Source of the DNA: Oceanibaculum indicum P24
GTDB taxonomy: Bacteria > Pseudomonadota > Alphaproteobacteria > Oceanibaculales > Oceanibaculaceae
Direction: 5' to 3'
DNA: 64,000 bases
Assembly: GCF_000299935.1 (NCBI RefSeq)
Contig: NZ_AMRL01000011.1
Span: forward strand, 1-64,000
Shown here: piece by piece, positions 1-64,000 of the stretch
How positions within the stretch are numbered: the first letter of the stretch is position 1
How the letters are laid out: each line of letters opens with the position of its first letter
Notes under the pieces: model-generated
Database searches by the model: none
What the model saw: the letters and a program-made list of their open reading frames with translations, nothing else
Told to the model about the DNA's origin: nothing
Position numbers and translations under genes: made by a program

Positions 1-576
1 GGCGGTGGCGATCAGCGTGCCCTGCTTCGCCGCCTCGGCCAGGCGCTGGCTTTCCACGGGCAGGATATCGACCTTCACCTTGGCGGTGCCGCGCTGCTCG
101 ATCCCCAGCAGCTGGGCGCTGCGGCGCGACAGATCGATGATCCGGCCATGCGCGAAGGGGCCGCGGTCATTGACGCGGACGACAAGCGCCCGCCCGTTTT
201 CCAGATTTGTGACCCGCACCAGGCTGGGCATCGGCAGGGTGCGGTGCGCGGCGGTCAGGTCGTTCTCGTCATAGATTTCGCCATTGGCGGTCAGCTTGCC
301 GTGGAAGCCGGGACCGTACCAGGAGGCGATGCCGGTCTCGGTGTAGCTGTAATCGACCGTCGGGTAGTACCAAACACCCTTGATCTCATACGGGTCACCG
401 ACCTTGTAATAGCCTTGCGTCTTGGCGGAGGGCTGCTGGATGGCCTTTGCCGTCTGCGCCGCGAACTGGGCTTCCGCGCAGGCCGCGAGCGCCAAAGGCA
501 GGGTCAAGGCCACGGTAGCAAGGCGGAAGCGGGAACGTGCAGGCAGGCGCCAAGGCATTATCTGGTGGCCAGTCAT
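1..576 (-). CDS. rlpA: RlpA-type septal lytic transglycosylase lipoprotein (3' end cut by window)
   Basis: Reading the minus strand from ATG at 576 gives a lipoprotein signal (cationic start, hydrophobic stretch, lipobox ending ALAAC). A double-psi beta-barrel domain follows, with the hallmark RlpA stretches GIASWYGPGFHGKLTANGE and VRVNDRGPFAHGRIIDLS. RlpA family proteins are outer-membrane lipoproteins that cleave naked glycan strands at the division site or bind them through a SPOR domain. The frame stays open to base 1, so the C-terminus, including any SPOR domain, lies outside the window. A second in-frame ATG is at 558. It follows the transglycosylase gene ending at 613 on the same strand with a gap of about 36 bases, so the two are probably co-transcribed for peptidoglycan turnover. 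Confidence 0.93.
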   Translation of the reverse strand, partial: MTGHQIMPWRLPARSRFRLATVALTLPLALAACAEAQFAAQTAKAIQQPSAKTQGYYKVGDPYEIKGVWYYPTVDYSYTETGIASWYGPGFHGKLTANGEIYDENDLTAAHRTLPMPSLVRVTNLENGRALVVRVNDRGPFAHGRIIDLSRRSAQLLGIEQRGTAKVKVDILPVESQRLAEAAKQGTLIATA

Positions 577-612
577 CTATGTGGAACAGCATTTAGTAGT
601 GTACCGGCAGGA

Positions 613-1665
613 CTATTCCTTGCCAAGGGCATCCGCGAGCGTGCCTGCCGCAATCGCGAAATAGGTCGAGCGGTTCCATTTCAGGATCGCCTCGAAATTG
701 TCGTACACCATGTAGGCCGGTCCGCCGGCGCCGGCCGGTAGGACGATCTGCGCCGGCAGATCGCGCGCCGGCAGATCGCCGCCATCCGCGCGCCGCACGC
801 CCAGCGCCTGCCATTCCGGGATCGTCTTGCGGGCCTTCTTCTCTGCAAGGCCGGCATCGAAGCCTGCCGGCAGCCGCACCACCCGGCCCCAGGTCTGGTC
901 GCTCTTCCAGCCGACCCGGGACAGGTAATTGGCGATGGAGGCGAATACGTCGGGCAGCGTGGTCCAGATGTCGCGCTTGCCGTCGCCCGTATAGTCAATG
1001 GCATAGGCACGGAAGCTGGAGGGCATGAACTGGTTCTGGCCCATGGCGCCGGCCCAGGAGCCCAGCATCCGCTCGGCATCGATATGGCCTTCATCGACGA
1101 TCTGCAGCGCGTCCATCAGCTCCTTGCGGAAGAAGGCGCTGCGCCTGCCATCATGTGCCAGGGTGGCCAGCGCCGGAATGACCTTGAAGCCGCCGGTGAC
1201 ACGGCCGAAATCGGTCTCGATACCCCACAGCGCGACAATCTGCCGGGCCGGCACGCCGAACTGCCCCTCGATGCGGGTCAACAGCGCCTTGTGCTCCGCC
1301 ATCATGCGGCGGCCCTTGTCGATGCGCGATTGCGGCACCACCCGGTCAAGATATTGCTGGAAGGTAAGCGTGAATTCGGGCTGCCGGCGGTCCAGTTCGA
1401 TGACGCGCGGAATGGGCTGGATGCCGGTCAGCGCGGCCTGCACCGTGGCGTCGGAGATGCCTTTCTGCCGGGCTTCGGCGCGCACGCCTTCCAGCCAGGC
1501 GTCGAAGGGCTGGTCGGCAGCATGGGCGATACTCGAAGCACCCAGCGCCATCCCGAAGGCCAGAAACGCCGCCAGGACCGTGTGCCGTCCCCTGCCCCTG
1601 TGGCCAGCCCCGGCGGTCTGGGTGTCCAGGGGGATGGCGGTGCGGGAACGGAAGCTGGGAATCAT
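613..1665 (-). CDS. Lytic murein transglycosylase, MltB/SLT2 family
   Basis: The 350-aa product has a long N-terminal region and a signal peptide ending near AHA at residues 47-49, so it is exported. The catalytic motif is WGIETDFG, with the presumed acid Glu at 150. The later stretch MGQNQFMPSSF and a short TGDGKRDIW loop are typical of MltB-like periplasmic transglycosylases, which cleave MurNAc-GlcNAc bonds to form 1,6-anhydro ends. I chose ATG at 1665 because GAAGG lies about 8 bases upstream. An upstream in-frame start at 1722 would add 19 residues before the signal peptide and looks unlikely. There is no visible lipobox, so it is probably the soluble form. It is upstream of rlpA on the same strand. 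Confidence 0.92.
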   Translation of the reverse strand: MIPSFRSRTAIPLDTQTAGAGHRGRGRHTVLAAFLAFGMALGASSIAHAADQPFDAWLEGVRAEARQKGISDATVQAALTGIQPIPRVIELDRRQPEFTLTFQQYLDRVVPQSRIDKGRRMMAEHKALLTRIEGQFGVPARQIVALWGIETDFGRVTGGFKVIPALATLAHDGRRSAFFRKELMDALQIVDEGHIDAERMLGSWAGAMGQNQFMPSSFRAYAIDYTGDGKRDIWTTLPDVFASIANYLSRVGWKSDQTWGRVVRLPAGFDAGLAEKKARKTIPEWQALGVRRADGGDLPARDLPAQIVLPAGAGGPAYMVYDNFEAILKWNRSTYFAIAAGTLADALGKE

Positions 1666-1883
1666 GGCGCTGCCTTCTGTTGTAACGGCCGTTAAGCATA
1701 TCTGGCCTTCAGCATGTGGCACAGGCCCGGGCGCTTGGCAACAGGCTGCCGGCGGCCTTATGTGCCGCGGCGGTAGAAAGGTAGTGCCAGCGGTAGAACG
1801 CTACCCGAGACGCAAGAGATTGGACGTCGTCCGAGGCTGTGCTAGAAACCCGGCGCTTGCCATACTCTGGCGATGCCAGCGAT

Positions 1884-1973
1884 GGATGGGTGGCCGAGCG
1901 GTTTAAGGCACCGGTCTTGAAAACCGGCGTGGCAGCGATGTCACCGTGGGTTCGAATCCCACCCCATCCGCCA
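1884..1973 (+). tRNA. tRNA-Ser (anticodon UGA)
   Basis: The acceptor stem GGATGGG (1884-1890) pairs with CCCATCC (1963-1969). G is the discriminator and CCA at 1971-1973 is encoded. The anticodon loop CTTGAAA places TGA at 1918-1920. A long variable arm (about 1928-1947) and GGTTCGAATCC T-arm make this a class II serine tRNA. The gene is intact although a mobile element is integrated at its 3' end, because the element supplies the same terminal 20 bases. Confidence 0.96.
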
Positions 1974-1975
1974 TT
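1956..1975 (+). repeat. attL core (3' end of tRNA-Ser)
   Basis: These 20 bases end the tRNA (T-arm 3' strand, acceptor 3' strand, CCA, plus TT) and are repeated exactly at 18223-18242. The next base differs (T here, C in the other copy) and the base before differs as well, so the repeat limits are sharp. Confidence 0.93.
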
Positions 1976-2310
1976 TTTTATTGTAAGTATAAGTTTTTAA
2001 AAGACATTTTTTCCTAGTGTCGTCTCTACCCCAGTTTCAACCCACAAATTCCGTCCAAACAAGGCCGAACAGGTTCGGACAAAAAGCAATAATTGTGCCG
2101 GATTGTTGTTCCGTTGGTGCATGTCAGAAATTCCGATAATGCGGATCTCGGCAGAACTCCGGAAAATCAATACGTTATAAATAACCATACAAAAATTGCG
2201 ATGAACAGAACTCATATTATATACTAATTATGAGAAAAACTCATTTTTAGTAACATTGTTGCATGCCGTCCGTTCCAGTACGATTTGGCAAATCCGGAAC
2301 GGAGGTAAAA
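1976..2310. promoter_or_regulatory. AT-rich left end of the element with palindromes (no clear gene)
   Basis: This 335-base stretch is far richer in A+T than the host. It holds a perfect palindrome CCGAACAGGTTCGG (2065-2078), an ACCCACAA at 2040-2047 that matches repeats near the integrase, and ACTCAT/ATGAG half-sites at 2210-2215 and 2230-2244 just before the Xis-like gene. A 72-codon open frame on the minus strand (1997-2215) has no family resemblance and I do not call it a gene. Likely roles are integrase arm sites and the promoter or operator of the Xis-like gene. Confidence 0.5.
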
Positions 2311-2511
2311 ATGAGTAAAGAAAATGTGAAAATTGAGAGTGACGATTACTTGATCCGCGCGGGAATTGCGATGAGGCGTCTGGATATTAGCAGGAGTAAG
2401 TTCTACGAGATGGTGAACGCCGGGCACCTGAAGACTGTGAAAATCGGTCAAATCCGCTACGTCCGAGCCAGCGTGCTCGAGGCGGCTATCCAGGACGGCA
2501 TCGAGTACTGA
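2311..2511 (+). CDS. AlpA/excisionase-like small HTH protein
   Basis: The 66-aa product has a MerR/AlpA-like winged helix: a helix pair around RRLDISRSKFYEMVNAGHL followed by the wing KIGQIRYVRASVLEAAI. This is the usual layout of helix_turn_helix_17 proteins, which act as excisionases or as activators of integrase and excision in P4-like elements and PICIs. The start at 2311 has a strong Shine-Dalgarno GGAGG five bases upstream. A longer frame begins at 2263 but lacks a ribosome site. It is the first gene inside the left attachment site, behind a stretch with ACTCAT/ATGAG inverted motifs that may be its operator. Confidence 0.85.
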   Translation: MSKENVKIESDDYLIRAGIAMRRLDISRSKFYEMVNAGHLKTVKIGQIRYVRASVLEAAIQDGIEY

Positions 2512-2601
2512 ACTACCGATTTAGTATGCCGGCGGCTCCCAACGTCGCCCCCCTTTTTACATAGCTGAGACCCAACCGCAGCGCAACTCGGAGTTGCGAG
2601 A

Positions 2602-2805
2602 ATGCTTCCTGTTGCCGAAATCGCCAATCGTCACTTGCTCGAAACCGCTCTGCGCGCCATTGAGTACGGCGGCATAAAGGCCAGCCATACTAGCTTGAGC
2701 CACGATGAGCGCGCCGAAGCCCTGGCATCTGGACTTCGATGCCTTGTTCTCGCTGGCCAGGCCGGCTGCCGCCCCGACGACGCGGAGGGCCAGGGCGATG
2801 AATGA
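2602..2805 (+). CDS. Small hypothetical protein upstream of dnaB
   Basis: This 67-codon frame begins with ATG behind CGGAG at a usable spacing and ends with its stop overlapping the first codons of the helicase gene (start 2798), an arrangement that often reflects translational coupling. The predicted protein starts with an amphipathic helix (EIANRHLLETALRAIE) and ends acidic. I do not recognise a family. The alternative is that the helicase starts at the in-frame ATG at 2705, which would make most of this frame non-coding. Confidence 0.4.
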   Translation: MLPVAEIANRHLLETALRAIEYGGIKASHTSLSHDERAEALASGLRCLVLAGQAGCRPDDAEGQGDE

Positions 2806-4234
2806 ATCCGCTGCCCTGCCCGATCCGCGCGCCCAGCCCTACCGCATCCCGCCGCATAATCGGGAGGCCGAGCAGGCGCTGCTGGGCGCCATCCTGATCA
2901 ATAATGGCGCCTATGAGCGGGTGTCGGAGTTCCTGCAGAAGGATCATTTCGCCGATCCGGTGAACGGCCGCATCTATGAGGCCTGCGGCAAGCTGCTCGA
3001 GCGCGGCCAGATGGCCAACCCGATCACCCTGAAGAATTTCTTCGACCAGGATGGGTCGCTGGCCGATGTCGGCGGCGCGCAATATCTGGTGAAGCTGGCG
3101 GCCTCGGTCGTGACCGTGGTGAATGCGGAGGATTACGGCCGCACCGTCTATGACCTCTATCTGCGCCGGCAGCTGATCGATTTCGGCGAGACGGTGGTGA
3201 ACGAGGCCTTCAAGCATGATCTCGACGCCACTGCCGAAAGCCAGATCGAGGCGGCGGAGGAAAAGCTGGCCGGGCTGGCTGAGCGAGGATCCGCTGAGGG
3301 AGGATCGAGACCGATTGCAGCCGCCCTTGCTGGTATGGCGACAGAAGCGGCGGAAGCGCGGAAGCGCGGCGGCAATGCACTTGGGCTCGAAACGGGCCTC
3401 GCTGACCTGGATCGAATATTGGGCGGCATGGCGCCGGGCAACCTCATAACGATGGGCGCCCGGCCCGCGATGGGCAAAAGCGCCCTGGCCTGCTGCATCG
3501 CCCGCCATGTTGCCGCGACTGGAACCGGCGTTGGTTTCTTCTCGCTAGAGATGCGCGCAGAAGAAATCGCGCAGCGGCTGGCCGCCGATGCGACCGAGAT
3601 CGCGTATGATCGCATCAGGCGCGGTGCCCTTGACGACGATGAATACGCTCGCCTTAAAGACGCCGAGCGCCGGCTGTCTGGACTGCCACTTGAGTTTGAT
3701 GATACCGCCGGGCTCGCCATCGGCCAGATTCGCGCCCGTGCACGCAGAATGAGGCGTCGGCGCCGTGTCGGGCTGATCGTCATCGATCACCTGCACCTGG
3801 TCCGCAGCAGCGGCGAGAACCGGCTTCAAGAACTCCGCCGAATAAGCAGTGGACTCAAGGAGATGGCGCGAGAACTTGAAGTGCCTGTCCTTGCGCTGTG
3901 CCAGTTGAATCGAGGCGTCGAAGGGCGCGAGGACAAGCGCCCGCAGCTTTCTGACCTACGCGAATCAGGCAGCATCGAGCAGGACTCGGATGCCGTAATT
4001 TTTCTCTACCGCAGATCGTATTACCTCGAAAGAGAGCAGCCGCAGCGCCGAAGCGGAGAAGATCAGATTGCGTACACCGGACGCCTTGCTGACTGGTCAG
4101 CGTCCGCCGCCGCCGAGCGGAACAAGGCCGAGCTGATCGTTGCCAAGAATCGCCACGGCCGAACCGGCATGGCGGCGGTTTTTTGCGACCTCGCGTTGTC
4201 GCGATTCCGTAGCTTAGCGCCTGAACGGAGCTGA
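2798..4234 (+). CDS. dnaB: Replicative DNA helicase, DnaB family (element-encoded)
   Basis: The 478-aa product has the DnaB N-terminal domain (about residues 18-135, beginning PPHNREAEQALLGAIL) and the RecA-like helicase domain with Walker A GARPAMGKS at 220-228. Further on are the Walker B-like LIVIDHLHL and the conserved LRESGSIEQDSD region. It would unwind the element origin, loaded by the initiator encoded directly downstream. I chose ATG 2798 (GGAGG ten bases upstream). An in-frame ATG at 2705 would add 31 residues. By eye the N-terminal third has host-like codon use and the rest looks less biased, which may hint at recombination with a chromosomal dnaB; codon counts per half would test it. 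Confidence 0.93.
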   Translation: MNESAALPDPRAQPYRIPPHNREAEQALLGAILINNGAYERVSEFLQKDHFADPVNGRIYEACGKLLERGQMANPITLKNFFDQDGSLADVGGAQYLVKLAASVVTVVNAEDYGRTVYDLYLRRQLIDFGETVVNEAFKHDLDATAESQIEAAEEKLAGLAERGSAEGGSRPIAAALAGMATEAAEARKRGGNALGLETGLADLDRILGGMAPGNLITMGARPAMGKSALACCIARHVAATGTGVGFFSLEMRAEEIAQRLAADATEIAYDRIRRGALDDDEYARLKDAERRLSGLPLEFDDTAGLAIGQIRARARRMRRRRRVGLIVIDHLHLVRSSGENRLQELRRISSGLKEMARELEVPVLALCQLNRGVEGREDKRPQLSDLRESGSIEQDSDAVIFLYRRSYYLEREQPQRRSGEDQIAYTGRLADWSASAAAERNKAELIVAKNRHGRTGMAAVFCDLALSRFRSLAPERS

Positions 4235-4236
4235 CC

Positions 4237-5109
4237 ATGGCCGGGTTTTACAAGATGTACCGTGGTTGGCTCAACCACCCGGCCCTGGCCGGCGCCAACG
4301 AGCCATTTTGCCGCCGTGCCGCATGGTGTTGGCTGATCGACGGCGCTGCATGGCAGTCGAACGGCGACCTAGATCGCGGTCAACTGTCAGCCTCGCTGAG
4401 GCATCTAGCCGCCACCTGGCGATGGTCAGTGGGTGCCGTTCGGCGCTTCCTTGAGCGCCTCGAGAAAGACGGCATGATCGTCGCAGAGACCGGCACAGGG
4501 CAGATGGTCATAACCGTCTGTAACTACGACATTTATCAGGCCGCCACTGAAGAGACCGGCACACCCCCGGCACAGCAACCGGCACAGCAACCGGCACACC
4601 TTGATGAAAAAACCGGCACAGCAACCGGCACACCGAAAGCCGCAGAAACTCTATTGTTTCCGGTCGAACCCGGCACAGCAACCGGCACACCTTCTCGCGA
4701 AAACCGGCACAGCAACCGGCACACAAACCGGCACAATAATATAAAGAAAAGAAAGAATCTAAATATCGGCGATCTGGAAGCGAGCTTCGAAGCGTGGTGG
4801 AAGCACTGCCCCCGCAAGGTCGGCAAGGGCCAGGCGCGCCAGGCCTACCGAGCCGCGCTCAGCAAGGCGACGGCTGAGGCGCTGGTCGAGGGCATCCTCC
4901 GCTATGCCGGGCAGGTGGCCGACCGGGACGGGCAGTTTATCTGCCACCCTTCAACCTGGCTACGCGGCGAACGCTGGCTCGATCAGGACGCCACCGCCCC
5001 GCCATCGGCCGACGACCAAGAATTCGACCGAGCGGTCGCCGCTGCGGCGGCTGCCGGCCCCGAGGCCCTGAGAGATTTTCTCAGCAAACAGCAGGAGACC
5101 CCCCGATGA
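4237..5109 (+). CDS. Phage-type replication initiator with internal iteron origin
   Basis: The 290-aa protein has an N-terminal winged-helix-like region (about residues 45-100, ending RRFLERLEKDGMIV). A low-complexity linker (about 107-166) follows. The C-terminal module FEAWWKHCPRKVGKGQARQAY...HPSTWLRGERWLDQ resembles the end of lambda O/DnaT-like initiators, whose common pattern is YPRKVGK..HPATWLNxxRW. The linker is encoded by eleven CCGGCACA repeats read in all three phases, followed by an AT-rich tract. This matches the lambda arrangement in which the origin lies inside the O gene. The protein probably binds these repeats and recruits the DnaB encoded 3 bases upstream. The stop overlaps the next start (ATGA). 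Confidence 0.85.
   Translation: MAGFYKMYRGWLNHPALAGANEPFCRRAAWCWLIDGAAWQSNGDLDRGQLSASLRHLAATWRWSVGAVRRFLERLEKDGMIVAETGTGQMVITVCNYDIYQAATEETGTPPAQQPAQQPAHLDEKTGTATGTPKAAETLLFPVEPGTATGTPSRENRHSNRHTNRHNNIKKRKNLNIGDLEASFEAWWKHCPRKVGKGQARQAYRAALSKATAEALVEGILRYAGQVADRDGQFICHPSTWLRGERWLDQDATAPPSADDQEFDRAVAAAAAAGPEALRDFLSKQQETPR
4556..4735 (+). repeat. Iteron array (11 x CCGGCACA), candidate origin of replication
   Basis: Exact CCGGCACA copies start at 4556, 4567, 4579, 4591, 4613, 4625, 4670, 4682, 4704, 4716 and 4728. Within clusters the period is almost always 12 bases, with a common unit ACCGGCACAGCA. An AT-rich tract at 4736-4770 follows directly and could be the unwinding element. The same unit is translated as TGT, as PAQ and as NRH in different clusters, so the DNA rather than the protein repeat appears to be conserved. 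Confidence 0.85.
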
Positions 5110-5309
5110 CCGACACGACCCCCGCCGCCACCGCACGCCGGGCGATTGCCGACTTGATCCGACAGGGCGGTTTGAGCCCGTTGCAGGCCCTTCGCCTAGT
5201 CTATGCTTGGATCGTCGTCTCGGACCTGGACCAACCCCATCCGGCCGCACCTGACCGCGCCAAACTCAACGGCGCCGCCGCTCCCAAGGAAGAAACCCAT
5301 GCCTGCTGA
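5106..5309 (+). CDS. Small hypothetical protein
   Basis: A 67-aa product whose start overlaps the stop of the initiator gene (ATGA), so it is probably translationally coupled to it. A helical segment ATARRAIADLIRQGGLSPLQALRLVYAWIV is followed by a Pro/Ala/Lys-rich tail. No family is recognised. Its 3' end overlaps the next gene's start (5299) by 11 bases, which supports a tight replication operon. Confidence 0.6.
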   Translation: MTDTTPAATARRAIADLIRQGGLSPLQALRLVYAWIVVSDLDQPHPAAPDRAKLNGAAAPKEETHAC

Positions 5310-5676
5310 ACAGACACACAACCCCGACCGTGCTGAGCTCATTCGCTGGACCATTAGCGTTATGCTCCCGATGTCCTGGCCGGATCGGTGGAAAGTTCTG
5401 GCCGGTATCGCGCAAAGCTGCCTTCCTGCCGCTATGGCCGCGACTGAAGGTCATCTGGACGCGGCTCGCGAACTGGTTGGCGGCGAAATAGCCGAGCTGA
5501 TCGAGCAAATGCCGGACGCTGCCGGGCCGGTGAAGTGTCGCTGGCACGCCCTGGCACTGGGTCTCAGCGGGAACCGACGGCACCAGGACGCCGGCCGGCG
5601 CTGGTTCGAAGCGCACCCGCATGAAGCCGCCATCCTGGACGCGGAGCTGGAGCGTCTGAACAGCACCACACACTAA
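5299..5676 (+). CDS. Hypothetical phage protein in the replication operon
   Basis: The 125-aa product starts at ATG 5299 behind AAGGAAG at good spacing. A longer frame from 5203 would lie inside the preceding gene and encode a low-complexity N-terminus, so I reject it. The protein is mostly helical and acidic in its middle (ELVGGEIAELIEQMPDAAG), and ends with a His-containing helix. I see no catalytic motif. It is the last gene of the replication block before an AT-rich spacer. Confidence 0.65.
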   Translation: MPAEQTHNPDRAELIRWTISVMLPMSWPDRWKVLAGIAQSCLPAAMAATEGHLDAARELVGGEIAELIEQMPDAAGPVKCRWHALALGLSGNRRHQDAGRRWFEAHPHEAAILDAELERLNSTTH

Positions 5677-5685
5677 GTCCAGACG

Positions 5686-5715
5686 ATGATTTAAAATCAT
5701 TGGAAGTAATGATTT
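5686..5715. promoter_or_regulatory. ATGATTT palindrome plus half-site
   Basis: A perfect palindrome ATGATTT-A-AAATCAT at 5686-5700 is followed by another ATGATTT at 5709-5715. It lies in the AT-rich gap before the 5787 gene and could be an operator or promoter element. Confidence 0.4.
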
Positions 5716-5786
5716 AAAAACAACTAATAAAATGAATTTCCCTGCGGTAACATATGAACAGTTCAAATCAGGAGCAGGGGGATTCA

Positions 5787-5966
5787 ATGTTCAATGCAGA
5801 TAAATTTCTTATGAAGCCGACGACAAAAATTAACACCATCGTCAGCAAGCTGAAACGAATGGAGCGAATTGCCGAATCTTCCGAGATTCCACCAGAGTGG
5901 ATTGCCGCCATTCGGAGGGATTTTCAGGTCATTACAACAAATGATAAACCACATAAGATTGAGTAA
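5787..5966 (+). CDS. Small hypothetical protein from AT-rich island
   Basis: A 59-aa basic protein beginning MFNADKFLMKPTTKINT, with helix IVSKLKRMERIAESSEI. The start at 5787 is preceded by a G-rich Shine-Dalgarno (AGGGGG, about 6 bases away). An upstream in-frame ATG at 5754 has no obvious ribosome site. The codon use is far more A/T-rich than the surrounding genes, suggesting separate acquisition. Palindromic TGAGT/ACTCA motifs overlap its stop codon. It may be a small regulator, but the sequence does not prove this. Confidence 0.55.
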   Translation: MFNADKFLMKPTTKINTIVSKLKRMERIAESSEIPPEWIAAIRRDFQVITTNDKPHKIE

Positions 5967-6017
5967 TACTCATATTTCTGAGTAATATGACAATTACTCA
6001 TAATGATAAAAACTCAT
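5960..6017. promoter_or_regulatory. Cluster of TGAGT/ACTCA palindromes
   Basis: TGAGT-AAT-ACTCA is at 5960-5972, TGAGTAAT-N6-ATTACTCA at 5979-6000, and a further ACTCAT at 6012-6017. Together they form a run of inverted repeats before the portal gene. ACTCAT/ATGAG motifs also lie upstream of the Xis-like gene (2210-2244), so one element-encoded regulator may bind both regions. Confidence 0.5.
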
Positions 6018-6038
6018 AACTGACATTTTTACTTGACT

Positions 6039-6081
6039 CACACCCCACATGCATTGAACGATTTAATGCGTGTGGGGTGTG
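6039..6081 (+). promoter_or_regulatory. 17-bp stem-loop just upstream of the portal start
   Basis: The arms 6039-6055 and 6065-6081 are complementary over 17 bases with one G-U pair and a 9-base loop. The structure ends five bases before the ATG at 6086 and would hide the ribosome-binding region. There is no T-run after it, so it is not an ordinary terminator. It could be a translational switch or a protein-binding operator in front of the structural operon. Confidence 0.6.
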
Positions 6082-6085
6082 TTTC

Positions 6086-7291
6086 ATGAAATTTCTTCGA
6101 AAACTCCTGGGTCTTGAAACCCGTGGTGACGGCAGCTGGGGTGAGCTGGAGCGGCTGCTGACGGCCGCCAGCGCGACGGCCGCCGGCCTCAGCGTCTCGC
6201 CTGAAAGCGCCCTGCGCTGCCCGACCGTCGCCGCCAGCGCCCGCATCCTATCCGAGTCCGTAAGCCAGCTGCCCTTGCACCTGTTCCGCCGGCTTCCCGA
6301 GGGTGGCAAGGAACGGGCTGACGACCATCCGCTAGCCGCCCTGGTTGCCTCTGCCCCAAATTCCTGGACCACAAGCGCCGAATGGCGCGGGACCGCCATG
6401 ATGCAGCTCGCGCTGCATGGCGAGGCATTTTGCTGGGTGGGGCGCGCACGCGACCGGGTCGTCGAGATTGTCAACATCCCGGCCGGCGTCATTTCGGTGT
6501 CTTGGTCGGATTCAGGCGAACCGAGCTTCACCGCAACGACCAGCAGCGGCACGAAGCGCCCCGTCGCGCGCGAGGAGCTGCTGTGGCTCCGCCTGCCCGG
6601 CCCGAACCCGCACAAGCCGCTGTCGCTTGTGGCGGAGGCGCGCGAAGCCATCGCCCTCAGCTTGGCGATGGAAGGCTACGCGAGCCGCCTGTTCGCCAAG
6701 GGCGCGCGGCCTTCCGGCGTGGTAAAAGCCCCTGGCAAGCTTACCGACCAAGCTATCGCTCGCCTGAAGGCCAGCCTGACCGCCCTGCACTCCGGCACCG
6801 AGTCGGGAGGCACCGCTGTCTTCGAGGAGGGCATGACCTTCGAGGCGCTGCAGTTCAGCAGCGTCGATTTGCAATTTCTGGAGCTGCGCCGGCACCAGAT
6901 CGCCGAAATCGCTCGCGTTTTCCGCATCCCGCTCCACCTTCTGCAGGAGCTCGAGCGGGCGACCCACAACAACGCCGAGCATATGGGCCAGCAGTTCCTC
7001 TCGTTGGTGGTGCTGCCCTTGCTGGCGCTGTGGCGCCAGGCGCTTGAACGCGATCTTCTGACAGAAGCCGAGCGCGCTGAATACTTTTTCGAGTTCGAGA
7101 CGGCCGATCTTGCGCGAGCCGACCTGGCCGCCCGCTTCAACGCCTATGCGCAGGCCGTGACGAACGGCTTGCTGAATCCGAACGAAATTCGCGCGCTGGA
7201 AAACCGCCCACCCTATGCCGGCGGTGATGAATTCCATCGCCCGCTAAACACGGCCGCTACCGGCCAGGGCCAGGGGGCCGCCAATGGCTGA
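6086..7291 (+). CDS. Phage portal protein, HK97/lambda type
   Basis: The roughly 401-aa product starts MKFLRKLLGLETRG. It shows the standard HK97 portal segments: an ALRCPTVAASARILSES-type start, LPLHLFRR, the DHPLAALV..PNSWTT stretch, a central MEGYASRLFAKGARPSGV, and the C-terminal FRIPLHLLQ/THNNAEHMGQQF region. Portals form the dodecameric DNA gate at the capsid vertex and dock terminase and connector. ATG 6086 is preferred to an upstream GTG at 6077, which lies in the hairpin arm. The stop overlaps the start of the MuF-protease-capsid gene, so the two are coupled. Confidence 0.93.
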   Translation: MKFLRKLLGLETRGDGSWGELERLLTAASATAAGLSVSPESALRCPTVAASARILSESVSQLPLHLFRRLPEGGKERADDHPLAALVASAPNSWTTSAEWRGTAMMQLALHGEAFCWVGRARDRVVEIVNIPAGVISVSWSDSGEPSFTATTSSGTKRPVAREELLWLRLPGPNPHKPLSLVAEAREAIALSLAMEGYASRLFAKGARPSGVVKAPGKLTDQAIARLKASLTALHSGTESGGTAVFEEGMTFEALQFSSVDLQFLELRRHQIAEIARVFRIPLHLLQELERATHNNAEHMGQQFLSLVVLPLLALWRQALERDLLTEAERAEYFFEFETADLARADLAARFNAYAQAVTNGLLNPNEIRALENRPPYAGGDEFHRPLNTAATGQGQGAANG

Positions 7292-9569
7292 CCCTGCCGC
7301 CCTGATCGCGCGTGAAGCCGACCGGCTGACCGAGGCGCTTCTAGCTGTCGCGCGCGAGGCCGTCGAAGCCGCCCTTGCCGCCGACGCCGCCCCGACGGTG
7401 CCCGCCATCGTCGCCGCGCTCGAGGATCTACTTGCCATCCTGCCGCTCCGCCTCGTCGAGGTGGTGAATGAGGCGCTGCCGGAGATCGCACAGCGCGCCA
7501 TCGCGGAAGCCGAGGCCGAAATCGTCGACGCCCGCGAAGCGTCCGGCGAGCCGTTCCCCGAAGTCCCGCTACCGCCGACGGGCAATTTCGCCGACTGGTC
7601 ACGCACTGCGGCTGAGACGATGATCGCCAATCTGACCGAGGCTACCGTCGAAGCCGAAAGCGCCGAAGCTGCGCGCGGTGCGGTCCTGGCCGCCCTGGCC
7701 GGCGCTGCCGCCGCGCAGCTTGCAGCAATGGCCGATACCGGAGCCGCGCGGATGGTGAACGCGGCGCGCGTCAGCGCCTTCGGCGCCAACCGCGATATAG
7801 TCGCGAAAGTCCGCGTCCGGACAGTGCCGGATGCCGACAGGTCCGAAGTCTGCACTTATATGAATGGCGCGGAATTCTCGCTCGATGGCCGCCCGGTGCC
7901 GACGCCGCCCTTCCATGCAAATTGCCGTTCGACTCTGGTCCCGGTCCTGGCTTCCGCCGGCCGCCGCGCCGCGCCGGAAACGCTGGAGTTGCGTTTCGCG
8001 CCGGCTGACGTCAGCACCGCCGGCAGCTTCTCTGGAATCGCCCTCGCCTATGACGTGCTCGACGCCCACGGCACCGCGTTCGCGCCTGGCTGCTTCGCTG
8101 CTGCCATCGCCGAGCGCCGCGCCGCCGGGCAACGGTTCCCCATCCTGCTGCACCATGATCCAGAGCGAGTTGCTGGCGTCGTGACTGAGCTTCGCGACAC
8201 CCGGGACGGGCTCGCGATCGAGGGGCGCTTCCTTCTCGAGACCCGCGACGGCACAGAAGGCTATGCCCTGGCCAAAAGCGGCGGCATGGCCCTGTCGGTG
8301 GGCTTCAAGCGCCTTGCCGACCAGCCTCGTCCCGGCGGCGGCCGCACCATCACCCGCGCCAGGCTGGCGGAGATATCGCTAGTCGCTGTCGCATCGAATC
8401 CCCGCGCTCGGTTGACCGAGGTGCGGAGCCAAGCCGACCCCAGCCGGCAAGACCATGAAGAGGAGAAAATCATGGAAGACGAGAACACGAACACCGGCGG
8501 GGCCGAAGAGACCCGCACGACCGCGGACCTCACGACCGTCACCACCTCGGTGAGCGCGCTCGAAAAGCGTCTCGACAAGATCGAAGCTCGCAGCGCTCGC
8601 GCCGGCCTGTCCGGGGGCGATGAAGGCGCTGGCGACCAGCTCGAAACGCGCTCTTTCACGCACTTCCTCCGCCGGGGCCGTGAGGCCATGGGGGCGGACG
8701 AAGTGCGATCCCTTCGCACATCGGACGACACTGCCGGCGGCTATCTTGCGCCAGATCAGTTTGTGGCAGAGCTGCTTCGTAACCTGGTGCGGTTCTCTCC
8801 GATTCGCTCGGTGGCGCGCGTCGCGAACACCAATGCGGGCGCGGTAATCCTGCCGAAGCGGACTGGCACGCTGACCGCGCAGTGGGTAGGCGAAACCGGC
8901 GCGCGTCCGGACACCGCCCCGACCTACGGTCAGAACAGGTTCCCGGTGTGCGAGGTCGCCTGCTATGTCGATGCATCGAACGCCATGCTCGAGGATTCCG
9001 CTCTCGACATCGCGGGTGAGCTTGCCTTCGACTTCGCAGAAGAGTTCGGTAAGGCGGAGGGCAGTGCCTTCGTCGATGGCGCCGGTGCGCTTCAGCCGGC
9101 TGGATTCATGAATGATGATGACATTCTCAACACCGTCAGCGGTGAAGCTGCCGCCATCACCGCTGACGGTCTGATCCAGCTCTACCACGACCTGCCGGCG
9201 GCCTATCGCGCCAATGCGACGTGGTGCATGAACAGCAACACCATCGGTACGGTCAGCAAGCTGAAGGACGGCACGAGCGGTCAGTACCTGATGATGACTC
9301 AGGGCATAGCTAACGCGCCCGCAACAACTCTGCTGGGTCGCCCTGTCATCGAGGCTCCGGACATGCCAGACATCGGGGCGGGCGACTTCCCGGCGATCTT
9401 CGGCGACTTCAGCCAGTTCCGGATTTTCGACCGGATCCAGCTGTCTGTGCTTCGCGATCCATACAGCCAGGCCGCCAACGGCATGACTCGTTTCCATGCC
9501 CGGCGCCGTGTCGCCGCTGGCGTCGCCAAGTCCGAGGCCTTCCGTAAGCTCAAGATCGCCAGCAGCTAA
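7284..9569 (+). CDS. Fusion of MuF-like minor head protein, HK97 prohead protease and major capsid protein
   Basis: One 761-aa frame contains three normally separate head proteins. Residues 1-220 end with the MuF signature (VRTVPDADRSEVC...PTPPFHANCRST). Residues about 235-380 are a U35/HK97 prohead protease with the conserved His near 291 (HHDPE), Ser near 338 (LSVGF) and the EISLVAVASNP strand. Residues 397-761 are an HK97-fold capsid protein (GGYLAPDQF, FSPIRSVARV, WVGETGARPDTAPTYGQ). A perfect AGGAG six bases before an in-frame ATG at 8472 suggests the capsid part is also made on its own. The protease would cut the fusion and the scaffolding delta region during maturation. Confidence 0.92.
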   Translation: MADPAALIAREADRLTEALLAVAREAVEAALAADAAPTVPAIVAALEDLLAILPLRLVEVVNEALPEIAQRAIAEAEAEIVDAREASGEPFPEVPLPPTGNFADWSRTAAETMIANLTEATVEAESAEAARGAVLAALAGAAAAQLAAMADTGAARMVNAARVSAFGANRDIVAKVRVRTVPDADRSEVCTYMNGAEFSLDGRPVPTPPFHANCRSTLVPVLASAGRRAAPETLELRFAPADVSTAGSFSGIALAYDVLDAHGTAFAPGCFAAAIAERRAAGQRFPILLHHDPERVAGVVTELRDTRDGLAIEGRFLLETRDGTEGYALAKSGGMALSVGFKRLADQPRPGGGRTITRARLAEISLVAVASNPRARLTEVRSQADPSRQDHEEEKIMEDENTNTGGAEETRTTADLTTVTTSVSALEKRLDKIEARSARAGLSGGDEGAGDQLETRSFTHFLRRGREAMGADEVRSLRTSDDTAGGYLAPDQFVAELLRNLVRFSPIRSVARVANTNAGAVILPKRTGTLTAQWVGETGARPDTAPTYGQNRFPVCEVACYVDASNAMLEDSALDIAGELAFDFAEEFGKAEGSAFVDGAGALQPAGFMNDDDILNTVSGEAAAITADGLIQLYHDLPAAYRANATWCMNSNTIGTVSKLKDGTSGQYLMMTQGIANAPATTLLGRPVIEAPDMPDIGAGDFPAIFGDFSQFRIFDRIQLSVLRDPYSQAANGMTRFHARRRVAAGVAKSEAFRKLKIASS
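8472..9569 (+). CDS. Major capsid protein from internal start (HK97 fold)
   Basis: Internal in-frame initiation at ATG 8472, preceded by AGGAG at 8461-8465, would give a 365-aa capsid protein. An acidic, probably coiled-coil delta-like region (residues about 1-80) precedes the shell domain. This is the usual length for an HK97-family capsid. Separate initiation would let capsid copies greatly outnumber the MuF and protease parts, as head assembly requires. Confidence 0.7.
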   Translation: MEDENTNTGGAEETRTTADLTTVTTSVSALEKRLDKIEARSARAGLSGGDEGAGDQLETRSFTHFLRRGREAMGADEVRSLRTSDDTAGGYLAPDQFVAELLRNLVRFSPIRSVARVANTNAGAVILPKRTGTLTAQWVGETGARPDTAPTYGQNRFPVCEVACYVDASNAMLEDSALDIAGELAFDFAEEFGKAEGSAFVDGAGALQPAGFMNDDDILNTVSGEAAAITADGLIQLYHDLPAAYRANATWCMNSNTIGTVSKLKDGTSGQYLMMTQGIANAPATTLLGRPVIEAPDMPDIGAGDFPAIFGDFSQFRIFDRIQLSVLRDPYSQAANGMTRFHARRRVAAGVAKSEAFRKLKIASS

Positions 9570-9597
9570 CCGGCCTGACGCCTGACCTGTAACAGCC

Positions 9598-9617
9598 CCG
9601 CCGGCTGCGGCCGGCGG
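9598..9617 (+). promoter_or_regulatory. GC hairpin between capsid and decoration genes
   Basis: CCGCCGGC pairs with GCCGGCGG across a TGCG loop. It lies between the capsid stop and the AAGGAG of the next gene and has no T-run. It may stabilise the abundant capsid mRNA or attenuate read-through. Confidence 0.4.
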
Positions 9618-9637
9618 CGGCGCCAAGGAGAAAAACG

Positions 9638-10054
9638 ATGCGCGATTCCGCACAAAATCTGAAGCCGGTCCTGGTGCTGGCACCCGCCGCCAATGCCGAT
9701 ATCGGCACCACGCCGCTTGTCGGTACCGTGATCGACCGGCAGGGCTTCGACAGCCTGACCTACATCATCACCACCGGCGCGCTGACCGATGCGAATGCAT
9801 CGTATGCCGTGTTGCTCGAGGAGTCCGACGTTTCGAACGATGGCTTCACCGCCGTCGCGGACACCGACCTCATCGGCACCGAAGCCGCTGCCGGATTCGA
9901 CTTCGAGGATGACGGTGCGGTGCGCAAGCTCGGCTACATCGGCAACAAACGCTACACGCGCCTGACGATCACCCCGACCGGCGCCGACAGCGGCAACAGC
10001 CCGATTTCGGCCGTCGCCATCCTGGGCCATCCGCTGGCCGCACCGGTCGGCTAA
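9638..10054 (+). CDS. Conserved phage head protein, possible capsid decoration protein
   Basis: The 138-aa product follows the capsid gene and has a good ribosome site (AAGGAG). It appears beta-rich, with TITPTGADSGNSPISAVAILGHP near the end and a central VRKLGYIGNKRYTRLTI. Proteins with this ending are common next to HK97 capsids in alphaproteobacterial phages. Position and length suggest a decoration or stabilising role, but the sequence shows no direct proof. Confidence 0.7.
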   Translation: MRDSAQNLKPVLVLAPAANADIGTTPLVGTVIDRQGFDSLTYIITTGALTDANASYAVLLEESDVSNDGFTAVADTDLIGTEAAAGFDFEDDGAVRKLGYIGNKRYTRLTITPTGADSGNSPISAVAILGHPLAAPVG

Positions 10055-10201
10055 CCGAGACGTTGACCGCCGGAGAACGAGGCCGCGCGATCCGGCCTGG
10101 CGTACTAAGCTTCCCTGATGTGCGGCGGCGGTCAGCTGCGGATTTGACCCGCCAAGGGAGGCGAGATCGACACAGCCAGCAGCGATCGCGCTGGCTGGCC
10201 T

Positions 10202-10239
10202 GCCGGCGGCGGCTGCGCCCCACCACAGCCGCCGCCGGC
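10202..10239 (+). promoter_or_regulatory. Perfect 14-bp GC hairpin upstream of connector gene
   Basis: GCCGGCGGCGGCTG (10202-10215) is exactly repeated inverted at 10226-10239 with a 10-base loop, in the 209-base gap before the connector gene. Part of the arm (GCCGGCGGCGGC) also occurs in the hairpin region after the capsid gene. No T-run follows. It may be a transcript-stability or attenuation element. The rest of the gap shows no convincing gene. Confidence 0.45.
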
Positions 10240-10263
10240 CCCTTCTACCTCAAGGTGATCGCC

Positions 10264-10854
10264 ATGATCGAAGTCCTGACCCCGCCTGAAACCGCCCTGG
10301 TGAGCTTGGCCGCCGCCAAGGCCCATCTGGGCGTGACCGGCGATGATGATGACGCAGCCATTGAAGGCCTGATCGCCCGCGTAAGCACGATCATCATCAC
10401 CTACATCCGCCGCCCCATCCTGGCCGGCAGCTATCTCGAGACCGTCACCACGAACGGCTCGCAACTGTCCGTTGCGCTGTCGCGCTTCCCAGTCAGCAGC
10501 ATCACAAGCGTGAAGCTCGACGGCTCGACCGAGGCGATGGACAGCGAAAGCTACAGTATCGACACCGAGTCCGGCCTGCTGCTTCGCGTGGACAGCTTCG
10601 GGCTCCCCATCGCCTGGGGCCGGCACTCTGTCGCCGTGACCTATGAAGCAGGCTACGCCGATACGCCCGCTGACGTGCAGCACGCTGCTTTGACGCTGAT
10701 CGGCGCCGAATGGGCGACGAAGGGCCGTGATCCGTCGCTGAAAAGCATCGGGATCGGCTCTATCGCGCTCGGCTACTTCACCGCTGATGCTCTGCCCGGC
10801 CTAGCGTCTGTGTCGCACCTGCTCGAGCCCTACCGGCCGCCGGCCATCGGGTAA
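10264..10854 (+). CDS. Head-tail connector protein, gp6-like
   Basis: The 196-aa product begins MIEVLTPPETALVSLAAAKAHLGVTGDDDDAAIEGLIARVS, the classic start of the HK97 gp6/YqbG connector family. A YIRRPI segment, a beta domain and a C-terminal helix (AALTLIGAEWATKGRD) follow. This family forms the ring below the portal that joins head and tail. I chose ATG 10264 with AAGGTG upstream. The frame is open further upstream, but that part lies in hairpin-rich intergenic sequence. Its presence in an element without tail genes means the head is built to accept a tail. Confidence 0.85.
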   Translation: MIEVLTPPETALVSLAAAKAHLGVTGDDDDAAIEGLIARVSTIIITYIRRPILAGSYLETVTTNGSQLSVALSRFPVSSITSVKLDGSTEAMDSESYSIDTESGLLLRVDSFGLPIAWGRHSVAVTYEAGYADTPADVQHAALTLIGAEWATKGRDPSLKSIGIGSIALGYFTADALPGLASVSHLLEPYRPPAIG

Positions 10855-10858
10855 CGCC

Positions 10859-11266
10859 ATGGCCTTCCGCGCTCCCACGATCTGCAGCCGCTGCCGCAAG
10901 CCCAGGCCTGCCGGCCAACGGTGCACCTGCACGCCGGAGCCGCGTCGCCCCGATACCGGCCAGCCGGACCGCGCCAAGCCGTACTCTACCCCCGAGTGGA
11001 AAGCCCTGAGGGCGCAGCACCTGAAACGCCAACCGACGTGCCAGTCTTGCGGCGCGAGTGCTCGAATGGTTGATCACATACGCCCCTGGAAGGGTGACGC
11101 GGCGCTGTTTCTCGACCCCAACAACCTCCAGTCGCTATGTCATCGCTGCCATTCACGCAAAACGGCAAGCCATGACGGCGGCTTCGGCAATCCGACAGAA
11201 CAGAAGCCCGGCTGCGATGCCAGTGGAAGACCTCTCGACCCTCAACATCCCTGGAACCGATCCTGA
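10859..11266 (+). CDS. HNH endonuclease (packaging-associated)
   Basis: The 135-aa product has two CxxC zinc pairs near the N-terminus and around CQSCGA, followed by the HNH core MVDHIRPWKGD...LFLDPNNLQSLCHRCHSRKT. HNH proteins beside terminase genes in HK97-type phages help terminase cut cos DNA. Here the gene sits directly before the small terminase gene, as expected, and four bases after the connector stop. It could alternatively be a homing endonuclease, but the short size and location favour the packaging role. Confidence 0.92.
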   Translation: MAFRAPTICSRCRKPRPAGQRCTCTPEPRRPDTGQPDRAKPYSTPEWKALRAQHLKRQPTCQSCGASARMVDHIRPWKGDAALFLDPNNLQSLCHRCHSRKTASHDGGFGNPTEQKPGCDASGRPLDPQHPWNRS

Positions 11267-11271
11267 AGGGA

Positions 11272-11319
11272 GGGGGGGGCGAATATTTCCCTTGGGGGGC
11301 GGCTAACGCGGCGGGGGGG
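11272..11319 (+). repeat. Three G-tracts before terminase (possible cos/pac or G-quadruplex)
   Basis: Runs of 8, 6 and 7 G residues lie at 11272-11279, 11294-11299 and 11313-11319 in the short gap between HNH and the small terminase gene. Packaging start sites are commonly located here. G-quadruplex formation is possible. This is suggestive only. Confidence 0.3.
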
Positions 11320-11361
11320 CATCTTTTCGAGATTCTGGAATTGAGCAAATGGGGGTAGGAC

Positions 11362-11766
11362 GTGGCAAGAGGCCGGAAACCAGCGATAAAGGCGACGGCG
11401 GAGGGCATCGGCAAGGCCCCGCCCGCGCCTGCCTGGTTGCCGCCTGAAGCCAAGAGCGAATGGCGCCGGGTTTGGCCCGGCCTAGCTGCCCGCAAGACCA
11501 TTACCACGCAGGACCTGGCCGCCCTGGAGGCCTATTGTCTTGCCGTCGGCACTGCGCGGCGCGCTCAAGCTGCGATCACGCAGGACGGTGATATCATCAA
11601 GACGGAATATGGTCCGAAGCGTCATCCTTCCTTTCAAACCCTCTTCCAATCGATGACCGAAGCCCGTCGCCTTGCTGCTGAGCTTGGATTGACGCCCGCC
11701 AGCCGCCACAAGGCCGGCAGCGCCGCCCCGCAGGAAAACGACGACCTCGCGGACCTCGACCTATGA
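11362..11766 (+). CDS. Terminase small subunit, P27 family
   Basis: The 134-aa product starts at GTG 11362 with a GGTAGGA ribosome site directly upstream. It reads ARGRKPAIKATAEGIGKAPPAPAWLPPEAKSEW, then a helical region with TTQDLAALEAYCLAVGTARRAQ and GPKRHPSFQ. This is the P27/TerS pattern: a basic N-terminal DNA-binding part and a helical oligomerisation part. It would recognise the packaging site and present DNA to the large subunit. The stop overlaps the large subunit start (ATGA). Confidence 0.9.
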   Translation: MARGRKPAIKATAEGIGKAPPAPAWLPPEAKSEWRRVWPGLAARKTITTQDLAALEAYCLAVGTARRAQAAITQDGDIIKTEYGPKRHPSFQTLFQSMTEARRLAAELGLTPASRHKAGSAAPQENDDLADLDL

Positions 11767-13373
11767 CCGCGCCCGCAACTCATCCGGCCTGGCTGTTCGA
11801 CGGCTCCAAAATCCCCGACCCACTCGGGTACGGCCAGCGTGCGGTCGAATTCCTGAAGGTGCTGCGTCACCCGAAATCCACTGCCGAAGGGCGCCGGCTG
11901 CAGCTTGCCGATTTCCAGGACCAGATCGTCCGCCGCATCTATGGCCCGCGGCACCCCGACGGCCGGCGGAAGGTCCGGACGGTCTTTATCCTGCTGCCGC
12001 GCGGCGGCCGCAAGACGACGCTGGGGGCCGGGCTGAGCCTGCTCCACTTCATAGGGCCGGAGCGCGTGCCGGGTGGCCTGGTCCTCAATGCGGCCTCCGA
12101 CCGGGAGCAAGCCCGCATCGCGTTTGAAGAAGCGGCCGGCATTTGCCAAGAAGATCCCCGGATCGCCGGAAAGCTGAATTTCGTGTCGTACCGCCACCGC
12201 CTCGAACATCCGAAGAGCGGCACCGTCCTGCGCGCGATCAGCTCCGACGCCGGCCGGCAGCACGGCCTGACGCCAGCCTTTGCGCTACTTGATGAACTGC
12301 ACATCTGGCCGAGTCGCGAGCTGTTCGACGTCATACGCACCGGCCTCACCAAGACCGCCGAATCGCTGCTCGTCATCATCACCACGGCCGGCAGAGGCCA
12401 GGAGAACATTGCCTTCGACTTGTACAGCTACGCCCGCAAAGTCGCCTTGGGCGAGGTCGAGGATGAGGGATTCCTGCCGATCCTGTTCGAGGCCGGCCCT
12501 GAAGAAGACTGGCGCGACGAAGCCGTCTGGCGCCGGGTGAATCCGGGGCTCGACCTCGGCTTCCCCGACATCGAGGGGCTGCGCCAGCTCGCGCGCGAGG
12601 CGGATGAACGGCCGGCGGATCGTGAGGCGTTCAAACAGCTTCACCTCAACGTCTGGCTGGATCATTCGGCGGCGCCATTTGTGGACGGCGACACCTATGA
12701 TCGCGGCAGCGCGCCGGTCGATCTGGCGGCTATGAAGGACCATCCGTGCTGGCTGGCGGTGGACCTCTCGAGCGTCCGCGATTTGACCGTGGTTCTGGCC
12801 TGTTGGCGTCTGCCCGATGACGCGCTGGCCGTCTGGCCCTGGTTCTTCTGCCCGGCCGACGCCCTGCGGCAGCGGTCCGAACGGGACCGCGTGCCATATA
12901 CCCTGTGGGCCGAACAGGGCTACATCACCCCGACGCCCGGCGCCTCGGTGGAATACGGCGCTGTCGAAGACAAGATCCGAGACCTCTGCGACGAGTTCGA
13001 TGTGCGCGAAATCGCGTTCGATCCCTATCTCGGACAGCAAATGATGACCGCCCTTGGCGAAGACGGGTTGCCCGTGGTGGCAATGCGCCAAGGCTCGCTG
13101 ACAATGGGGCCGGCCATCCGCGACCTGGAACATGCGATCATCGGCGGCCGGCTGATTCACGGCGGGCACCCGGTTCTTCGCTGGAACTTCAGCAACGTTG
13201 TGGTCGAGACGGACCGCGCCGGCCTTCAGCTGTTTTCCAAGGGGAAGGCACGGGACCGGATCGACGGCGCCGTGGCGTGCGCAATGGCGGTCTCCCGCGC
13301 GATGGTGGGCGATGGTGGACGTTCAGTCTATGACGATGAAACCGCGCGGCCGGAAGGGCTGCTGATCCTGTAA
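11763..13373 (+). CDS. Terminase large subunit, HK97 gp2-like
   Basis: The 536-aa packaging motor has an N-terminal ATPase with a Walker A variant LPRGGRKTT at 78-86 and a Walker B ALLDEL at 174-179. The coupling motif LLVIITTAG follows. The C-terminal RNase H-like nuclease begins at LAVDLSSVRDLT (about 330) and has a later acidic stretch EIAFDPYLG and DRIDGAVA. The length is typical of intact Terminase_1 proteins. It would cut concatemers, dock on the portal and pump DNA. It lies downstream of the capsid genes, whereas HK97-like phages usually place terminase before the portal, so the module order is permuted. Confidence 0.94.
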   Translation: MTAPATHPAWLFDGSKIPDPLGYGQRAVEFLKVLRHPKSTAEGRRLQLADFQDQIVRRIYGPRHPDGRRKVRTVFILLPRGGRKTTLGAGLSLLHFIGPERVPGGLVLNAASDREQARIAFEEAAGICQEDPRIAGKLNFVSYRHRLEHPKSGTVLRAISSDAGRQHGLTPAFALLDELHIWPSRELFDVIRTGLTKTAESLLVIITTAGRGQENIAFDLYSYARKVALGEVEDEGFLPILFEAGPEEDWRDEAVWRRVNPGLDLGFPDIEGLRQLAREADERPADREAFKQLHLNVWLDHSAAPFVDGDTYDRGSAPVDLAAMKDHPCWLAVDLSSVRDLTVVLACWRLPDDALAVWPWFFCPADALRQRSERDRVPYTLWAEQGYITPTPGASVEYGAVEDKIRDLCDEFDVREIAFDPYLGQQMMTALGEDGLPVVAMRQGSLTMGPAIRDLEHAIIGGRLIHGGHPVLRWNFSNVVVETDRAGLQLFSKGKARDRIDGAVACAMAVSRAMVGDGGRSVYDDETARPEGLLIL

Positions 13374-13385
13374 CGGAGGGCGATT

Positions 13386-13763
13386 ATGGGCTTGCTCGAT
13401 GATGGAAAACTGGCCGCGACGGTGGCGGCGGCGCTGCAGAACGTCGCCTATTCGGTGACGCTGACTCGCACCGTGCCGGGCGCTTACGACCCCAGCACTG
13501 GCACGGTAGGAGCTGGCACCACGACGAACTACACTTGCCGAGGCCTGGTCGAGGATTTCTATTCGATGACGCTGCAGAAGGCCTCCGCCTATCTGGACGG
13601 GACCATGGTCAAGCCGGGCGATCGTCAAGCTCTGATCCTGGCCACGACACTGGCGACGACGCCGAAACCCGGCGACACCTTTACCGCTCAGGGCCGCCTG
13701 CACACCGTCATCAGCGTCTCCGCTGACCCTGCCGGGGCAACCTGGACCATCCTGATTCGTTGA
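13386..13763 (+). CDS. Head-closure/connector-like phage protein
   Basis: The 125-aa beta-rich product begins MGLLDDGKLAATVAAAL and contains a VPGAYDPSTGTVGAG segment, a mid-domain, and the ending ISVSADPAGATWTILIR. Small proteins with this layout follow the terminase or connector genes in rhizobial and rhodospirillal phages and are usually annotated as head-tail joining. An AGGG-type ribosome site precedes the ATG. It is the last plus-strand gene of the head module and faces the minus-strand genes. Confidence 0.7.
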   Translation: MGLLDDGKLAATVAAALQNVAYSVTLTRTVPGAYDPSTGTVGAGTTTNYTCRGLVEDFYSMTLQKASAYLDGTMVKPGDRQALILATTLATTPKPGDTFTAQGRLHTVISVSADPAGATWTILIR

Positions 13764-13766
13764 TGC

Positions 13767-14039
13767 CTAGTCCAGAAGCGACGGCTCTTCTCCCTCCAGA
13801 AGTGATGATCCCTCTCCCTTCCGCGCAGTATTTGTGGCCCGCTCGGCATAATCGAGGGTATCCAAGGCCTCGACGGCAATCTCGTCGGCAAGATCGAGAA
13901 TGCGGATAAGAGCATCCGGCGCGACACCCACAGAGTCCAAGGCACGCCGCGCCTTTCTCGAGCTCAGGTGTGCTTGAAGAACCAGGCGTGCCTCTGCGAT
14001 GGACGCCTGAGTCGATAGGATCTCATCTCGGACCAGCAT
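13767..14039 (-). CDS. Hypothetical 90-aa acidic helical protein
   Basis: The gene starts at ATG 14039 with GAGG six bases upstream and ends almost touching the head-closure gene on the other strand. The protein is mostly helical (LVRDEILSTQASIAEARLVLQAHL...LIRILDLADEIAVEALDTL) and acidic. I do not recognise a family. It follows the 14048 gene with an 8-base gap and is the end of a three-gene minus-strand unit that begins with the tape-measure gene. Confidence 0.6.
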   Translation of the reverse strand: MLVRDEILSTQASIAEARLVLQAHLSSRKARRALDSVGVAPDALIRILDLADEIAVEALDTLDYAERATNTARKGEGSSLLEGEEPSLLD

Positions 14040-14047
14040 TTCGACCT

Positions 14048-14671
14048 CTAGAACTCGTGGATTGTCTTTATTCTTATGATGTCAGGCGTTATCTCCATCG
14101 CCTGAAGATGCCCGCCAATGCCGACCCCACCGCCGCATTCTATTGCTTGCGCCGCCATCATTTTGCGCTGAGCACAGGCAGCTCTAATCGCTTGCTCGAT
14201 AGTCATGGACTTCGGAAGCGGGACGGCTGCTCCTGGCGATGGCGCCAAGTGGACGCCTCGCTCTAGCTCGACTGGCATGAAATCGTTGATGTTGTAGCTC
14301 AGGCGGAATGCCTGAATTCGCGTTCTGTCGGAGGATCTGCCAGCGATTAACATCTCGCCAAGCTCTGGCCTATCTGCATCAGCTACGCCCAGCTCATTGA
14401 TCCGTTGCGAAAAGTGCCTGGCACTCTCGCAAAGAACACCCGGCAACAGCTCGATAGCTGATTCGAATGTGCGAACCTCTCCCCCTTGCAGGAAGCTGTA
14501 CGCTGCGTAGTGAATGCCAGCTAGGCCGCGAAAAATGAAACCGCAATGAAGGTGCGATAGCACTTCCAGCTTCGAGTGCCGGCCCACTTCTTCTCCGGTA
14601 AAATCACAAAGCACTGTGTCAGAAAATAAGACACAAGACTTATCATCAAGACATACGTTCGCCAGAGTCAT
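14048..14671 (-). CDS. Hypothetical protein, possible Ntn-hydrolase (proteasome-like) fold
   Basis: The 207-aa product starts MTLANVCLDDKSCVLFSDTVLCD, continues with SKLEVLSHLHCGFIFRGLAGIHYAAYSFL, and near the end has GGGVGIGGHLQAMEITPD. An N-terminal Thr/Ala strand, a central D-x-SD turn, a small-residue loop before a helix, and a final GG-hydrophobic strand recall the self-cleaving proteasome/HslV-like group found in some phages. I place this at the level of fold suspicion only. Its start overlaps the tape-measure stop, so the two are translated together. It could be a tail accessory or a cargo gene. Confidence 0.6.
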   Translation of the reverse strand: MTLANVCLDDKSCVLFSDTVLCDFTGEEVGRHSKLEVLSHLHCGFIFRGLAGIHYAAYSFLQGGEVRTFESAIELLPGVLCESARHFSQRINELGVADADRPELGEMLIAGRSSDRTRIQAFRLSYNINDFMPVELERGVHLAPSPGAAVPLPKSMTIEQAIRAACAQRKMMAAQAIECGGGVGIGGHLQAMEITPDIIRIKTIHEF

Positions 14672-16554
14672 GCTGGCCTCTCGGCACTCAGGAAAATATT
14701 GACAAACTCTCTTCTGAGTTTCCGCTGATATTTCTTTCTTACACCCTTGGCTGGTGTGGCGATGACATCGTCAAGCGCCTTAAGCATTTCCTGCGCCTGG
14801 GATCGAACTGAGGCGATCTGTCGGGCCAACTGAAGCTCTTCCTGTGCCAGACTTGATGTCAGGTCGATGTTGCGGCGCTTCAGGTCGAGCTCGGTCCGCA
14901 GTACGGCCAGGCCAACAGCACGCTCTTGTGCTGTTGCCCCGACCAGTTCGAGTTCGCGCTGCGCAAGGGCGAGATCATCCCTCATGTCGACAATTCGACG
15001 CTGAGAATCGATCTCCTTGTTCAGGTCTCGGATGCTGGCAGTGAGCCCCCTCACCTGATCATGCAGTTCGGACCCTTGCGCGATATCAGCGGCGCGCGCT
15101 TTTTGCAGCGCCTCATAGCTGAGCTCTACAGCCTCAATAGACTGTCCATGGCCGGCGTAAGCCGCGCTGAGCGCGATCAAGTGATTGACCTCATCGCCAA
15201 GCGATTCGATCAATGAACGCTGCTGCTTCGTCATATCCGAAACGACAGGCAGAGCTTCCTTTGCGGCCTCGCTCAAACTACCCAGCGCCTTTTCGGCAGC
15301 AGGGCCCAGATTGGTCCAGGCGGCGATCATGGCGTTCCCAGAATCCTGCAGTTCCTTGCCTGCCTTCCGGAACGATTCGAGACCGCCGCTGAAATCGAGC
15401 TTCGCCAGCTTGCTGAGCGCTTCGATCAGCCGAACGACGTACATAACGGTGCCGGAAACGCTCTCGCGGATCGTAACCCAGATCGCGTTCATTACATTGC
15501 CGACGCGGACTGAGACGCCTCCGATCTCCTCTACATGATCGCGATATGCGACCATCAGGCCAATGACGGTCGAGATCGCCACTGCGATGAGCGTGAACGG
15601 GTTCACAGCGAGAGCGGCCGTCCAGGCGCGCGTCGCGATCGCGGCGACATCGATCGCCGTCGCCACCTTCAGAATTGCGACCGTGGCCACGCCGGCCGCA
15701 AGGCCGGCCAGGACATCTAGATTGTCTGACAGCAGGATGACCGCGCCGGCCAGAGCCGTAGTCACGCCCAGAGATGAGTCGGCGTTCTTGATGAAGTTTC
15801 CCCACGCATTGTCGAGCACGGTCAACGCCTGCCCGACGGTGACAGGCACGGTTCCGAAACGCTCCTCGATCTGATCCGCGCGGCTCAGCACGGCCCGGAA
15901 GATCGCCTCCGAGGTAAGCTTTCCCTCCTCAGCCAGGCGGCGAAGTTGCCCGACCGTCGTGCCCATGCCGGCGGCGATCTCGATAGCCAGTCCGTTCAGA
16001 TTTTCCAGCACAGATCGCAGCTCATCGCCGCGCAACGTGCCGCTGGCCAGGGCCTGACCTAGCTGAATTATGCCCGCGGACGCCTCTTGTGCGCTGGCGC
16101 CCGAGGTGATGACCGCTTTCGCGGTCAGCTCGGTAAAGCGCAGCAATTCCTGCTGTGAGGCTCCGAGTTGGTCGGACGCGCGCGCTGTGCGGGCGTAAAG
16201 CTCCGCCGTGCTCAGATAGGCAGACCGCGTTCGTTGCGCGATCTGGAAAACCTGATTCTGGACTGAAACGAGCTCTCGCTGAGAGTTGGTGACCAGCTTG
16301 AGGCGACCTTCGACCAGTTTCCAGGCATCCGCATACTCAATGATTCTCTGGATGCCCAGCGCTGCCGCTGTGCCGAGGATCAACCCCTGAATCATACGAA
16401 GAGGGCCCAGCGTGGCATTGATTTGCCGCTGCATGCCTTCGAAAGCGGTCTCAGCACGCTTGCCAGAAGCCGCCATGCGGTCAAGGTTCCGCGCGCCGGT
16501 TGCGGCCTGCGAGGAATCGACCTTGATGCCGAGAGTAGCGATATCGACTGACAT
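14668..16554 (-). CDS. Phage tail tape-measure protein (orphan tail gene)
   Basis: The 628-aa product starts at ATG 16554 (MSVDIATLGIKVDSSQA) and carries the tape-measure N-domain: LRMIQGLILGTAAALGIQRIIEYADAWKLVEGRLKL, then TRSAYLSTAELYARTARASDQLG and GIIQLGQALASGTLRGDELRSVLENL. Hydrophobic segments follow around 290-360, and a long helical/coiled C-terminal part extends from about 460. Such proteins set tail length. A longer frame to 16632 reads through a terminator-like hairpin, so I reject it. No chaperone, tube or baseplate gene accompanies it. It lies on the strand opposite the head genes. It may be a remnant, or it may act on a helper's tail. Confidence 0.88.
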   Translation of the reverse strand: MSVDIATLGIKVDSSQAATGARNLDRMAASGKRAETAFEGMQRQINATLGPLRMIQGLILGTAAALGIQRIIEYADAWKLVEGRLKLVTNSQRELVSVQNQVFQIAQRTRSAYLSTAELYARTARASDQLGASQQELLRFTELTAKAVITSGASAQEASAGIIQLGQALASGTLRGDELRSVLENLNGLAIEIAAGMGTTVGQLRRLAEEGKLTSEAIFRAVLSRADQIEERFGTVPVTVGQALTVLDNAWGNFIKNADSSLGVTTALAGAVILLSDNLDVLAGLAAGVATVAILKVATAIDVAAIATRAWTAALAVNPFTLIAVAISTVIGLMVAYRDHVEEIGGVSVRVGNVMNAIWVTIRESVSGTVMYVVRLIEALSKLAKLDFSGGLESFRKAGKELQDSGNAMIAAWTNLGPAAEKALGSLSEAAKEALPVVSDMTKQQRSLIESLGDEVNHLIALSAAYAGHGQSIEAVELSYEALQKARAADIAQGSELHDQVRGLTASIRDLNKEIDSQRRIVDMRDDLALAQRELELVGATAQERAVGLAVLRTELDLKRRNIDLTSSLAQEELQLARQIASVRSQAQEMLKALDDVIATPAKGVRKKYQRKLRREFVNIFLSAERPA

Positions 16555-16579
16555 GTCGGGGCTCGATTTCAGCGCCCGA

Positions 16580-16622
16580 CATAAAAAAAGCCGGGCGCGA
16601 TTTTCATCACGTCCCCGGCCCC
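16580..16622 (-). terminator. Terminator-like hairpin before the tape-measure gene
   Basis: On the minus strand GCCGGGG...CCCGGC (with a loop of roughly 18 bases) is followed by seven T residues. It lies 5' of the tape-measure start, so transcription coming from the integrase side would be stopped, and the tape-measure gene would need a start point within or after it. It may be what remains of a deleted upstream tail gene's end. Confidence 0.5.
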
Positions 16623-16720
16623 ACCGGCTCACGCGCTACACATGGCGACCCCGTCGCCAATAGTGCTACGTTAGACTCCGATATCCTAACGAGAATCAGC
16701 TGAAGCAACAAGCTTGGTCT

Positions 16721-16765
16721 AAAAGCCCTCAGGCTCCAATTCGCCCGACCGAAGGTGGGCTTTTT
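16721..16765 (-). terminator. Terminator downstream of the integrase
   Basis: AAAAGCCC at 16721-16728 and GGGCTTTTT at 16757-16765 are inverted copies. A tighter GCCC-N10-GGGC hairpin lies in the right half. The structure has T-runs on both strands and lies about 40 bases after the integrase stop, so it can end integrase transcription. Confidence 0.6.
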
Positions 16766-16803
16766 CGTGCGGACAGCTTGACCCTTATTTTCTGCCGCAA
16801 CCC

Positions 16804-18057
16804 CTACCCCGCTGCCCTGATCCGCGTCACCTTGCCGTCACCCGATTCGAATGCCGGCGGCTGATCGCAGAAATCTGCCCACGCCTGCATCATCCTGCGG
16901 CGCTTCTCGAATAGATCGCCGCGGCGATAGGCTGCCTCGACTTTGTCACTGATCGCATGAGCCAGCGCCATCTCGGCGACTTCCCGGGCGAACGACGTTT
17001 GTTCGGCTGCCCAGTCGCGGAAGGTGCTTCGAAAACCATGGACGGTTAGATCCTCGATATCCATCCGTCGCAGAAGCATGGCGAGGCTCATGTTGGAAAG
17101 CGGCCGGCCAGTCTTCCAGCCGGGGAACACATAGTCGCCGTTCTCTTCATCGCGGATCATCCGGGCCTTCTCAAGAACCGCCAGCGCCTGCCGCGTCAGA
17201 GGAACGCGATGCGGCCTGCCTGCCTTCATCCGCTCACCAGGGACCGTCCACACGGCATTATCGAGGTCAACTTCGGACCAGACCGCTTCCAGCGCCTCAG
17301 ATGTGCGCGCAGCAGTAAGGATAATGAATTCGAGCGCCTGGGCAGCGACAGCATCACGGGCGCGCAGATGCACCATGAAGGCCGGCAGCGCATCGTATGG
17401 CATGGCCGGATGATGACGAACGCGGCGGATTTTCGTCTTGGGCACCAGCAGTTTGTCGAGGTGTCCGCGCCATCGGGCAGGATTATCGCCTGACCGCAGG
17501 CCGCGCACCGTAGCCCAATCAAGAATGGCTTCAATGCGGCCTCGCACCCTGGATGCTGTCTCGGGCTTCTCCGTCCATATCGGCTCGAGGACGCTCAGTA
17601 CCAGCGGAAGATCAACCTCCCCCACCGCTTGATCGCCAAGGATCGGATATGCGTAAGTGTAGAGCGTATTTTTCCACTGCTGGCGATGCTTCGGGTTTCG
17701 CCAGCCCGGTTCATGCGCCGCGATATAGGCCGTAGCGCATTCCTTGAACGTCTTCATGCGCGTCTTGGCGGCTTCAGCCTCTCGCTTCTTCGCCTGCCGA
17801 TCTGCCAAAGGATCGACGCCGGTAGCCAACAGCTTCCGGACATCAGCCGCTTTTGCACGCGCCTCGGCGAGTGAGACGGTGCCGACTGCTCCCAGGCCCA
17901 TCTCCCGTGCGCGTCCTTCAAGGGTATAGCGGAAGAGCCAAGACCGTCCGCCCAACCTTGAAATCTGAAGATAGAGACCGCCTCCGTCCGCAAATCGGCC
18001 CGGCTCCTTGGTTTTCTGAACGAGCATCGCGGTCAGTCTGTTTGTTGTGCGCGCCAT
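16804..18057 (-). CDS. int: Tyrosine-type integrase, P4 family
   Basis: The 417-aa recombinase has the N-terminal DUF4102-type arm-binding domain (residues about 5-95, ADGGGLYLQI...GLGAVGTVSLAEARAKA), a SAM-like core-binding domain (about 102-190) and the catalytic domain. R251 (TAARTSEAL), K278, H340 and R343 (HGFRST), H367 and Tyr377 form the complete active set. P4-type integrases favour the 3' ends of tRNA genes, in agreement with the tRNA-Ser attachment site. The gene reads away from the nearby attR. Three TTGTGGGTAG repeats (minus strand) lie directly before its start and may mediate arm binding and autoregulation. Confidence 0.95.
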   Translation of the reverse strand: MARTTNRLTAMLVQKTKEPGRFADGGGLYLQISRLGGRSWLFRYTLEGRAREMGLGAVGTVSLAEARAKAADVRKLLATGVDPLADRQAKKREAEAAKTRMKTFKECATAYIAAHEPGWRNPKHRQQWKNTLYTYAYPILGDQAVGEVDLPLVLSVLEPIWTEKPETASRVRGRIEAILDWATVRGLRSGDNPARWRGHLDKLLVPKTKIRRVRHHPAMPYDALPAFMVHLRARDAVAAQALEFIILTAARTSEALEAVWSEVDLDNAVWTVPGERMKAGRPHRVPLTRQALAVLEKARMIRDEENGDYVFPGWKTGRPLSNMSLAMLLRRMDIEDLTVHGFRSTFRDWAAEQTSFAREVAEMALAHAISDKVEAAYRRGDLFEKRRRMMQAWADFCDQPPAFESGDGKVTRIRAAG

Positions 18058-18070
18058 CTAAGAAAAACTC

Positions 18071-18106
18071 CTACCCACAACTCTCTACCCACAAACCTAC
18101 CCACAA
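18071..18106 (-). repeat. Three direct repeats TTGTGGGTAG (candidate integrase arm sites)
   Basis: On the plus strand CTACCCACAA occurs exactly at 18071-18080, 18085-18094 and 18097-18106, just upstream of the integrase start and about 120 bases inside attR. A matching ACCCACAA occurs at 2040-2047 near attL. In addition, CGAACAGNNTCGGACA is at 18135-18150 and 2066-2081. These are plausible arm-type integrase or Xis sites. Confidence 0.55.
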
Positions 18107-18222
18107 ATGAAATTCGGATAGGGGCGAACGCGAGCGAACAGCCTCGGACAGTGTGTCTCAGAAAGTGTTGGAAAACAAAGAAAAATATAAACGGTATAGA
18201 ATTACTTCGGACCCTAATTGGT

Positions 18223-18242
18223 ATCCCACCCCATCCGCCATT
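18223..18242 (+). repeat. attR core
   Basis: Exact copy of the tRNA-Ser 3' end (1956-1975). Only the fragment from the T-arm 3' strand onward is present, so there is no second tRNA. It marks the right boundary of the element, and host sequence resumes after it. Confidence 0.93.
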
Positions 18243-18282
18243 CCTCCTATGGCTGCACATATTCCAGACTGTGACAGCCGGA

Positions 18283-19155
18283 TCAGCTGCTGTTCCGCGC
18301 GGACAGGATACGCTCCACGGCCGCGACCAAGGAGACGGTGCCGCGTCGCCGTTCCACACCGGGCTCGAACGCAACCTTCCCGCTGGCGATGCCGTCATAC
18401 ATTCCGAGAAGCGCATCGGCTGTCTCTTTGGGGATCCCCGCTTCCGCAAGCATGGCCGCGCGCTGCTCAGGCGGGACAAAGGCGGGTGTCACCGGGCGGC
18501 CGAGTGCCCTGGCGAAGGCAGCGGCTACATCGCTGGCGCTCCAGTCCTCCGGCCCGCCGAGTTCGACGATACGCTGGCCTTTCCAGTCCTCGGCGAGGAG
18601 CTGGGCAGCCGCCCGGCCGACATCGATCGTGCTGACCATCGGAATTTTCTGGGCGGGCGCCATAAAGGTCGGCAGGACGCCTTCGGTTATCACGGCTTCC
18701 GCCACCTCGCTCCAGCTCTCCACGAAATAGCCCGGCCGCAGAAACATTGTTGCCGTTGCGGCACCATCGAGCAGGGTTTCCAGCCGGTTCAGGGTCGTGA
18801 TGACCCCGGTACCGGAGGCGTGCTGCGCGCCAACCGAGGATAGCACCACGGCCCTGGGCAGTTGCATGCGCCGCGCTGCCTCGGCGAGGGCTGTACCGAT
18901 CTTTTCCGTCTGTTCATGAGGATTGCCGACAGAAGGCGGCGGATTGAGCAGAAAAGCGCCCGTTGCGCCTTCCAGCGCCGCCGCCACCTCATCTTCATTG
19001 TCCATGCGCGCGATGGCAATCTGCACGCCGGTGTCCCGCCAGGCTGCCGCCTGTTCCGCCCGGCGCAGGACGATGCGCACATCAAGGCCCCGTTCGATCA
19101 GGGCGCGCGCTGTCTCGCCTCCAGCCCTGCCATTTGCACCGAACACCACCTGCAT
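18283..19155 (-). CDS. NmrA-like NAD(P)-binding protein
   Basis: The 290-aa Rossmann protein begins MQVVFGANGRAGGETARALIERG, with the dinucleotide motif GANGRAGG at residues 6-13. It has the central VVLSSVGAQHASGTG and a FLRPGYFVESW stretch typical of NmrA/atypical SDR proteins, which are NADP sensors or quinone/isoflavone-type reductases. The canonical YxxxK pair is absent, which fits that group. It diverges from the LysR regulator starting at 19242, the common arrangement in which the regulator controls its neighbour. Substrate unknown. Confidence 0.88.
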   Translation of the reverse strand: MQVVFGANGRAGGETARALIERGLDVRIVLRRAEQAAAWRDTGVQIAIARMDNEDEVAAALEGATGAFLLNPPPSVGNPHEQTEKIGTALAEAARRMQLPRAVVLSSVGAQHASGTGVITTLNRLETLLDGAATATMFLRPGYFVESWSEVAEAVITEGVLPTFMAPAQKIPMVSTIDVGRAAAQLLAEDWKGQRIVELGGPEDWSASDVAAAFARALGRPVTPAFVPPEQRAAMLAEAGIPKETADALLGMYDGIASGKVAFEPGVERRRGTVSLVAAVERILSARNSS

Positions 19156-19210
19156 GATCCTGCTCCTTCCATGTTTCGATCCGTTCGGGGACCGTAATGG
19201 GCGGGCTTCA

Positions 19211-19225
19211 ATGCGTCTAATGCAT
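19211..19225. promoter_or_regulatory. ATGC-N7-GCAT LysR-type box
   Basis: ATGC (19211-19214) and GCAT (19222-19225) are an inverted pair separated by seven bases (total 15), fitting the T-N11-A LysR box. It lies in the divergent gap between the NmrA-like gene and the LysR gene, where such a regulator would bind. Confidence 0.5.
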
Positions 19226-19241
19226 GCTGTATATACTCATC

Positions 19242-20171
19242 ATGCACCAAGTGGATTTACGCCGGATCGATCTCAACCTGCTGGTGACGCTCGACGCCCT
19301 GCTGGAGGAGCGGAATGTCACCCGTGCCGCGACGCGCCTTGGCATGAGCCAGCCTGCGGCAAGCCGTGCGCTCGGGCGGCTCCGGGACCTGTTTTCGGAT
19401 GCCTTGCTGGTCGATGGGCCGGGAGGCTATCTGCTCAGCGCCCGCGCCACGGAATTGCGCCCTGCTTTGAGGCAGATCCTTGCCGGGGTCGGCGCGCTGC
19501 TGGAGGCCCGCCGCTTCGACCCTGCGGTGGCCTCCGGTCCCCTTCGCCTGCTGATGACCGACCTGCATGCTGCCGTGCTTGCGCCGCATCTGCTCTCCCG
19601 CCTTGCGGAGGAGGCGCCGGCTGTCGATCTCGACATTATCCCGCCCGGCCCGGCCATTGCGGCGATGCTGGAGAACGAGATGGTCGATGCGGCTGTTGGC
19701 GTCATCGAGGTGGCACCGTCAGGGATTCTGCGCCGGAAACTGTTCGAAGACCGGTTTGTCACGATCATGCGCAAGGGGCATCCGGCGGGCGAGAATAGGC
19801 TTACCCTCGATACCTATCTGACCCTCGATCACATGACGATCAACGTCACAGGTACCGGCCCCGCGCCTGTGGACGAATTGCTCTCGGCCATGGGCCGTCG
19901 CCGGCGCGTGCGCACGCGCGTGCCAAACTTCTTCGCCGCGATGGAAATCGCTGCCGGTTCCGATCTGGTGATGACTCTGCCTGAAAGTCTGGCGCGCACC
20001 GCAGCCGGCGCGGCACGCTTCATCATGCTGCCGCCGCCGGTCGAACTCGGCCCTATCGCCGTCAGCCTCCTCTGGCATGCGCGAGATCAGGATGCCCCGC
20101 GCCACATGTGGCTGAGGAGCCTGATTGTCGCTGCCGCACAAATGTCCGTAGACAAGAATAATTCAAGGTAG
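19242..20171 (+). CDS. LysR-family transcriptional regulator
   Basis: The 309-aa product starts MHQVDLRRIDLNLLVTLDALLEE. The winged HTH covers residues about 6-66 (NVTRAATRLGMSQPAASRALGRLRDLF) and the LysR substrate domain follows from about 90 (SGPLRLLMTD...). The N-terminal pattern resembles the NodD/LinR-like subgroup. An in-frame start at 19224 is possible, but ATG 19242 is usual for the family. It is divergent from the NmrA-like gene, with a LysR-type box between them, so it probably regulates that gene and itself. Confidence 0.93.
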   Translation: MHQVDLRRIDLNLLVTLDALLEERNVTRAATRLGMSQPAASRALGRLRDLFSDALLVDGPGGYLLSARATELRPALRQILAGVGALLEARRFDPAVASGPLRLLMTDLHAAVLAPHLLSRLAEEAPAVDLDIIPPGPAIAAMLENEMVDAAVGVIEVAPSGILRRKLFEDRFVTIMRKGHPAGENRLTLDTYLTLDHMTINVTGTGPAPVDELLSAMGRRRRVRTRVPNFFAAMEIAAGSDLVMTLPESLARTAAGAARFIMLPPPVELGPIAVSLLWHARDQDAPRHMWLRSLIVAAAQMSVDKNNSR

Positions 20172-20250
20172 CGTTTGCGGCGGATATTCTCTTTGTTTTC
20201 CGTGCCCTATCCATCATAATTTGCGCGCAGAATGTATATGGAGGGGTCGA

Positions 20251-20637
20251 ATGTCCTTTGAACCTGTCATCGAATTCTTCAGCCGTGTCCGTGCCAATCC
20301 CGGCCTGCAGCAGGAGCTGACGCAGCGTCTGAACGCACTTTCCGATTCAGGCCAGGCGCCGGCCGAGATGGCGCGCTTCGCCAACGAAAAGGGCATCGCC
20401 GCGACACAAGAGGCGTTTAGCCAGGCATTGTCCGCTGCTGTTCCGGTAAGGGCTGGCGACGCGGAACTGTCCGAGGCTGAGCTGGAGAGCGTTTCAGGCG
20501 GTATGCTGCCGGACTGGATGCAGGAGATGAAGGACCAGCTTCTTGCCGAGCAGATGGCCAAGGCGCTGGAACTGATGAATACCGTGACGGCGAACATTCA
20601 GCTGCAGAACAACAATATCACTAGCAATATCAGGTGA
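20251..20637 (+). CDS. Nif11-type peptide precursor (RiPP-like), orphan
   Basis: The 128-aa product starts at ATG 20251 behind GGAGGGG. It has the Nif11-like leader pattern: FFSRVRANPGLQQELTQ, a central AEMARFANEKGIAATQEAF, then ELSEAELESVSGG with the double-Gly export site at residues 83-84. Family leaders of this kind guide modification and cleavage-coupled export. The 44-residue core after GG has no Cys and few Ser/Thr. It is rich in Met, Gln and Asn and appears to be an amphipathic helix. No lanthipeptide synthetase, cyclodehydratase, radical SAM enzyme or peptidase-transporter is in the window, so the partner enzymes, if any, lie elsewhere. Confidence 0.85.
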   Translation: MSFEPVIEFFSRVRANPGLQQELTQRLNALSDSGQAPAEMARFANEKGIAATQEAFSQALSAAVPVRAGDAELSEAELESVSGGMLPDWMQEMKDQLLAEQMAKALELMNTVTANIQLQNNNITSNIR

Positions 20638-20729
20638 GTCGCCAGAGCAGTCCTTCGGGCAGTCCTGTGATGCGTTGTTTCCTGCCACGCCTCTTTTGCC
20701 CCGGCGGGCTGGCGTGCTAGATAATCGGC

Positions 20730-21692
20730 ATGACACAGACATCCCCTTCCGCTGGCGCTCCGGGTGCCGCTCCGGCCGCCCTGCCCGCCTCCATCGACGA
20801 GACCGTTTCCCTGCTCGCCAGGGGCGATTACGTCGCCGACCGCAGCCTCTCCACCGCGCTATATCTGGCGCTGAAGCTGGGCCGCCCGCTGTTCCTGGAG
20901 GGCGAGGCCGGCGTCGGCAAGACGGAGATCGCCAAGGTGCTGGCCAAGGCGCTGGGCCGCGACCTGATCCGCCTGCAATGCTATGAGGGGCTGGATGTCG
21001 GTTCCGCCGTCTATGAGTGGAACTATCTACGGCAGATGGTGGAAATCCGCGTCGCCGAGGCGGCGGGCGGGGCCGACCGCGAGACGCTGGCCAGCGACAT
21101 CTTCCAGGACCGCTTCCTGATTCGCCGTCCGCTGCTGCAGGCGCTTGAGCCGCATGCCGGCGGCGCGCCGGTGCTGCTGATCGACGAGCTGGACCGCACC
21201 GACGAGCCGTTCGAGGCCTATCTGCTGGAAGTGCTGTCCGACTTCCAGGTGACGATCCCGGAGCTGGGCACGGTTAAGGCCGAGAAGCCGCCCATCGTCA
21301 TCGTCACCTCCAACCGCACGCGCGAGATTCATGACGCGCTGAAGCGCCGCTGCTTCTATTACTGGGTGGATTACCCCAACGCCCTGCGCGAGCTGGATAT
21401 CCTGAAGGTGAAGGCGCCGGGCGCGCCGGAAGCGCTGAGCCGGCAGGTGGTCGGCTTCGTGCAGGAGCTGCGCAAGCTGGACCTGTTCAAGCAGCCGGGC
21501 GTTGCCGAGACCATCGACTGGACGCATGCGCTGGTGCAGCTCGACCAGCTGAGCCTCGACCCGGAGACGGTGAACAACACGCTGGGCGTGCTGCTGAAAT
21601 ACCAGGACGATATTGCCCGCATCCAGGGCAGCGAGGCCAACCGCATCCTGACCCAGATCAAGAGCGAGCTGGCCGCGCACGGCGCGGTCTAG
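20730..21692 (+). CDS. MoxR-type AAA+ ATPase (CoxD-like)
   Basis: The 320-aa protein has Walker A GEAGVGKT at 58-65, Walker B VLLIDELD at 148-155 and a sensor region IVIVTSNRTREIHDALKRRC. It is the MoxR class that works with a VWA partner. Its order before VWA, XdhC-like and MobA-like genes matches the coxDEF/xdh accessory sets, in which the ATPase-VWA pair helps insert or mature the molybdenum-copper or sulfurated Mo site. The Pro/Ala-rich first 20 residues are a variable tail. No enzyme subunits are encoded next to it. Confidence 0.93.
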   Translation: MTQTSPSAGAPGAAPAALPASIDETVSLLARGDYVADRSLSTALYLALKLGRPLFLEGEAGVGKTEIAKVLAKALGRDLIRLQCYEGLDVGSAVYEWNYLRQMVEIRVAEAAGGADRETLASDIFQDRFLIRRPLLQALEPHAGGAPVLLIDELDRTDEPFEAYLLEVLSDFQVTIPELGTVKAEKPPIVIVTSNRTREIHDALKRRCFYYWVDYPNALRELDILKVKAPGAPEALSRQVVGFVQELRKLDLFKQPGVAETIDWTHALVQLDQLSLDPETVNNTLGVLLKYQDDIARIQGSEANRILTQIKSELAAHGAV

Positions 21693-21701
21693 GGCCAGCC
21701 A

Positions 21702-22952
21702 ATGGACGGCGACTCCCAGAAGGACGGCCCCCAGGATGGCGGCAAGCTGGTCGCCAACATCATGCATTTCGCCCGTGCCCTGCGCATGGCGGGCCTGCCC
21801 ATCGGGCCCGGCAAGGTGCTGGACGCGATAGCGGCGGTGCGCGCGGTCGGCATGGGGCGGCGCGACGATTTCTACTGGGCGCTGCACGCCGTCTTCGTGA
21901 ACCGGCAGGACCAGCGCGACATTTTCGACCAGGCCTTCCATGTGTTCTGGCGCAACCCGCGACTGCTGGAGCGCATGATGCAGCTGGTGCTGCCGCAGCT
22001 GCAGCTCGACCAGCCGCAGCCCGATGCCGCGGAGATGAACCGCCGCCTCGCCGAGGCGCTGATGCAGGGCAATGAGGCGGTGCTGGCCGACGAGGCCGAC
22101 GAGGAGAAGCTGGAGATCGACGCGGCCTTCACCGCCTCCGACAAGGAGATGCTGCAGTCGATGGATTTCGAGAAGATGAGCGGCGACGAGGTACGGCAGG
22201 CGCAATCCATGCTGCGCCGCCTCGTCCTGCCCATCGCGGAGATGCGCACGCGGCGCTTCGCCCCCTCCTCCGCCGGCGGTGCTGTCGACCTGCGGGCCAC
22301 GCTGCGCGGTGCCCTGCGCAGCGGCGGCGATGTCATTCCGCTGGAGCTGAAGAAGCGCCGCACGCGGCCGCCGGCGCTGATCATCCTGTGCGACATTTCT
22401 GGTTCGATGAGCCGCTATTCCCGCATGCTGCTGCATTTCATGCATGCGCTGACCAACGACCGTGACCGGGTGCACACCTTCCTGTTCGGAACGCGGCTGA
22501 CCAATGTGACGCGTTACCTGCGCAAGCGCGATGTGGATGAGGCGCTGTCGAAGGTCGGCGAGGCGGTCGGTGACTGGTCTGGCGGCACGCGCATCGGTGC
22601 CTGCATCGAGGGCTTCAACCGGCTCTGGTCGCGCCGTGTGCTGGGCCAGGGGGCGGTGGTGCTGCTGATTACCGACGGGCTGGACCGCGATGCCGGCGAT
22701 GGCGTGGCAGAGGAGGTCGAGCGGCTGCGCCGATCCTGCCAGCGGCTGATCTGGTTGAACCCGCTGTTGCGCTTCGATGGTTTCGCGCCCAAATCTCTAG
22801 GGGTCCGGGCGATCCTGCCGCATGTCGACGAGTTCCGCCCGGTGCATAATCTGGAAAGCCTCGGCGCGCTGGCCGAGGCGCTCAGCAGGCCCGAGACGCG
22901 GCGGGGCGCCGGCATGGCGTCCTGGCTCCGGCGCATGGAGGAAGTGGCATGA
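21702..22952 (+). CDS. VWA-domain protein, CoxE family
   Basis: The 416-aa protein has a helical N-terminal half (NIMHFARALRMAGLPIGPGKVLDAI) and a C-terminal von Willebrand A domain with MIDAS DISGS at 231-235 and WSGGTRIG later. CoxE-like proteins pair with MoxR ATPases in metalloenzyme maturation. The start lies 10 bases after the ATPase stop. The C-terminus (FRPVHNLESLGALAEALS) is as in the family, and its stop overlaps the following XdhC-like gene, so the operon is tight. Confidence 0.92.
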   Translation: MDGDSQKDGPQDGGKLVANIMHFARALRMAGLPIGPGKVLDAIAAVRAVGMGRRDDFYWALHAVFVNRQDQRDIFDQAFHVFWRNPRLLERMMQLVLPQLQLDQPQPDAAEMNRRLAEALMQGNEAVLADEADEEKLEIDAAFTASDKEMLQSMDFEKMSGDEVRQAQSMLRRLVLPIAEMRTRRFAPSSAGGAVDLRATLRGALRSGGDVIPLELKKRRTRPPALIILCDISGSMSRYSRMLLHFMHALTNDRDRVHTFLFGTRLTNVTRYLRKRDVDEALSKVGEAVGDWSGGTRIGACIEGFNRLWSRRVLGQGAVVLLITDGLDRDAGDGVAEEVERLRRSCQRLIWLNPLLRFDGFAPKSLGVRAILPHVDEFRPVHNLESLGALAEALSRPETRRGAGMASWLRRMEEVA

Positions 22953-23272
22953 ACAATCCCGCGGAAGACATTCTGGAACAGGCGGCGCAGTGGCGGGCCT
23001 CCGGCAAGCAGGTGGCGCTGGCCACGGTGGTCAGCACCTGGGGCTCCTCCCCGCGCCCGGTCGGCAGCCAGCTTGCGGTTGACGAGGACCGACGGATGAT
23101 CGGCTCGGTCTCTGGCGGCTGCATCGAGGGTGCGGTGGTGCATGAGGCGCTGCAGGTCATGCAGGGCGGCGCGCCGAAGCTGCTGGATTTCGGTGTCACC
23201 AACGAACAGGCATGGGAAGTCGGCCTTGCCTGCGGCGGCAAGGTGCAGGTCTTCGTCGAGCGGGTGGATTGA
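22949..23272 (+). CDS. XdhC/CoxI N-terminal domain protein
   Basis: The 107-aa product contains only the XdhC N-domain: ATVVSTWGSSPRPVGSQLAV, SVSGGCIEGAVVHEA, FGVTNEQAWEVGLACGGKV. XdhC binds molybdenum cofactor, protects it during sulfuration and inserts it into xanthine dehydrogenase-type enzymes. In XdhC proteins this module is often fused to a Rossmann module. Here the latter is the separate next gene, whose start follows the stop at once. The Cys residues of GGCIEG and LACGG are kept. Confidence 0.93.
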   Translation: MNNPAEDILEQAAQWRASGKQVALATVVSTWGSSPRPVGSQLAVDEDRRMIGSVSGGCIEGAVVHEALQVMQGGAPKLLDFGVTNEQAWEVGLACGGKVQVFVERVD

Positions 23273-23273
23273 G

Positions 23274-23981
23274 ATGCAGCCGGCAATCCTGAAACGCCTG
23301 CTGGAGGAGCGTGCGGCGAAACGCCCGGTGGCGCTGGTGACCCGCATCGAAGGTGGCCAGCAGGCCGTCGTGACGCCGCAAGAGGCGCTGGGCGCGCTGG
23401 AACTTGATGCGGCGCCGCTGGCCGAAATCCGCCGCAGCCTCGCCGAGGATCGCAGCGGCATGATCGAGGGCGGCTATTTCGTGCATGTGCACAACCCGCC
23501 GCTGCGCCTGATTCTGGTCGGTGCGGTGCATATCGCGCAGGCGCTGGCACCGATGGCGGCGATTGCCGGCTATCAGGTGGTGATCGTCGATCCGCGCCGT
23601 GCCTTCGCCACTGACGAACGTTTCCCCGGCATCACGCTGGATGACCGCTGGCCGGACGAGGCGCTGGAGGATCTGCAGCCGAACCGGCGCACCGCCGTGG
23701 TTACGCTGACCCACGACCCAAAGCTGGATGACCCGGCGCTGATGGTCGCGCTGAAGTCGGACGCCTTCTATATCGGTTGCCTTGGCAGTCGAAAGACCCA
23801 CGCTAAGCGGTTGGAACGACTCACGGAAGCGGGATTCGGCGAGGCGGATTTCCAGCGTATCCACGGGCCGCTCGGCCTCGATATCGGCGCCATCACGCCG
23901 GCGGAAATCGCCATTTCCGCGCTGGCCGAGATCACCCAGGTGCTGCGCCGCGCGCCAGAGACTGAGGTGAAGGCCGCATGA
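23274..23981 (+). CDS. XdhC C-terminal Rossmann-domain protein
   Basis: The 235-aa product has the XdhC Rossmann part: RLILVGAVHIAQALAPMAAIAGYQVVIVDPRRAFATDERFPG, VTLTHDPKLDDPALMVAL and FYIGCLGSRKTHAKRLERL. It lies next to the N-domain gene, so the two subunits together make a complete XdhC-like chaperone for molybdopterin hydroxylases. I chose ATG 23274, which follows the previous stop (GATTGAGATG). A longer frame from 23130 would run inside that gene. Its stop overlaps the next start (ATGA). Confidence 0.92.
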   Translation: MQPAILKRLLEERAAKRPVALVTRIEGGQQAVVTPQEALGALELDAAPLAEIRRSLAEDRSGMIEGGYFVHVHNPPLRLILVGAVHIAQALAPMAAIAGYQVVIVDPRRAFATDERFPGITLDDRWPDEALEDLQPNRRTAVVTLTHDPKLDDPALMVALKSDAFYIGCLGSRKTHAKRLERLTEAGFGEADFQRIHGPLGLDIGAITPAEIAISALAEITQVLRRAPETEVKAA

Positions 23982-25588
23982 TCTTCGGCGACACGCCGCT
24001 GGATGAGGCCGAGGGCGCGATCCTGGCGCACAGCCACCGGCTGCCCGGCAAGGCGCTGAAGAAGGGCCGTGTGCTGACGGCGGAGGATATCGCCGCACTG
24101 CGCGCGGCCGGTGTGCCGCAGGTCGTCACTGCGCGGCTGGAACAGGGCGATGTGCCGGAAGACAAGGCGGCCGCCCGCCTCGCCGCTGTGATGGCGGGCG
24201 ATGGAACGGAGACGACCGCCCCCTTCACCGGGCGCTGCAACCTCATTGCTACCGCGGACGGCCTGCTGACCTACGATCCGGCCGCACTGGACGCGGTGAA
24301 CCTGATCGATGAGGCGCTGACGGTCGCCCTGCTGCCACCTTATGAGGTGGTGGAAAAAGGCCAGATGATCGGTACGGTGAAGATCATCCCCTTCGCCGCC
24401 CCCGAAGCGGCACTTGAACAGTGTGAATCACTGGCCGGCAAGGTGCGTGTCGCGGCGTTCCGGCCGGTGCGTGCCGGGCTGGTGCAGACCGCCCTGCCGG
24501 CCACCAAACCGAGCGTGCTGGACAATACCGCCCGCATCACAGCGGCCCGGCTGGAACGCATGGGCGCCGGGCTGGGGGAAGAGCTGCGCTGCGCCCATGA
24601 CACGGCAGCGACCGCCGCCGCGATCCGCCAGCAGATCGATGCCGGTTACGATCTTGTGCTGCTGTTCGGCGCCTCCGCTGTGGTGGACCGGCGCGATGTG
24701 CTGCCGGCCGCCATTGTGGAGGCCGGCGGTACGGTCGATCATTTCGGCATGCCGGTCGATCCCGGCAATCTGCTGCTGCTGGGCCATATCGGCGATACGC
24801 CGGTCATCGGCATGCCGGGCTGCGCGCGCTCGCCGAAGCTGAATGGATTCGACTGGGTGCTGCAACGGCTTGTCGCCGGACTGCCGGTGACACGCACCGA
24901 TATCATGCGCATGGGCGTTGGTGGCCTGCTAAAGGAGATCGCCAGCCGGCCGCTGCCGCGTGAGGATGGGCACAAGATGACTACCGCACCCCGCAAGGCC
25001 CCGCGCATTGCCGTGCTGATCCTCGCCGCCGGTCAGTCGCGCCGCATGGGGGCACAGAACAAGCTGCTGGCGGAGATCGACGGTAAGCCGATGGCCACAC
25101 GGGTGGTGGAGATCGTCCGGGCCTCGAAGGCCGGCCCCATAACCATCGTCACCGGGCATGAGGCCGACCGGGTGAAGGCAGCCCTGCCCGGCGATCTCGC
25201 TTTCGTGCACAATCCGGAATATGCGGCGGGGCTCAGCACCTCGCTGAAGGCTGGTATCTCTGCCCTGCCCGCCGATATCGACGGTGTGCTGGTCTGTCTT
25301 GGTGACATGCCGCGCATCTCGCCTGCGATGATCGACCGGCTGATTGCCGCTTTCGATCCGGTCGAGGGCCGCGAGATCTGCGTGCCGACCCATAAGGGCA
25401 AGCGCGGCAACCCGGTGCTGTGGGGCAAGCGCTTCCTGCCGGAAATGGCGGCGCTGGCCGGCGATGTCGGTGCGAAACACCTGATCGGCGCGCATGCCGA
25501 TCTGGTGGTCGAGGTCGAAATGGAAGAAGATGGCGTGCTGATCGATATCGACACGCCGGACGCGTTGACGCGTTATCAGGCCAGCTAA
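23978..25588 (+). CDS. Molybdopterin-binding/MobA-like nucleotidyltransferase fusion
   Basis: The 536-aa protein joins an N-terminal MoeA/CinA-like molybdopterin-binding part (about residues 170-330, containing LLFGASAVVDRRDVLPAAI and MPVDPGNLLLLG) to a C-terminal MobA/MocA-type transferase. The latter has LILAAGQSRRMG near 346-357 and the GDMP loop further on. MocA-type enzymes attach CMP to molybdopterin to make MCD, the cofactor of xanthine dehydrogenase-family enzymes. This fits the XdhC pair and the MoxR/VWA proteins of the same operon. It ends the operon, with the next gene on the opposite strand. Confidence 0.9.
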   Translation: MIFGDTPLDEAEGAILAHSHRLPGKALKKGRVLTAEDIAALRAAGVPQVVTARLEQGDVPEDKAAARLAAVMAGDGTETTAPFTGRCNLIATADGLLTYDPAALDAVNLIDEALTVALLPPYEVVEKGQMIGTVKIIPFAAPEAALEQCESLAGKVRVAAFRPVRAGLVQTALPATKPSVLDNTARITAARLERMGAGLGEELRCAHDTAATAAAIRQQIDAGYDLVLLFGASAVVDRRDVLPAAIVEAGGTVDHFGMPVDPGNLLLLGHIGDTPVIGMPGCARSPKLNGFDWVLQRLVAGLPVTRTDIMRMGVGGLLKEIASRPLPREDGHKMTTAPRKAPRIAVLILAAGQSRRMGAQNKLLAEIDGKPMATRVVEIVRASKAGPITIVTGHEADRVKAALPGDLAFVHNPEYAAGLSTSLKAGISALPADIDGVLVCLGDMPRISPAMIDRLIAAFDPVEGREICVPTHKGKRGNPVLWGKRFLPEMAALAGDVGAKHLIGAHADLVVEVEMEEDGVLIDIDTPDALTRYQAS

Positions 25589-25592
25589 ATCG

Positions 25593-26072
25593 TCAGCTGT
25601 TGATGTCGAGCAGCGACTGGTTCAGCTGCAGGCCGGTCTGCACGGTGCGCAGATTGGCCTCGAACTGGCGCTGGCTGGTGATCTGCTGCACCACTTCATT
25701 TGCCGGATCGACGTTCGGCAGGAAGCTCACGCCCTCCTGACCTGTCTCACCGGTCTGCTGCTGCTGGCCACCGGTCTGGGTTTCACCCTGCTCTTCCGGC
25801 GCGCTTTCCTGCAGGACCGGGATCGACGACGGCGAAATTGGCCGGGTGGTGGACTGGACGCCCCCACCTTCCTGGCTCTGGTCGATGGCGCGGAGCGGCT
25901 GGAAGCCCTGGGTTTCATCAGGCTGAGCGGTGCTGTCCTGCGGCCGGTTCGTCTCTTCCGGTGCCACGCCGCGGCTCTGAATATTGGCAACATTGTTGGC
26001 GCTGACATTGAAGCGGTTGGTCGCCGCCGCAGCGCCTGAGAGTGCCGATCCGATACCGTCGATAAAGCTCAT
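25593..26072 (-). CDS. Flagellar rod/hook-like short protein
   Basis: The 159-aa product keeps the N-terminal rod signature ALSGAAAATNRFNVSANNVANIQSRG and the C-terminal pattern NEVVQQITSQRQFEANLRTVQTGLQLNQSLLDI of FlgC/FlgG-like axial proteins. Between them is a low-complexity Gln/Glu/Pro-rich linker (about 40-115) instead of a folded domain. Axial flagellar proteins polymerise through these two helices and are exported by the flagellar type III system. No other rod genes are adjacent, so this is a scattered accessory gene. The start at 26072 faces an intergenic gap. Confidence 0.75.
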   Translation of the reverse strand: MSFIDGIGSALSGAAAATNRFNVSANNVANIQSRGVAPEETNRPQDSTAQPDETQGFQPLRAIDQSQEGGGVQSTTRPISPSSIPVLQESAPEEQGETQTGGQQQQTGETGQEGVSFLPNVDPANEVVQQITSQRQFEANLRTVQTGLQLNQSLLDINS

Positions 26073-26179
26073 GCCTTCACCCGTGAATTGAGGATTTCTC
26101 TTTTCACAAATCCTAAAGTAAGGCGTACCCCCCGCTAAGGCAAGCCTTGCAGGTTTTGCTCACGCGATAGTGAGCATCA

Positions 26180-27100
26180 TCAGCGCCGCAGCAGCACCAC
26201 GGACAGCCCGGCCATGACGAGCAGGAGGGCGGCGATCTCGGTCAGCCCGATAGGCTCGCCCAGTACCAGGGCACTCGACAGCACGCCAACCACCGGGATC
26301 GCCAGCGTGCCGATGGCGGCAATGCTGGCCGGAAACAGATCGACGATGCGGAACCAGGCCCAGTGGCAGAAGATCATCGGGATCAGCGCGGCATAGAGTG
26401 CCGCCCACAGCACTTCGCCGCGCAGCCCGGCGAAATCGGGCGCCGGATCGATGAGCAGCGCGCCGAGGAAGATTGGCAGGCCGCCAAGGGTCAGCTGCCA
26501 GCCGGTCAGCGCCACGGTGCCGATCTGCCAGCTTTGCCGCTTGGTCACGATGGTGCCCATCGCCCAGGTCAGGGCCGCGCCCAGCATCAGCAGCGAACCG
26601 ATGGGGGCGGCGCCCAGCCGGGCCATCTCCGGCCCGATCAGCACCGCCAGCCCGCCAATGCCGAGGACAAGCCCGATGAGCTTGCGCAGCGTGAAGGCCT
26701 CCTTCAGCACCAGGCTGGCCAGGATTGAGGCCCAGATCGGCATGGTGAAGGCGATGATGGCTCCCCGCCCCGCCTGTACCTGCAGCAGCCCATAGGCTGA
26801 GAACAGGTGCCAGCCGGTGACGTTCAGCAGGCTGGCAATCAGCAGCGGCTTCAGGTCCGCCGCGGCGATGCGGATGGTCTGGCGCTTCGCCAGCGCGAAA
26901 GCCAGCAGCGAGAAGCCGCCGACGAACAGGCAGATTGTGCGGAAGGTAAAGGGCGCGATGCCGGTCAGCGCCAGCTTCATCGCCGGCCAGTTGATCCCCC
27001 AGAACAGCGTGAGCAGCACCAGCAGTACGAAACCGCTCGCCGGCAGGGGCGCAGGCAGGGGAGACGCACCTGGCGGCGCGGTGACACGCGAGTCGGTCAA
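26180..27100 (-). CDS. DMT-superfamily (EamA) transporter
   Basis: The 306-aa membrane protein has about ten hydrophobic segments in two EamA repeats. The first begins VLLVLLTLFWGINWPAMKLAL (TM1), and the second begins around GSLLMLGAALTWAMGTIVTKR. EamA proteins export small metabolites such as amino acids. The start is TTG 27100 with GGAG seven bases upstream. No ATG is available before TM1. Substrate unknown; it stands alone between flagellum-type and metalloprotease-like genes. Confidence 0.9.
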   Translation of the reverse strand: MTDSRVTAPPGASPLPAPLPASGFVLLVLLTLFWGINWPAMKLALTGIAPFTFRTICLFVGGFSLLAFALAKRQTIRIAAADLKPLLIASLLNVTGWHLFSAYGLLQVQAGRGAIIAFTMPIWASILASLVLKEAFTLRKLIGLVLGIGGLAVLIGPEMARLGAAPIGSLLMLGAALTWAMGTIVTKRQSWQIGTVALTGWQLTLGGLPIFLGALLIDPAPDFAGLRGEVLWAALYAALIPMIFCHWAWFRIVDLFPASIAAIGTLAIPVVGVLSSALVLGEPIGLTEIAALLLVMAGLSVVLLRR

Positions 27101-27201
27101 GCAAGGGCTCCGTATAGAGCTGAGGGTTCGCCAGCATTAGAAATGATTTGCGCGCAGGACAAGAGACTACCCGCACAGTTCTGCCATGCCGATACCGGCA
27201 G

Positions 27202-27948
27202 TCAGGCGGCGATGTTGATCTGCGAGATGATGGTATCGATGTTCTGCGCCGTCTGGGCGTATGCACCGGCAGCGCGCCCGGCCTGCTGCGTTGCTTGCTG
27301 CGTCAGGGGATTGCCTCCCCCTTCGCCTTCCTCAGAGCCGGCCTGCTGCTCTTCGGCACGCTGCTCGCGCAGTTCCGCCTGGGCCTTCAGCCGGGTCTGG
27401 TCGGCCTGGGCGGCAACGGCACGGTCCTGCGGCGATGGCTCGGCAGGCGCCAGGGCGGCGCGCTTCACAATCTCCATCTTCTGGATGGTGGCTTCGGGAT
27501 CGCCGGAAACCGGCGAAACGTCAATGGAAACCTCGCCGCCGATAGCATAGCGGTTGCCATCCGGGCCGTTCTCGTACTCATAGGATGGAGAACTTGCGTA
27601 GGCGCCGCCGGCAGCGGCATGCGCCTGCTCATGCGCGCGCACCTTGCGGTCGATCTGTTTCAGCTCATCGACCTGCGCGCGTTCCTCTTCCGTCAGGCCG
27701 GAGGGATCGGTGGTCTCTTCTTCCTCGGAACTGCTCGCGGCGCTGAAGGTCTGCAGGTCGATCAGCCGGCCATTGCCGCTCTGCGTCGATTGATTTTCAG
27801 CTTCTGTAGTGGACGTCTGGTCGCCAGCAGCCTGAGTTTGCGATTGCGGCGCCGCTGAATCCTGCGTTGAGACGCCAGAAAGCGCCCCGGATGGCGCGGT
27901 TGCGCCGGGCGCTGTGTAGCTGATCGTACCGGTAAGTGACGCAATCAT
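27202..27948 (-). CDS. SprA-related putative metalloprotease (HEQAH)
   Basis: The roughly 248-aa product has a low-complexity, acidic N-terminal half and the conserved block VRAHEQAHAAAGGAYASSPSYEYENGPDGNRYAIGGEVSIDV, with a HEQAH zinc-type site, followed by DPEATIQKMEIVKRAALAPAEPSPQD. This is the SprA-related/CJM1_0395-type family, named a putative metalloprotease only by motif. The C-terminal helix is rich in Gln and Ala. I prefer ATG 27948 with GAGG about 11 bases upstream over GTG 27960. No signal peptide is clear. Confidence 0.85.
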   Translation of the reverse strand: MIASLTGTISYTAPGATAPSGALSGVSTQDSAAPQSQTQAAGDQTSTTEAENQSTQSGNGRLIDLQTFSAASSSEEEETTDPSGLTEEERAQVDELKQIDRKVRAHEQAHAAAGGAYASSPSYEYENGPDGNRYAIGGEVSIDVSPVSGDPEATIQKMEIVKRAALAPAEPSPQDRAVAAQADQTRLKAQAELREQRAEEQQAGSEEGEGGGNPLTQQATQQAGRAAGAYAQTAQNIDTIISQINIAA

Positions 27949-28039
27949 TGCGATCACCACCTCTTCCCGCCGTTCGCTGGCGGAAAAGAGTATGCTTGTG
28001 AAGGCGGCAAGTCAAAAGACTGCCGCCTCCGCAGCGATC

Positions 28040-28261
28040 CTAGACGCTGATGTCCAGGTTGGCGCCCCGGCCGGAACCTGCCGGCGCGGCCGGCTGTTGC
28101 GCGCCCTGCTGTGCCCCTCCCTGGCCTGCGCCGCGGGCGATGTCGCCGGCGGCCTGGAGATTGGCGGCAGCGCCCTGCGCGGTCACCTGGGCCTGCTGCT
28201 GTTCGGAGCGCAGACCCGCGATGGCGAGTGACTGGGCACCGGTTGCGCTTCCTACATTCAT
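28040..28261 (-). CDS. Small Gln/Ala/Gly-rich hypothetical protein
   Basis: The 73-aa product starts at ATG 28261 after GAGGGAA and has low-complexity helix (RSEQQQAQVTAQGAAANLQ) and Gly/Gln-rich sequence. It resembles the tails of axial or secreted accessory proteins near flagellar genes and keeps an N-terminal LAIAGLRSEQ helix. Function unknown. It is upstream of the HEQAH protein on the same strand and may share regulation. Confidence 0.6.
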   Translation of the reverse strand: MNVGSATGAQSLAIAGLRSEQQQAQVTAQGAAANLQAAGDIARGAGQGGAQQGAQQPAAPAGSGRGANLDISV

Positions 28262-28467
28262 GGCGATTCCCTCATTGATTGTAACCTTGGCGAAGAATAT
28301 AGGGCGATATCCCTAACAAAGAATGAACGTGGTTTACGTTGCCTCCCCCCTCCGCGTGGACTACCTTTTTGGAACGATTGTAATCAAAGTGGCGTTATCG
28401 AAAGCGCCACGGACAGTCTATCCGTTTCGCCCATCAGCCATCACCGGAACCCAGGAGACAAAGCCAG

Positions 28468-28755
28468 ATGTCGAGCGAAAACCTGCACGCCCCGCGCGAA
28501 CGCCTCAGCAAGGAAACTCTGACGATGCATCATGCCATCGTCTCGGTCATCGAAGAGCTGGAAGCCGTGGACTGGTACCGGCAGCGCGCGGACGATTGCG
28601 AGGATGAGAGTCTGAAGGAAATCCTGCTGCACAATATGCGCGAAGAGATCGAGCATGCCTGCATGGGGCTGGAATGGCTGCGCCGCAATAATGAGCATTT
28701 CGCCAAGTACATGGACGAATTTCTCTACAAGAAGGGCGATATTGACGAGCATTGA
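28468..28755 (+). CDS. Encapsulated-ferritin-type (EncFtn-like) protein
   Basis: The 95-aa product closely follows the EncFtn pattern: HAIVSVIEELEAVDWYRQRADDCEDE, then LHNMREEIEHACMGLEWLRRN. E30, E60 and H63 correspond to the ferroxidase ligands of Rhodospirillum rubrum EncFtn (E32, E62, H65), and W36-Y37 match the neighbouring aromatics. EncFtn forms annular decamers that oxidise iron inside encapsulin shells. The C-terminus ends KKGDIDEH, without the usual LTVGSLRR-like encapsulin targeting tail. No encapsulin gene lies in the window. The ATG follows AGGAGA. It could work alone or be targeted by another route. Confidence 0.9.
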   Translation: MSSENLHAPRERLSKETLTMHHAIVSVIEELEAVDWYRQRADDCEDESLKEILLHNMREEIEHACMGLEWLRRNNEHFAKYMDEFLYKKGDIDEH

Positions 28756-28901
28756 TCGTCCCGCGCGCCCTCTATTCTCGTACTGTTCGGCGCGCATAAT
28801 GAACAAATTCGTCATCCTGTAATAAAACCGCAAACCCCCGTGGCTATAGTCCGAACGGATTTTGGATATCCGTCAGGATTGTTAGCAAACGGGGGTTTTG
28901 C

Positions 28902-29378
28902 ATGTCTCTTTTCCGTAATATGGCCATGGCGCTGTCGCTGGGTGTGCTCGTCGCGGGCTGCGCCACGGCGGACTCGCACAAGATGTCTTCGCCCTACGAC
29001 AAGCCGGGCTTCACCACCATGGTGGAAGATGGCCGTCTCTGGGTGTTCAAGACCGGTTCCAAGGAGCTGGCGGACTTCCAGAAGAAGGGCGAGCCCGCCA
29101 AGCAGGTGACCCGCATCGCCGCCGGCCCGAACCGGATGACGGTAAAGTCCACCGACAGCGCGACGATCGACGCCTATATCGTCCAGAAGGCCGGCTTCGA
29201 GACCAAGATCGAGGATGGCCGCCTGTGGGTGTTCAAGTCGGGCTCCAAGGAGTGGGCGGCGTTCGAGAAGAGCGGCGAGCCGGCGAAGCAGGTGACCCGC
29301 ATTGCTGCCGGCCCCGGCGGGATGACCATCAAGTCGAGCGACTCCAAGGTCATCGATGAGTATCTGGCGGCGAAGTAA
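28902..29378 (+). CDS. Lipoprotein with two tandem homologous repeats
   Basis: The 158-aa product has a lipobox LVAGC at residues 16-20 and two similar domains, G36-I93 and G98-L155. Each reads ..EDGRLWVFK(T/S)GSKE...GEPAKQVTRIAAGP..MT(V/I)KS.DS..ID.Y. The repeated DNA is about 174 bases (29007-29180 and 29193-29366). It is a small envelope protein of unknown role. A GC hairpin terminator follows directly, so it is transcribed alone. Confidence 0.85.
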   Translation: MSLFRNMAMALSLGVLVAGCATADSHKMSSPYDKPGFTTMVEDGRLWVFKTGSKELADFQKKGEPAKQVTRIAAGPNRMTVKSTDSATIDAYIVQKAGFETKIEDGRLWVFKSGSKEWAAFEKSGEPAKQVTRIAAGPGGMTIKSSDSKVIDEYLAAK

Positions 29379-29400
29379 GCCTTCTGCCGGACAGCATGGA

Positions 29401-29427
29401 ACGGGCGTCCTTCGGGGCGCCCGTTTT
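29401..29427 (+). terminator. Rho-independent terminator with UUCG tetraloop
   Basis: A ten-base-pair stem (29401-29410 with 29415-29424) closed by the stable TTCG loop is followed by TTTT. It ends the lipoprotein gene transcript. Confidence 0.85.
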
Positions 29428-29533
29428 CGTTGTGCGCTCCGCTCATGCTGTCTTGCACCGGGCGCGGGTTGCGTATGGAGAGGCGGCTGTTAAGCTGCCT
29501 GCAACCTTAACAACTATAAAAGACGCCCCCTTC

Positions 29534-30073
29534 ATGACAGCTTCCGACAGCAACCCGGCAGGCAACTGGCCGGAGCAGATATTCGCGGTGCTGAAACGCG
29601 CCGAAATTCGTCAGGTCGGCTATGTGCCGGATGCCGGCCACAGCCGGTTGATCAAGCTGTGCCAGGCTGATCCGGACATGCACACGGTCTCCCTGACCAC
29701 CGAGGAGGAAGGCATCGCCCTTGCCGCCGGTGCCTGGCTGGGCGGGCAGCGCGCGGCCCTGCTGATGCAGAGCAGCGGCGTCGGCAATTGCGTGAACATG
29801 CTCTCGCTGGCGAAATCCTGCCGCTTTCCGCTGCTGACGCTGGTGACGATGCGCGGCGAATGGGCGGAGTTCAACCCCTGGCAGCTGCCGATGAGTCAGG
29901 CCACGCCGCAATCCTTCGAGATGATGGGCGGGCTGGTCTATCGCGCCGACACGCCGGAAGAAGTGGCGGAGACCGTCGAGGCCGCCGCCGACATCGCCTT
30001 CAATGGCGACAGCGTCGCCGCCGTGCTGCTGGGGCAGCGCCTGATCGGCCGCAAGCAATGGGTGAAGAAATGA
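29534..30073 (+). CDS. Sulfopyruvate/phosphonopyruvate decarboxylase-like alpha subunit (TPP N-terminal domain)
   Basis: The 179-aa product contains the pyrimidine-binding TPP domain: LKRAEIRQVGYVPDAGHSRLIKL, the catalytic-type TTEEEGIALAAGAWLGG and LMQSSGVGNCVNMLSL. It is the size of ComD-like alpha subunits of sulfopyruvate decarboxylase. The beta subunit is the next gene, overlapping by ATGA. The enzyme pair decarboxylates a 3-sulfo or 3-phosphono pyruvate to an aldehyde. The true substrate cannot be told from sequence. I chose ATG 29534, since the upstream frame runs into the terminator. Confidence 0.85.
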   Translation: MTASDSNPAGNWPEQIFAVLKRAEIRQVGYVPDAGHSRLIKLCQADPDMHTVSLTTEEEGIALAAGAWLGGQRAALLMQSSGVGNCVNMLSLAKSCRFPLLTLVTMRGEWAEFNPWQLPMSQATPQSFEMMGGLVYRADTPEEVAETVEAAADIAFNGDSVAAVLLGQRLIGRKQWVKK

Positions 30074-30651
30074 GCCGTTCCAACAAGCTGGACCGCCGCG
30101 CGGTTGCCAAGGCCCTGCTGGACGGGCGCGACGATAACCTCCTGGTCGTCACCGGCCTCGGCTCCACCACCTATGACGCCTTTGCCGCCGGCGATCATGA
30201 CCTGAACTTCTATCTGTGGGGCGCCATGGGTGGTGCCGCCATCATGGGGCTGGGCATCGCGCTGGCCCAGCCGGACCGCAAGGTGCTGGTCATCACCGGC
30301 GATGGCGAGATGCTGATGGGCATGGGCGCGCTCGCCACCATCGGCGTACAGCATCCGGCCAACCTCTCCATCGTTGCCTTCGACAATGCGCATTATGGCG
30401 AGACCGGCATGCAGGCCAGCCACACCGGCAAGGGCGTCGATCTGGTCGGTGTTGCGAAGGCCTGCGGCATTCCCGACTGCCGCGACGTGAACGATATGGA
30501 GGGCGTGGCCGAGCTGAAGGCGCGCATCCGCCAGGGCGGCAGCACGCTGTTCGCCCGCGTCGGCATTTCCGCTGAGGAGACGCCGCGTGCCCTGCCGACC
30601 CGGGACGGCGTCGAGCTGAAGCTGCGCTTCCGCAAGGCGCTGGGAGTCTAG
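30070..30651 (+). CDS. Sulfopyruvate/phosphonopyruvate decarboxylase-like beta subunit (TPP C-terminal domain)
   Basis: The 193-aa product has the diphosphate-binding motif GDGEMLMGMGALATIG...NLSIVAFDN (GDG-X25-N) and the preceding LWGAMGGAAIMGLGIALAQP. It pairs with the alpha subunit encoded immediately upstream, with overlapping stop and start (AATGA). ComE-like subunits of this size support a separate two-subunit decarboxylase. An M20 peptidase follows five bases after its stop, so the three genes form one operon. Confidence 0.87.
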   Translation: MSRSNKLDRRAVAKALLDGRDDNLLVVTGLGSTTYDAFAAGDHDLNFYLWGAMGGAAIMGLGIALAQPDRKVLVITGDGEMLMGMGALATIGVQHPANLSIVAFDNAHYGETGMQASHTGKGVDLVGVAKACGIPDCRDVNDMEGVAELKARIRQGGSTLFARVGISAEETPRALPTRDGVELKLRFRKALGV

Positions 30652-30656
30652 GCGCC

Positions 30657-31793
30657 ATGCCCGCCTCCAACCTGTTCAATGCCGAGGAAATCCTCGACGG
30701 CATCTGTGGGTGGGTGCGGATCGAAAGCCCGACCTACGAGCCGGAACGGGTGAACCGCATGATGGACGAAGCCGAGGGGGCAATGCGCGCCCTCGGTGCC
30801 GCCATCGAGCGGATTCCCGGTACTGATGGTTATGCCGATGTGGTGAAGGCCACCCTGCCCTTCGGCGACGATCCGGATGCGCCCGGCATCCTGGTGCTGG
30901 GTCATCTCGACACGGTGCATCCCGGTGGCACCATAGACGGACCGCTGCAACTGCGCCGCGAGGGCGACAAGGTCTTCGGTCCGGGCATCTACGACATGAA
31001 GGGCGGGATGTACCTCGCCTATTACGCGCTGCGGCAGATGCTGAAGGCCGGCCAGAAGCCGGCCCTGCCGGTCACCTTCCTGTTCATCCCGGACGAGGAG
31101 GTCGGCAGCCCCTCGACCCGGGCGATGATCGAGGCCGAGGCGAAGTGCAGCCGCTGCGTGCTGGTGCCGGAACCCTCGCGCCAGGGCAATGTGGTGACCG
31201 GCCGGCATGCCTTCCTGCGCTATCGGCTGCACATCCATGGCAAGCCGGCCCATGCCGGGGCGGACAATCGCGCCGGCCGCAGCGCTATCCGCGCCATGGC
31301 CCGGCTGATCGACCGGCTGGAGGGGATGTCCGATTTCGAGCGCGGCATCACCTACTCCGTCGGTGTGGTGCGCGGCGGCCAGTGGGTGAACGTCATCCCC
31401 ATCGAGTGTACGGCGGAAGTGCTGTGCGTTGCCCCGACCGAGGAAGCCTTCGCCGAGGTGCAGGCGACCATGGCGGCCCTGAAACCGGACGATCCGGAGG
31501 TGACGCTGGTGGTCGAGCCGGGGCCGGTGCGGCCGCTGTTCCGTGCCAGCGAGGGCACCATGGCGCTGTACGAGATGGCGCGCCAGCTGTCCGAGGCGGA
31601 GGGCATCACGCTGACCCACGGCCAGTTCGGCGGCGGCAGCGATGGCAATTTCACCGGCGCGCTGGGCGTACCGACGCTGGACGGGCTGGGCGTGCGCGGC
31701 GGCGGCCCGCATACCCATGGCGAACATTTGCTGGTGTCGTCGCTGGAGCCGCGCGCCCGGCTGCTAGCCGGCCTTTTCGAATCGATCCGGTAA
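30657..31793 (+). CDS. M20 family metallopeptidase (glutamate carboxypeptidase-like)
   Basis: The 378-aa zinc enzyme keeps the M20 ligands H83-x-D85 (GHLDTVH), D113 (YDMKGG), the pair E147-E148 (IPDEEVGS), the E of VLVPEPS (about 173) and the C-terminal His of GPHTHGE. A dimerisation insert lies at about 185-300. CPG2-type enzymes split N-acyl amino acids or C-terminal glutamate. In this operon with the TPP decarboxylase it may release a substrate amino acid or a modified pyruvate precursor, but this is guesswork. Confidence 0.9.
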   Translation: MPASNLFNAEEILDGICGWVRIESPTYEPERVNRMMDEAEGAMRALGAAIERIPGTDGYADVVKATLPFGDDPDAPGILVLGHLDTVHPGGTIDGPLQLRREGDKVFGPGIYDMKGGMYLAYYALRQMLKAGQKPALPVTFLFIPDEEVGSPSTRAMIEAEAKCSRCVLVPEPSRQGNVVTGRHAFLRYRLHIHGKPAHAGADNRAGRSAIRAMARLIDRLEGMSDFERGITYSVGVVRGGQWVNVIPIECTAEVLCVAPTEEAFAEVQATMAALKPDDPEVTLVVEPGPVRPLFRASEGTMALYEMARQLSEAEGITLTHGQFGGGSDGNFTGALGVPTLDGLGVRGGGPHTHGEHLLVSSLEPRARLLAGLFESIR

Positions 31794-31795
31794 TG

Positions 31796-32689
31796 CTAAT
31801 CGCCTGACGCGGCGCGCAGCCGTGCCCGATAGATCGAATAGAGCCCGGCAGCGACGATCAGGCTGGCCCCGGCTACCGTCCAGCCATCCGGCAGGTCGCC
31901 GAACACCAGCCAGCCCAGGATCGTCACCAGCACCAGCTGGGTATATGTGAAAGGCTGCAGCGCCGAGGCTGGCGCCAGGGTGAAGGCCTTCATGAACACG
32001 GTATGCCCCGCCGCGCCCAGAATGCCGATCAGCAGCAGCAGAAACCAGCCAAGCGGCGTCGGCTCTGTCCAGTGGAACGGCACCACGACGCTGGTCATGG
32101 CCAGGCCGATTACCGCTGTCCACAACGCCGTGGTTGGCGCCGGGTCGTAGCGTCCGACGATGCGCAGCATGATCTGATAGACCGCCCACATGGCAGTACC
32201 GATCAGCGTCAGGATTGTGCCGGTGCTCATGCTCTCGAAGCCCGGCCGGACGATGATCAGCACGCCGACGAACCCCACAATCACAGCCGTCCAGCGCCGC
32301 CAGCCAACCCTTTCCCCCAGGAACGGCACGGAAAGCGCCACCACCATCAGCGGCGCGCTGGCGGCGATGGCCTGCACATCGGCCAGCGGCAGGTATTTCA
32401 GCGCGGCCACGAAGAAGCCCATCTCGATGACCAGCAGCGCTGCCCGTGCGCCCTGCAGCAGTGGCCGTTGCGAGCGCCAGGTCAGCCCGCCATGTCTTTT
32501 GTAGGACAGCGCCAGCGCGATCGGCACGAAGATCAGGAAGCGGACCCAGAGGATCTGCGCGATGCTATGGCTCTGGCCCAGCACCTTGTTCAGTGTATCG
32601 ACGCAGGCGAACATGAAGACGCCAACCAGCACGATGGCAATGCCGGCCTTCAGCGATTGCGCCTCCTGATCGGCGGCGGTCAGCGCCAT
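31796..32689 (-). CDS. DMT-superfamily (EamA) transporter
   Basis: The 297-aa product has two EamA repeats with about ten membrane segments (LKAGIAIVLVGVFMFACVDTLNKVL, ALTMTSVVVPFHW-type second repeat). It begins at ATG 32689 and ends just before the M20 gene on the other strand. It resembles the S-adenosylmethionine/aromatic exporter group, but the substrate is unknown. It is 9 bases downstream of the VOC-domain gene on the same strand and may be its partner. Confidence 0.9.
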   Translation of the reverse strand: MALTAADQEAQSLKAGIAIVLVGVFMFACVDTLNKVLGQSHSIAQILWVRFLIFVPIALALSYKRHGGLTWRSQRPLLQGARAALLVIEMGFFVAALKYLPLADVQAIAASAPLMVVALSVPFLGERVGWRRWTAVIVGFVGVLIIVRPGFESMSTGTILTLIGTAMWAVYQIMLRIVGRYDPAPTTALWTAVIGLAMTSVVVPFHWTEPTPLGWFLLLLIGILGAAGHTVFMKAFTLAPASALQPFTYTQLVLVTILGWLVFGDLPDGWTVAGASLIVAAGLYSIYRARLRAASGD

Positions 32690-32698
32690 GCGGGCGCC

Positions 32699-33079
32699 CT
32701 ATTCCCAGCTATTGGCATTTTTGTCGAAGTCTTTGCTCTGCGCCCTGACCACGCAGAAGCGGTGGCCCGTCGGCGCGGCCATCACAACCCAGCCCTTGAT
32801 CTCGGCGATCTTCCTGGCGCCCAGCTTTTCCAGCCGGGCAACCTCCGCCGGGATATCGTCGGCTTCGATGTCGAGATGCACGCGGCTCGGGTGATCGACC
32901 CTCTGCACCTCGATATCCATTTCCCCTGACGGCATCTCCAGCTTGATATAGCCGGCATCCTCAGTGGCCTTGTCCCGCCGCCGCGGCAGGCCGAGCGCCT
33001 GGCTCCAGAATTCGGCCGCCCCGTCGAGATCCTCGCCGAGGCAGTCGATGATGAAGCCGCCAAGCCTGCTGCGGTGCAT
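32699..33079 (-). CDS. VOC (glyoxalase/dioxygenase-fold) protein
   Basis: The 126-aa product is a single VOC unit: FIIDCLGEDLDGAAEFWSQALGL, VHLDIEADDIPAEVARLEKLGA and APTGHRFCVVRAQ. H of VHLDIE and E-type positions fit one metal site per half, so it probably dimerises. It lies beside the acyl-CoA cluster. VOC proteins occur as auxiliary genes in itaconate/citramalyl-CoA clusters, but a link here is only positional. Confidence 0.85.
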   Translation of the reverse strand: MHRSRLGGFIIDCLGEDLDGAAEFWSQALGLPRRRDKATEDAGYIKLEMPSGEMDIEVQRVDHPSRVHLDIEADDIPAEVARLEKLGARKIAEIKGWVVMAAPTGHRFCVVRAQSKDFDKNANSWE

Positions 33080-33101
33080 GGGAAGACTCCTCGGAAAAGA
33101 C

Positions 33102-33854
33102 CTAGCCGCGCCCGACGAAGGGCATCTTGGTCGCCATGACGGTCATGAACTGAACATTGGCGTCCAGCGGCAGGCTGGCCATGTAGGCGACCGCGCTGCC
33201 GACATGGGCGACATCCATGCGCGGCTCGACCATCATCGTGCCGTTGGGCTGCGGCACGCCCTTGGTCATGCGCTCGGTCATCTCGGTCGCCGCGTTGCCG
33301 ATATCGATCTGGCCGCAGGCGATGTCGTACTGACGGCCATCCAGCGAGGTGGATTTGGTGAGGCCGGTCACCGCATGCTTCGTCGCCGTATAAGGCGAGG
33401 AGAATGGCCGCGGCGCATGCGCCGAGATCGAGCCGTTATTCACGATGCGGCCGCCGCGCGGCGACTGGTCCTTCATGATGCGGAAGGCTTCCTGGGTGCA
33501 CAGGAAGGTGCCGGTCAGGTTGGCATCCACGACATTCTTCCACTGCTCGTAGCTGAGGTCTTCCAGCGGAATCGCGGGCGCGCCCATGCCGGCATTGTTG
33601 AACAGGAAGTCGAGGCGGCCGAATTTCGCCTTCACGGCGGCGAACAGCGCCTTCACCGAGGCCGGATCGCCGACATCGGTCGGCACCACCAGCGCCTCGC
33701 TGCCGGCTTCCGCGATCAGCGCGGCGGTGGCTTCCAGCGGCTCCTTGCGGCGGCCGGCGAGCCCGACGACGAAGCCGTCCTTCGCCAGCGCCAACGCCGC
33801 CGAGCGGCCGATACCCGTCCCCGCTCCCGTCACGATCGCGACTTTTGCAGCCAT
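33102..33854 (-). CDS. Short-chain dehydrogenase/reductase
   Basis: The 250-aa classical SDR has [10 protein letters not shown] near the N-terminus, [14 protein letters not shown] and YTATKHA catalytic Tyr-Lys. The C-terminal [12 protein letters not shown] is typical of family members that act on hydroxyacyl or sugar-type alcohols. I chose ATG 33854 after AGGAGAGG. The frame is open much further upstream through an A/T-containing divergent gap. It is divergent from the CoA-transferase operon and may belong to the same catabolic set. Confidence 0.9.
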
Positions 33855-34050
33855 GTTTCCTCTCCTTTGCTTGAAATCGGCCAGAGCCTTTATGAGCGCC
33901 ATTCTCGCCATGTCACGACAGAGGGCAAGCCATGTTCCGCGAGGGCAGCCATTCGCCTTGACACTGTTCATGTGAGTGAACAGGATCGACACAAATATGA
34001 ACAAAAGGACGTGCCGGATCGAACAGGCGCGCCGACAGGAGGAAACGCCC

Positions 34051-35271
34051 ATGGGCCCGCTGCACGGCGTGCGCATACTCGACCTGACATCGGTGATGAT
34101 GGGGCCTTACGCGACCCAGCTGCTGGGCGATATGGGCGCCGAGGTGCTGAAGGTCGAAAGCCCCGAGGGCGATATCGTGCGCCAGATCGGCCCCGGCCGG
34201 TCGCCGGGCATGGGCGGGATGTTCCTGCAGCTGAACCGCAGCAAGCGCAGCATCGTCCTCGATCTCAAGAAGCCGTCCGGCAAGGCGGCGCTGATGCGCG
34301 TCGCCGCTTCCTGCGATGTGCTGATGTACAATCTGCGCCCGCAGGTGATGCAGCGTCTCGGCCTCGGCTATGAGAAGATTGCCGAGGCTCGTCCGGACAT
34401 TATCTATGCCGGCCTGTTCGGCTATGGCCAGGACGGCCCCTATGGCGCCCTGCCCGCCTATGACGATCTGATCCAGGGGGCGAGCGCCATCCCCTCGCTG
34501 ATCGCGCAGGCCGGCGATGGCACGCCGCGCTACGTACCGCTGACCATGGCCGACCGAATTGTCGGGCTGCATGCGGTGAATGCGGTGCTGGCCGCCCTGT
34601 TCCATCGGCAGAAGACCGGTGAGGGCCAGCGCATCGACATCCCGATGTTCGAGACCATGGCCAGCTTCGTTCTGGGTGACCATCTGGGCGGGCTGACCTA
34701 TGACCCGCCACTGGACAAGGGCGGCTATCCGCGCCTGCTGTCGAAGCACCGTGCGCCCTACCGCACGAAGGACGGGTACATCTGCGCGCTGATCTACAAT
34801 GACAAGCACTGGCGCAATTTCTTCGCCGCCATCGGCCAGCCGGAGAAGGCCAGTGACCCGCGCTACGCCAATCATGGCAGCCGCATCCGCCATATCGACG
34901 CGATCTATGAGGAGGCGGCAGCGATCTTCGCCACCCGGACCACGGCGGAATGGAAGACGCTGCTGGACGAGGCGGATATCCCGGTGATGCCGCTGCACAC
35001 GCTGGAAAGCCTGCTGGAAGACCCGCATCTGGCAGCCTGCGGCTTCTTCCGGCCGGTCCAACACCCCAGCGAGGGCGCCATCCGCACCATGCGGGTGCCC
35101 AGCCGCTGGACCGCAACCCAGCCGGACCCCAAGATTCCCGCCCCCCGCCTCGGCGGGCAGACCCGCGCCATCCTGCGCGAGGCCGGCCTGAGCGACACGG
35201 ATATCGACGAGCTACTGACAGACGGCGCCGCGATTGCCGCCTCCGAACCGGAAGAAATGGAGACACGCTGA
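34051..35271 (+). CDS. Class III CoA transferase (CaiB/formyl-CoA family)
   Basis: The 406-aa enzyme starts [36 protein letters not shown] after AGGAGG. It has [11 protein letters not shown], the GYGQDGPY segment and [10 protein letters not shown]. Class III transferases use an aspartyl nucleophile in the middle of the protein. Here the matching motif reads IPMFETM, with Glu at that place, as in a known subgroup. It moves CoA onto a dicarboxylic acid such as a C4-C5 branched acid. It is the first gene of a seven-gene acyl-CoA operon, and its stop overlaps the next start. Confidence 0.9.
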
Positions 35272-36437
35272 TGGATTTCGCCCTCACCCCCGATCAGGAA
35301 ATGGTCCGCGAGGCGATCACCCGCATCTGCGCCGGGTTCAACGATGATTACTGGCGCGAGAAGGACAAGAGCGGCGACTTCCCGACCGAATTCTACGATG
35401 CGATGGCGAAGGATGGCTGGCTCGGCATCTGCATCCCGGAGGAATATGGCGGCTCCGGTCTTGGCGTCAGCGAGGCCACGGTGATGATGCGGGCGATTGC
35501 CGAATCTGGGGCCGGCATGAGCGGCGCCTCGGCGGTCCATATCAATGTGTTCGGCCTCAACCCCGTGCTGGTCTTCGGCACCGAGGAACAGAAGCACCGC
35601 ATGCTCACGCCGATGCTGCAGGGCAAGGAGAAATGCTGCTTCGCCGTCACCGAGCCGAACACCGGCCTGAACACCACACAGCTTAAGACCCGCGCCGAGC
35701 GCAAGGGCGACCGCTATGTGGTGAATGGCAACAAGGTGTGGATATCGACCGCGCAGGAGGCCCACAAGATCCTGCTGCTGGCACGCACAACCCCACTTGA
35801 GGAGGTGAAGAAGCCGACCCACGGCCTCAGCCTGTTCTATACCGATCTCGACCGCAGCCGGATCGAGATCCGCGAGATCGAGAAGATGGGCCGCCATGCC
35901 GTCGATTCGAACGCGCTGTTCATCGACGATTTCGAAATTCCGGTCGAGGACCGCATCGGCGAGGAAGGCCGGGGCTTCGAATATATCCTGCACGGCATGA
36001 ACCCGGAGCGCGTGCTGATCGCCGCCGAGGCCATCGGGCTTGGAATGCTGGCGCTGCAGCGGGCCACGCAATACGCCAAGGAACGCATCGTGTTCAACCG
36101 CCCCATCGGCCAGAATCAGGCGATCCAGCACCCGCTGGCGGCGAACTGGATGGAGCTAGAATCGGCCTGGATGATGGTGCTGAAGGCGGCCTGGGAATAT
36201 GACAAGGGCCTGCCCTGCGGGGCCGCCGCGAACGCCGCCAAATATCTCGCCGGCGAGGCCGGGTTCAATGCCTGCCAGCAGGCGATCATGACCCATGGCG
36301 GCATGGGCTATGCCAAGGAATATCATGTGGAGCGCTATCTGCGCGAAGTGATGATCCCGCGCATCGCCCCGGTTAGCCCGCAACTCGTGCTCAGCTACAT
36401 TGCCGAGCGGGTGCTGGGCCTCCCCAAATCCTATTGA
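35271..36437 (+). CDS. Acyl-CoA dehydrogenase
   Basis: The 388-aa flavoprotein follows the ACAD layout: CFAVTEPNTGLNTTQLKTRAE with the FAD loop, WISTAQEAH, the middle beta domain and FNRPIGQNQAIQHPLA in the C-terminal helix domain, ending GGMGYAKEYHVERYLRE. The base would be in the helix before the MTHGGMGY loop. It would oxidise the acyl-CoA made by the upstream transferase; methylsuccinyl-type substrates are possible in this setting. The start overlaps the previous stop (CTGATGG) and the gene ends by overlap with the next one. Confidence 0.93.
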   Translation: MDFALTPDQEMVREAITRICAGFNDDYWREKDKSGDFPTEFYDAMAKDGWLGICIPEEYGGSGLGVSEATVMMRAIAESGAGMSGASAVHINVFGLNPVLVFGTEEQKHRMLTPMLQGKEKCCFAVTEPNTGLNTTQLKTRAERKGDRYVVNGNKVWISTAQEAHKILLLARTTPLEEVKKPTHGLSLFYTDLDRSRIEIREIEKMGRHAVDSNALFIDDFEIPVEDRIGEEGRGFEYILHGMNPERVLIAAEAIGLGMLALQRATQYAKERIVFNRPIGQNQAIQHPLAANWMELESAWMMVLKAAWEYDKGLPCGAAANAAKYLAGEAGFNACQQAIMTHGGMGYAKEYHVERYLREVMIPRIAPVSPQLVLSYIAERVLGLPKSY

Positions 36438-36442
36438 GCGCG

Positions 36443-37714
36443 ATGAAGCCGGTTTCCGCCGAAAACTTCGATATCGCTGCCCATGTCCGGGCGGGCGACC
36501 GGGTGATCTTCGGGCAGGCCTCGGCGGAGCCGCTGACCCTGACCCGGGCGCTGGTCGCGCAGAAAGCGGAGATCGGCCCCTTCTCGGTCTTTCTCGGCGC
36601 CTGCTACTCCGACTGTTTCGCGCCGGACACTGCGGAGGGCATCGCGGTCTCCGCCTATGGCGCGGTCGGCGTGGCGGGGCAGCTTGCGAAGGCGGGCCGG
36701 CTGGACGTCTTGCCCTGGCATTACAGAGCGCTGAACCGCGCCTATGCGGAGGGCGTGCTGAAGGCCGATGTGGTGCTGCTGCAACTCTCCGTCGACCCGA
36801 AGAGTGGCCGCTACGGGCTTGGCTTCTCGAACGATTATGCGGTTCTGGCGGCACGCCACGCGCGCAGCGTGATCGCCGAGGTGAATCCGGCGGCACCCTG
36901 GATTCACGATGCCGAATTGCCGGCGGATATCGTTCCGGATGTGCTGGTGGAAGCCGATTATCCGCCGCTGGATATTCCGCAGCCGCCCATCGACGAAACC
37001 TCCAAGACCATTGCCCGTCATGTCGTGGAGATGATCCCCGATGGTGCGACGCTGCAATTCGGCGTCGGCAGCCTGCCGGAGGCGGTGATGGCCGCGCTGT
37101 CTGGTCACCGCGATCTCGGCATCCATTCCGGCAGCATGGGCGATCGGCTAGTCGATCTGGTGGAAGGCGGCGCGGTCACAAACGCCCGCAAGAGCCTGGA
37201 TGCCGGGCGCAGCGTCGTCGGCGTGCTGCTGGGGACGAAGCGGCTGCGCGACTTCGTGCATGACAACAGGGATTTCTCGCTGCGGCCCGCCGCCCATACC
37301 CACGGCCATGAGGTGCTGGCGCGGCAGCATGGCTTCATCGCGGTCAATTCCGCCATTGAGGTCGATCTGACCGGTCAGGTGAATGCGGAGATGGCGAACG
37401 GGCGCTATGTCGGGGCGGTTGGCGGCCAGGTGGATTTCGTGCGCGGCGCCAACGCTGCCGAGGGAGGGCGCGCCATCATCGCCCTGCCCGCCACGGCGAA
37501 GGGCGGGACGCTCAGCCGCATTGTCGCCAGCGTATCCAGCGTCACCACGCCGCGTAGCGATGTGGACGCCATCGTCACGGAATATGGCGTGGCCGGCCTG
37601 CGCGGCTGTACGCTGGATGAGCGGGCAAAGCGGTTGATCGCAATCGCCGCACCGCAATTCCGCGAGGCGCTGTCCCGCGCCCTGTACGATCAACAGCGGG
37701 GGACATATGACTGA
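36443..37714 (+). CDS. Acetyl-CoA hydrolase/transferase family (RipA-like), lacking the usual catalytic Glu
   Basis: The 423-aa protein belongs to the acetyl-CoA hydrolase/4-hydroxybutyrate CoA-transferase family: [57 protein letters not shown] and [14 protein letters not shown]. In most transferases the catalytic Glu sits in an HTE-type motif before this D..VDLVE block. Here the sequence is [17 protein letters not shown], so the Glu is replaced. It may be a hydrolase variant or use another residue. It could be the itaconate-CoA transferase equivalent (RipA). A TTG at 36434 is an alternative start. Confidence 0.85.
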
Positions 37715-38888
37715 AACCGACCGCAAGGGCCCGCTCGCCGGGCTGCGCATTCTCGAATTCGCCGGCATTGGCCCGGCCCCGTTCTGCGCCATGCTGCTGG
37801 CCGATATGGGGGCGGAGGTGGTGCGCCTCGACCGGCTGGAACCGAGCGGCCTCGGCATTCCGAAGCCGGCCCGGTTCGAGCTGATGAATCGCGGCCGGCG
37901 TTCCGTCGCCATCGACCTGAAGCGACCGGAAGGCGTTGCTCTGGCACTCAATCTTGTCGAAAGGGCCGATGCGCTGATCGAGGGGTTCCGGCCCGGCACG
38001 ATGGAGCGGCTGGGGCTGGGGCCGGAGGCCTGCCTCGCCCGCAACCCGAAGCTGGTCTATGGAAGGCTGACCGGCTGGGGTCAGGACGGGCCGCTGGCGC
38101 ACAGCGCCGGCCACGACATGAATTATATCGCGCTGGCCGGCATGCTGGCCGGTATCGGGCGCGAAGGCGCGCCGCCTACGCCGCCGCTCAATCTGGTCGG
38201 CGATTTCGGCGGTGGCGGTATGCTGCTGGCCTTCGGCCTCGTCTGCGCGCTGCTGGAAGCACGGCACTCGGGCAAGGGGCAGGTCGTCGATGCCGCAATG
38301 GTCGATGGCGTGGCGCTGCTGGGAACCATGTTCTTCGGGCTGCGCGCCGCCGGCATGCATGACGCTCCGCGCGGCCGCAACCTGCTGGATTCCGGCGCGC
38401 CGCATTATGAGGTCTATGAATGCGCCGACGGGAAATATGTTGCCGTCGCCCCCATCGAGGCGAAGTTCCGGCGCGAGCTGCTGCAGCGTATCGGTTTCGA
38501 CCCCCAGAGATTCCCGGATGTCGAGGACAGTGCCACCTGGCCGGCGGCGAAGCAGCTGCTGGCCGCGCGCTTCAGGGAAAAGAACCGCGCCGACTGGTGC
38601 GCGCTGCTGGAAGGCACGGATTCCTGCTTCGCCCCGGTGCTGGAGATGGACGAGGCGCCGGAGCATCCGCACAACCGGGCGCGCGACGCCTTTCCTGTCA
38701 TCGGCGGCATCGCCCAGCCGGCCCCTGCCCCGCGCTTCAGCCGCACGGCACCGCCGCTGCCCACGGCACCGATCGCCGCCGGGGCCGACAGCCGCGCCGT
38801 GCTGGCGGACTGGAACATCGACGCCAGCCGCATCGAGGCGCTGTTCGCCTGCAGCGCGGTTGGCAGCCCTGACGAACGACCCCGCTGA
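37707..38888 (+). CDS. Alpha-methylacyl-CoA racemase-like (class III family)
   Basis: The 393-aa product starts [20 protein letters not shown]. It has [12 protein letters not shown] (H136) and [10 protein letters not shown] (D166), with a later Glu in [13 protein letters not shown] and E are the catalytic set of alpha-methylacyl-CoA racemase, so a racemase role is more likely than CoA transfer. It would interconvert the epimers of a 2-methyl branched acyl-CoA, as needed between steps of methyl-branched dicarboxylate catabolism. It overlaps the previous gene. Confidence 0.9.
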
Positions 38889-38905
38889 AGAAAAGGAAAC
38901 CAGCA

Positions 38906-39361
38906 ATGGCCGGGCTATATTTCGAGGAATTCTCCGTCGGACAGGAGTTCCATCATCCGCTGTCGCGCACCGTGACCGAGATGGACAACACCATGTTCAG
39001 CCTGCTGACCATGAACCCGCAGCCGCTGCATCTGGACGCGCATTTCGCCGCCCGGACAGAATGGGGCGAGCGGCTGTTCAACAGCATGTACACGCTGGGC
39101 ATTCTGGTCGGCATGACGGTATATGACACCACGCTGGGCACCACCGTCGCCAATCTGGGGATGACCGATGTGCGCTTCCCCAAGCCGGTCTTCCATGGCG
39201 ACACGCTGAAGGCCCATACGAAGGTTGTCTCGCTGCGCGACAGCAAGTCCCGGCCCGAGGTCGGGCTGGTCGAGTTCGAGCATTGGGCGACCAACCAGAA
39301 GGACGAAACCGTGGCGGTCTGCCGCCGCACCGCGATGATGCGGCGCAAGCCCGCCGCCTAG
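38906..39361 (+). CDS. MaoC-like hydratase (mesaconyl/itaconyl-CoA type)
   Basis: The 151-aa hot-dog fold enzyme has the hydratase-type segment TEMDNTMFSLLTMNPQPLHLDAHFA with Asp/His-type active residues and GDTLKAHTKVV for the beta sheet. The length and PLHLD motif match mesaconyl-CoA hydratase and the RipB/itaconyl-CoA hydratase group, which adds water to give citramalyl-CoA or methylmalyl-CoA. It follows AAGGAAA and is 12 bases upstream of a CitE-like lyase, the next step in that route. Confidence 0.9.
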   Translation: MAGLYFEEFSVGQEFHHPLSRTVTEMDNTMFSLLTMNPQPLHLDAHFAARTEWGERLFNSMYTLGILVGMTVYDTTLGTTVANLGMTDVRFPKPVFHGDTLKAHTKVVSLRDSKSRPEVGLVEFEHWATNQKDETVAVCRRTAMMRRKPAA

Positions 39362-39373
39362 GAGAGAAACGAG

Positions 39374-40240
39374 ATGAAGATTCGGTCCCTGCTTTTCGTG
39401 CCCGGCGACAGCGAGCGCAAGTTCCAGCGCGCCCTGACCTCGGCTGCCGATGCGCTGATCCTCGATCTGGAGGATTCGGTCGCTGCCGACCAGAAGGAAG
39501 GCGCGCGCCACACCGTGCGCGCCTCGCTGGAGAGCGACCGCAACGGCAAGAAGTTGTTCGTCCGGGTTAACGCGCTGGATACCGGCCTGACGCTGGGCGA
39601 TCTCGCCGCCGTGGTGCCGGGCCGGCCGGACGGGATCATGCTGCCGAAATGCCAGAATGGCGAGGATGCCAACCAGGTCTCGCTCTATCTCGACGCTTTC
39701 GAGAGTGCGGCCGGCATCCCACTCGGCACCATCCGGCTGCTGCCGATCGGCACGGAGACGGCGGCCTCCATCTTCGGGCTGGGCAGCTACAAGGGTGCCA
39801 CGTCCCGGCTCTGGGGGCTGATGTGGGGCGCGGAGGATCTGGCGGCAACACTGGGCTCCACCGCCAACCGCGACGCGCAGGGCTTCACCGAGCCCTACCG
39901 CATGGCGCGGAACCTTTGCCTTGCCGGTGCCGCCGGCGCCGATCTGGTGCCGGTCGATACGGTCTATACCGACATCGACAATCTGGAGGGGCTGGCGAAG
40001 GAATGCGCCGAGGCGCGGCGCGATGGCTTCCTTGCCAAGGCGGTCATCCACCCGAAGCATATCGAGGCGGTGAATGAGGCCTTTACGCCGAAGCCGGAGG
40101 AAATCGAATGGGCGCGCAAGGTGGTTGCCGCCTTCAAGCAGGATGGCGCGCTCGGCGTCATCAAGATCGACGGCAAGATGATCGACAAGCCGCATCTGGT
40201 CAGTGCCGAACGCATCCTCAGCCTCGCCGGCGCCGCCTGA
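39374..40240 (+). CDS. HpcH/CitE-like acyl-CoA lyase (citramalyl/malyl-CoA lyase type)
   Basis: The 288-aa TIM-barrel enzyme starts MKIRSLLFVPGDSERKFQRAL. It has DLEDSVAADQK with substrate/Mg contacts, the Arg strand LFVRVNALD, the metal Glu in LPIGTETAASIF and WGAEDLAATLG with the Asp. These CitE/RipC-like lyases split citramalyl-CoA to acetyl-CoA and pyruvate, or beta-methylmalyl-CoA. The gene ends by a CCTGA and the IclR gene begins 11 bases later. With the transferase and MaoC it forms a complete RipABC-like set. Confidence 0.92.
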   Translation: MKIRSLLFVPGDSERKFQRALTSAADALILDLEDSVAADQKEGARHTVRASLESDRNGKKLFVRVNALDTGLTLGDLAAVVPGRPDGIMLPKCQNGEDANQVSLYLDAFESAAGIPLGTIRLLPIGTETAASIFGLGSYKGATSRLWGLMWGAEDLAATLGSTANRDAQGFTEPYRMARNLCLAGAAGADLVPVDTVYTDIDNLEGLAKECAEARRDGFLAKAVIHPKHIEAVNEAFTPKPEEIEWARKVVAAFKQDGALGVIKIDGKMIDKPHLVSAERILSLAGAA

Positions 40241-40250
40241 CGATTCGCGC

Positions 40251-40994
40251 ATGATTGTAAGACAGGCCGCCAACGTCCTCGATCTGCTGGAGTTTTTCGC
40301 CAGGCGTGGGCAGCCCGCGACCCTGGCGGAGGTGTCGGCGGCGTTCGGCTGGCCGCGGTCTTCCACCTTCAACATCCTGACGACGCTAGCGGAGCGCGGC
40401 TTTCTCTATGAACCGCGCCCGCGCGCTGGTTATTACCCCAGCCCGCGCTGGATGGCGCTGGCGCAGGAGATCGCGGCAGCGGAACCGCTGCCGGATTTCG
40501 CCCACCCGCTGATCGAGCGTCTGTCGGCGGAAACCGGGGAGACGGCAGCCATCGTGGCGCCCGCCGGTACCCAGACCGTCTTCCTGGATGTGGTCGAATC
40601 GCCGGCCTCCATCCGTTATTTCGCACAGGCCGGCCACCGGCTGCCGATCCACGCCACCTCCTCCGGTCGGGCACTGCTGACGCAATATCCGAAGAAGGAG
40701 CGGCTGGCACTCTATCGCCGCATCGATTTCCAGCGCCACAGCGAGACCACGCCGCTAACGGCGGAGGATGTCGAGGCGCGGATGGCGGAAGAGGCCGCGC
40801 GCGGCTGGCACAGCAGCCATGCCGAATACAGCGCGGACCTTGCCGGCGTCGCCGTTCCGTTGCCGTTGGGCGAGCGGCGGCTGTCCGTGGTCATCGCCGG
40901 GCCGATGTTCCGCATGCAGGACCGTATGGCGGAGATTGCCGAGATTCTGCGCAATGCCGTGGCTAGCGCCAGCCCCCGCCCAGCGCCACGATAA
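40251..40994 (+). CDS. IclR-family transcriptional regulator
   Basis: The 247-aa product starts MIVRQAANVLDLLEFFARRGQPATLAEVSAAFGWPRSSTFNILTTL (winged HTH, residues 1-60) with the IclR effector domain behind it (VFLDVVESPASIRYFAQAGHRLPIHATSSGRALL). It lies directly after the lyase, so it probably controls the acyl-CoA operon in response to a pathway intermediate. Its 3' end overlaps the tail of the efflux operon (40963-40994) on the other strand. ATG 40251 is chosen over an upstream start at 40203 that would overlap the lyase. Confidence 0.9.
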   Translation: MIVRQAANVLDLLEFFARRGQPATLAEVSAAFGWPRSSTFNILTTLAERGFLYEPRPRAGYYPSPRWMALAQEIAAAEPLPDFAHPLIERLSAETGETAAIVAPAGTQTVFLDVVESPASIRYFAQAGHRLPIHATSSGRALLTQYPKKERLALYRRIDFQRHSETTPLTAEDVEARMAEEAARGWHSSHAEYSADLAGVAVPLPLGERRLSVVIAGPMFRMQDRMAEIAEILRNAVASASPRPAPR

Positions 40995-42369
40995 GGCGGA
41001 TCGAGGCGGCGAGCTGCTCGGCCTTGATTTCCAGCGCCGTGCGGCGACTGGTGTAGGTCTGGTTCTGCGCCACCGAGACTTCCAGGAAGGTCACCAGCCC
41101 GGCGCGATAGCGGTTGGTCACGACCCGCTCATTTTCCTCCGCCAGTTCGACCAGCCGCGCCTGCTGGCCGGCCTTGGCCTTCAGCATCTGCAGCGTTGCC
41201 AGCGCATCCTCGACTTCCTGGATGCCGGTGAGGAAGGTCTGTCGGTAGGCGGCCACCCGTTCGTCATATTGCGCACGGCTCTGCTCGACCAGCGCGCTGC
41301 GCCGGCCGCTGTCGAACAGGGTTGCCGCCAGCGACGGTCCGACCGACCAGATAAGCTGCGGGGCGCTGAACAGGTCGATGAAGCGGCCCTCCTGCAGGGC
41401 GCCCTGCGCGCTCAGGGTCAGGTCGGGAAACCACGCACCCTCGGCGACGCCGATATTGGCATTGGCCACGGCGACCTGCCGTTCGGCGGCAATCACGTCG
41501 GGACGCCGGACCAGCAGCGCGGACGGCATCTGCGCCGGGATGGCGGGTGGCGGCGGCAGCGCATCGGTGCGGGCGACGGAAAACCCGGCAGGCGGGCGGC
41601 CCAGCAGCACGGCAATCGCGTTCTCCTCCAGCAGGCGCTGCTGGCGCAGGTCAGTCTCCTGCGTCATCAGCGATTGCAGCTGCACTTCCGACTGGATGAC
41701 ATCGGCCCGCGCGGCGAGCCCGGCGCTGTACTGGTTGCGGGTCAGCTCCAGTGAGCGCGTATAGGCCTCCCGCGTCAGTTCCAGCAGGCCGAGATAAAGG
41801 TCGATGGCGCGGATACGCAGATAGGCCTGCGCCACGGTCGATTGCATGCTGAGCCGCATGGCGTCCAGATCGGCGGCGCTGCTGGCGATGCTGGCGCGGT
41901 CGGCCTCCAGCTGCCGGCGCACCTTGCCCCACAGATCCGGCACCCAGCTGGCGGTCGCGCCAAGCTGGTAGGCGGTGCCGTCGCTGCTGCTGGAAAGGCT
42001 GGAACCGCTGCCATTATTTTCCCGCCCGCTGCGCTGTATGCTGGCATTGCCCTGCACCTGCGGCAGTGCGCCGGCACGGGAAACCCGCAACTGCGCCAGC
42101 GCCTGCCGGAAACGGGCCTCGGCCTGCGCGACCGACAGGTTCGAGTCGGCGGTCGCGCGCATCAGCCCGTCGAGTTCCGGATCGTCATAGAGCACCCACC
42201 ATGCGCCCACCGGCGGCGGCTCCGCTGTGGAAAGGCTGCGCCACCCTGCTTCATGCTTGTAGGTGGCCGAAATCGGCACCTCGGGGCGGCTGTAATCCGG
42301 CCCGACCGTGCAGCCTGCCAGCAGCACGGCACCGAGCAAGAAGGCGGGGAAAGCGGCGTGTTGCGTCAT
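40963..42369 (-). CDS. Outer-membrane efflux lipoprotein, NodT/OprM family
   Basis: The 468-aa product has a lipobox LLAGC at about 20 and the two OEP repeats, from VGPDYSRPEVPI and GALPQVQGNASI to SLAATLFDSGRRSALVEQSRAQYDERVAAYRQTFLTG. It forms a trimeric TolC-like channel across the outer membrane. The ATG at 42369 overlaps the stop of the RND pump. It therefore completes an mdtABC-type tripartite system in one operon; in E. coli the partner TolC is encoded elsewhere. Confidence 0.93.
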   Translation of the reverse strand: MTQHAAFPAFLLGAVLLAGCTVGPDYSRPEVPISATYKHEAGWRSLSTAEPPPVGAWWVLYDDPELDGLMRATADSNLSVAQAEARFRQALAQLRVSRAGALPQVQGNASIQRSGRENNGSGSSLSSSSDGTAYQLGATASWVPDLWGKVRRQLEADRASIASSAADLDAMRLSMQSTVAQAYLRIRAIDLYLGLLELTREAYTRSLELTRNQYSAGLAARADVIQSEVQLQSLMTQETDLRQQRLLEENAIAVLLGRPPAGFSVARTDALPPPPAIPAQMPSALLVRRPDVIAAERQVAVANANIGVAEGAWFPDLTLSAQGALQEGRFIDLFSAPQLIWSVGPSLAATLFDSGRRSALVEQSRAQYDERVAAYRQTFLTGIQEVEDALATLQMLKAKAGQQARLVELAEENERVVTNRYRAGLVTFLEVSVAQNQTYTSRRTALEIKAEQLAASIRLIVALGGGWR

Positions 42370-45300
42370 GAGGCAAATCCGGTGCGGGCGAAGCGGCGCA
42401 GGCTCCATTGCCGCAGCCGCTCGAAATAGAGATAGACCACGGGGGTCGTGTAGAGGGTCAGCAGCTGGCTGACCGCCAGCCCGCCAATGATGGCGATGCC
42501 AAGCGGCTGGCGCATCTCCGCCCCCTCTCCCAGCCCGGCGGCCAGCGGCACCGCTCCCAGCAGGCCGGCCAGGTTGGTCATCAGGATCGGACGCAGCCGC
42601 AACAAGGCGGCATGGTGGATGGCCTCAAACGGGCTGTCACCATCGCGGCGCTGCCGTTCCAGTGCGAAATCCACCATCAGGATGGCGTTCTTCATGACGA
42701 TGCCGATCAGCAGGAACAGCCCCAGCAAAGCGATCAGGGTGAATTCCATGTTGCTGCCGCGCAAGGCCAGCAGCGCTCCGATGCCCGCCGATGGCAAGGT
42801 GGACAGGATGGTCAGCGGGTGCAGCGTGCTTTCATACAGCACACCCAGCAGCAGATAGACGGCCAGCAGCACCCCGGCAATCAGCAGCGGCTGGGCCTGC
42901 ACGCTTTCCTGAAAGCCGCGTGACCGGCCGCCGGTGCGGGCCTGCACCTCTGTCGGCAGCAGGATTTCCGCCAGCATGCGGTCGATGGCTTCCTGTGCCT
43001 GCTGGGTGGTCACGCCGGGCGCGAGGGAATAGCCGATGCTGGCCGCGGCAAACTGCGAATCGTGATAGATGCGGTCATCCGCCAGCCCGTAGCGGTAACT
43101 GCTGAAGCTGGAGAGCGGCACGCGCGCGCCATCGGCGGTGATCGCCTGCAGCTGATCCAGCACCGTCGGGCGCGCGGTGTAGCCCGGCATCAGCTCCATC
43201 ACCACGCGGTACTGGTTCTGGTCGTCATAGAGCGTGGCGACCTGCCGCTGAGAGAAGGAGTTGCCCAGGATGCCGGTGATGGTCTGCATGTTGATGCCAA
43301 GGCGCCGTGCTGCCTCCCGGTCGATATCGAGGATGACCTGCTGCGTGCCCTTGTCGCCCTCGGCCGAGACATCGACCAGTTCCGGCATCGACTGCATGGC
43401 TTCCGAGGCCCGCTGCGCCCAGCGTTGCAGCAGCGCGATATCGTCAGCCATCAGCACCAGCTCGGAATCGCTCTGGTTGAAGGAAAAACCCAGCCTGATG
43501 TCCTGATCGGCATAGAGGATCAGGAGGCCGCCCGGGACCGGCGGCACATTGCGGCGGATGCGGTTGATGACCTGCTGCGCACTGAGGCCGCCGCGTTCGG
43601 TCAGCGGCTTTAACTGTACGGTCAGAGAGGCATTGCTGACGCCGCCATTATCGCCGCTGGTGCCGGCGACATCGCTGACCGCCGGGTCGGCAAGCAGCAG
43701 GCGCCGGTAGGCCTCGATCTTCGGTTGCATCACCTGAAAGGAAAACCCGTCATCGCCGCGCACAAAACCGCGTATCTGCGAGGTGCTCTGCTGCGGCAGC
43801 AACCCCTTGGGTATGCTGATGTAGAGATAGATGTTGAGACCGATCACCGCCCCCAGCATCAGCAGCACGACGACGCCATGGCGCAGCGTCCAGGCCAGGC
43901 TGTCGGCATAGAGCGAGCGCACATCGGCGAACAGCCTGCCGGTCGCGCGCGAGAGCCAGCCGGCCTGCCGCTCCACCCGGCGGCGCAGCAGATGGGCGCA
44001 CATGGCCGGCGTCAGCGTTACCGACAGCAGCAGGGAGATCAGCACAGCCGCCACCAGCGTGATGGAAAATTCGCGGAACAGCCGCTGGATCAGTCCGCCC
44101 ATGAACAAAATTGAAAGAAAAACAAGGACAAGCGAGAAATTCATCGCCAGCAGCGTGAAGTTCACTTCCTGCGCGCCACGCAGGGCGGCGCGGTAGGGCG
44201 ACAGGCCGCCCTCGATATGACGCTGGATGTTCTCCAGCACGACGATGGCGTCGTCGACCACCAGCCCGGCCGCCACAATCAGCGCCATCAGCGACAGATT
44301 GTTCAGCGAGAAGCCATAGAGGTAGATGATGGCGCAGGCGCCGATCAGCGACACCGGGATGGCGATGCTGGGGATCAGCGCGGTGCGCACGCTGCCGAGG
44401 AACAGGAACACCACCAGCACCACCAGCGCCGAGGACAGCAGCAGCGTCAGCTGTGCTTCCTTCAGCGTCGCCCGGATGCCCGGCGAGCGGTCCATGACGA
44501 CGGTCAGCGAGGCATCCGCAGGCAGCAGCGCGCGCAGTTCCGGCAGCCTTTCGTTGATGGCGTCGATGGTCTCGACGATGTTGGCGCCGCTCTGCCGGCT
44601 CACCGTCATGATCACGGCGGTCTGGTCATTGTGGAACCCGCTGCGGTAGCGGTTCTCGACCGAATCGGTGACGCTTGCCACATCCTGCAACCGTACCGCG
44701 GCGCCATCCTGCCAGCGGATGATCAGCGGCGCATAATCGGCCGCCTGGCGCAGTGGCTCGCTGATGGTGATCTGCCAGCGGCGCTCCCCCTCCTCCACCA
44801 GCCCCAGCGGCCGGGTCGGGTTGGTCTGGGCAATCGCCGTGCGCACCTCGTCCAGCGCGATGCCGTAATGCGCCAGCATGCCGGGGTTCAGCTGCACCCG
44901 GACGGCGGGCAGTGAGGCGCCGCCCAGGCTGACCTCGCCGACGCCGGATATCTGCGCGATCTTCTGCGCCAGGATGGTCGAGGCGACATCGTATATCTGC
45001 CCCTGCGACAGGTTGGGCGAGCTGACCGCCAGCGCCATGATCGGCGCCTGCGACGGGTTGATCTTGCGATAGGTCGGCAGGCCCGGCATACCGCTGGGCA
45101 GCTGGTTGCGCACCGTATTGATCGCCGCCTGCACGTCACGGGCAGCGTCGTGGATATCGCGCCCTAGCTCGAACTGAAGGTTGATCCGGGTCGTGCCCTG
45201 CGCGCTGGAGGAGGTCAGTGCGGTGATACCATCGATGCTGCCCAGCGCGCGTTCCAGCGGTGTCGCAACGGTGGCGGCCATGCTTTCCGGGCTGGCGCCG

Positions 45301-45455
45301 GGCAGGCTGGCGCTGACAACGATGGACGGGAAATCCACCTGCGGCAGCGGCGAGACCGGCAGCAACCGCCAGGCCAGCACGCCGACCAGCAGCAGCGCCA
45401 GCGCCATCAGGCTGGTGCCGACCGGGCGGCGGATGAAGGGTTGGGCGATGTTCAT
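42366..45455 (-). CDS. mdtC: RND multidrug efflux permease, MdtC-like
   Basis: The 1029-aa inner-membrane pump has 12 membrane segments, two large periplasmic loops and the RND landmarks: [22 protein letters not shown] near the N-terminus, [43 protein letters not shown] around TM2-TM4 with the proton-relay aspartates in [14 protein letters not shown], and a second half [12 protein letters not shown]. MdtC usually functions with MdtB as a heterotrimer for novobiocin and bile-salt-like substrates. Its start overlaps the end of the MdtB-like gene (ATGA). Confidence 0.94.
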
Positions 45456-48400
45456 GCCGCCCCGCGCCCCGCTGCCGCTTCGCCGGCTTCCCTGCGGCGC
45501 CGGGTCAGCCGGTCGAAGAACAGATAGACCACCGGTGTGGTGAACAGGGTCAGCAGCTGGCTGACCAGCAGCCCGCCCACCATGACGATGCCCAGCGGCT
45601 GGCGCAGCTCCGCCCCGCTACCGCTGGCCAGCATCAGCGGCAAGGCGCCGAACAGCGCGGCCAGCGTGGTCATCAGGATCGGGCGGAAGCGCAGCAGCGC
45701 AGCGCGGTGGATCGCATCGCGCGGGCTGAGTCCCTGATGGCGCTGCGCCTCCAGCGCGAAATCGACCATCATGATGCCGTTCTTCTTCACCAGCCCGATC
45801 AGCAGCACGATGCCGATGACCGCGATCAGATCAAGCGGCCGGCCGGTCAGCAGCAGTGCGGCCAGCGCGCCGACCGTCGCCGATGGCAGGGTGGACAGGA
45901 TGGTGACTGGATGGATGGTGCTCTCATACAGCACGCCAAGGACAATATACATCGTCACCACCGCCGCCAGGATCAGCCACAGCGTGTTGGACAGCGAGGC
46001 GCGGAAGGCCTCGGCGGCCCCCTGGAAACGGCGCTCCACCTCCACCGGCAGGCCGATCTCCCTTTCCACCGCCTCAATGGCCTCGACCGCGGCGCCCAGA
46101 GACACCTCCTCGGCCAGGTTGAAGGAGATGGTGACCGCCGGAAACTGCGCCTGATGGCTGATCAGCAGCGGTGTCTGGCGCTGGCTGACCCGTGCCACAG
46201 TAAGCAGCGGCACGGGCTGGCCGTCGGGCGTCTGGATGAACACGTCCTGCAGCGCTTCCGGCCCCTGCGCCTGTGCCGGATCGACTTCCAGGATCACCCG
46301 ATACTGGTTGGCCTGGGTGAACATGGTGGCGATCTGCCGCTGCCCAAAGGCGCTCTGCAGCACGCTGACGATCTGCGTGGTGTCGATGCCGAGGCGCGCC
46401 GCCGCGTCACGGTCGATCTCGACATAGGCCTGCAGTCCGCCATTCATCAGGTCATTGGCGACGTCGGCCAGCTCCGGCCGCGCCTGAAGCGCCTCCATCA
46501 ACGGCGTCACCCAGCGTGCCAGCACCTCGCGGTCGGGGTGGCTCAGGGTGAACTGGAACTGCGTGCGGCTGACGCGGTCCTCAATGGTCAGCTCCTGCAC
46601 CGGCTGGAACCAGGCAGTGATGCCGACGATGTCGCTGACCTCCCCGCGCAGCCGGGCGATGATCTCGGTCGCCGACGCGCCGCGTTCCCCATGCGGTTTC
46701 AGGTTCACCAGCATGCGGCCGCTGTTCAGCGTGGCGTTGCTGCCATCCACCCCGATGAAGGAGGACAGGTTGGCGACATCTGGGTCCTTCAGGATGCGCG
46801 TTGCCAACGCCTGCTGGCGTTCGGCCATCGCCTGGAAGGAGATCGATTGCGGGGCTTCGGTCACCACCTGGATGACGCCGCTGTCCTGCACCGGGAAGAA
46901 GCCCTTGGGTACGGCGAGATAGAGGATGCCGGTCAGCGCCAGCGTCGCCAGCATCACCCCCATTGTCAGCGTCCGGTGCAGCAGCACCCAGTCCAGCCAG
47001 ATCCCGTAGCGCGCGATCAGCCGGTCCATGAAGCCGGGCTTGCCGGTCTCATTCGCATGCAGGGCCGGCAGCATGCGGGCACTCATCATCGGCGTCAGCG
47101 TCAGCGAGACGGCCAGCGAGATCAGGATGGCAATAGCCAGCGTGACGGCGAACTCATGGAATAGCCGCCCCACCACATCGCCCATGAACAGCAGCGGGAT
47201 CAGTACCGCGACCAGCGACAGCGTCAGCGACACCAGGGTGAAGCTGATTTCCGACGCGCCCTTCAGGGCGGCCTGCAGCGGCGGCAGCCCCTTCTCCCGG
47301 TGGCGGGCGATATTCTCCAGCATGACGATGGCGTCATCGACGACGAAGCCGGTGGCGATGGTCAGCGCCATCAGCGTCAGATTGTTGATCGAGAATCCGG
47401 CCAGATAGATCACCCCGAAGGTGCCGACCAGAGACAGCGGCACCACCACGCTGGGGATGATCGTCGCGCGGGCATTGCCCAGAAAGGCGAAGGTGACGGC
47501 GACCACCAGCGCGATGGCGAACAGCAGTTCGATCTGCACGTCACGCACCGAGGCGCGGATGCTCTGCGTGCGGTCGGTCAGGACCGAGACCGTGACCGAT
47601 GCCGGCAGGCTGGATGAGAGCTGCGGCAGCAATGTACGCACCCGGTCGGCAACGTCGATCACATTGGCGCCGGGCTGACGCTGGATGTTCAGCAGGATCG
47701 CCGGCACCTCGCCGGACCAGGCCGCCAGGAAGCGGTCCTCCGCGCCATTCTCGACCGTGGCCACATCGCCCAGCCGCAAGGCCGCGCCATCCTGCCAGGT
47801 CAGGATCAGCTGACGGTAGCCGTCCACCGTGCGGATCTGGTCGTTGGCATCCAGTAGGGTGGAGCGGAACGGCCCGTCGAAGCTGCCCTTGGCCTGGTTC
47901 GCATTGGCGCTGGCGATGGCGCTGCGCACATCCTCCACCGTCAGGCCGGCGGTGGCGAGCGCACCGGGGTTGACCTTCACGCGGATCGCCGGGCGCTGCC
48001 CGCCGGCCAGGCTGACCAGCCCGACGCCGGACACCTGCGCCAGCTTCTGCGCCATGCGGGTATCGACCAGGTCATAGACGGTCGGCAGCGGCAGCTCGGA
48101 CGAGGTAATGGCCAGCGTCAGGATCGGCGCATCGGCCGGATTCACCTTGCGATAGACCGGGGGCACCGGCAGGTCGTTCGGCAGCAGGCTGCTGGCGGTG
48201 CTAAGCGCCGACTGGACCTCCTGCTCGGCGACGCCCAGATCGACCGTCAGCGCGAATTGCAGAGTGATGACCGACGCCCCGCCGGAACTGCTGGAAGACA
48301 TCTGCTTCAGGCCCGGAATCTGGCCGAGGCGGCGTTCCAGCGGCGCGGTGATGGTGCGCGACGTCACGTCCGGGCTGGCGCCGGGATAGAAGGTGAAGAC

Positions 48401-48538
48401 CTGGATGATCGGGTAATCCACCTGCGGCAGCGCCGCCACCGGCAGCAGGCGCCAGGTCAGGATGCCCGACAGCAGCAGCGCCAGCATCAGGAGTGAGGTG
48501 GCGACCGGCCGCAGGATGAAGGGGCGCGAGATGTTCAT
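45452..48538 (-). CDS. mdtB: RND multidrug efflux permease, MdtB-like
   Basis: The 1028-aa RND pump has [43 protein letters not shown] at the start, the relay motif [17 protein letters not shown], and [30 protein letters not shown] and [18 protein letters not shown] in the second half. It resembles the MdtB/MuxB side of paired pumps. The full-length protein follows the membrane fusion gene by 6 bases. It is expected to assemble 2:1 with MdtC. Confidence 0.94.
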
Positions 48539-48544
48539 GAGGCG

Positions 48545-49837
48545 TCAGCCGCCGCGATTCTGCCGCTGTGCGGGGGTGTTCTGGGCCGGGCTGCCGGAGC
48601 CGCCCTCCTTGACGATGGTGACCTCCCTGCCCTCGCGCAGCCGGTCCAGCCCTTCCAGCACCACCTCGTCGCCTTTCGTCAGACTCTCCGTAACGGCAAT
48701 CCGGCCGCCGCTGGTGGGGCCGAGGCTGACCGGCCGGACCGTCGCCTTGCCGTCAACGATCATATAAACGTATGTGCCTTGCGCGCCATATTGCACGGCA
48801 TCGGCCGGAATGGTGACCGCCCCTTCCAGCGTGCGCACCCGCAGCCGCACATTCACGAACTGGTTGGGAAACAGCGCATCGTCTTCATTTTCGAACTGCG
48901 CCTTCAGCCGCAGCGTGCCTGTGGCGATGTCGATCTGATTGTCCAGCGTGGTCAGCACGCCTTCGGCCAGCATCTGCCGCTCGCTGCGGTCCCAGGCCTC
49001 CACCGCCAGCAGCCGGCCCGCCCGGTGTGCGGCACGGACATCGGCGAGCTGTACCTCGGGCACGGTGAACTGCACGGCAATCGGCTGGGTCTGGGTGATG
49101 GTGACAAGGCCTTCGGTATCGCCGCTGGCGATCAGATTGCCAGCATCGATCCGGCGCAGGCCAAGGCGTCCGCCGATCGGCGCGGTGATCTTCGTATAGG
49201 AAAGCTGCAGCTTGGCGTTATCCACCTGGGCGCGGTTGGTCATCAGCGTTCCGCGCAGCTGGTTCACCAGCGCCTCCTGCGCGTCGAGCTGCTGGCGGGC
49301 GATGGAATCCTGCTGGAACAGCCGCTTGTAGATGGCGAGGTCGCTTTCCGCGTTCTTCAACTGGGCGAGGTTCTGCTGCAACGTGCCTTCCGCCTGGGCG
49401 AGCGCGACGCGGAAGGGCTCCGGGTCGATCTCCGCCAGCACCTCGCCGGCCTCGACCCGCTCCCCTTCCTGAAACAGGACGCTGTGCAGCAGCCCGTCCA
49501 CCCGACTGCGGACCACCACAGTGTTCATTGGCGCCACCGTGCCGATGGCCTTCACCTCGACCGCCATATCCTCGACGGCCGCCGGAACCACCCGGACCGG
49601 CACCGGTGCCGCCCATGGATTGGCTCCCCCGCCACGCGACATGGGGCCGGGCTGTGGAACTTCCGGGGTGCGCAACAGGTAATGCCAGGCAAGCACGCCC
49701 GCAATCGCTAGCGTCACCAGAAACAGGATCGCGCTGACCCTCCGGCCAGAGAGTGGGCGGCCAGAGGATGGACGACCCGAAACAGGACGCTCCGAGGCAG
49801 GCCGGTCGGCGGAGGAAGGAAGCTCTGGCTCAGTCAT
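48545..49837 (-). CDS. mdtA: Membrane fusion protein, MdtA-like
   Basis: The 430-aa adaptor has an unusual Pro/Ser/Arg-rich N-terminus with repeats of SGRP/SGR (residues about 15-32). A membrane anchor VSAILFLVTLAIAGVLAWHYLL follows, then the barrel-sandwich domain (VRSRVDGLLHSVLFQEGERV), a helical hairpin (ALAQAEGTLQQNLAQLKNAESD) and VTIPADAVQYGAQGTYVYM. It links the two RND pumps to the outer channel. It is the promoter-proximal gene of the four-gene operon. Confidence 0.93.
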   Translation of the reverse strand: MTEPELPSSADRPASERPVSGRPSSGRPLSGRRVSAILFLVTLAIAGVLAWHYLLRTPEVPQPGPMSRGGGANPWAAPVPVRVVPAAVEDMAVEVKAIGTVAPMNTVVVRSRVDGLLHSVLFQEGERVEAGEVLAEIDPEPFRVALAQAEGTLQQNLAQLKNAESDLAIYKRLFQQDSIARQQLDAQEALVNQLRGTLMTNRAQVDNAKLQLSYTKITAPIGGRLGLRRIDAGNLIASGDTEGLVTITQTQPIAVQFTVPEVQLADVRAAHRAGRLLAVEAWDRSERQMLAEGVLTTLDNQIDIATGTLRLKAQFENEDDALFPNQFVNVRLRVRTLEGAVTIPADAVQYGAQGTYVYMIVDGKATVRPVSLGPTSGGRIAVTESLTKGDEVVLEGLDRLREGREVTIVKEGGSGSPAQNTPAQRQNRGG

Positions 49838-50154
49838 GAATACCCATGCGGAAGAGATAGGTGCAGGCGGCGCCGGCGCCAGCTCTCCGAGCCGTACCAG
49901 CCCCCATGGAAGTCGGTTGGGAAACCAGCTTGGGAAAGGGCTCTCGGCGTAGGCGCGAATGATTATTAGATGATGGGAACAGTGCGGGAAACCCCTGCTT
50001 TCGGTCGCTCGTCCTATGGGAGAAAACGCGCGACACAGGCATTTCCGTCGCGGTTACCGGCGTTGTCGTCGTGTTTGCACAGTAAACAAAATCTGTTGCA
50101 CCGGAAGGAGGATAATGCTTGCATGTGAGGCAACTTGATTAATTCCATGTGCAA
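49838..50154. promoter_or_regulatory. Divergent gap between mdtA and the XRE-cupin gene
   Basis: 317 bases without a gene. TGCACAG at 50076-50082 and CTGTTGCA at 50093-50100 form an imperfect inverted repeat in a T-rich stretch, a candidate operator for the XRE regulator. GGAGG (50106-50110) precedes a seven-codon ATG frame (50114) that could be a leader. No terminator or other structure is convincing. Confidence 0.4.
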
Positions 50155-50823
50155 ATGAACCTCATCGATCACAGTTTGCGCCAGATCGGCATTTCCATCC
50201 GGGAACGCCGGGCCGCGCGCCAGATGACCCTTGCGGAGCTAGCCGGCCAGACCGGCATGTCCCTCTCCTTCCTGTCGCGCGTCGAGCGCGGACAGGCGCA
50301 GACTTCGGTCGGCAACCTCATCCGCATTGCCGAGGCGCTGGGCGGCACGCTTCACGATCTGATTGGCCCGCCACCCGCCGAGGATAAGGGCTTCACCCTT
50401 TTCCGCTCCGCCGAATCGGCGCCGTCGGGCATTTCCGGTAGCGGCTATCGCTGGACTCCAGTTTCCGAGGGCGGCGCCGGGCGCAGTATCGAGGCAATCC
50501 TGCTGGACCTGCCCGCCGGCCCCGTCGCCGATACCCGGTTTTCGCATCCGGGCGAGGAAATCTGCTACGTGCTGGAAGGCCAGGTGCGCTTCATCGTGGG
50601 CGAGACCAGCACCGTCCTGGCGACCGGCGATGCCATCCATCTGCGCTCCGACATTCCGCACACCGCCACCGCCGAGGGTGGGCCGGCGCGGGTGCTGATG
50701 ATGACACACCACCCCTCCGGGCCGTCCACCGGGCCAGGCGAGCGGCCGGACTGGTGGAATCCGGGTGGGATCACACAGCCGAACGAAAACAGGCCAAACG
50801 ATAACAGGGAGGATCAGGAATGA
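50155..50823 (+). CDS. XRE-family regulator with C-terminal cupin
   Basis: The 222-aa product has an N-terminal lambda-type HTH (residues about 12-66, RQIGISIRERRAARQMTLAELAGQTGMSLSFLSRVERGQ) and a C-terminal cupin (GYRWTPVSEGG, RFSHPGEEICYVLEGQVRFIVGETSTVLATGDAIHLRSDIPHTA). Such proteins, like PuuR, sense a small ligand through the cupin and repress nearby catabolic genes. I chose ATG 50155. Its 3' tail is polar, and the stop overlaps the next cupin gene. It may control that gene or the nearby transport genes. Confidence 0.9.
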   Translation: MNLIDHSLRQIGISIRERRAARQMTLAELAGQTGMSLSFLSRVERGQAQTSVGNLIRIAEALGGTLHDLIGPPPAEDKGFTLFRSAESAPSGISGSGYRWTPVSEGGAGRSIEAILLDLPAGPVADTRFSHPGEEICYVLEGQVRFIVGETSTVLATGDAIHLRSDIPHTATAEGGPARVLMMTHHPSGPSTGPGERPDWWNPGGITQPNENRPNDNREDQE

Positions 50824-51266
50824 GCCAGCAGACAGCACCGATTGCCCGTGAGGGCCACCAGCCCTTCGAGGCCCGGCATCGCGACGATATCGACTGGGAG
50901 ACCATCCGCTGGCCGGGCGAGACCGGCAAGATGCTGTTCCACCCGCGCCCGGAACGGCCGACCGAGCCGAATGCCGGCATCCTGAGGCTGGAACCGGGGG
51001 CGCACCATCCGCTGCACAAGCATGATTTCGCGCAGATCTGGTACATCCTTGAGGGCGAGTTCCGCATCGGTGGCGGCACCTACGGTCCCGGCACGATGAT
51101 CTTTCACCCCGACCCGCATTTCGAGGATGAGTTCAGGACAGAGACCGGCGGCGAGATCCTGATCGTGCAGTATCCCGGCCCGACCACCGGCGGGAGGCCG
51201 ATCTATGACAAGCGCTTCAACATGGCCGACCGCAAGCCCATCGCGGCGGAACGCACCGACCTCTAA
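50820..51266 (+). CDS. Cupin-domain protein
   Basis: The 148-aa single cupin has the metal motif LEPGAHHPLHKHDFAQIWYILEGEFRIGGGTYGPGTMIFHPDPHFEDE with the usual His-Gln/Glu-His set. The start overlaps the regulator gene stop (GAATGA), so they are cotranscribed. It is probably a small-molecule-binding or oxygenase-type accessory of the same pathway. Substrate unknown. Confidence 0.85.
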   Translation: MSQQTAPIAREGHQPFEARHRDDIDWETIRWPGETGKMLFHPRPERPTEPNAGILRLEPGAHHPLHKHDFAQIWYILEGEFRIGGGTYGPGTMIFHPDPHFEDEFRTETGGEILIVQYPGPTTGGRPIYDKRFNMADRKPIAAERTDL

Positions 51267-51279
51267 GGCGGAAAGATCA

Positions 51280-51306
51280 CCGGCCTTGCCTGAGGCAAGG
51301 CCGGTT
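51280..51306. terminator. Bidirectional terminator between cupin and livF
   Basis: A perfect 11-bp stem (51280-51290 with 51294-51304), loop TGA, followed by TTT. It sits 14 bases after the cupin stop and 13 before the livF end, so it can end both convergent transcripts. Confidence 0.8.
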
Positions 51307-51316
51307 TGCGCATTAC

Positions 51317-52081
51317 TCAGTCGATCTTGTAGTCCAGCCACTCCGCGATCATCTCGCGCATCCGGCTGTCGCCCTTGAAGTCGGCAGCGGCCCCATCCGC
51401 CTTGTTCTGGCCGAGTTCCAGGATATAGACATGGTCGGAGACGTTCACGCACTGGCGGACATTCTGGTCCACCAGGATGACGGTTACCCCCTGCTCCGGC
51501 AGCGCCTTGATGAAGGCGTACAGCTCCTGCGATAGCTTCGGCGCGATCATCGCTGTCGGCTCGTCCAGCATGACGATCTTCGGCTCCAGCGCCAGCGCGC
51601 GCGCCAGCTCCAGGAAACGCTGCTGGCCGCCCGACATGCTGCCGGCCATGTCCTTGCGCTTCTGCTTCAGGATCGGGAACTGGGCATAGGCGCGTTCCAG
51701 CGCGCGCTCCATCCGCGGCTTGTCCTTGCGGAAGACCCAGCAGCCCAGGCGCAGATTGTCCTCGACCGACAGATCGTTGAACAGGCTGCGATTCTGCGGG
51801 ACATAGGCGATGCCGCGCTCGATGAACTGGTAGGGTTCCAGCCCGTCGATGCGCTCCCCGGCCAGCCGGATCTCGCCGCGCTGCGGCTTCAGGAAGCCAT
51901 AGAGCGTCTTCAGCGCGGTCGATTTGCCGGCGCCGTTTGGACCGATAATGCCGGTGATCTTGCCTTCCGGGATGTTCAGGCTGAGGCCGTTCAGGATGCT
52001 GATATCGCCATGGTAAGAGACGAAGACATCGCGCATCTCCATCAGCGATGCAGTCGTCGTTGGTGTGGGCGTATCGGTCAT
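51317..52081 (-). CDS. livF: Branched-chain amino acid-type ABC transporter ATPase LivF
   Basis: The 254-aa ATPase has the Walker A GPNGAGKS, ABC signature MSGGQQRFLELARAL and Walker B IVMLDEPTAM. LivF-type proteins end with a short loop and work beside LivG. Its N-terminus has an extra Thr-rich segment (MTDTPTPTTTAS). It is the last gene of the minus-strand transport operon, and its start overlaps the preceding livG stop (ATGA). Confidence 0.92.
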   Translation of the reverse strand: MTDTPTPTTTASLMEMRDVFVSYHGDISILNGLSLNIPEGKITGIIGPNGAGKSTALKTLYGFLKPQRGEIRLAGERIDGLEPYQFIERGIAYVPQNRSLFNDLSVEDNLRLGCWVFRKDKPRMERALERAYAQFPILKQKRKDMAGSMSGGQQRFLELARALALEPKIVMLDEPTAMIAPKLSQELYAFIKALPEQGVTVILVDQNVRQCVNVSDHVYILELGQNKADGAAADFKGDSRMREMIAEWLDYKID

Positions 52082-52809
52082 GCCGAGGCACTCCCCAGAT
52101 AGGCTTCGATCACGTCCGGATTCTTCTTCACCTCATCGACCGATCCCTCGGCGATCTTCCGGCCTTCGTTCAGCACCACGATGTGGCTCGACAGGCGGTA
52201 GATCGAGGTGAGGTCATGGCTGACCAGGATGAAGCTCTTGCCCTTCTCCAGCAGCCCCTCGATGCGCTCCAGCAGCAGCTGGCAGAGCGAGGGATTCACG
52301 CCGGCGAAAGGCTCGTCCAGCAGGATCAGCTTCGGGTCCAGCATGATGAGACGGGCCAGCTCCAGTAGCTTCTGCTGGCCGCCGGACAGTTCCTCCGCAT
52401 AGTTCTGGCGTAGCCCGTGGAGGTTGACCTGGGCGAGGCACTCCTCCGCCTGCTCGGTCAGCTCCGCGTCGCTGAGGCCTGAGCCCAGCAGCGGCACCAG
52501 CAGATTGTCGATCAGCGTCATCCGGCGGAACACGCGCGGCACCTGGAAGGTGCGCCCGATGCCCAGCCGCGTCACCTCATGCGGACTGCGGCCGATCAGC
52601 TCCTCCCCGTCGAATCTGATGCTGCCGCCATCGGCCTTGTACAGCCCGTTCACGCAGTTCATCACCGTGGTCTTGCCCGACCCGTTGATGCCGATCAGGC
52701 CGAGGACTGTGTTGCGCTCCAGCGTGAAGGAGACCTCGTTCACCGCGACCAGACCGCCGAAGCGCTTCACCAGATCGCGGGATTCCAGAAGGATGTCGTT
52801 CGTCGTCAT
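52078..52809 (-). CDS. livG: Branched-chain amino acid-type ABC transporter ATPase LivG
   Basis: The 243-aa ATPase shows Walker A GINGSGKT, signature LSGGQQKLLELARLI and Walker B LILLDEPFAGVNP, with LTSIYRLSSHIVVL. LivG supplies the second nucleotide-binding site. It begins 10 bases after the livH stop and overlaps livF. The start ATG at 52809 follows AGGGCGGC. Confidence 0.92.
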   Translation of the reverse strand: MTTNDILLESRDLVKRFGGLVAVNEVSFTLERNTVLGLIGINGSGKTTVMNCVNGLYKADGGSIRFDGEELIGRSPHEVTRLGIGRTFQVPRVFRRMTLIDNLLVPLLGSGLSDAELTEQAEECLAQVNLHGLRQNYAEELSGGQQKLLELARLIMLDPKLILLDEPFAGVNPSLCQLLLERIEGLLEKGKSFILVSHDLTSIYRLSSHIVVLNEGRKIAEGSVDEVKKNPDVIEAYLGSASA

Positions 52810-52819
52810 CGTGCCGCCC

Positions 52820-53701
52820 TCACGTCCCGCGCGCCTTGCCGAGCAGCCCGTTGGGCCGGAAGAAGATCACCAGGATCATGATCGAGAAGCCGATGATCGG
52901 CGCCATGGTCTGCGGCAGGAAGACGATGGACATCTGTTCCGCCAGCCCGAAGATGATGCCGCCCAGGATGGCGCCCATCGGATTGCCGAGGCCGCCCAGC
53001 ACCACGACGATGAAGCCGATCAGCGTGTAATCCACGCCGACAAACGGGTTGAAGGACGGGAATACCATCGACACCATCACGCCGCTGGCCCCGGCCAGCC
53101 CGATGGACAGGGCGAAGGCGGCGGCCGACAGGCGGTTGATGTTCACGCCGACGATCTGCACCGCGTCGCGATTCATGATCGAGGCGCGGATCGCCTTGCC
53201 CGGCAGGGTGAAATAGAGGAACCAGGCCAGCGCCAGCAGGATCGCCACGGTGACGCCCATGGCGACCAGTCGGGCGGTCGGCAGATACAGGATACCGACC
53301 TTCATGGAAATCGGCTGGAAGCTGAAATCCAGCGAGCGGAAATCCGCCTCGAACAGCAGCAGCATGCTGGCCGCCAGCATCAGCGACACGCCATACATCA
53401 CCAGCAGCGAGGCCAGCATCGGATCGTCCGAACGCTGCAGGCGCGGCATGACGAGGTTGTTCAGCAGCCAGCCGAACGCCATGAAGCACAGGAAGGCCAG
53501 CGGCAGCGCCAGCAGCGGGTGCAGATCGAAGGCGTTGTAGAGCACATAGCAGAAATAGGCGCCGGCGATCAGGAACTCGCCATGCGCGAAGTTCTTTACC
53601 TGCAGCACGCCGTAGAGCAGCGACAGGCTGACGCCGATCATCGCGTAGATGACGCCGAGGATGAGGCCGTTGGCGAGGCCGTTCAGAATCAGATAGGTCA
53701 T
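52820..53701 (-). CDS. livH: Branched-chain amino acid-type ABC permease LivH
   Basis: The 293-aa permease has seven to eight hydrophobic segments and the LivH-type GVIYAMIGVSLSLLYGVLQVKNFAHGEFLIAGAYF at the N-terminus and GLAGASGVMVSMVF and GLGNPMGAILGGIIFGLAEQ near the end. It forms the membrane path with LivM. It follows livM by 18 bases on the minus strand. Confidence 0.92.
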   Translation of the reverse strand: MTYLILNGLANGLILGVIYAMIGVSLSLLYGVLQVKNFAHGEFLIAGAYFCYVLYNAFDLHPLLALPLAFLCFMAFGWLLNNLVMPRLQRSDDPMLASLLVMYGVSLMLAASMLLLFEADFRSLDFSFQPISMKVGILYLPTARLVAMGVTVAILLALAWFLYFTLPGKAIRASIMNRDAVQIVGVNINRLSAAAFALSIGLAGASGVMVSMVFPSFNPFVGVDYTLIGFIVVVLGGLGNPMGAILGGIIFGLAEQMSIVFLPQTMAPIIGFSIMILVIFFRPNGLLGKARGT

Positions 53702-53719
53702 GTCTTTTCGTCCCCCGGC

Positions 53720-54682
53720 CTACAGGATGTACCGCCGCCAGGACGGCTTGCGCTGGATGATGCTGCCGACGATGCCGCGCGGCAGGAACAGGATCAGCAG
53801 GATGATTGCGAGGCCCAGCAGGAACAGGTTGAAGATCGGGAAACGCTGCCAGATCAGGTCGTCCACCCAGACCATGACGATGGCGCCGATCACCGGCCCG
53901 GTCACGGTGCCAAGGCCACCGGCAATGGCGTAGATCACCGTCTTTGCGGTGACCAGGAACTGGAAGGCGCTTTCGGGATCGATGATGTTGGTGTACCAGG
54001 CCTCCACCCCGCCGGCGAGCGCGCCGAACAGCGCCGAGAGCATCCAGGCCTTCAGCCGCGTGCCGACCACGTTCACGCCCATCACCTCGGCGGCCTGATC
54101 ATCGTCGCGGATCGCCCGCAGCGCCTTGCCGAGGCGCGACTGCGCCAGCCAGGTGATGGTCAGCAGGGCGGCCACCATGACCGCCAGCATGTAATAGAAG
54201 GTTACGACCGGGGAGATGCTGAGGCCGAGATTGATGCCGTAGCTGCCGCCGGCCCAGCTTTCCGGCAGGTTCACGATGACCAGCCGGCAGATGATGGCGA
54301 GGCCCAGGCTGACGATGGCGAAGTAGATGCCCTTCAGCTTCAGGGTCGGCGCGAACAGCAGGCTCAGCAGCACGCCGCAGACGCCGCCCACCAGGATCGA
54401 GACATAGACCGGCACGCCGAACATCTTGGTCAGGATCGCCGTGGCGAAGGCGCCGATGCCGTAGAAGGCGACATAGCCAAGCGGCATGTAGCCGGTGAAG
54501 CCGGCGATGATGTTCAGCCCGGTCGCCATGGTGATCCACAGCATCAGGTAGAAGGAGAAGGACAGCGACGTGCCCAGCACCGGCACCAGCGCCAGCGCGG
54601 CGACGATGACAGCCATCACCGTGAACCAGATGCGGTTGCGGATGGCGGCAATCGCGGAATCGTCCCTCGAATCCGTTGCCAT
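53720..54682 (-). CDS. livM: Branched-chain amino acid-type ABC permease LivM
   Basis: The 320-aa permease starts at ATG 54682 (after GAGGGGG). It shows MATGLNIIAGFTGYMPLGYVAFYGIGAFATAILT, LLFAPTLKLKGIYFAIVSLGLAIICRLV and LGKALRAIRDDDQAAEVMGVNVVGTRLKAWMLSALFGALAGGV, which is the LivM pattern. The upstream frame extension adds little. It is the first gene of the minus-strand operon livMHGF, divergent from livK (54949), so both are probably controlled from the gap between them. Confidence 0.92.
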   Translation of the reverse strand: MATDSRDDSAIAAIRNRIWFTVMAVIVAALALVPVLGTSLSFSFYLMLWITMATGLNIIAGFTGYMPLGYVAFYGIGAFATAILTKMFGVPVYVSILVGGVCGVLLSLLFAPTLKLKGIYFAIVSLGLAIICRLVIVNLPESWAGGSYGINLGLSISPVVTFYYMLAVMVAALLTITWLAQSRLGKALRAIRDDDQAAEVMGVNVVGTRLKAWMLSALFGALAGGVEAWYTNIIDPESAFQFLVTAKTVIYAIAGGLGTVTGPVIGAIVMVWVDDLIWQRFPIFNLFLLGLAIILLILFLPRGIVGSIIQRKPSWRRYIL

Positions 54683-54948
54683 AAAAGAAGCCCCCTCGGT
54701 CTTCGGATAGACGGCCATCCATCCGGGAATGGCCTTGCGTCCGCTGCGGGACAGCGGCGATTTGTTCCGGGCACTTGTAAATAGGTTTCACAACAGTGAC
54801 AATGCCGCCGTTTCGCAGAACGGCATAAAAACGATCCGAAAATTGCCGTTTGTCGCATTGGCGGGATGGCTTGTTGCCAGGCTCGCCCGCCAGAAATCCA
54901 CGGGGAAAGGGCCCGGTCGCAAGACCTGGGCGCTCAGGAGGTATCACG
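54683..54948. promoter_or_regulatory. Divergent promoter region between livM and livK
   Basis: The 266-base gap is locally AT-richer (about 54775-54850). It holds a hairpin GCCGTT-N6-AACGGC (54807-54824) with a further GCCGTTT near 54846, candidate operator sites. The AGGAGG before livK is at 54937-54942. No gene is evident in it. Confidence 0.5.
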
Positions 54949-56184
54949 ATGAAATTCCCGAAACTATTCACCCTCGCAGCGGCGGTCGCGGCGTTCGCCG
55001 TGCCGGCGCTGACGCTGCCAAGCCCGGTCAGCGCGCAGGAGACGCTGAAGATCGGCATGACGGTCTCGTCGGCGGGCCGTTTCGCGCTGGCCTCGCAGTC
55101 GGGCGAGCGCGGCGTGCAGATCTGGATGGACGATGTCAACCGTCGCGGCGGCCTGGAGATGGGCGGCAAGAAGTACAAGGTCGAGCTGGTGAAGCTGGAT
55201 GACCGCTCCGACAAGCAGATGGTACCGCGCGTCTATGAGACGTTGATCCAGGAGCAGAAGGTCGATCTGCTGTTCGGCCCGTTCGGCTCCACGCTCACCA
55301 GCGCCGCCACCGCGGTGACGGAACGCAACAACAAGTTCCTGGTGATCTGGTCGGCGGCGTCCGATTCGATCTATGACCAGGGCGCGAAGTACCTGATTTC
55401 CGCCTCGCAGATCGCTTCTTCGATGATGGCGATCCCCAGCGTCGAGCTGGCGGCGAAGCTGGGCGGCAACAAGAAGATCGCCATCGTCTATCTGGACGAG
55501 CCCTTCCCGGCCGGCATGGCCGCCGGTGCCGAGAAGCTGGCGAAGGAAAAGGGCCTGCAGGTCACGCAGTACGAGAAGTTCGCGGCCGGCACCAAGGATT
55601 TCTCGATCCTGATCCAGAAGGCCCGGGCGTCCGGCGCGGACTTCTTCTATCCGGTGGCCTATGAGGGCGACCAGATGGCGATGGTCCGCCAGATGAAGGA
55701 GATGAATGTGAACTTCCCGTTCACCTTCATGCTCTATGCCGCGCAGCCGCAGTTCCAGGACATCGGCAAGGATGCGGAATATATCTATAGCCACACGCTC
55801 TATCACCCGGCCATCAACTGGAAGGTGACCGACGGGCTGAACCGCGAGGAAGTGGGCAAGCGCTACAAGGCGCTGTTCCCGGATGTCGCCTATGACGCCG
55901 ACTTCCAGACCGCCCTGGCCTATGCCGCCGGTGTGGTGACCGAGAAGATCCTGGCGACCGCCGGCACCACCGACGCCGCCAAGATGAAGGAAGCCGCCCT
56001 GGCGCTCAGCGGCAAGATCGTCACCATGGCGGGGCCGTACAAGATCGAGGAAAGCGGCAAGCAGGTCGGCATGCAGAACGTCATCATGCAGAACATGCCG
56101 GGCAAGGGTCTTGCGGCCGTCTATCCGGAATCGGTGAAGACCGCCGATCCGATCTTCCCGGTGCCGGGCTGGGACAAGCGCTGA
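54949..56184 (+). CDS. ABC transporter periplasmic binding protein, LivK/amide-type
   Basis: The 411-aa product has a signal peptide (MKFPKLFTLAAAVAAF...) ending at VSA-29. The type I periplasmic fold of the Leu/Ile/Val family follows (LKIGMTVSSAGRFALASQSGERGVQIWMDDVNRRGG). It carries the KMKEAALALSGK type end and would deliver its ligand to the divergent LivMHGF. The ligand cannot be told; related proteins bind branched-chain or aromatic acids. AGGAGG lies before the ATG. A terminator follows. Confidence 0.92.
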   Translation: MKFPKLFTLAAAVAAFAVPALTLPSPVSAQETLKIGMTVSSAGRFALASQSGERGVQIWMDDVNRRGGLEMGGKKYKVELVKLDDRSDKQMVPRVYETLIQEQKVDLLFGPFGSTLTSAATAVTERNNKFLVIWSAASDSIYDQGAKYLISASQIASSMMAIPSVELAAKLGGNKKIAIVYLDEPFPAGMAAGAEKLAKEKGLQVTQYEKFAAGTKDFSILIQKARASGADFFYPVAYEGDQMAMVRQMKEMNVNFPFTFMLYAAQPQFQDIGKDAEYIYSHTLYHPAINWKVTDGLNREEVGKRYKALFPDVAYDADFQTALAYAAGVVTEKILATAGTTDAAKMKEAALALSGKIVTMAGPYKIEESGKQVGMQNVIMQNMPGKGLAAVYPESVKTADPIFPVPGWDKR

Positions 56185-56209
56185 CCGCCAAGGAATAGCG
56201 CATCTACAA

Positions 56210-56238
56210 GGGGGGCGTCGTGGCGGCGCCCCCTTTTT
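56210..56238 (+). terminator. Terminator after the LivK-type gene
   Basis: GGGGGGCG (56210-56217) pairs with the inverse sequence ending at 56233, followed by TTTTT. The loop is short and GC-rich. It lies 25 bases after the stop. Confidence 0.85.
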
Positions 56239-56423
56239 CTTTGTCTGCGGCCGGGTCCGGCGCAGTCAATTGCGCGGCTGGTGATTGACGGCAGCGGCAC
56301 AGCACTCTAAGCAGTGCGTCATCTTCTTATTGCTGCCCCGTCATTCGGGCCCTGCGTCCGGTTCCGCCCTGTCGGCGGACCGCACGGCAGGGTCGGCAGC
56401 CTTATTGATTGGACGATTCTTAC

Positions 56424-58286
56424 GTGACCTTTTTCGATTCCATGGCGCCGGCCCTTGCCAGCGCTCTTACCGAACGTGGCTATGATAAGCTGACCGCCGT
56501 GCAGATGGCCGTGCTGGGCGAGGATGCCCGGGATTCTGACCTTCTGGTCTCGGCCCAGACCGGCTCCGGCAAGACCGTCGCCTTCGGGCTGGCCATGGCG
56601 CCTGTCCTGCTGGGTGACGCAGAGGTGCTTGATACGGTTTCCGTGCCGATGGCGCTGGTCATTGCACCGACTCGCGAATTGGCGATGCAGGTACAGCGCG
56701 AATTGCAGTGGCTCTATGCCAAGGCCGGTGCCCGCATCGGTTCCTGTGTCGGCGGCATGGACATGCGCCAGGAACGCCGGGCGCTGGCCGACGGGCCGCA
56801 TATCGTCGTCGGCACGCCGGGACGCCTGCGCGACCACATCACCCGCGGCTCGCTGGATATTTCCGGCCTGCGCGTCGTGGTGCTGGACGAAGCCGACGAG
56901 ATGCTCGATCTGGGATTCCGGGAAGACCTCGAATTCATCCTCGCCGCCGCCCCGCAGGAACGCCGCACCTTCCTGTTTTCGGCCACCTTCGCCAGGCCCA
57001 TCGTGCAGCTGGCCAGGCGCTTCCAGCGCGATGCCGTTCGGCTGTCCACGGTTGCCGAAAGCCAGCCGCATGAGGATATCGATTACCGGCTGCTGATGGT
57101 GGCGCCGACCGAGCGCGAGAACGCGATCATCAATGCGCTGCTCTATTATGATTCGCAGAATGCCCTGGTGTTCTGCGGCACGCGCGATGCCGTGCGGCAT
57201 CTGACCAGCCGGCTGGCCAATCGCGGCTTCCGTGTCGTGGCGCTGTCCGGCGAGCTGACCCAGGCCGAGCGCACCAACGCCCTGCAGGCGATGCGCGATG
57301 GAAGGGCGCGGGTCTGTGTCGCCACCGACGTTGCGGCGCGCGGCATCGACCTGCCGAACCTCGACCTCGTCATCCATGCCGACCTTCCGACCAACCCGGA
57401 AACGCTGCTGCATCGCAGTGGCCGTACCGGACGCGCCGGGCGCAAGGGCGTCTGCGCGCTGATCGTCCCCTATTTCCGTCGCAACGCTGCCCGCCGGCTG
57501 ATGCAGCTGGCCAAGCTGGACGCCACCATGGAGCCGGCCCCCGGCCCGGCCGAGATCACCGCGCGTGCGCAGGCGCAGATCCTGGCGGATGAAGGCCTGT
57601 TCGCCGCCCCGCAGGAGGATGAGACCGACTTCATCGGTAAGCTGCTAGCCAATTATGGCGCCGACCAGATCGCCGCCGCCTTCCTGCGCCAGCAGATGGC
57701 CGCCCGCCCCGCGCCGGAGGAACTGTCGGAGGCCCAGGAGGGATCGCAGGCGATCAGCCGCTCAGAACGCGGTACGCGGCGGGAGCGCGGCGAGCCTACC
57801 GAAAGGCCGGAACGCAGCGACCGTTTCCAGAACGGTATCTGGTTCCGCATCTCGCTGGGCCGCAAGCACCGGGCCGAGCCGCGCTGGCTGCTGCCGATGA
57901 TCTGCAAGGCCGGCCATGTCACCAAGGCCGCTGTCGGTTCGATCAAGGTTGGCGACACCACGACCGAGTTCGAGATATCGCCCGCCATGCTGGAGAGCTT
58001 CGAGGCGGCCATCACCGCCAATGGCAGCGGCGAGAAAGGCGTGACCATTACCCGCGCCGAAAGTCCTGGCCGCCCTGCCTCGCCCGGACCACGCGCTCGT
58101 GACTATTCCCACCAAGGGCCGAAGCAGTCCCGCAAGCCGTATGGCAAGCCAGACAATGGCTTCCGCCCGGCCGAGGACGCCGTCGCTGCGTCCGAAAAGC
58201 CAAGGGGCAAGCCCTATGGAAAGCCCAACGCGAAACCGGGCAAGAAAAAGAGCTACAAGCCGAAGCCGGGGCGTGATCCGCGTTAG
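56424..58286 (+). CDS. DEAD-box RNA helicase with DbpA-type C-terminal domain
   Basis: The roughly 620-aa product shows AQTGSGKT, PTRELAMQV, GTPGRLRDHI, VLDEADEML, SATF and HRSGRTGRAGRKG in order. A C-terminal DbpA-like RNA-binding domain (about 470-555; NGIWFRISLGRKHRAEPRWLLPMICKAG) follows, then a basic tail with repeated KPYGKP, about 75 residues long, rich in Lys, Pro and Gly. This is the layout of DbpA/CsdA-type helicases for ribosome assembly or cold RNA structure. The start is unclear: GTG 56424 is used here, TTG 56409 and ATG 56442 are alternatives. Confidence 0.92.
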   Translation: MTFFDSMAPALASALTERGYDKLTAVQMAVLGEDARDSDLLVSAQTGSGKTVAFGLAMAPVLLGDAEVLDTVSVPMALVIAPTRELAMQVQRELQWLYAKAGARIGSCVGGMDMRQERRALADGPHIVVGTPGRLRDHITRGSLDISGLRVVVLDEADEMLDLGFREDLEFILAAAPQERRTFLFSATFARPIVQLARRFQRDAVRLSTVAESQPHEDIDYRLLMVAPTERENAIINALLYYDSQNALVFCGTRDAVRHLTSRLANRGFRVVALSGELTQAERTNALQAMRDGRARVCVATDVAARGIDLPNLDLVIHADLPTNPETLLHRSGRTGRAGRKGVCALIVPYFRRNAARRLMQLAKLDATMEPAPGPAEITARAQAQILADEGLFAAPQEDETDFIGKLLANYGADQIAAAFLRQQMAARPAPEELSEAQEGSQAISRSERGTRRERGEPTERPERSDRFQNGIWFRISLGRKHRAEPRWLLPMICKAGHVTKAAVGSIKVGDTTTEFEISPAMLESFEAAITANGSGEKGVTITRAESPGRPASPGPRARDYSHQGPKQSRKPYGKPDNGFRPAEDAVAASEKPRGKPYGKPNAKPGKKKSYKPKPGRDPR

Positions 58287-58617
58287 AACCCTTCCCGTTT
58301 GATTGGTACGGGATGAATTCCAGCAATTATCCGGAGATTTTTGCGGGCCAAACGTGAACAGCCCGCGATTCTTTAGATGTGGCCTGTAAATACCACAAGG
58401 ATGAGCGCAAAGGTTGTTTGCAGGCTAGTACTTCAAAAAGTCAGCCGGAGCTAACCGTACCGTTCGTTTGTTCTCAATTCATCCGCCTAAATCTACAAGC
58501 CAAGACAAACTGCACATAATCGCAGGACTGAGCGCAAGGTCGTTTAAAACGCGGAAATGAAAGGCTTACCCCGTACCAGTCTAATTGCGGCCTGGCACGG
58601 GGCTGTCCACGACACGA
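58287..58617. other. Intergenic gap with an imperfect repeated motif
   Basis: About 330 bases of less GC-rich sequence without a believable gene. AAGGATGAGCGCAAAGGTTG (58397) and CAGGACTGAGCGCAAGGTCG (58523) are an imperfect repeat about 125 bases apart. No terminator, promoter or tRNA is convincing. It may be eroded genetic material. Confidence 0.4.
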
Positions 58618-60153
58618 TCAGACCAGCGCCACCTGCTGCAGCGGCTGTTGCCGCGCCTCCGGCAGATTGTCATAGAGGTCCGCGATCAGGTCGCTCTTCA
58701 AAGCGGCATATTTCGGATCGGACCAAAGATTGACCCACTGCCGGGGGTCTTCGCTAAGGTCATACAGTTCCCCCTCCGTGCCGTCATGCACGGTGGATTT
58801 CTCGCAGACCGTCAGCACATACCCGTCGCGGTATAGCGTCCGCAGATGGATGCTGTGACCGTTATAGCCGCCATCCCATTCGGTAATGACGCGCTCCCGC
58901 GTGCCATCCTCGCTGGTCGGCATGACGGCCCCCTGCATGCGCGGATCGGGGGCGATGCCGGCGATCGAACAGAAGGTGCGCGCCAGATCGACATGGCCAA
59001 CCGGCTGTTCGACCACCGACGGGGCGACGGCGGCGACCGGTGCGGGGCGCCAGACCATCGGCAGCCGCATCAACGCGTCGACATGGTATGGCCCCTTGAA
59101 CATCATGCCGAAATCGCCCTGGAATTCGCCATGGTCGGCAGTATAGAGGATGTCCGTCTCCTGCCCCCAGCCGCGGGTGTCGATATAGGACAGGACCCGA
59201 CCGATGGCCTCGTCGATCAGCTCGTTCTCGATGTGGCACATGGCGTTGACTTCGCGAATCTGGTCCGCCGTCATCTCGGCAGGCACGAATTCGGGTGGCA
59301 ACTCGTAGTTGAACTGCGCCTTGCCGAGATACCAGTCCAGCCAGTGCCGCGGCTTGCCTTCCAGCATCTTTATCGTCGCCTCGACGCTGCCCGGATAGCC
59401 ATCGGGAAGGTCAAGATCGCGCCAGTTTACGCGCTTCAGCTCGGAAGAAGGAGGATCCCACGGATGATGCGGGTCGGGGAAGCTCATCCAGACGAACCAG
59501 TCTTCTTCCTCGTCCAGCTTGCCCAACCAGTCGATCACCCGGTCGGCCGTCCAGTCGGTGTGGTAATGCTCGCGCTGGATATGGTTGTGCCAGACCTGAA
59601 TGGCGCCGGTATCGCCGCCGCGCTTGCAGCTAATGGTCTTCTCCGGCGTCACATACTCCTGGAAGAAATCCACCTCGTCGGGGTGATTCTCCTGCAGCCA
59701 TTTCGGATAGTGGTAGAGGCTGCGCCCGGCGCGGCCGGTATGGGCGCACAGCTCCATATATTCAAAGCCGCGATGGGGCCCGTGCAGGCCCTTTGACGCG
59801 GCATAATTCTCGAAATAAGGACCGCCCGGCGCCGAGGACGGTTCGAAATGCGCCTTGCCGATCAGGGCGGTGCGGTAGCCCCCCTGCTCCCGCAGCAGGC
59901 GGACAACATCGGGCGTATCCTCCGGCAGCGGGATGCCGTTCGCGATGACGCCGTGGGTGCGCACATGCTGTCCTGTCAGCATAGTCGAGCGCGCCGGCAT
60001 GCAGACCACATTCTGATTGTGCGCGCGCTTGTAATTGATGCCGGTGGCGGCGAGGCCGTCGACGACAGGTGTCCGGGCGACCTTGCCGCCATTGCAGCCC
60101 AGGGCGTCATGACGCTGCTGATCGGTGGTGATAAAGAGAATCTTGCGTCCCAT
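58618..60153 (-). CDS. Sulfatase-family hydrolase (FGly type)
   Basis: The 511-aa protein starts MGRKILFITTDQQRHDALGC with a metal-binding Asp-Gln. Its catalytic signature CMPARSTMLTG holds Cys51 in the C-x-P-x-R motif that is oxidised to formylglycine. A second metal region YTADHGEFQGDFGM follows. Family members cleave sulfate esters or phosphonate monoesters. No signal peptide is seen, so it should act in the cytoplasm on an imported compound. It is beside a TRAP transporter on the same strand, which suggests uptake of its substrate. An FGly-generating enzyme is not in the window. Confidence 0.9.
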   Translation of the reverse strand: MGRKILFITTDQQRHDALGCNGGKVARTPVVDGLAATGINYKRAHNQNVVCMPARSTMLTGQHVRTHGVIANGIPLPEDTPDVVRLLREQGGYRTALIGKAHFEPSSAPGGPYFENYAASKGLHGPHRGFEYMELCAHTGRAGRSLYHYPKWLQENHPDEVDFFQEYVTPEKTISCKRGGDTGAIQVWHNHIQREHYHTDWTADRVIDWLGKLDEEEDWFVWMSFPDPHHPWDPPSSELKRVNWRDLDLPDGYPGSVEATIKMLEGKPRHWLDWYLGKAQFNYELPPEFVPAEMTADQIREVNAMCHIENELIDEAIGRVLSYIDTRGWGQETDILYTADHGEFQGDFGMMFKGPYHVDALMRLPMVWRPAPVAAVAPSVVEQPVGHVDLARTFCSIAGIAPDPRMQGAVMPTSEDGTRERVITEWDGGYNGHSIHLRTLYRDGYVLTVCEKSTVHDGTEGELYDLSEDPRQWVNLWSDPKYAALKSDLIADLYDNLPEARQQPLQQVALV

Positions 60154-60298
60154 CTGGGGTCCTTTCGGCGCGAACCTTCCCGGCGGGACAGACGGCCGTG
60201 CTGGCCCGTCCGTCCCGGTTCGGGATCATGAATTCGGTTAGAGGTCTCGCTCCCGGTCTCTCGTATGAAACAGGTAGCGTATTGGTGTGCTTGCGCGC

Positions 60299-61333
60299 TT
60301 ACATCTTCGCTTCCGGCGGGACCAGCTCGTCGCGGATCGCCACGCCGCGCTCCTTGTAGTAGCGATAGGCGCCGACATGCAGCGGCGCGTTCATCTCGGC
60401 CAGCGCATTCTCGGCCTTGATGACGCCCATCCACTGAGCCTCCGCCTTCAGGGCGGCGTTGTTCTCCAGAATGGTCTTGGTCACGTTGTAGATCACTTCC
60501 TCGGACATGCCCTTGTGGGTGCCAAGCCCGACCATGGTCTGCAATGTGCGGATGTTCTCCTCGTTGACCTGGTTGGCGCCATAGAGGTCCTTCGGAATCT
60601 CGGTGACGACGCGCCCGGGTATCTGCATGGCCTTCTTGATGCTGTCGGCGTCAAGGGCGGCTTCGGGCAGGCTCAGCAGCCGGATCTTGCCCAGCGTCGC
60701 CAGCTGCACGATGGCGGGATCCGGCAGTGCCTTCGGTGACATGTGGGCATCAGCCTGACGGTCCTGGAAGGCTTGCATGCCGGAATTCCAGTCCACGTTC
60801 AGCTGGGTGAAGTCCGAGCCGGCCTTGAAGCCGGTGGCCGCGTCCAGCATCTGCACCGCAGTCACGGTCGCAGCACCGCCCGGCGGGCCGAGGAAGATCC
60901 GCTTGCCCTTCAGGTCCTTCATCTCGGTGATGCCGCTGTCGGCCCAGACCACCATATGATAGGCACCAAGCGGGTAGTTCAAAATCATGCGCAGATTCTT
61001 GAACAGCTCCGGCGCCTCCGGCATCTTCGCGTACATGTTGATGCCGTTGCGCATGAAGTGATTGACCGACGAGGCCGTGGTCAGGAATTCCAGGTTCTCC
61101 TTGGCGGCATCCACAGCCTGGCGCACCAGCGGACGGCCCGTGGTGATCTGCGCCTTGTGGCCCAGCTTGTCGCGCAGCAATTCCGTCGCGGCGATGGCGA
61201 ACACCATATCGGTCGAGGATTGCGACATGGTCTGCCAGCGATAGACCTGGTCACTTGCGCTGGCGACGGCGCTGCCCCCGGCGATGGTAGCAAGCATCGC
61301 GCCGGAGAGTGCGATGGCTTTCAGTTTCCTCAT
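60299..61333 (-). CDS. TAXI-family TRAP solute-binding protein
   Basis: The 344-aa product starts at ATG 61333 after AGGAGG. It has a signal peptide ending near ASA-26 and then YRWQTMSQSSTDMVFAIAATELLRDKL, AKENLEFLTTASSVNHF and KDLKGKRIFLGPPGGAATVTAVQML. This is the TAXI (TRAP-associated extracytoplasmic immunogenic) pattern. It passes its ligand to the fused permease encoded 62 bases upstream. With the sulfatase downstream the operon may use a sulfated or sulfonated compound. Confidence 0.9.
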   Translation of the reverse strand: MRKLKAIALSGAMLATIAGGSAVASASDQVYRWQTMSQSSTDMVFAIAATELLRDKLGHKAQITTGRPLVRQAVDAAKENLEFLTTASSVNHFMRNGINMYAKMPEAPELFKNLRMILNYPLGAYHMVVWADSGITEMKDLKGKRIFLGPPGGAATVTAVQMLDAATGFKAGSDFTQLNVDWNSGMQAFQDRQADAHMSPKALPDPAIVQLATLGKIRLLSLPEAALDADSIKKAMQIPGRVVTEIPKDLYGANQVNEENIRTLQTMVGLGTHKGMSEEVIYNVTKTILENNAALKAEAQWMGVIKAENALAEMNAPLHVGAYRYYKERGVAIRDELVPPEAKM

Positions 61334-61395
61334 TTTATCCTCCCTGCCCTTCACGGGCACTTTTTCAGTTTTTGGAACAGGTTGCTTCAAAGGCG

Positions 61396-63306
61396 TCAGC
61401 CGGGCACGAAGCGCCGCTGCCGTTGCCGGAGCAGCATGGACAAGCCGAGCAGGAATGCTGAGGCGACGGTAACCTCCAGCTCGAAACGGTCGCTGAGCAG
61501 CGCCGCTAGCGGTGCCAGGCCAAGCGCCCCCCGAAACAGGCAATGCATCCGCGACAGGGCCGCACCGTCATAGGCATAGAAGGCTGTCGACAGCGCCAGG
61601 ATGGCGACGCTCAGGGCCAGAATGGCGATGAGGAACTGGCCCAGATCGAAGCTGTCCAGCACCAGCAGCAGGCTGGGCTCGATCACGAAGACGAACGGGA
61701 TGACGAAGCCGATGAAGGCCAGTCGCAGCGCCGCAAGCGCCGTGGCGACGGGATGCGAGTTCGCGATCGGAGCCGCCGCGAAGACTGCCACCGCCACCGG
61801 CGGCGTGATTGCGGACAGGACGCCGAAATAGAAGACAAACAGATGGATCGCCAGTGGCTCTATCCCCAGTTCGCGCAGCGACCGCCCCATCACCAGAACG
61901 ATGACCAGATAGGCCGGCAGGGTCGGCATGCCCATGCCCAGGATCAGACAGGTAAGCGCGGTCAGCGCCAACGCCAGCAGCAGGTTGTTCTCGCCCAGCG
62001 CTGCAACAGTAGAGGCAAAGCTGAGTCCGATGCCGGTGAGGTTCAGCGTGCCGAGGATGATGCCAATGGCGGCAACCGCGACGACGATTGACGCGCCGGC
62101 GGTTCCCCCCTTGATGATGGCGTTCAGGATGAGGGACGGGTTCCGTCGCAGGTCCGGATTGAACATCAGCGCCGACACCACAACGGCGATCACCGCACAG
62201 AAGCCCGCCATAGCCGGCGACCGGCCCGCGACCAGCACAGCGATGATGACCGCGATGGGAATCACGAACATCAGCGATTCCAGGGCCGTCTTACTGTCGA
62301 TGCGCTCGCGCTGCGCTGGCGGTATTGGCTGGATGCCCGCCTTGCCCGCTTCCAGCGAGACGGCAACAAATAGGGCGCCGTAATAGAACAGCGCCGGCAG
62401 CAATGCCGCCAGGCAGATCATCAGATAGGGCATGCCGATCAGGTCAGCCATCAGGAAGGCAGCCGCCCCCATGACCGGCGGCATGATCTGTCCTCCGGTC
62501 GATGCGGCCGCCTCGATGGCGCCGGCACTGGCCGGCTTGAAGCCGCGCCGGATGATCATCGGAATGGTGAAGGCGCCGGTGCCGACGACATTGGCCACCA
62601 CGCTGCCCGACATGCTGCCAAACAGAGCGGAGGACACGATGGCTGCGTGCCCGACGCCGCCGCGAGTCCGGCCGGTCAGGGCAAAGGCAATCTTGATCAG
62701 CGCGTTGCTGGCCCCCGTCCCTTCCAGCATCACACCGAAGACGACGAAGATCAGCACGACCTGGATGACGATGCTGAGCGGCGTGCCATAGACGCCCTGG
62801 AACCCGTACCAGACCATTTCCATTGTGACGGCGAGGCTGAACCCGCTATGGCCGATGGCGGAAGGCAGATACCCACCGAACAAGCCATATAGAAAGGCCG
62901 CGATGACGAACAGGAACAGTGGTAGACCGAACAGCCGGCGCGTCGCCTCCAACAGCACGCAGACACCAAGGAAGGCGATGAAGATGTCCGTATTGTCGTA
63001 GGACACCAGCATGGTCGAGAGTTCATCCGCCGCGCTCACGAAGTACCAGATGGCGACGGTGAAAGCGGCGACCGCCGCTATGTCGGCCAGCCAGGCAAAG
63101 ACCAGGAGCAGCGTCCGTTCTTTCGGCACGGCGGCAGCCAGCGGGCAGCCCAGCAGGACCGAAACGACGGAAGCATAGACGATCAGTGCGCGCGTGTAGG
63201 CTATATCGTAAACGCCGACATAGGCGACGATAATGGCATTCACGGCCAGCGCCAGTCCAAGAGCGGCAGCGGCGTAACCGAATATCCGCGTGGGCATCGG
63301 AATCAT
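61396..63306 (-). CDS. TRAP transporter fused permease (TAXI type)
   Basis: The 636-aa polytopic protein fuses a small DctQ-like part to the DctM-like permease, as in TAXI TRAP systems: an N-terminal set of helices, then GVMLEGTGASNALIKIAFALTGRTRGG, VVANVVGTGAFTIPMIIRRGFKPASAGAIEAAASTGGQIMPPVMGAAAF, and LILGMGMPTLPAYLVIVLVMGRSL in the second half. It imports a carboxylate, sulfonate or similar anion with Na+. It begins at ATG 63306 after AGGAGG and is the first gene of the operon. Confidence 0.93.
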   Translation of the reverse strand: MIPMPTRIFGYAAAALGLALAVNAIIVAYVGVYDIAYTRALIVYASVVSVLLGCPLAAAVPKERTLLLVFAWLADIAAVAAFTVAIWYFVSAADELSTMLVSYDNTDIFIAFLGVCVLLEATRRLFGLPLFLFVIAAFLYGLFGGYLPSAIGHSGFSLAVTMEMVWYGFQGVYGTPLSIVIQVVLIFVVFGVMLEGTGASNALIKIAFALTGRTRGGVGHAAIVSSALFGSMSGSVVANVVGTGAFTIPMIIRRGFKPASAGAIEAAASTGGQIMPPVMGAAAFLMADLIGMPYLMICLAALLPALFYYGALFVAVSLEAGKAGIQPIPPAQRERIDSKTALESLMFVIPIAVIIAVLVAGRSPAMAGFCAVIAVVVSALMFNPDLRRNPSLILNAIIKGGTAGASIVVAVAAIGIILGTLNLTGIGLSFASTVAALGENNLLLALALTALTCLILGMGMPTLPAYLVIVLVMGRSLRELGIEPLAIHLFVFYFGVLSAITPPVAVAVFAAAPIANSHPVATALAALRLAFIGFVIPFVFVIEPSLLLVLDSFDLGQFLIAILALSVAILALSTAFYAYDGAALSRMHCLFRGALGLAPLAALLSDRFELEVTVASAFLLGLSMLLRQRQRRFVPG

Positions 63307-63706
63307 GCCAGTCCTCCTGGCATATGCTCCGTGTGATGAGCGGAACTACGGCGCGATGCAGGCTTAAACGGTGTCACTATTCCCCCCTGGGTCCCGGCCC
63401 TGGCACCTTCCGGCTTCTGTTGGCCGGTGTCTGATACGGGGCAACTGGGTTTCTTGCGCGGCGTGGCGCTTGATCTTTTTTAAGCCGCGCTGCGCGGCCT
63501 TCGCCAATATGGATTACAGCTACAAGATATAAGTCCAACTTATAGCTTTGCGCGCATGCCAGTCGCGCTTCATCGAAGCGGACCGGCCATGCGGCAGGCG
63601 GGTATCTATCCCCTTCCCCCGCGCATGTAGCGCCTTTCCGGACGATAACGGTTCCGCTTTCGCGCGTTAGCGAGCAAGCGCCGGAAGAATCTGAGGCAAA
63701 TTGCGA
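63307..63706. other. Intergenic gap (no gene seen)
   Basis: About 400 bases between the TRAP permease start and the isomerase end. It must hold the TRAP operon promoter. GCCGCGCTGCGCGGC at 63484-63498 is a GC palindrome beside a TTTTTTT run. I see no convincing gene, tRNA or repeat. Confidence 0.4.
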
Positions 63707-64000
63707 TCATGCGCCTGGCTGTCCGCGCTTGCGCAGGCCGTTCTGCCGTAACCGCCAGATGAAAGTGTCGAAGCGGTCCTGCCCGAAGAAGGGCTCGTTC
63801 TCGAACACGAAACAGGGGACACCCCAGTGGCCGGCCTCGGTCAGCTCCGCCTCGTTCGCCAGCATTTGCTCGTCGTACCAACCGGGATTGCTGTCGATGC
63901 GCGCCTGCATCTCCTCATGGTCGAGCCCCGCCTTTTCGGCTGCCTTCGCCAGGTGGTCGCCCTTGTCCCAGTTATCGACGCTGCCATCCCACAGCAGGCG
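63707..64000 (-). CDS. DsbA-fold 2-hydroxychromene-2-carboxylate isomerase-like (5' end beyond window)
   Basis: The minus frame from base 64000 reads RLLWDGSVDNWDKGDHLAKAAEKAGLDHEE...GHWGVPCFVFENEPFFGQDRFDTFIW, ending RKRGQPGA. This is the C-terminal half of the NahD-like GST-kappa/DsbA family (VPCFVFENEPFFGQDR near the end). Such enzymes isomerise 2-hydroxychromene carboxylate in naphthalene breakdown or act as glutathione-dependent isomerases. The start lies outside the window. Confidence 0.85.
   Translation of the reverse strand, partial: RLLWDGSVDNWDKGDHLAKAAEKAGLDHEEMQARIDSNPGWYDEQMLANEAELTEAGHWGVPCFVFENEPFFGQDRFDTFIWRLRQNGLRKRGQPGA

Follow-up and report, generated by a model that had tools for sequence, protein, structure and literature searches.

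The 64-kb window analyzed here, the first 64,000 nucleotides of Oceanibaculum indicum P24 contig NZ_AMRL01000011.1, contains a putative replication initiator gene (4237-5109, plus strand) in which one short sequence recurs many times, raising the question of what such repeats do inside a coding region. The exact octamer CCGGCACA occurs in 12 copies within this gene, one at 4490 and 11 within 4556-4735. The first copy (4490-4497, plus strand) lies in the codons for T85-T87 of the predicted wing. The others, also on the plus strand, start at 4556, 4567, 4579, and 4591 (cluster 1, 4556-4598), 4613 and 4625 (cluster 2, 4613-4632), 4670 and 4682 (cluster 3, 4670-4689), and 4704, 4716, and 4728 (cluster 4, 4704-4735), giving start-to-start spacings from 4556 of 11, 12, 12, 22, 12, 45, 12, 22, 12, and 12. 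The whole window holds 17 matches to the octamer against 4.0 expected, and 0/100 shuffles reach 17; the initiator gene accounts for 12 of the matches. The paired-unit pattern CCGGCACANNNACCGGCACA has no other occurrence in the 3.95-Mb genome. Directly after the last unit is a 34-nt AT-rich tract (4736-4769), a putative unwinding element, which translates as an Asn/Lys-rich run; GC is 0.38 in the bin 4710-4769 and mostly 0.6-0.75 in the surrounding region. An initial annotation made from the sequence alone had described eleven exact units mostly 12 bp apart, all within the initiator gene and followed directly by an AT-rich tract. These positions and spacings were borne out, but the annotation missed the 12th copy at 4490, by which the array reaches into the wing.

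The 290-aa product was assigned by PHROG profile matches and an AlphaFold model. It consists of a winged-helix domain (aa 1-104), a linker encoded by the array (aa 105-175), and a C-terminal primosomal/initiator domain (aa 179-257), such that the array sits over the linker between the two domains. The model of aa 1-110 (pLDDT 86) contains helices at 54-61 and 65-77 and strands at 81-85 and 90-94; the helix at 65-77, which includes V65 and R69 and is encoded at 4429-4467 on the plus strand, is the predicted recognition helix. In profile searches the best family was PHROG 270, "replication initiation protein" (3.3e-31, aa 48-266), and phrog_2514 was matched at 3.9e-16 (aa 1-175). Further matches were to PHROG 186, 9327, and 391. 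DnaD-like, primosomal, and lambda-O-like families ranked lower, the O-like phrog_391 (7.5e-6) and phrog_345 (5e-4) being weaker than phrog_270. The match to the PHROG 270/186/2514 group, the DnaD-like helicase loaders and replication initiation proteins of Caudoviricetes, spans both the winged-helix and C-terminal parts, and judged by these profiles the initiator belongs to this phage group. The protein has no significant match in a PDB sequence search, and a fold search with its model gave no hit at E below 0.001, most of the matches being generic winged helices. The immediate upstream neighbor of the initiator gene encodes a phage-type DnaB replicative helicase (2705-4234, plus strand; PF03796 3.6e-85, PHROG 19 6.5e-107).

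Both genes are carried by a 16.3-kb integrated element (1956-18242) bounded by a 20-bp direct repeat, ATCCCACCCCATCCGCCATT, at 1956-1975 and 18223-18242, the left copy of which overlaps the 3' end of a tRNA-Ser gene (1884-1973). The element contains an integrase gene (16804-18057, minus strand), an excisionase-like HTH gene (2263-2511), and packaging, portal, capsid, and head-closure genes. Among the element genes checked, the sole tail gene was that of a tape measure protein (14668-16632, minus strand; PF20155 1.5e-62), which is encoded on the opposite strand adjoining the integrase, and lysis genes were not found. The element is a capsid-carrying satellite or a truncated prophage. A 761-aa ORF at 7284-9569 gives head-morphogenesis, head-maturation-protease, and major-head-protein family matches in succession and is apparently a polyprotein in which three head functions are fused.

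The repeats are indifferent to the reading frame of the gene that contains them. All three frames are used by the 12 units (3/6/3): those at 4490, 4556, 4613, 4625, and 4682 are translated as TGT and that at 4670 as PGT, those at 4567, 4579, and 4591 as PAQ or PAH, and those at 4704, 4716, and 4728 as NRH, which bears out the TGT, PAQ, and NRH translations first noticed in different clusters. When codons are shuffled with the protein preserved, the best 8-mer averages about 3 copies and 0/200 shuffles reach 12. A 55-nt block at 4579-4633 (plus strand) is repeated at 4670-4724 with 50/55 identical nucleotides, in frame 0 in one copy and frame 1 in the other, and the encoded peptides PAQQPAHLDEKTGTATGT and PGTATGTPSRENRHSNRH match at 1/18 residues in an ungapped comparison. 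Since the blocks are near-identical in DNA and differ in frame, the array appears to have grown by duplication, with its peptide being rewritten. The main constraint on the array-coding DNA appears to be binding in cis rather than the encoded peptide.

Only two weak relatives of the initiator besides the window's own were found in 142 host-related genomes, and relatives were therefore drawn via alignments from IMG/VR and GTDB. Profile-guided scans of these genomes yielded 354 loci with the winged-helix domain, reduced to 150 representatives at 80% identity, of which 147 were testable. Repeats beyond codon shuffles at p<=0.01 were present in 112/147 of these divergent relatives, where about 1.5 would be expected by chance, as measured by a statistic that includes a phased-spacing bonus favoring 11/12-bp spacings; 35/147 had no array at this threshold. 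Plain copy counts without the bonus were significant in 82/147, with the same spacings. Under the bonus statistic the spacings were chiefly 11 (234), 12 (70), 23 (41), 22 (18), and 24 (15) bp, and of 227 plain-count spacings 153 equal 2 modulo 3 and only 57 are divisible by 3. Of the 112 arrays, 93 use three frames, 17 use two, and 2 use one. A subgroup (L016, L049, L089, L091, and L092) is an exception to three-frame use, with GATAC-type units in a single frame at multiple-of-3 spacings, mostly 12 bp. The initial annotation had proposed selection on DNA rather than peptide and suggested comparing linkers across relatives, with conserved peptide over degenerate DNA as the outcome that would count against it. 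The opposite was seen: each gene keeps its DNA unit at a phase of about 11 bp, which is not a multiple of 3, and together with the codon shuffles this supports the proposal. Its 12-base repeat does not hold family-wide, where the units consist of a core of 7-8 bp at 11- or 12-bp phasing and not of a fixed 12-mer.

The arrays of the 112 relatives are polar: 568 cores have the orientation of the gene and 14 the opposite one. Core density is 6.2/kb in the initiator gene versus 0.08/kb in the flanks; inside-gene counts are favored by construction here because the core was picked from within each gene. An AT-rich 40-bp stretch follows the array in 111/112 (AT 0.65 versus 0.44 in the gene). The wing-coding stretch contains an exact core copy in 94/112, with none elsewhere in the winged-helix domain, indicating that the array starts within the DNA-binding domain, breaks off over a conserved coding block, and continues in the linker. 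Arrays are carried by Staphylococcus phages StB27 and phi575 (unit AAAGACA), Bacteroides phage BS-TP2 (unit GGGCACA), and Vibrio phage 1.135 (unit GGCAAGC), whose records annotate the proteins as loaders, replication proteins, or hypothetical proteins. Phages phiSP119-2, A403, and vibriophage 1.276 fall below significance on plain counts, and Lactobacillus phage Lc-Nu has three GTGTCCA copies close to the linker. A DnaB-like gene was found beside only 23/111 related initiators, for which only short flanks were available. The C-terminal parts of the relatives are only 9-33% identical to that of the window initiator, with matches spread over various initiator, primosomal, and loader families, as if C-terminal parts had been exchanged across the linker.

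When the units of relatives are aligned they have the common form CG-xyz-CA, in which xyz is variable. In a mutual-information scan V65 and R69, both in the predicted helix 65-77, rank first for unit base y and near the top for z and x, alongside wing columns. For wing columns 86-87 the correlation is a trivial one, these residues being themselves encoded by a unit, and it was disregarded. At residue 69, Asp (24/24), Ala (7/7), and Glu (10/10) occur with y=G, Gln with T in 5/6, and Arg with C in 37/47; at residue 65, Lys or Arg usually occurs with z=A and Glu with G. Exceptions to the match between helix and unit include L272 (Gln, CGGGACA) and L194, L201, and L204 (CGGGGCA). Across 54 sister pairs V65 was the best of 105 columns (p=8.7e-6, uncorrected for the number of columns), with kinship only partly controlled: the relatives are non-independent, and pairs with the same helix residues are somewhat more alike overall (0.69 vs 0.60 identity). 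Among relatives less than 50% identical outside the helix and wing, the one nearest by recognition helix has the same core triplet in 53/112 cases; the figure is 16/112 when the nearest is chosen on the rest of the domain, and 14/112 for a random relative. We regard this covariation as the strongest evidence that the initiator reads the repeats in its own gene.

Taken together, the frame use of the DNA, the family-wide arrays, their polarity, the AT-rich tract, the helix covariation, the initiator families matched, and the DnaB neighbor suggest that the array is very probably the replication origin of the 16-kb integrated phage-like element, located inside the gene of its own initiator. From the anatomy, polarity, and covariation of the arrays we infer a mechanism in which winged-helix monomers would line up along one face of the DNA, each on a 7-8 bp unit and roughly one per helical turn, and the resulting monomer filament would strain and open the AT-rich tract. 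Replication would then be started by the C-terminal domain together with the phage DnaB helicase of the neighboring gene. The linker peptide may be mainly filler, in which case units could drift between frames provided that the DNA core and phasing are kept, and the initiator would carry its own binding site wherever the gene moves.

The array might act in copy control or autoregulation, either in place of initiation or alongside it. Plasmid iterons often do both jobs, acting as origin and as control, and the covariation can at most establish that the units are cognate binding sites, which fits either role. We nevertheless consider it unlikely that the initiator-bound array is an operator or copy-control locus, acting by autorepression or handcuffing, and not a melting origin, given that the AT-rich tract adjoins the array on the same side in nearly all relatives with arrays, as in the lambda origin, and that the array lies mid-gene, far from a promoter position. 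If the linker were disordered and unconstrained, neutral tandem slippage or duplication would account for the 55-nt block, which is clearly duplicated within the array, and for the low complexity of the linker peptide. It would not produce an exact core in the conserved wing and nowhere else in that domain, phasing near multiples of 11 bp, a fixed orientation, or a core that tracks the recognition helix across divergent relatives; we rejected this very improbable explanation on these grounds. A third reading takes the repetitive linker peptide (TGT or PAQ repeats) as the selected feature and the DNA repeats as its by-product. It would suit the single-frame arrays of L016, L049, and L089, but is scarcely credible for arrays that mostly use three frames at spacings mostly not multiples of 3, and was rejected for the window gene, where peptide-preserving codon shuffles destroy the repeats and the duplicated blocks agree in DNA and not in residues.

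A replication origin within an initiator gene has precedents in lambda ori, within gene O, and in the RepA_N gene of pSK41. In lambda, the origin lies in the middle of gene O, where O dimers bind four iterons, each an 18-bp inverted repeat, and an AT-rich tract of about 40 bp comes next (PMC7466680, PMC5043065). The parallel with lambda drawn in the initial annotation holds for this layout, in which lambda and Stx-phage O genes have iterons and then an AT-rich tract mid-gene, and O-like PHROGs match the window initiator at the E-values given above. The four lambda iterons (L373, gene O) lie in frames 0, 2, 2, and 1; frame indifference is therefore already visible in lambda and is not by itself new. 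The lambda iterons are 20-24 bp apart, in contrast to the 12 asymmetric 8-bp direct units of the window, mostly 11 or 12 bp apart and one of them in wing codons, and the neighboring gene encodes a P-type loader in lambda and DnaB itself in the window. The units do not take the form of 18-bp inverted repeats serving as dimer sites, and in the 112 relatives few cores lie on the reverse strand.

RepA_N plasmid initiators (pSK41, pTZ2162) likewise have a winged-helix N-domain and repeats in the rep gene. Structures 4pql and 5kbj, which we take to be RepA_N N-domains, had the highest query TM-score (0.52) among the matches listed in the fold search. In pSK41, the N-domain binds repeats inside rep, and the protein can do without the linker that the origin encodes (PMC5703833). 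The RepA_N domain PF06970 was detected neither in the window protein nor in 60 relatives, and the Rep_3 initiator domain PF01051 (F, P1, RK2 type) was not detected in the window protein. The putative array origin would work like those of lambda and RepA_N but is a member of neither class, as both 18-bp dimer iterons and the RepA_N domain are missing. A search of openly accessible literature returned the lambda and RepA_N analogues, but neither a description of arrays or an internal origin in this winged-helix initiator family nor a binding, melting, or replication experiment on it. On the sequences compared here, what appears to be new is the short polar units of about 11 bp, the wing copy, the breadth of occurrence, and the helix-to-iteron code.

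These results probably extend to a large uncharacterized family of phage winged-helix initiators, with arrays traced in alphaproteobacterial, Staphylococcus, Bacteroides, and Vibrio phages, with frame-indifferent monomer iterons phased at about 11 bp inside the gene and a CG-xyz-CA helix code. In this code base y would be set by the residue that follows the conserved helix Val, R69 in the window protein (D/A/E giving G, Q giving T, and R giving C), and base z by helix residue 65 (K/R giving A and E giving G). If so, the origin and replication compatibility group would be predictable from sequence alone, including in uncharacterized phages and satellites. Each sequenced member with an array would record an initiator and its probable binding site in one gene, so that more than 100 natural protein-DNA pairs can be read and the recognition code of a winged-helix initiator becomes testable. 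The family would also explain the odd three-frame repeats in the linkers of proteins often annotated as hypothetical, and would provide an example of coding DNA that is apparently constrained mainly by binding in cis and not by the peptide it encodes.
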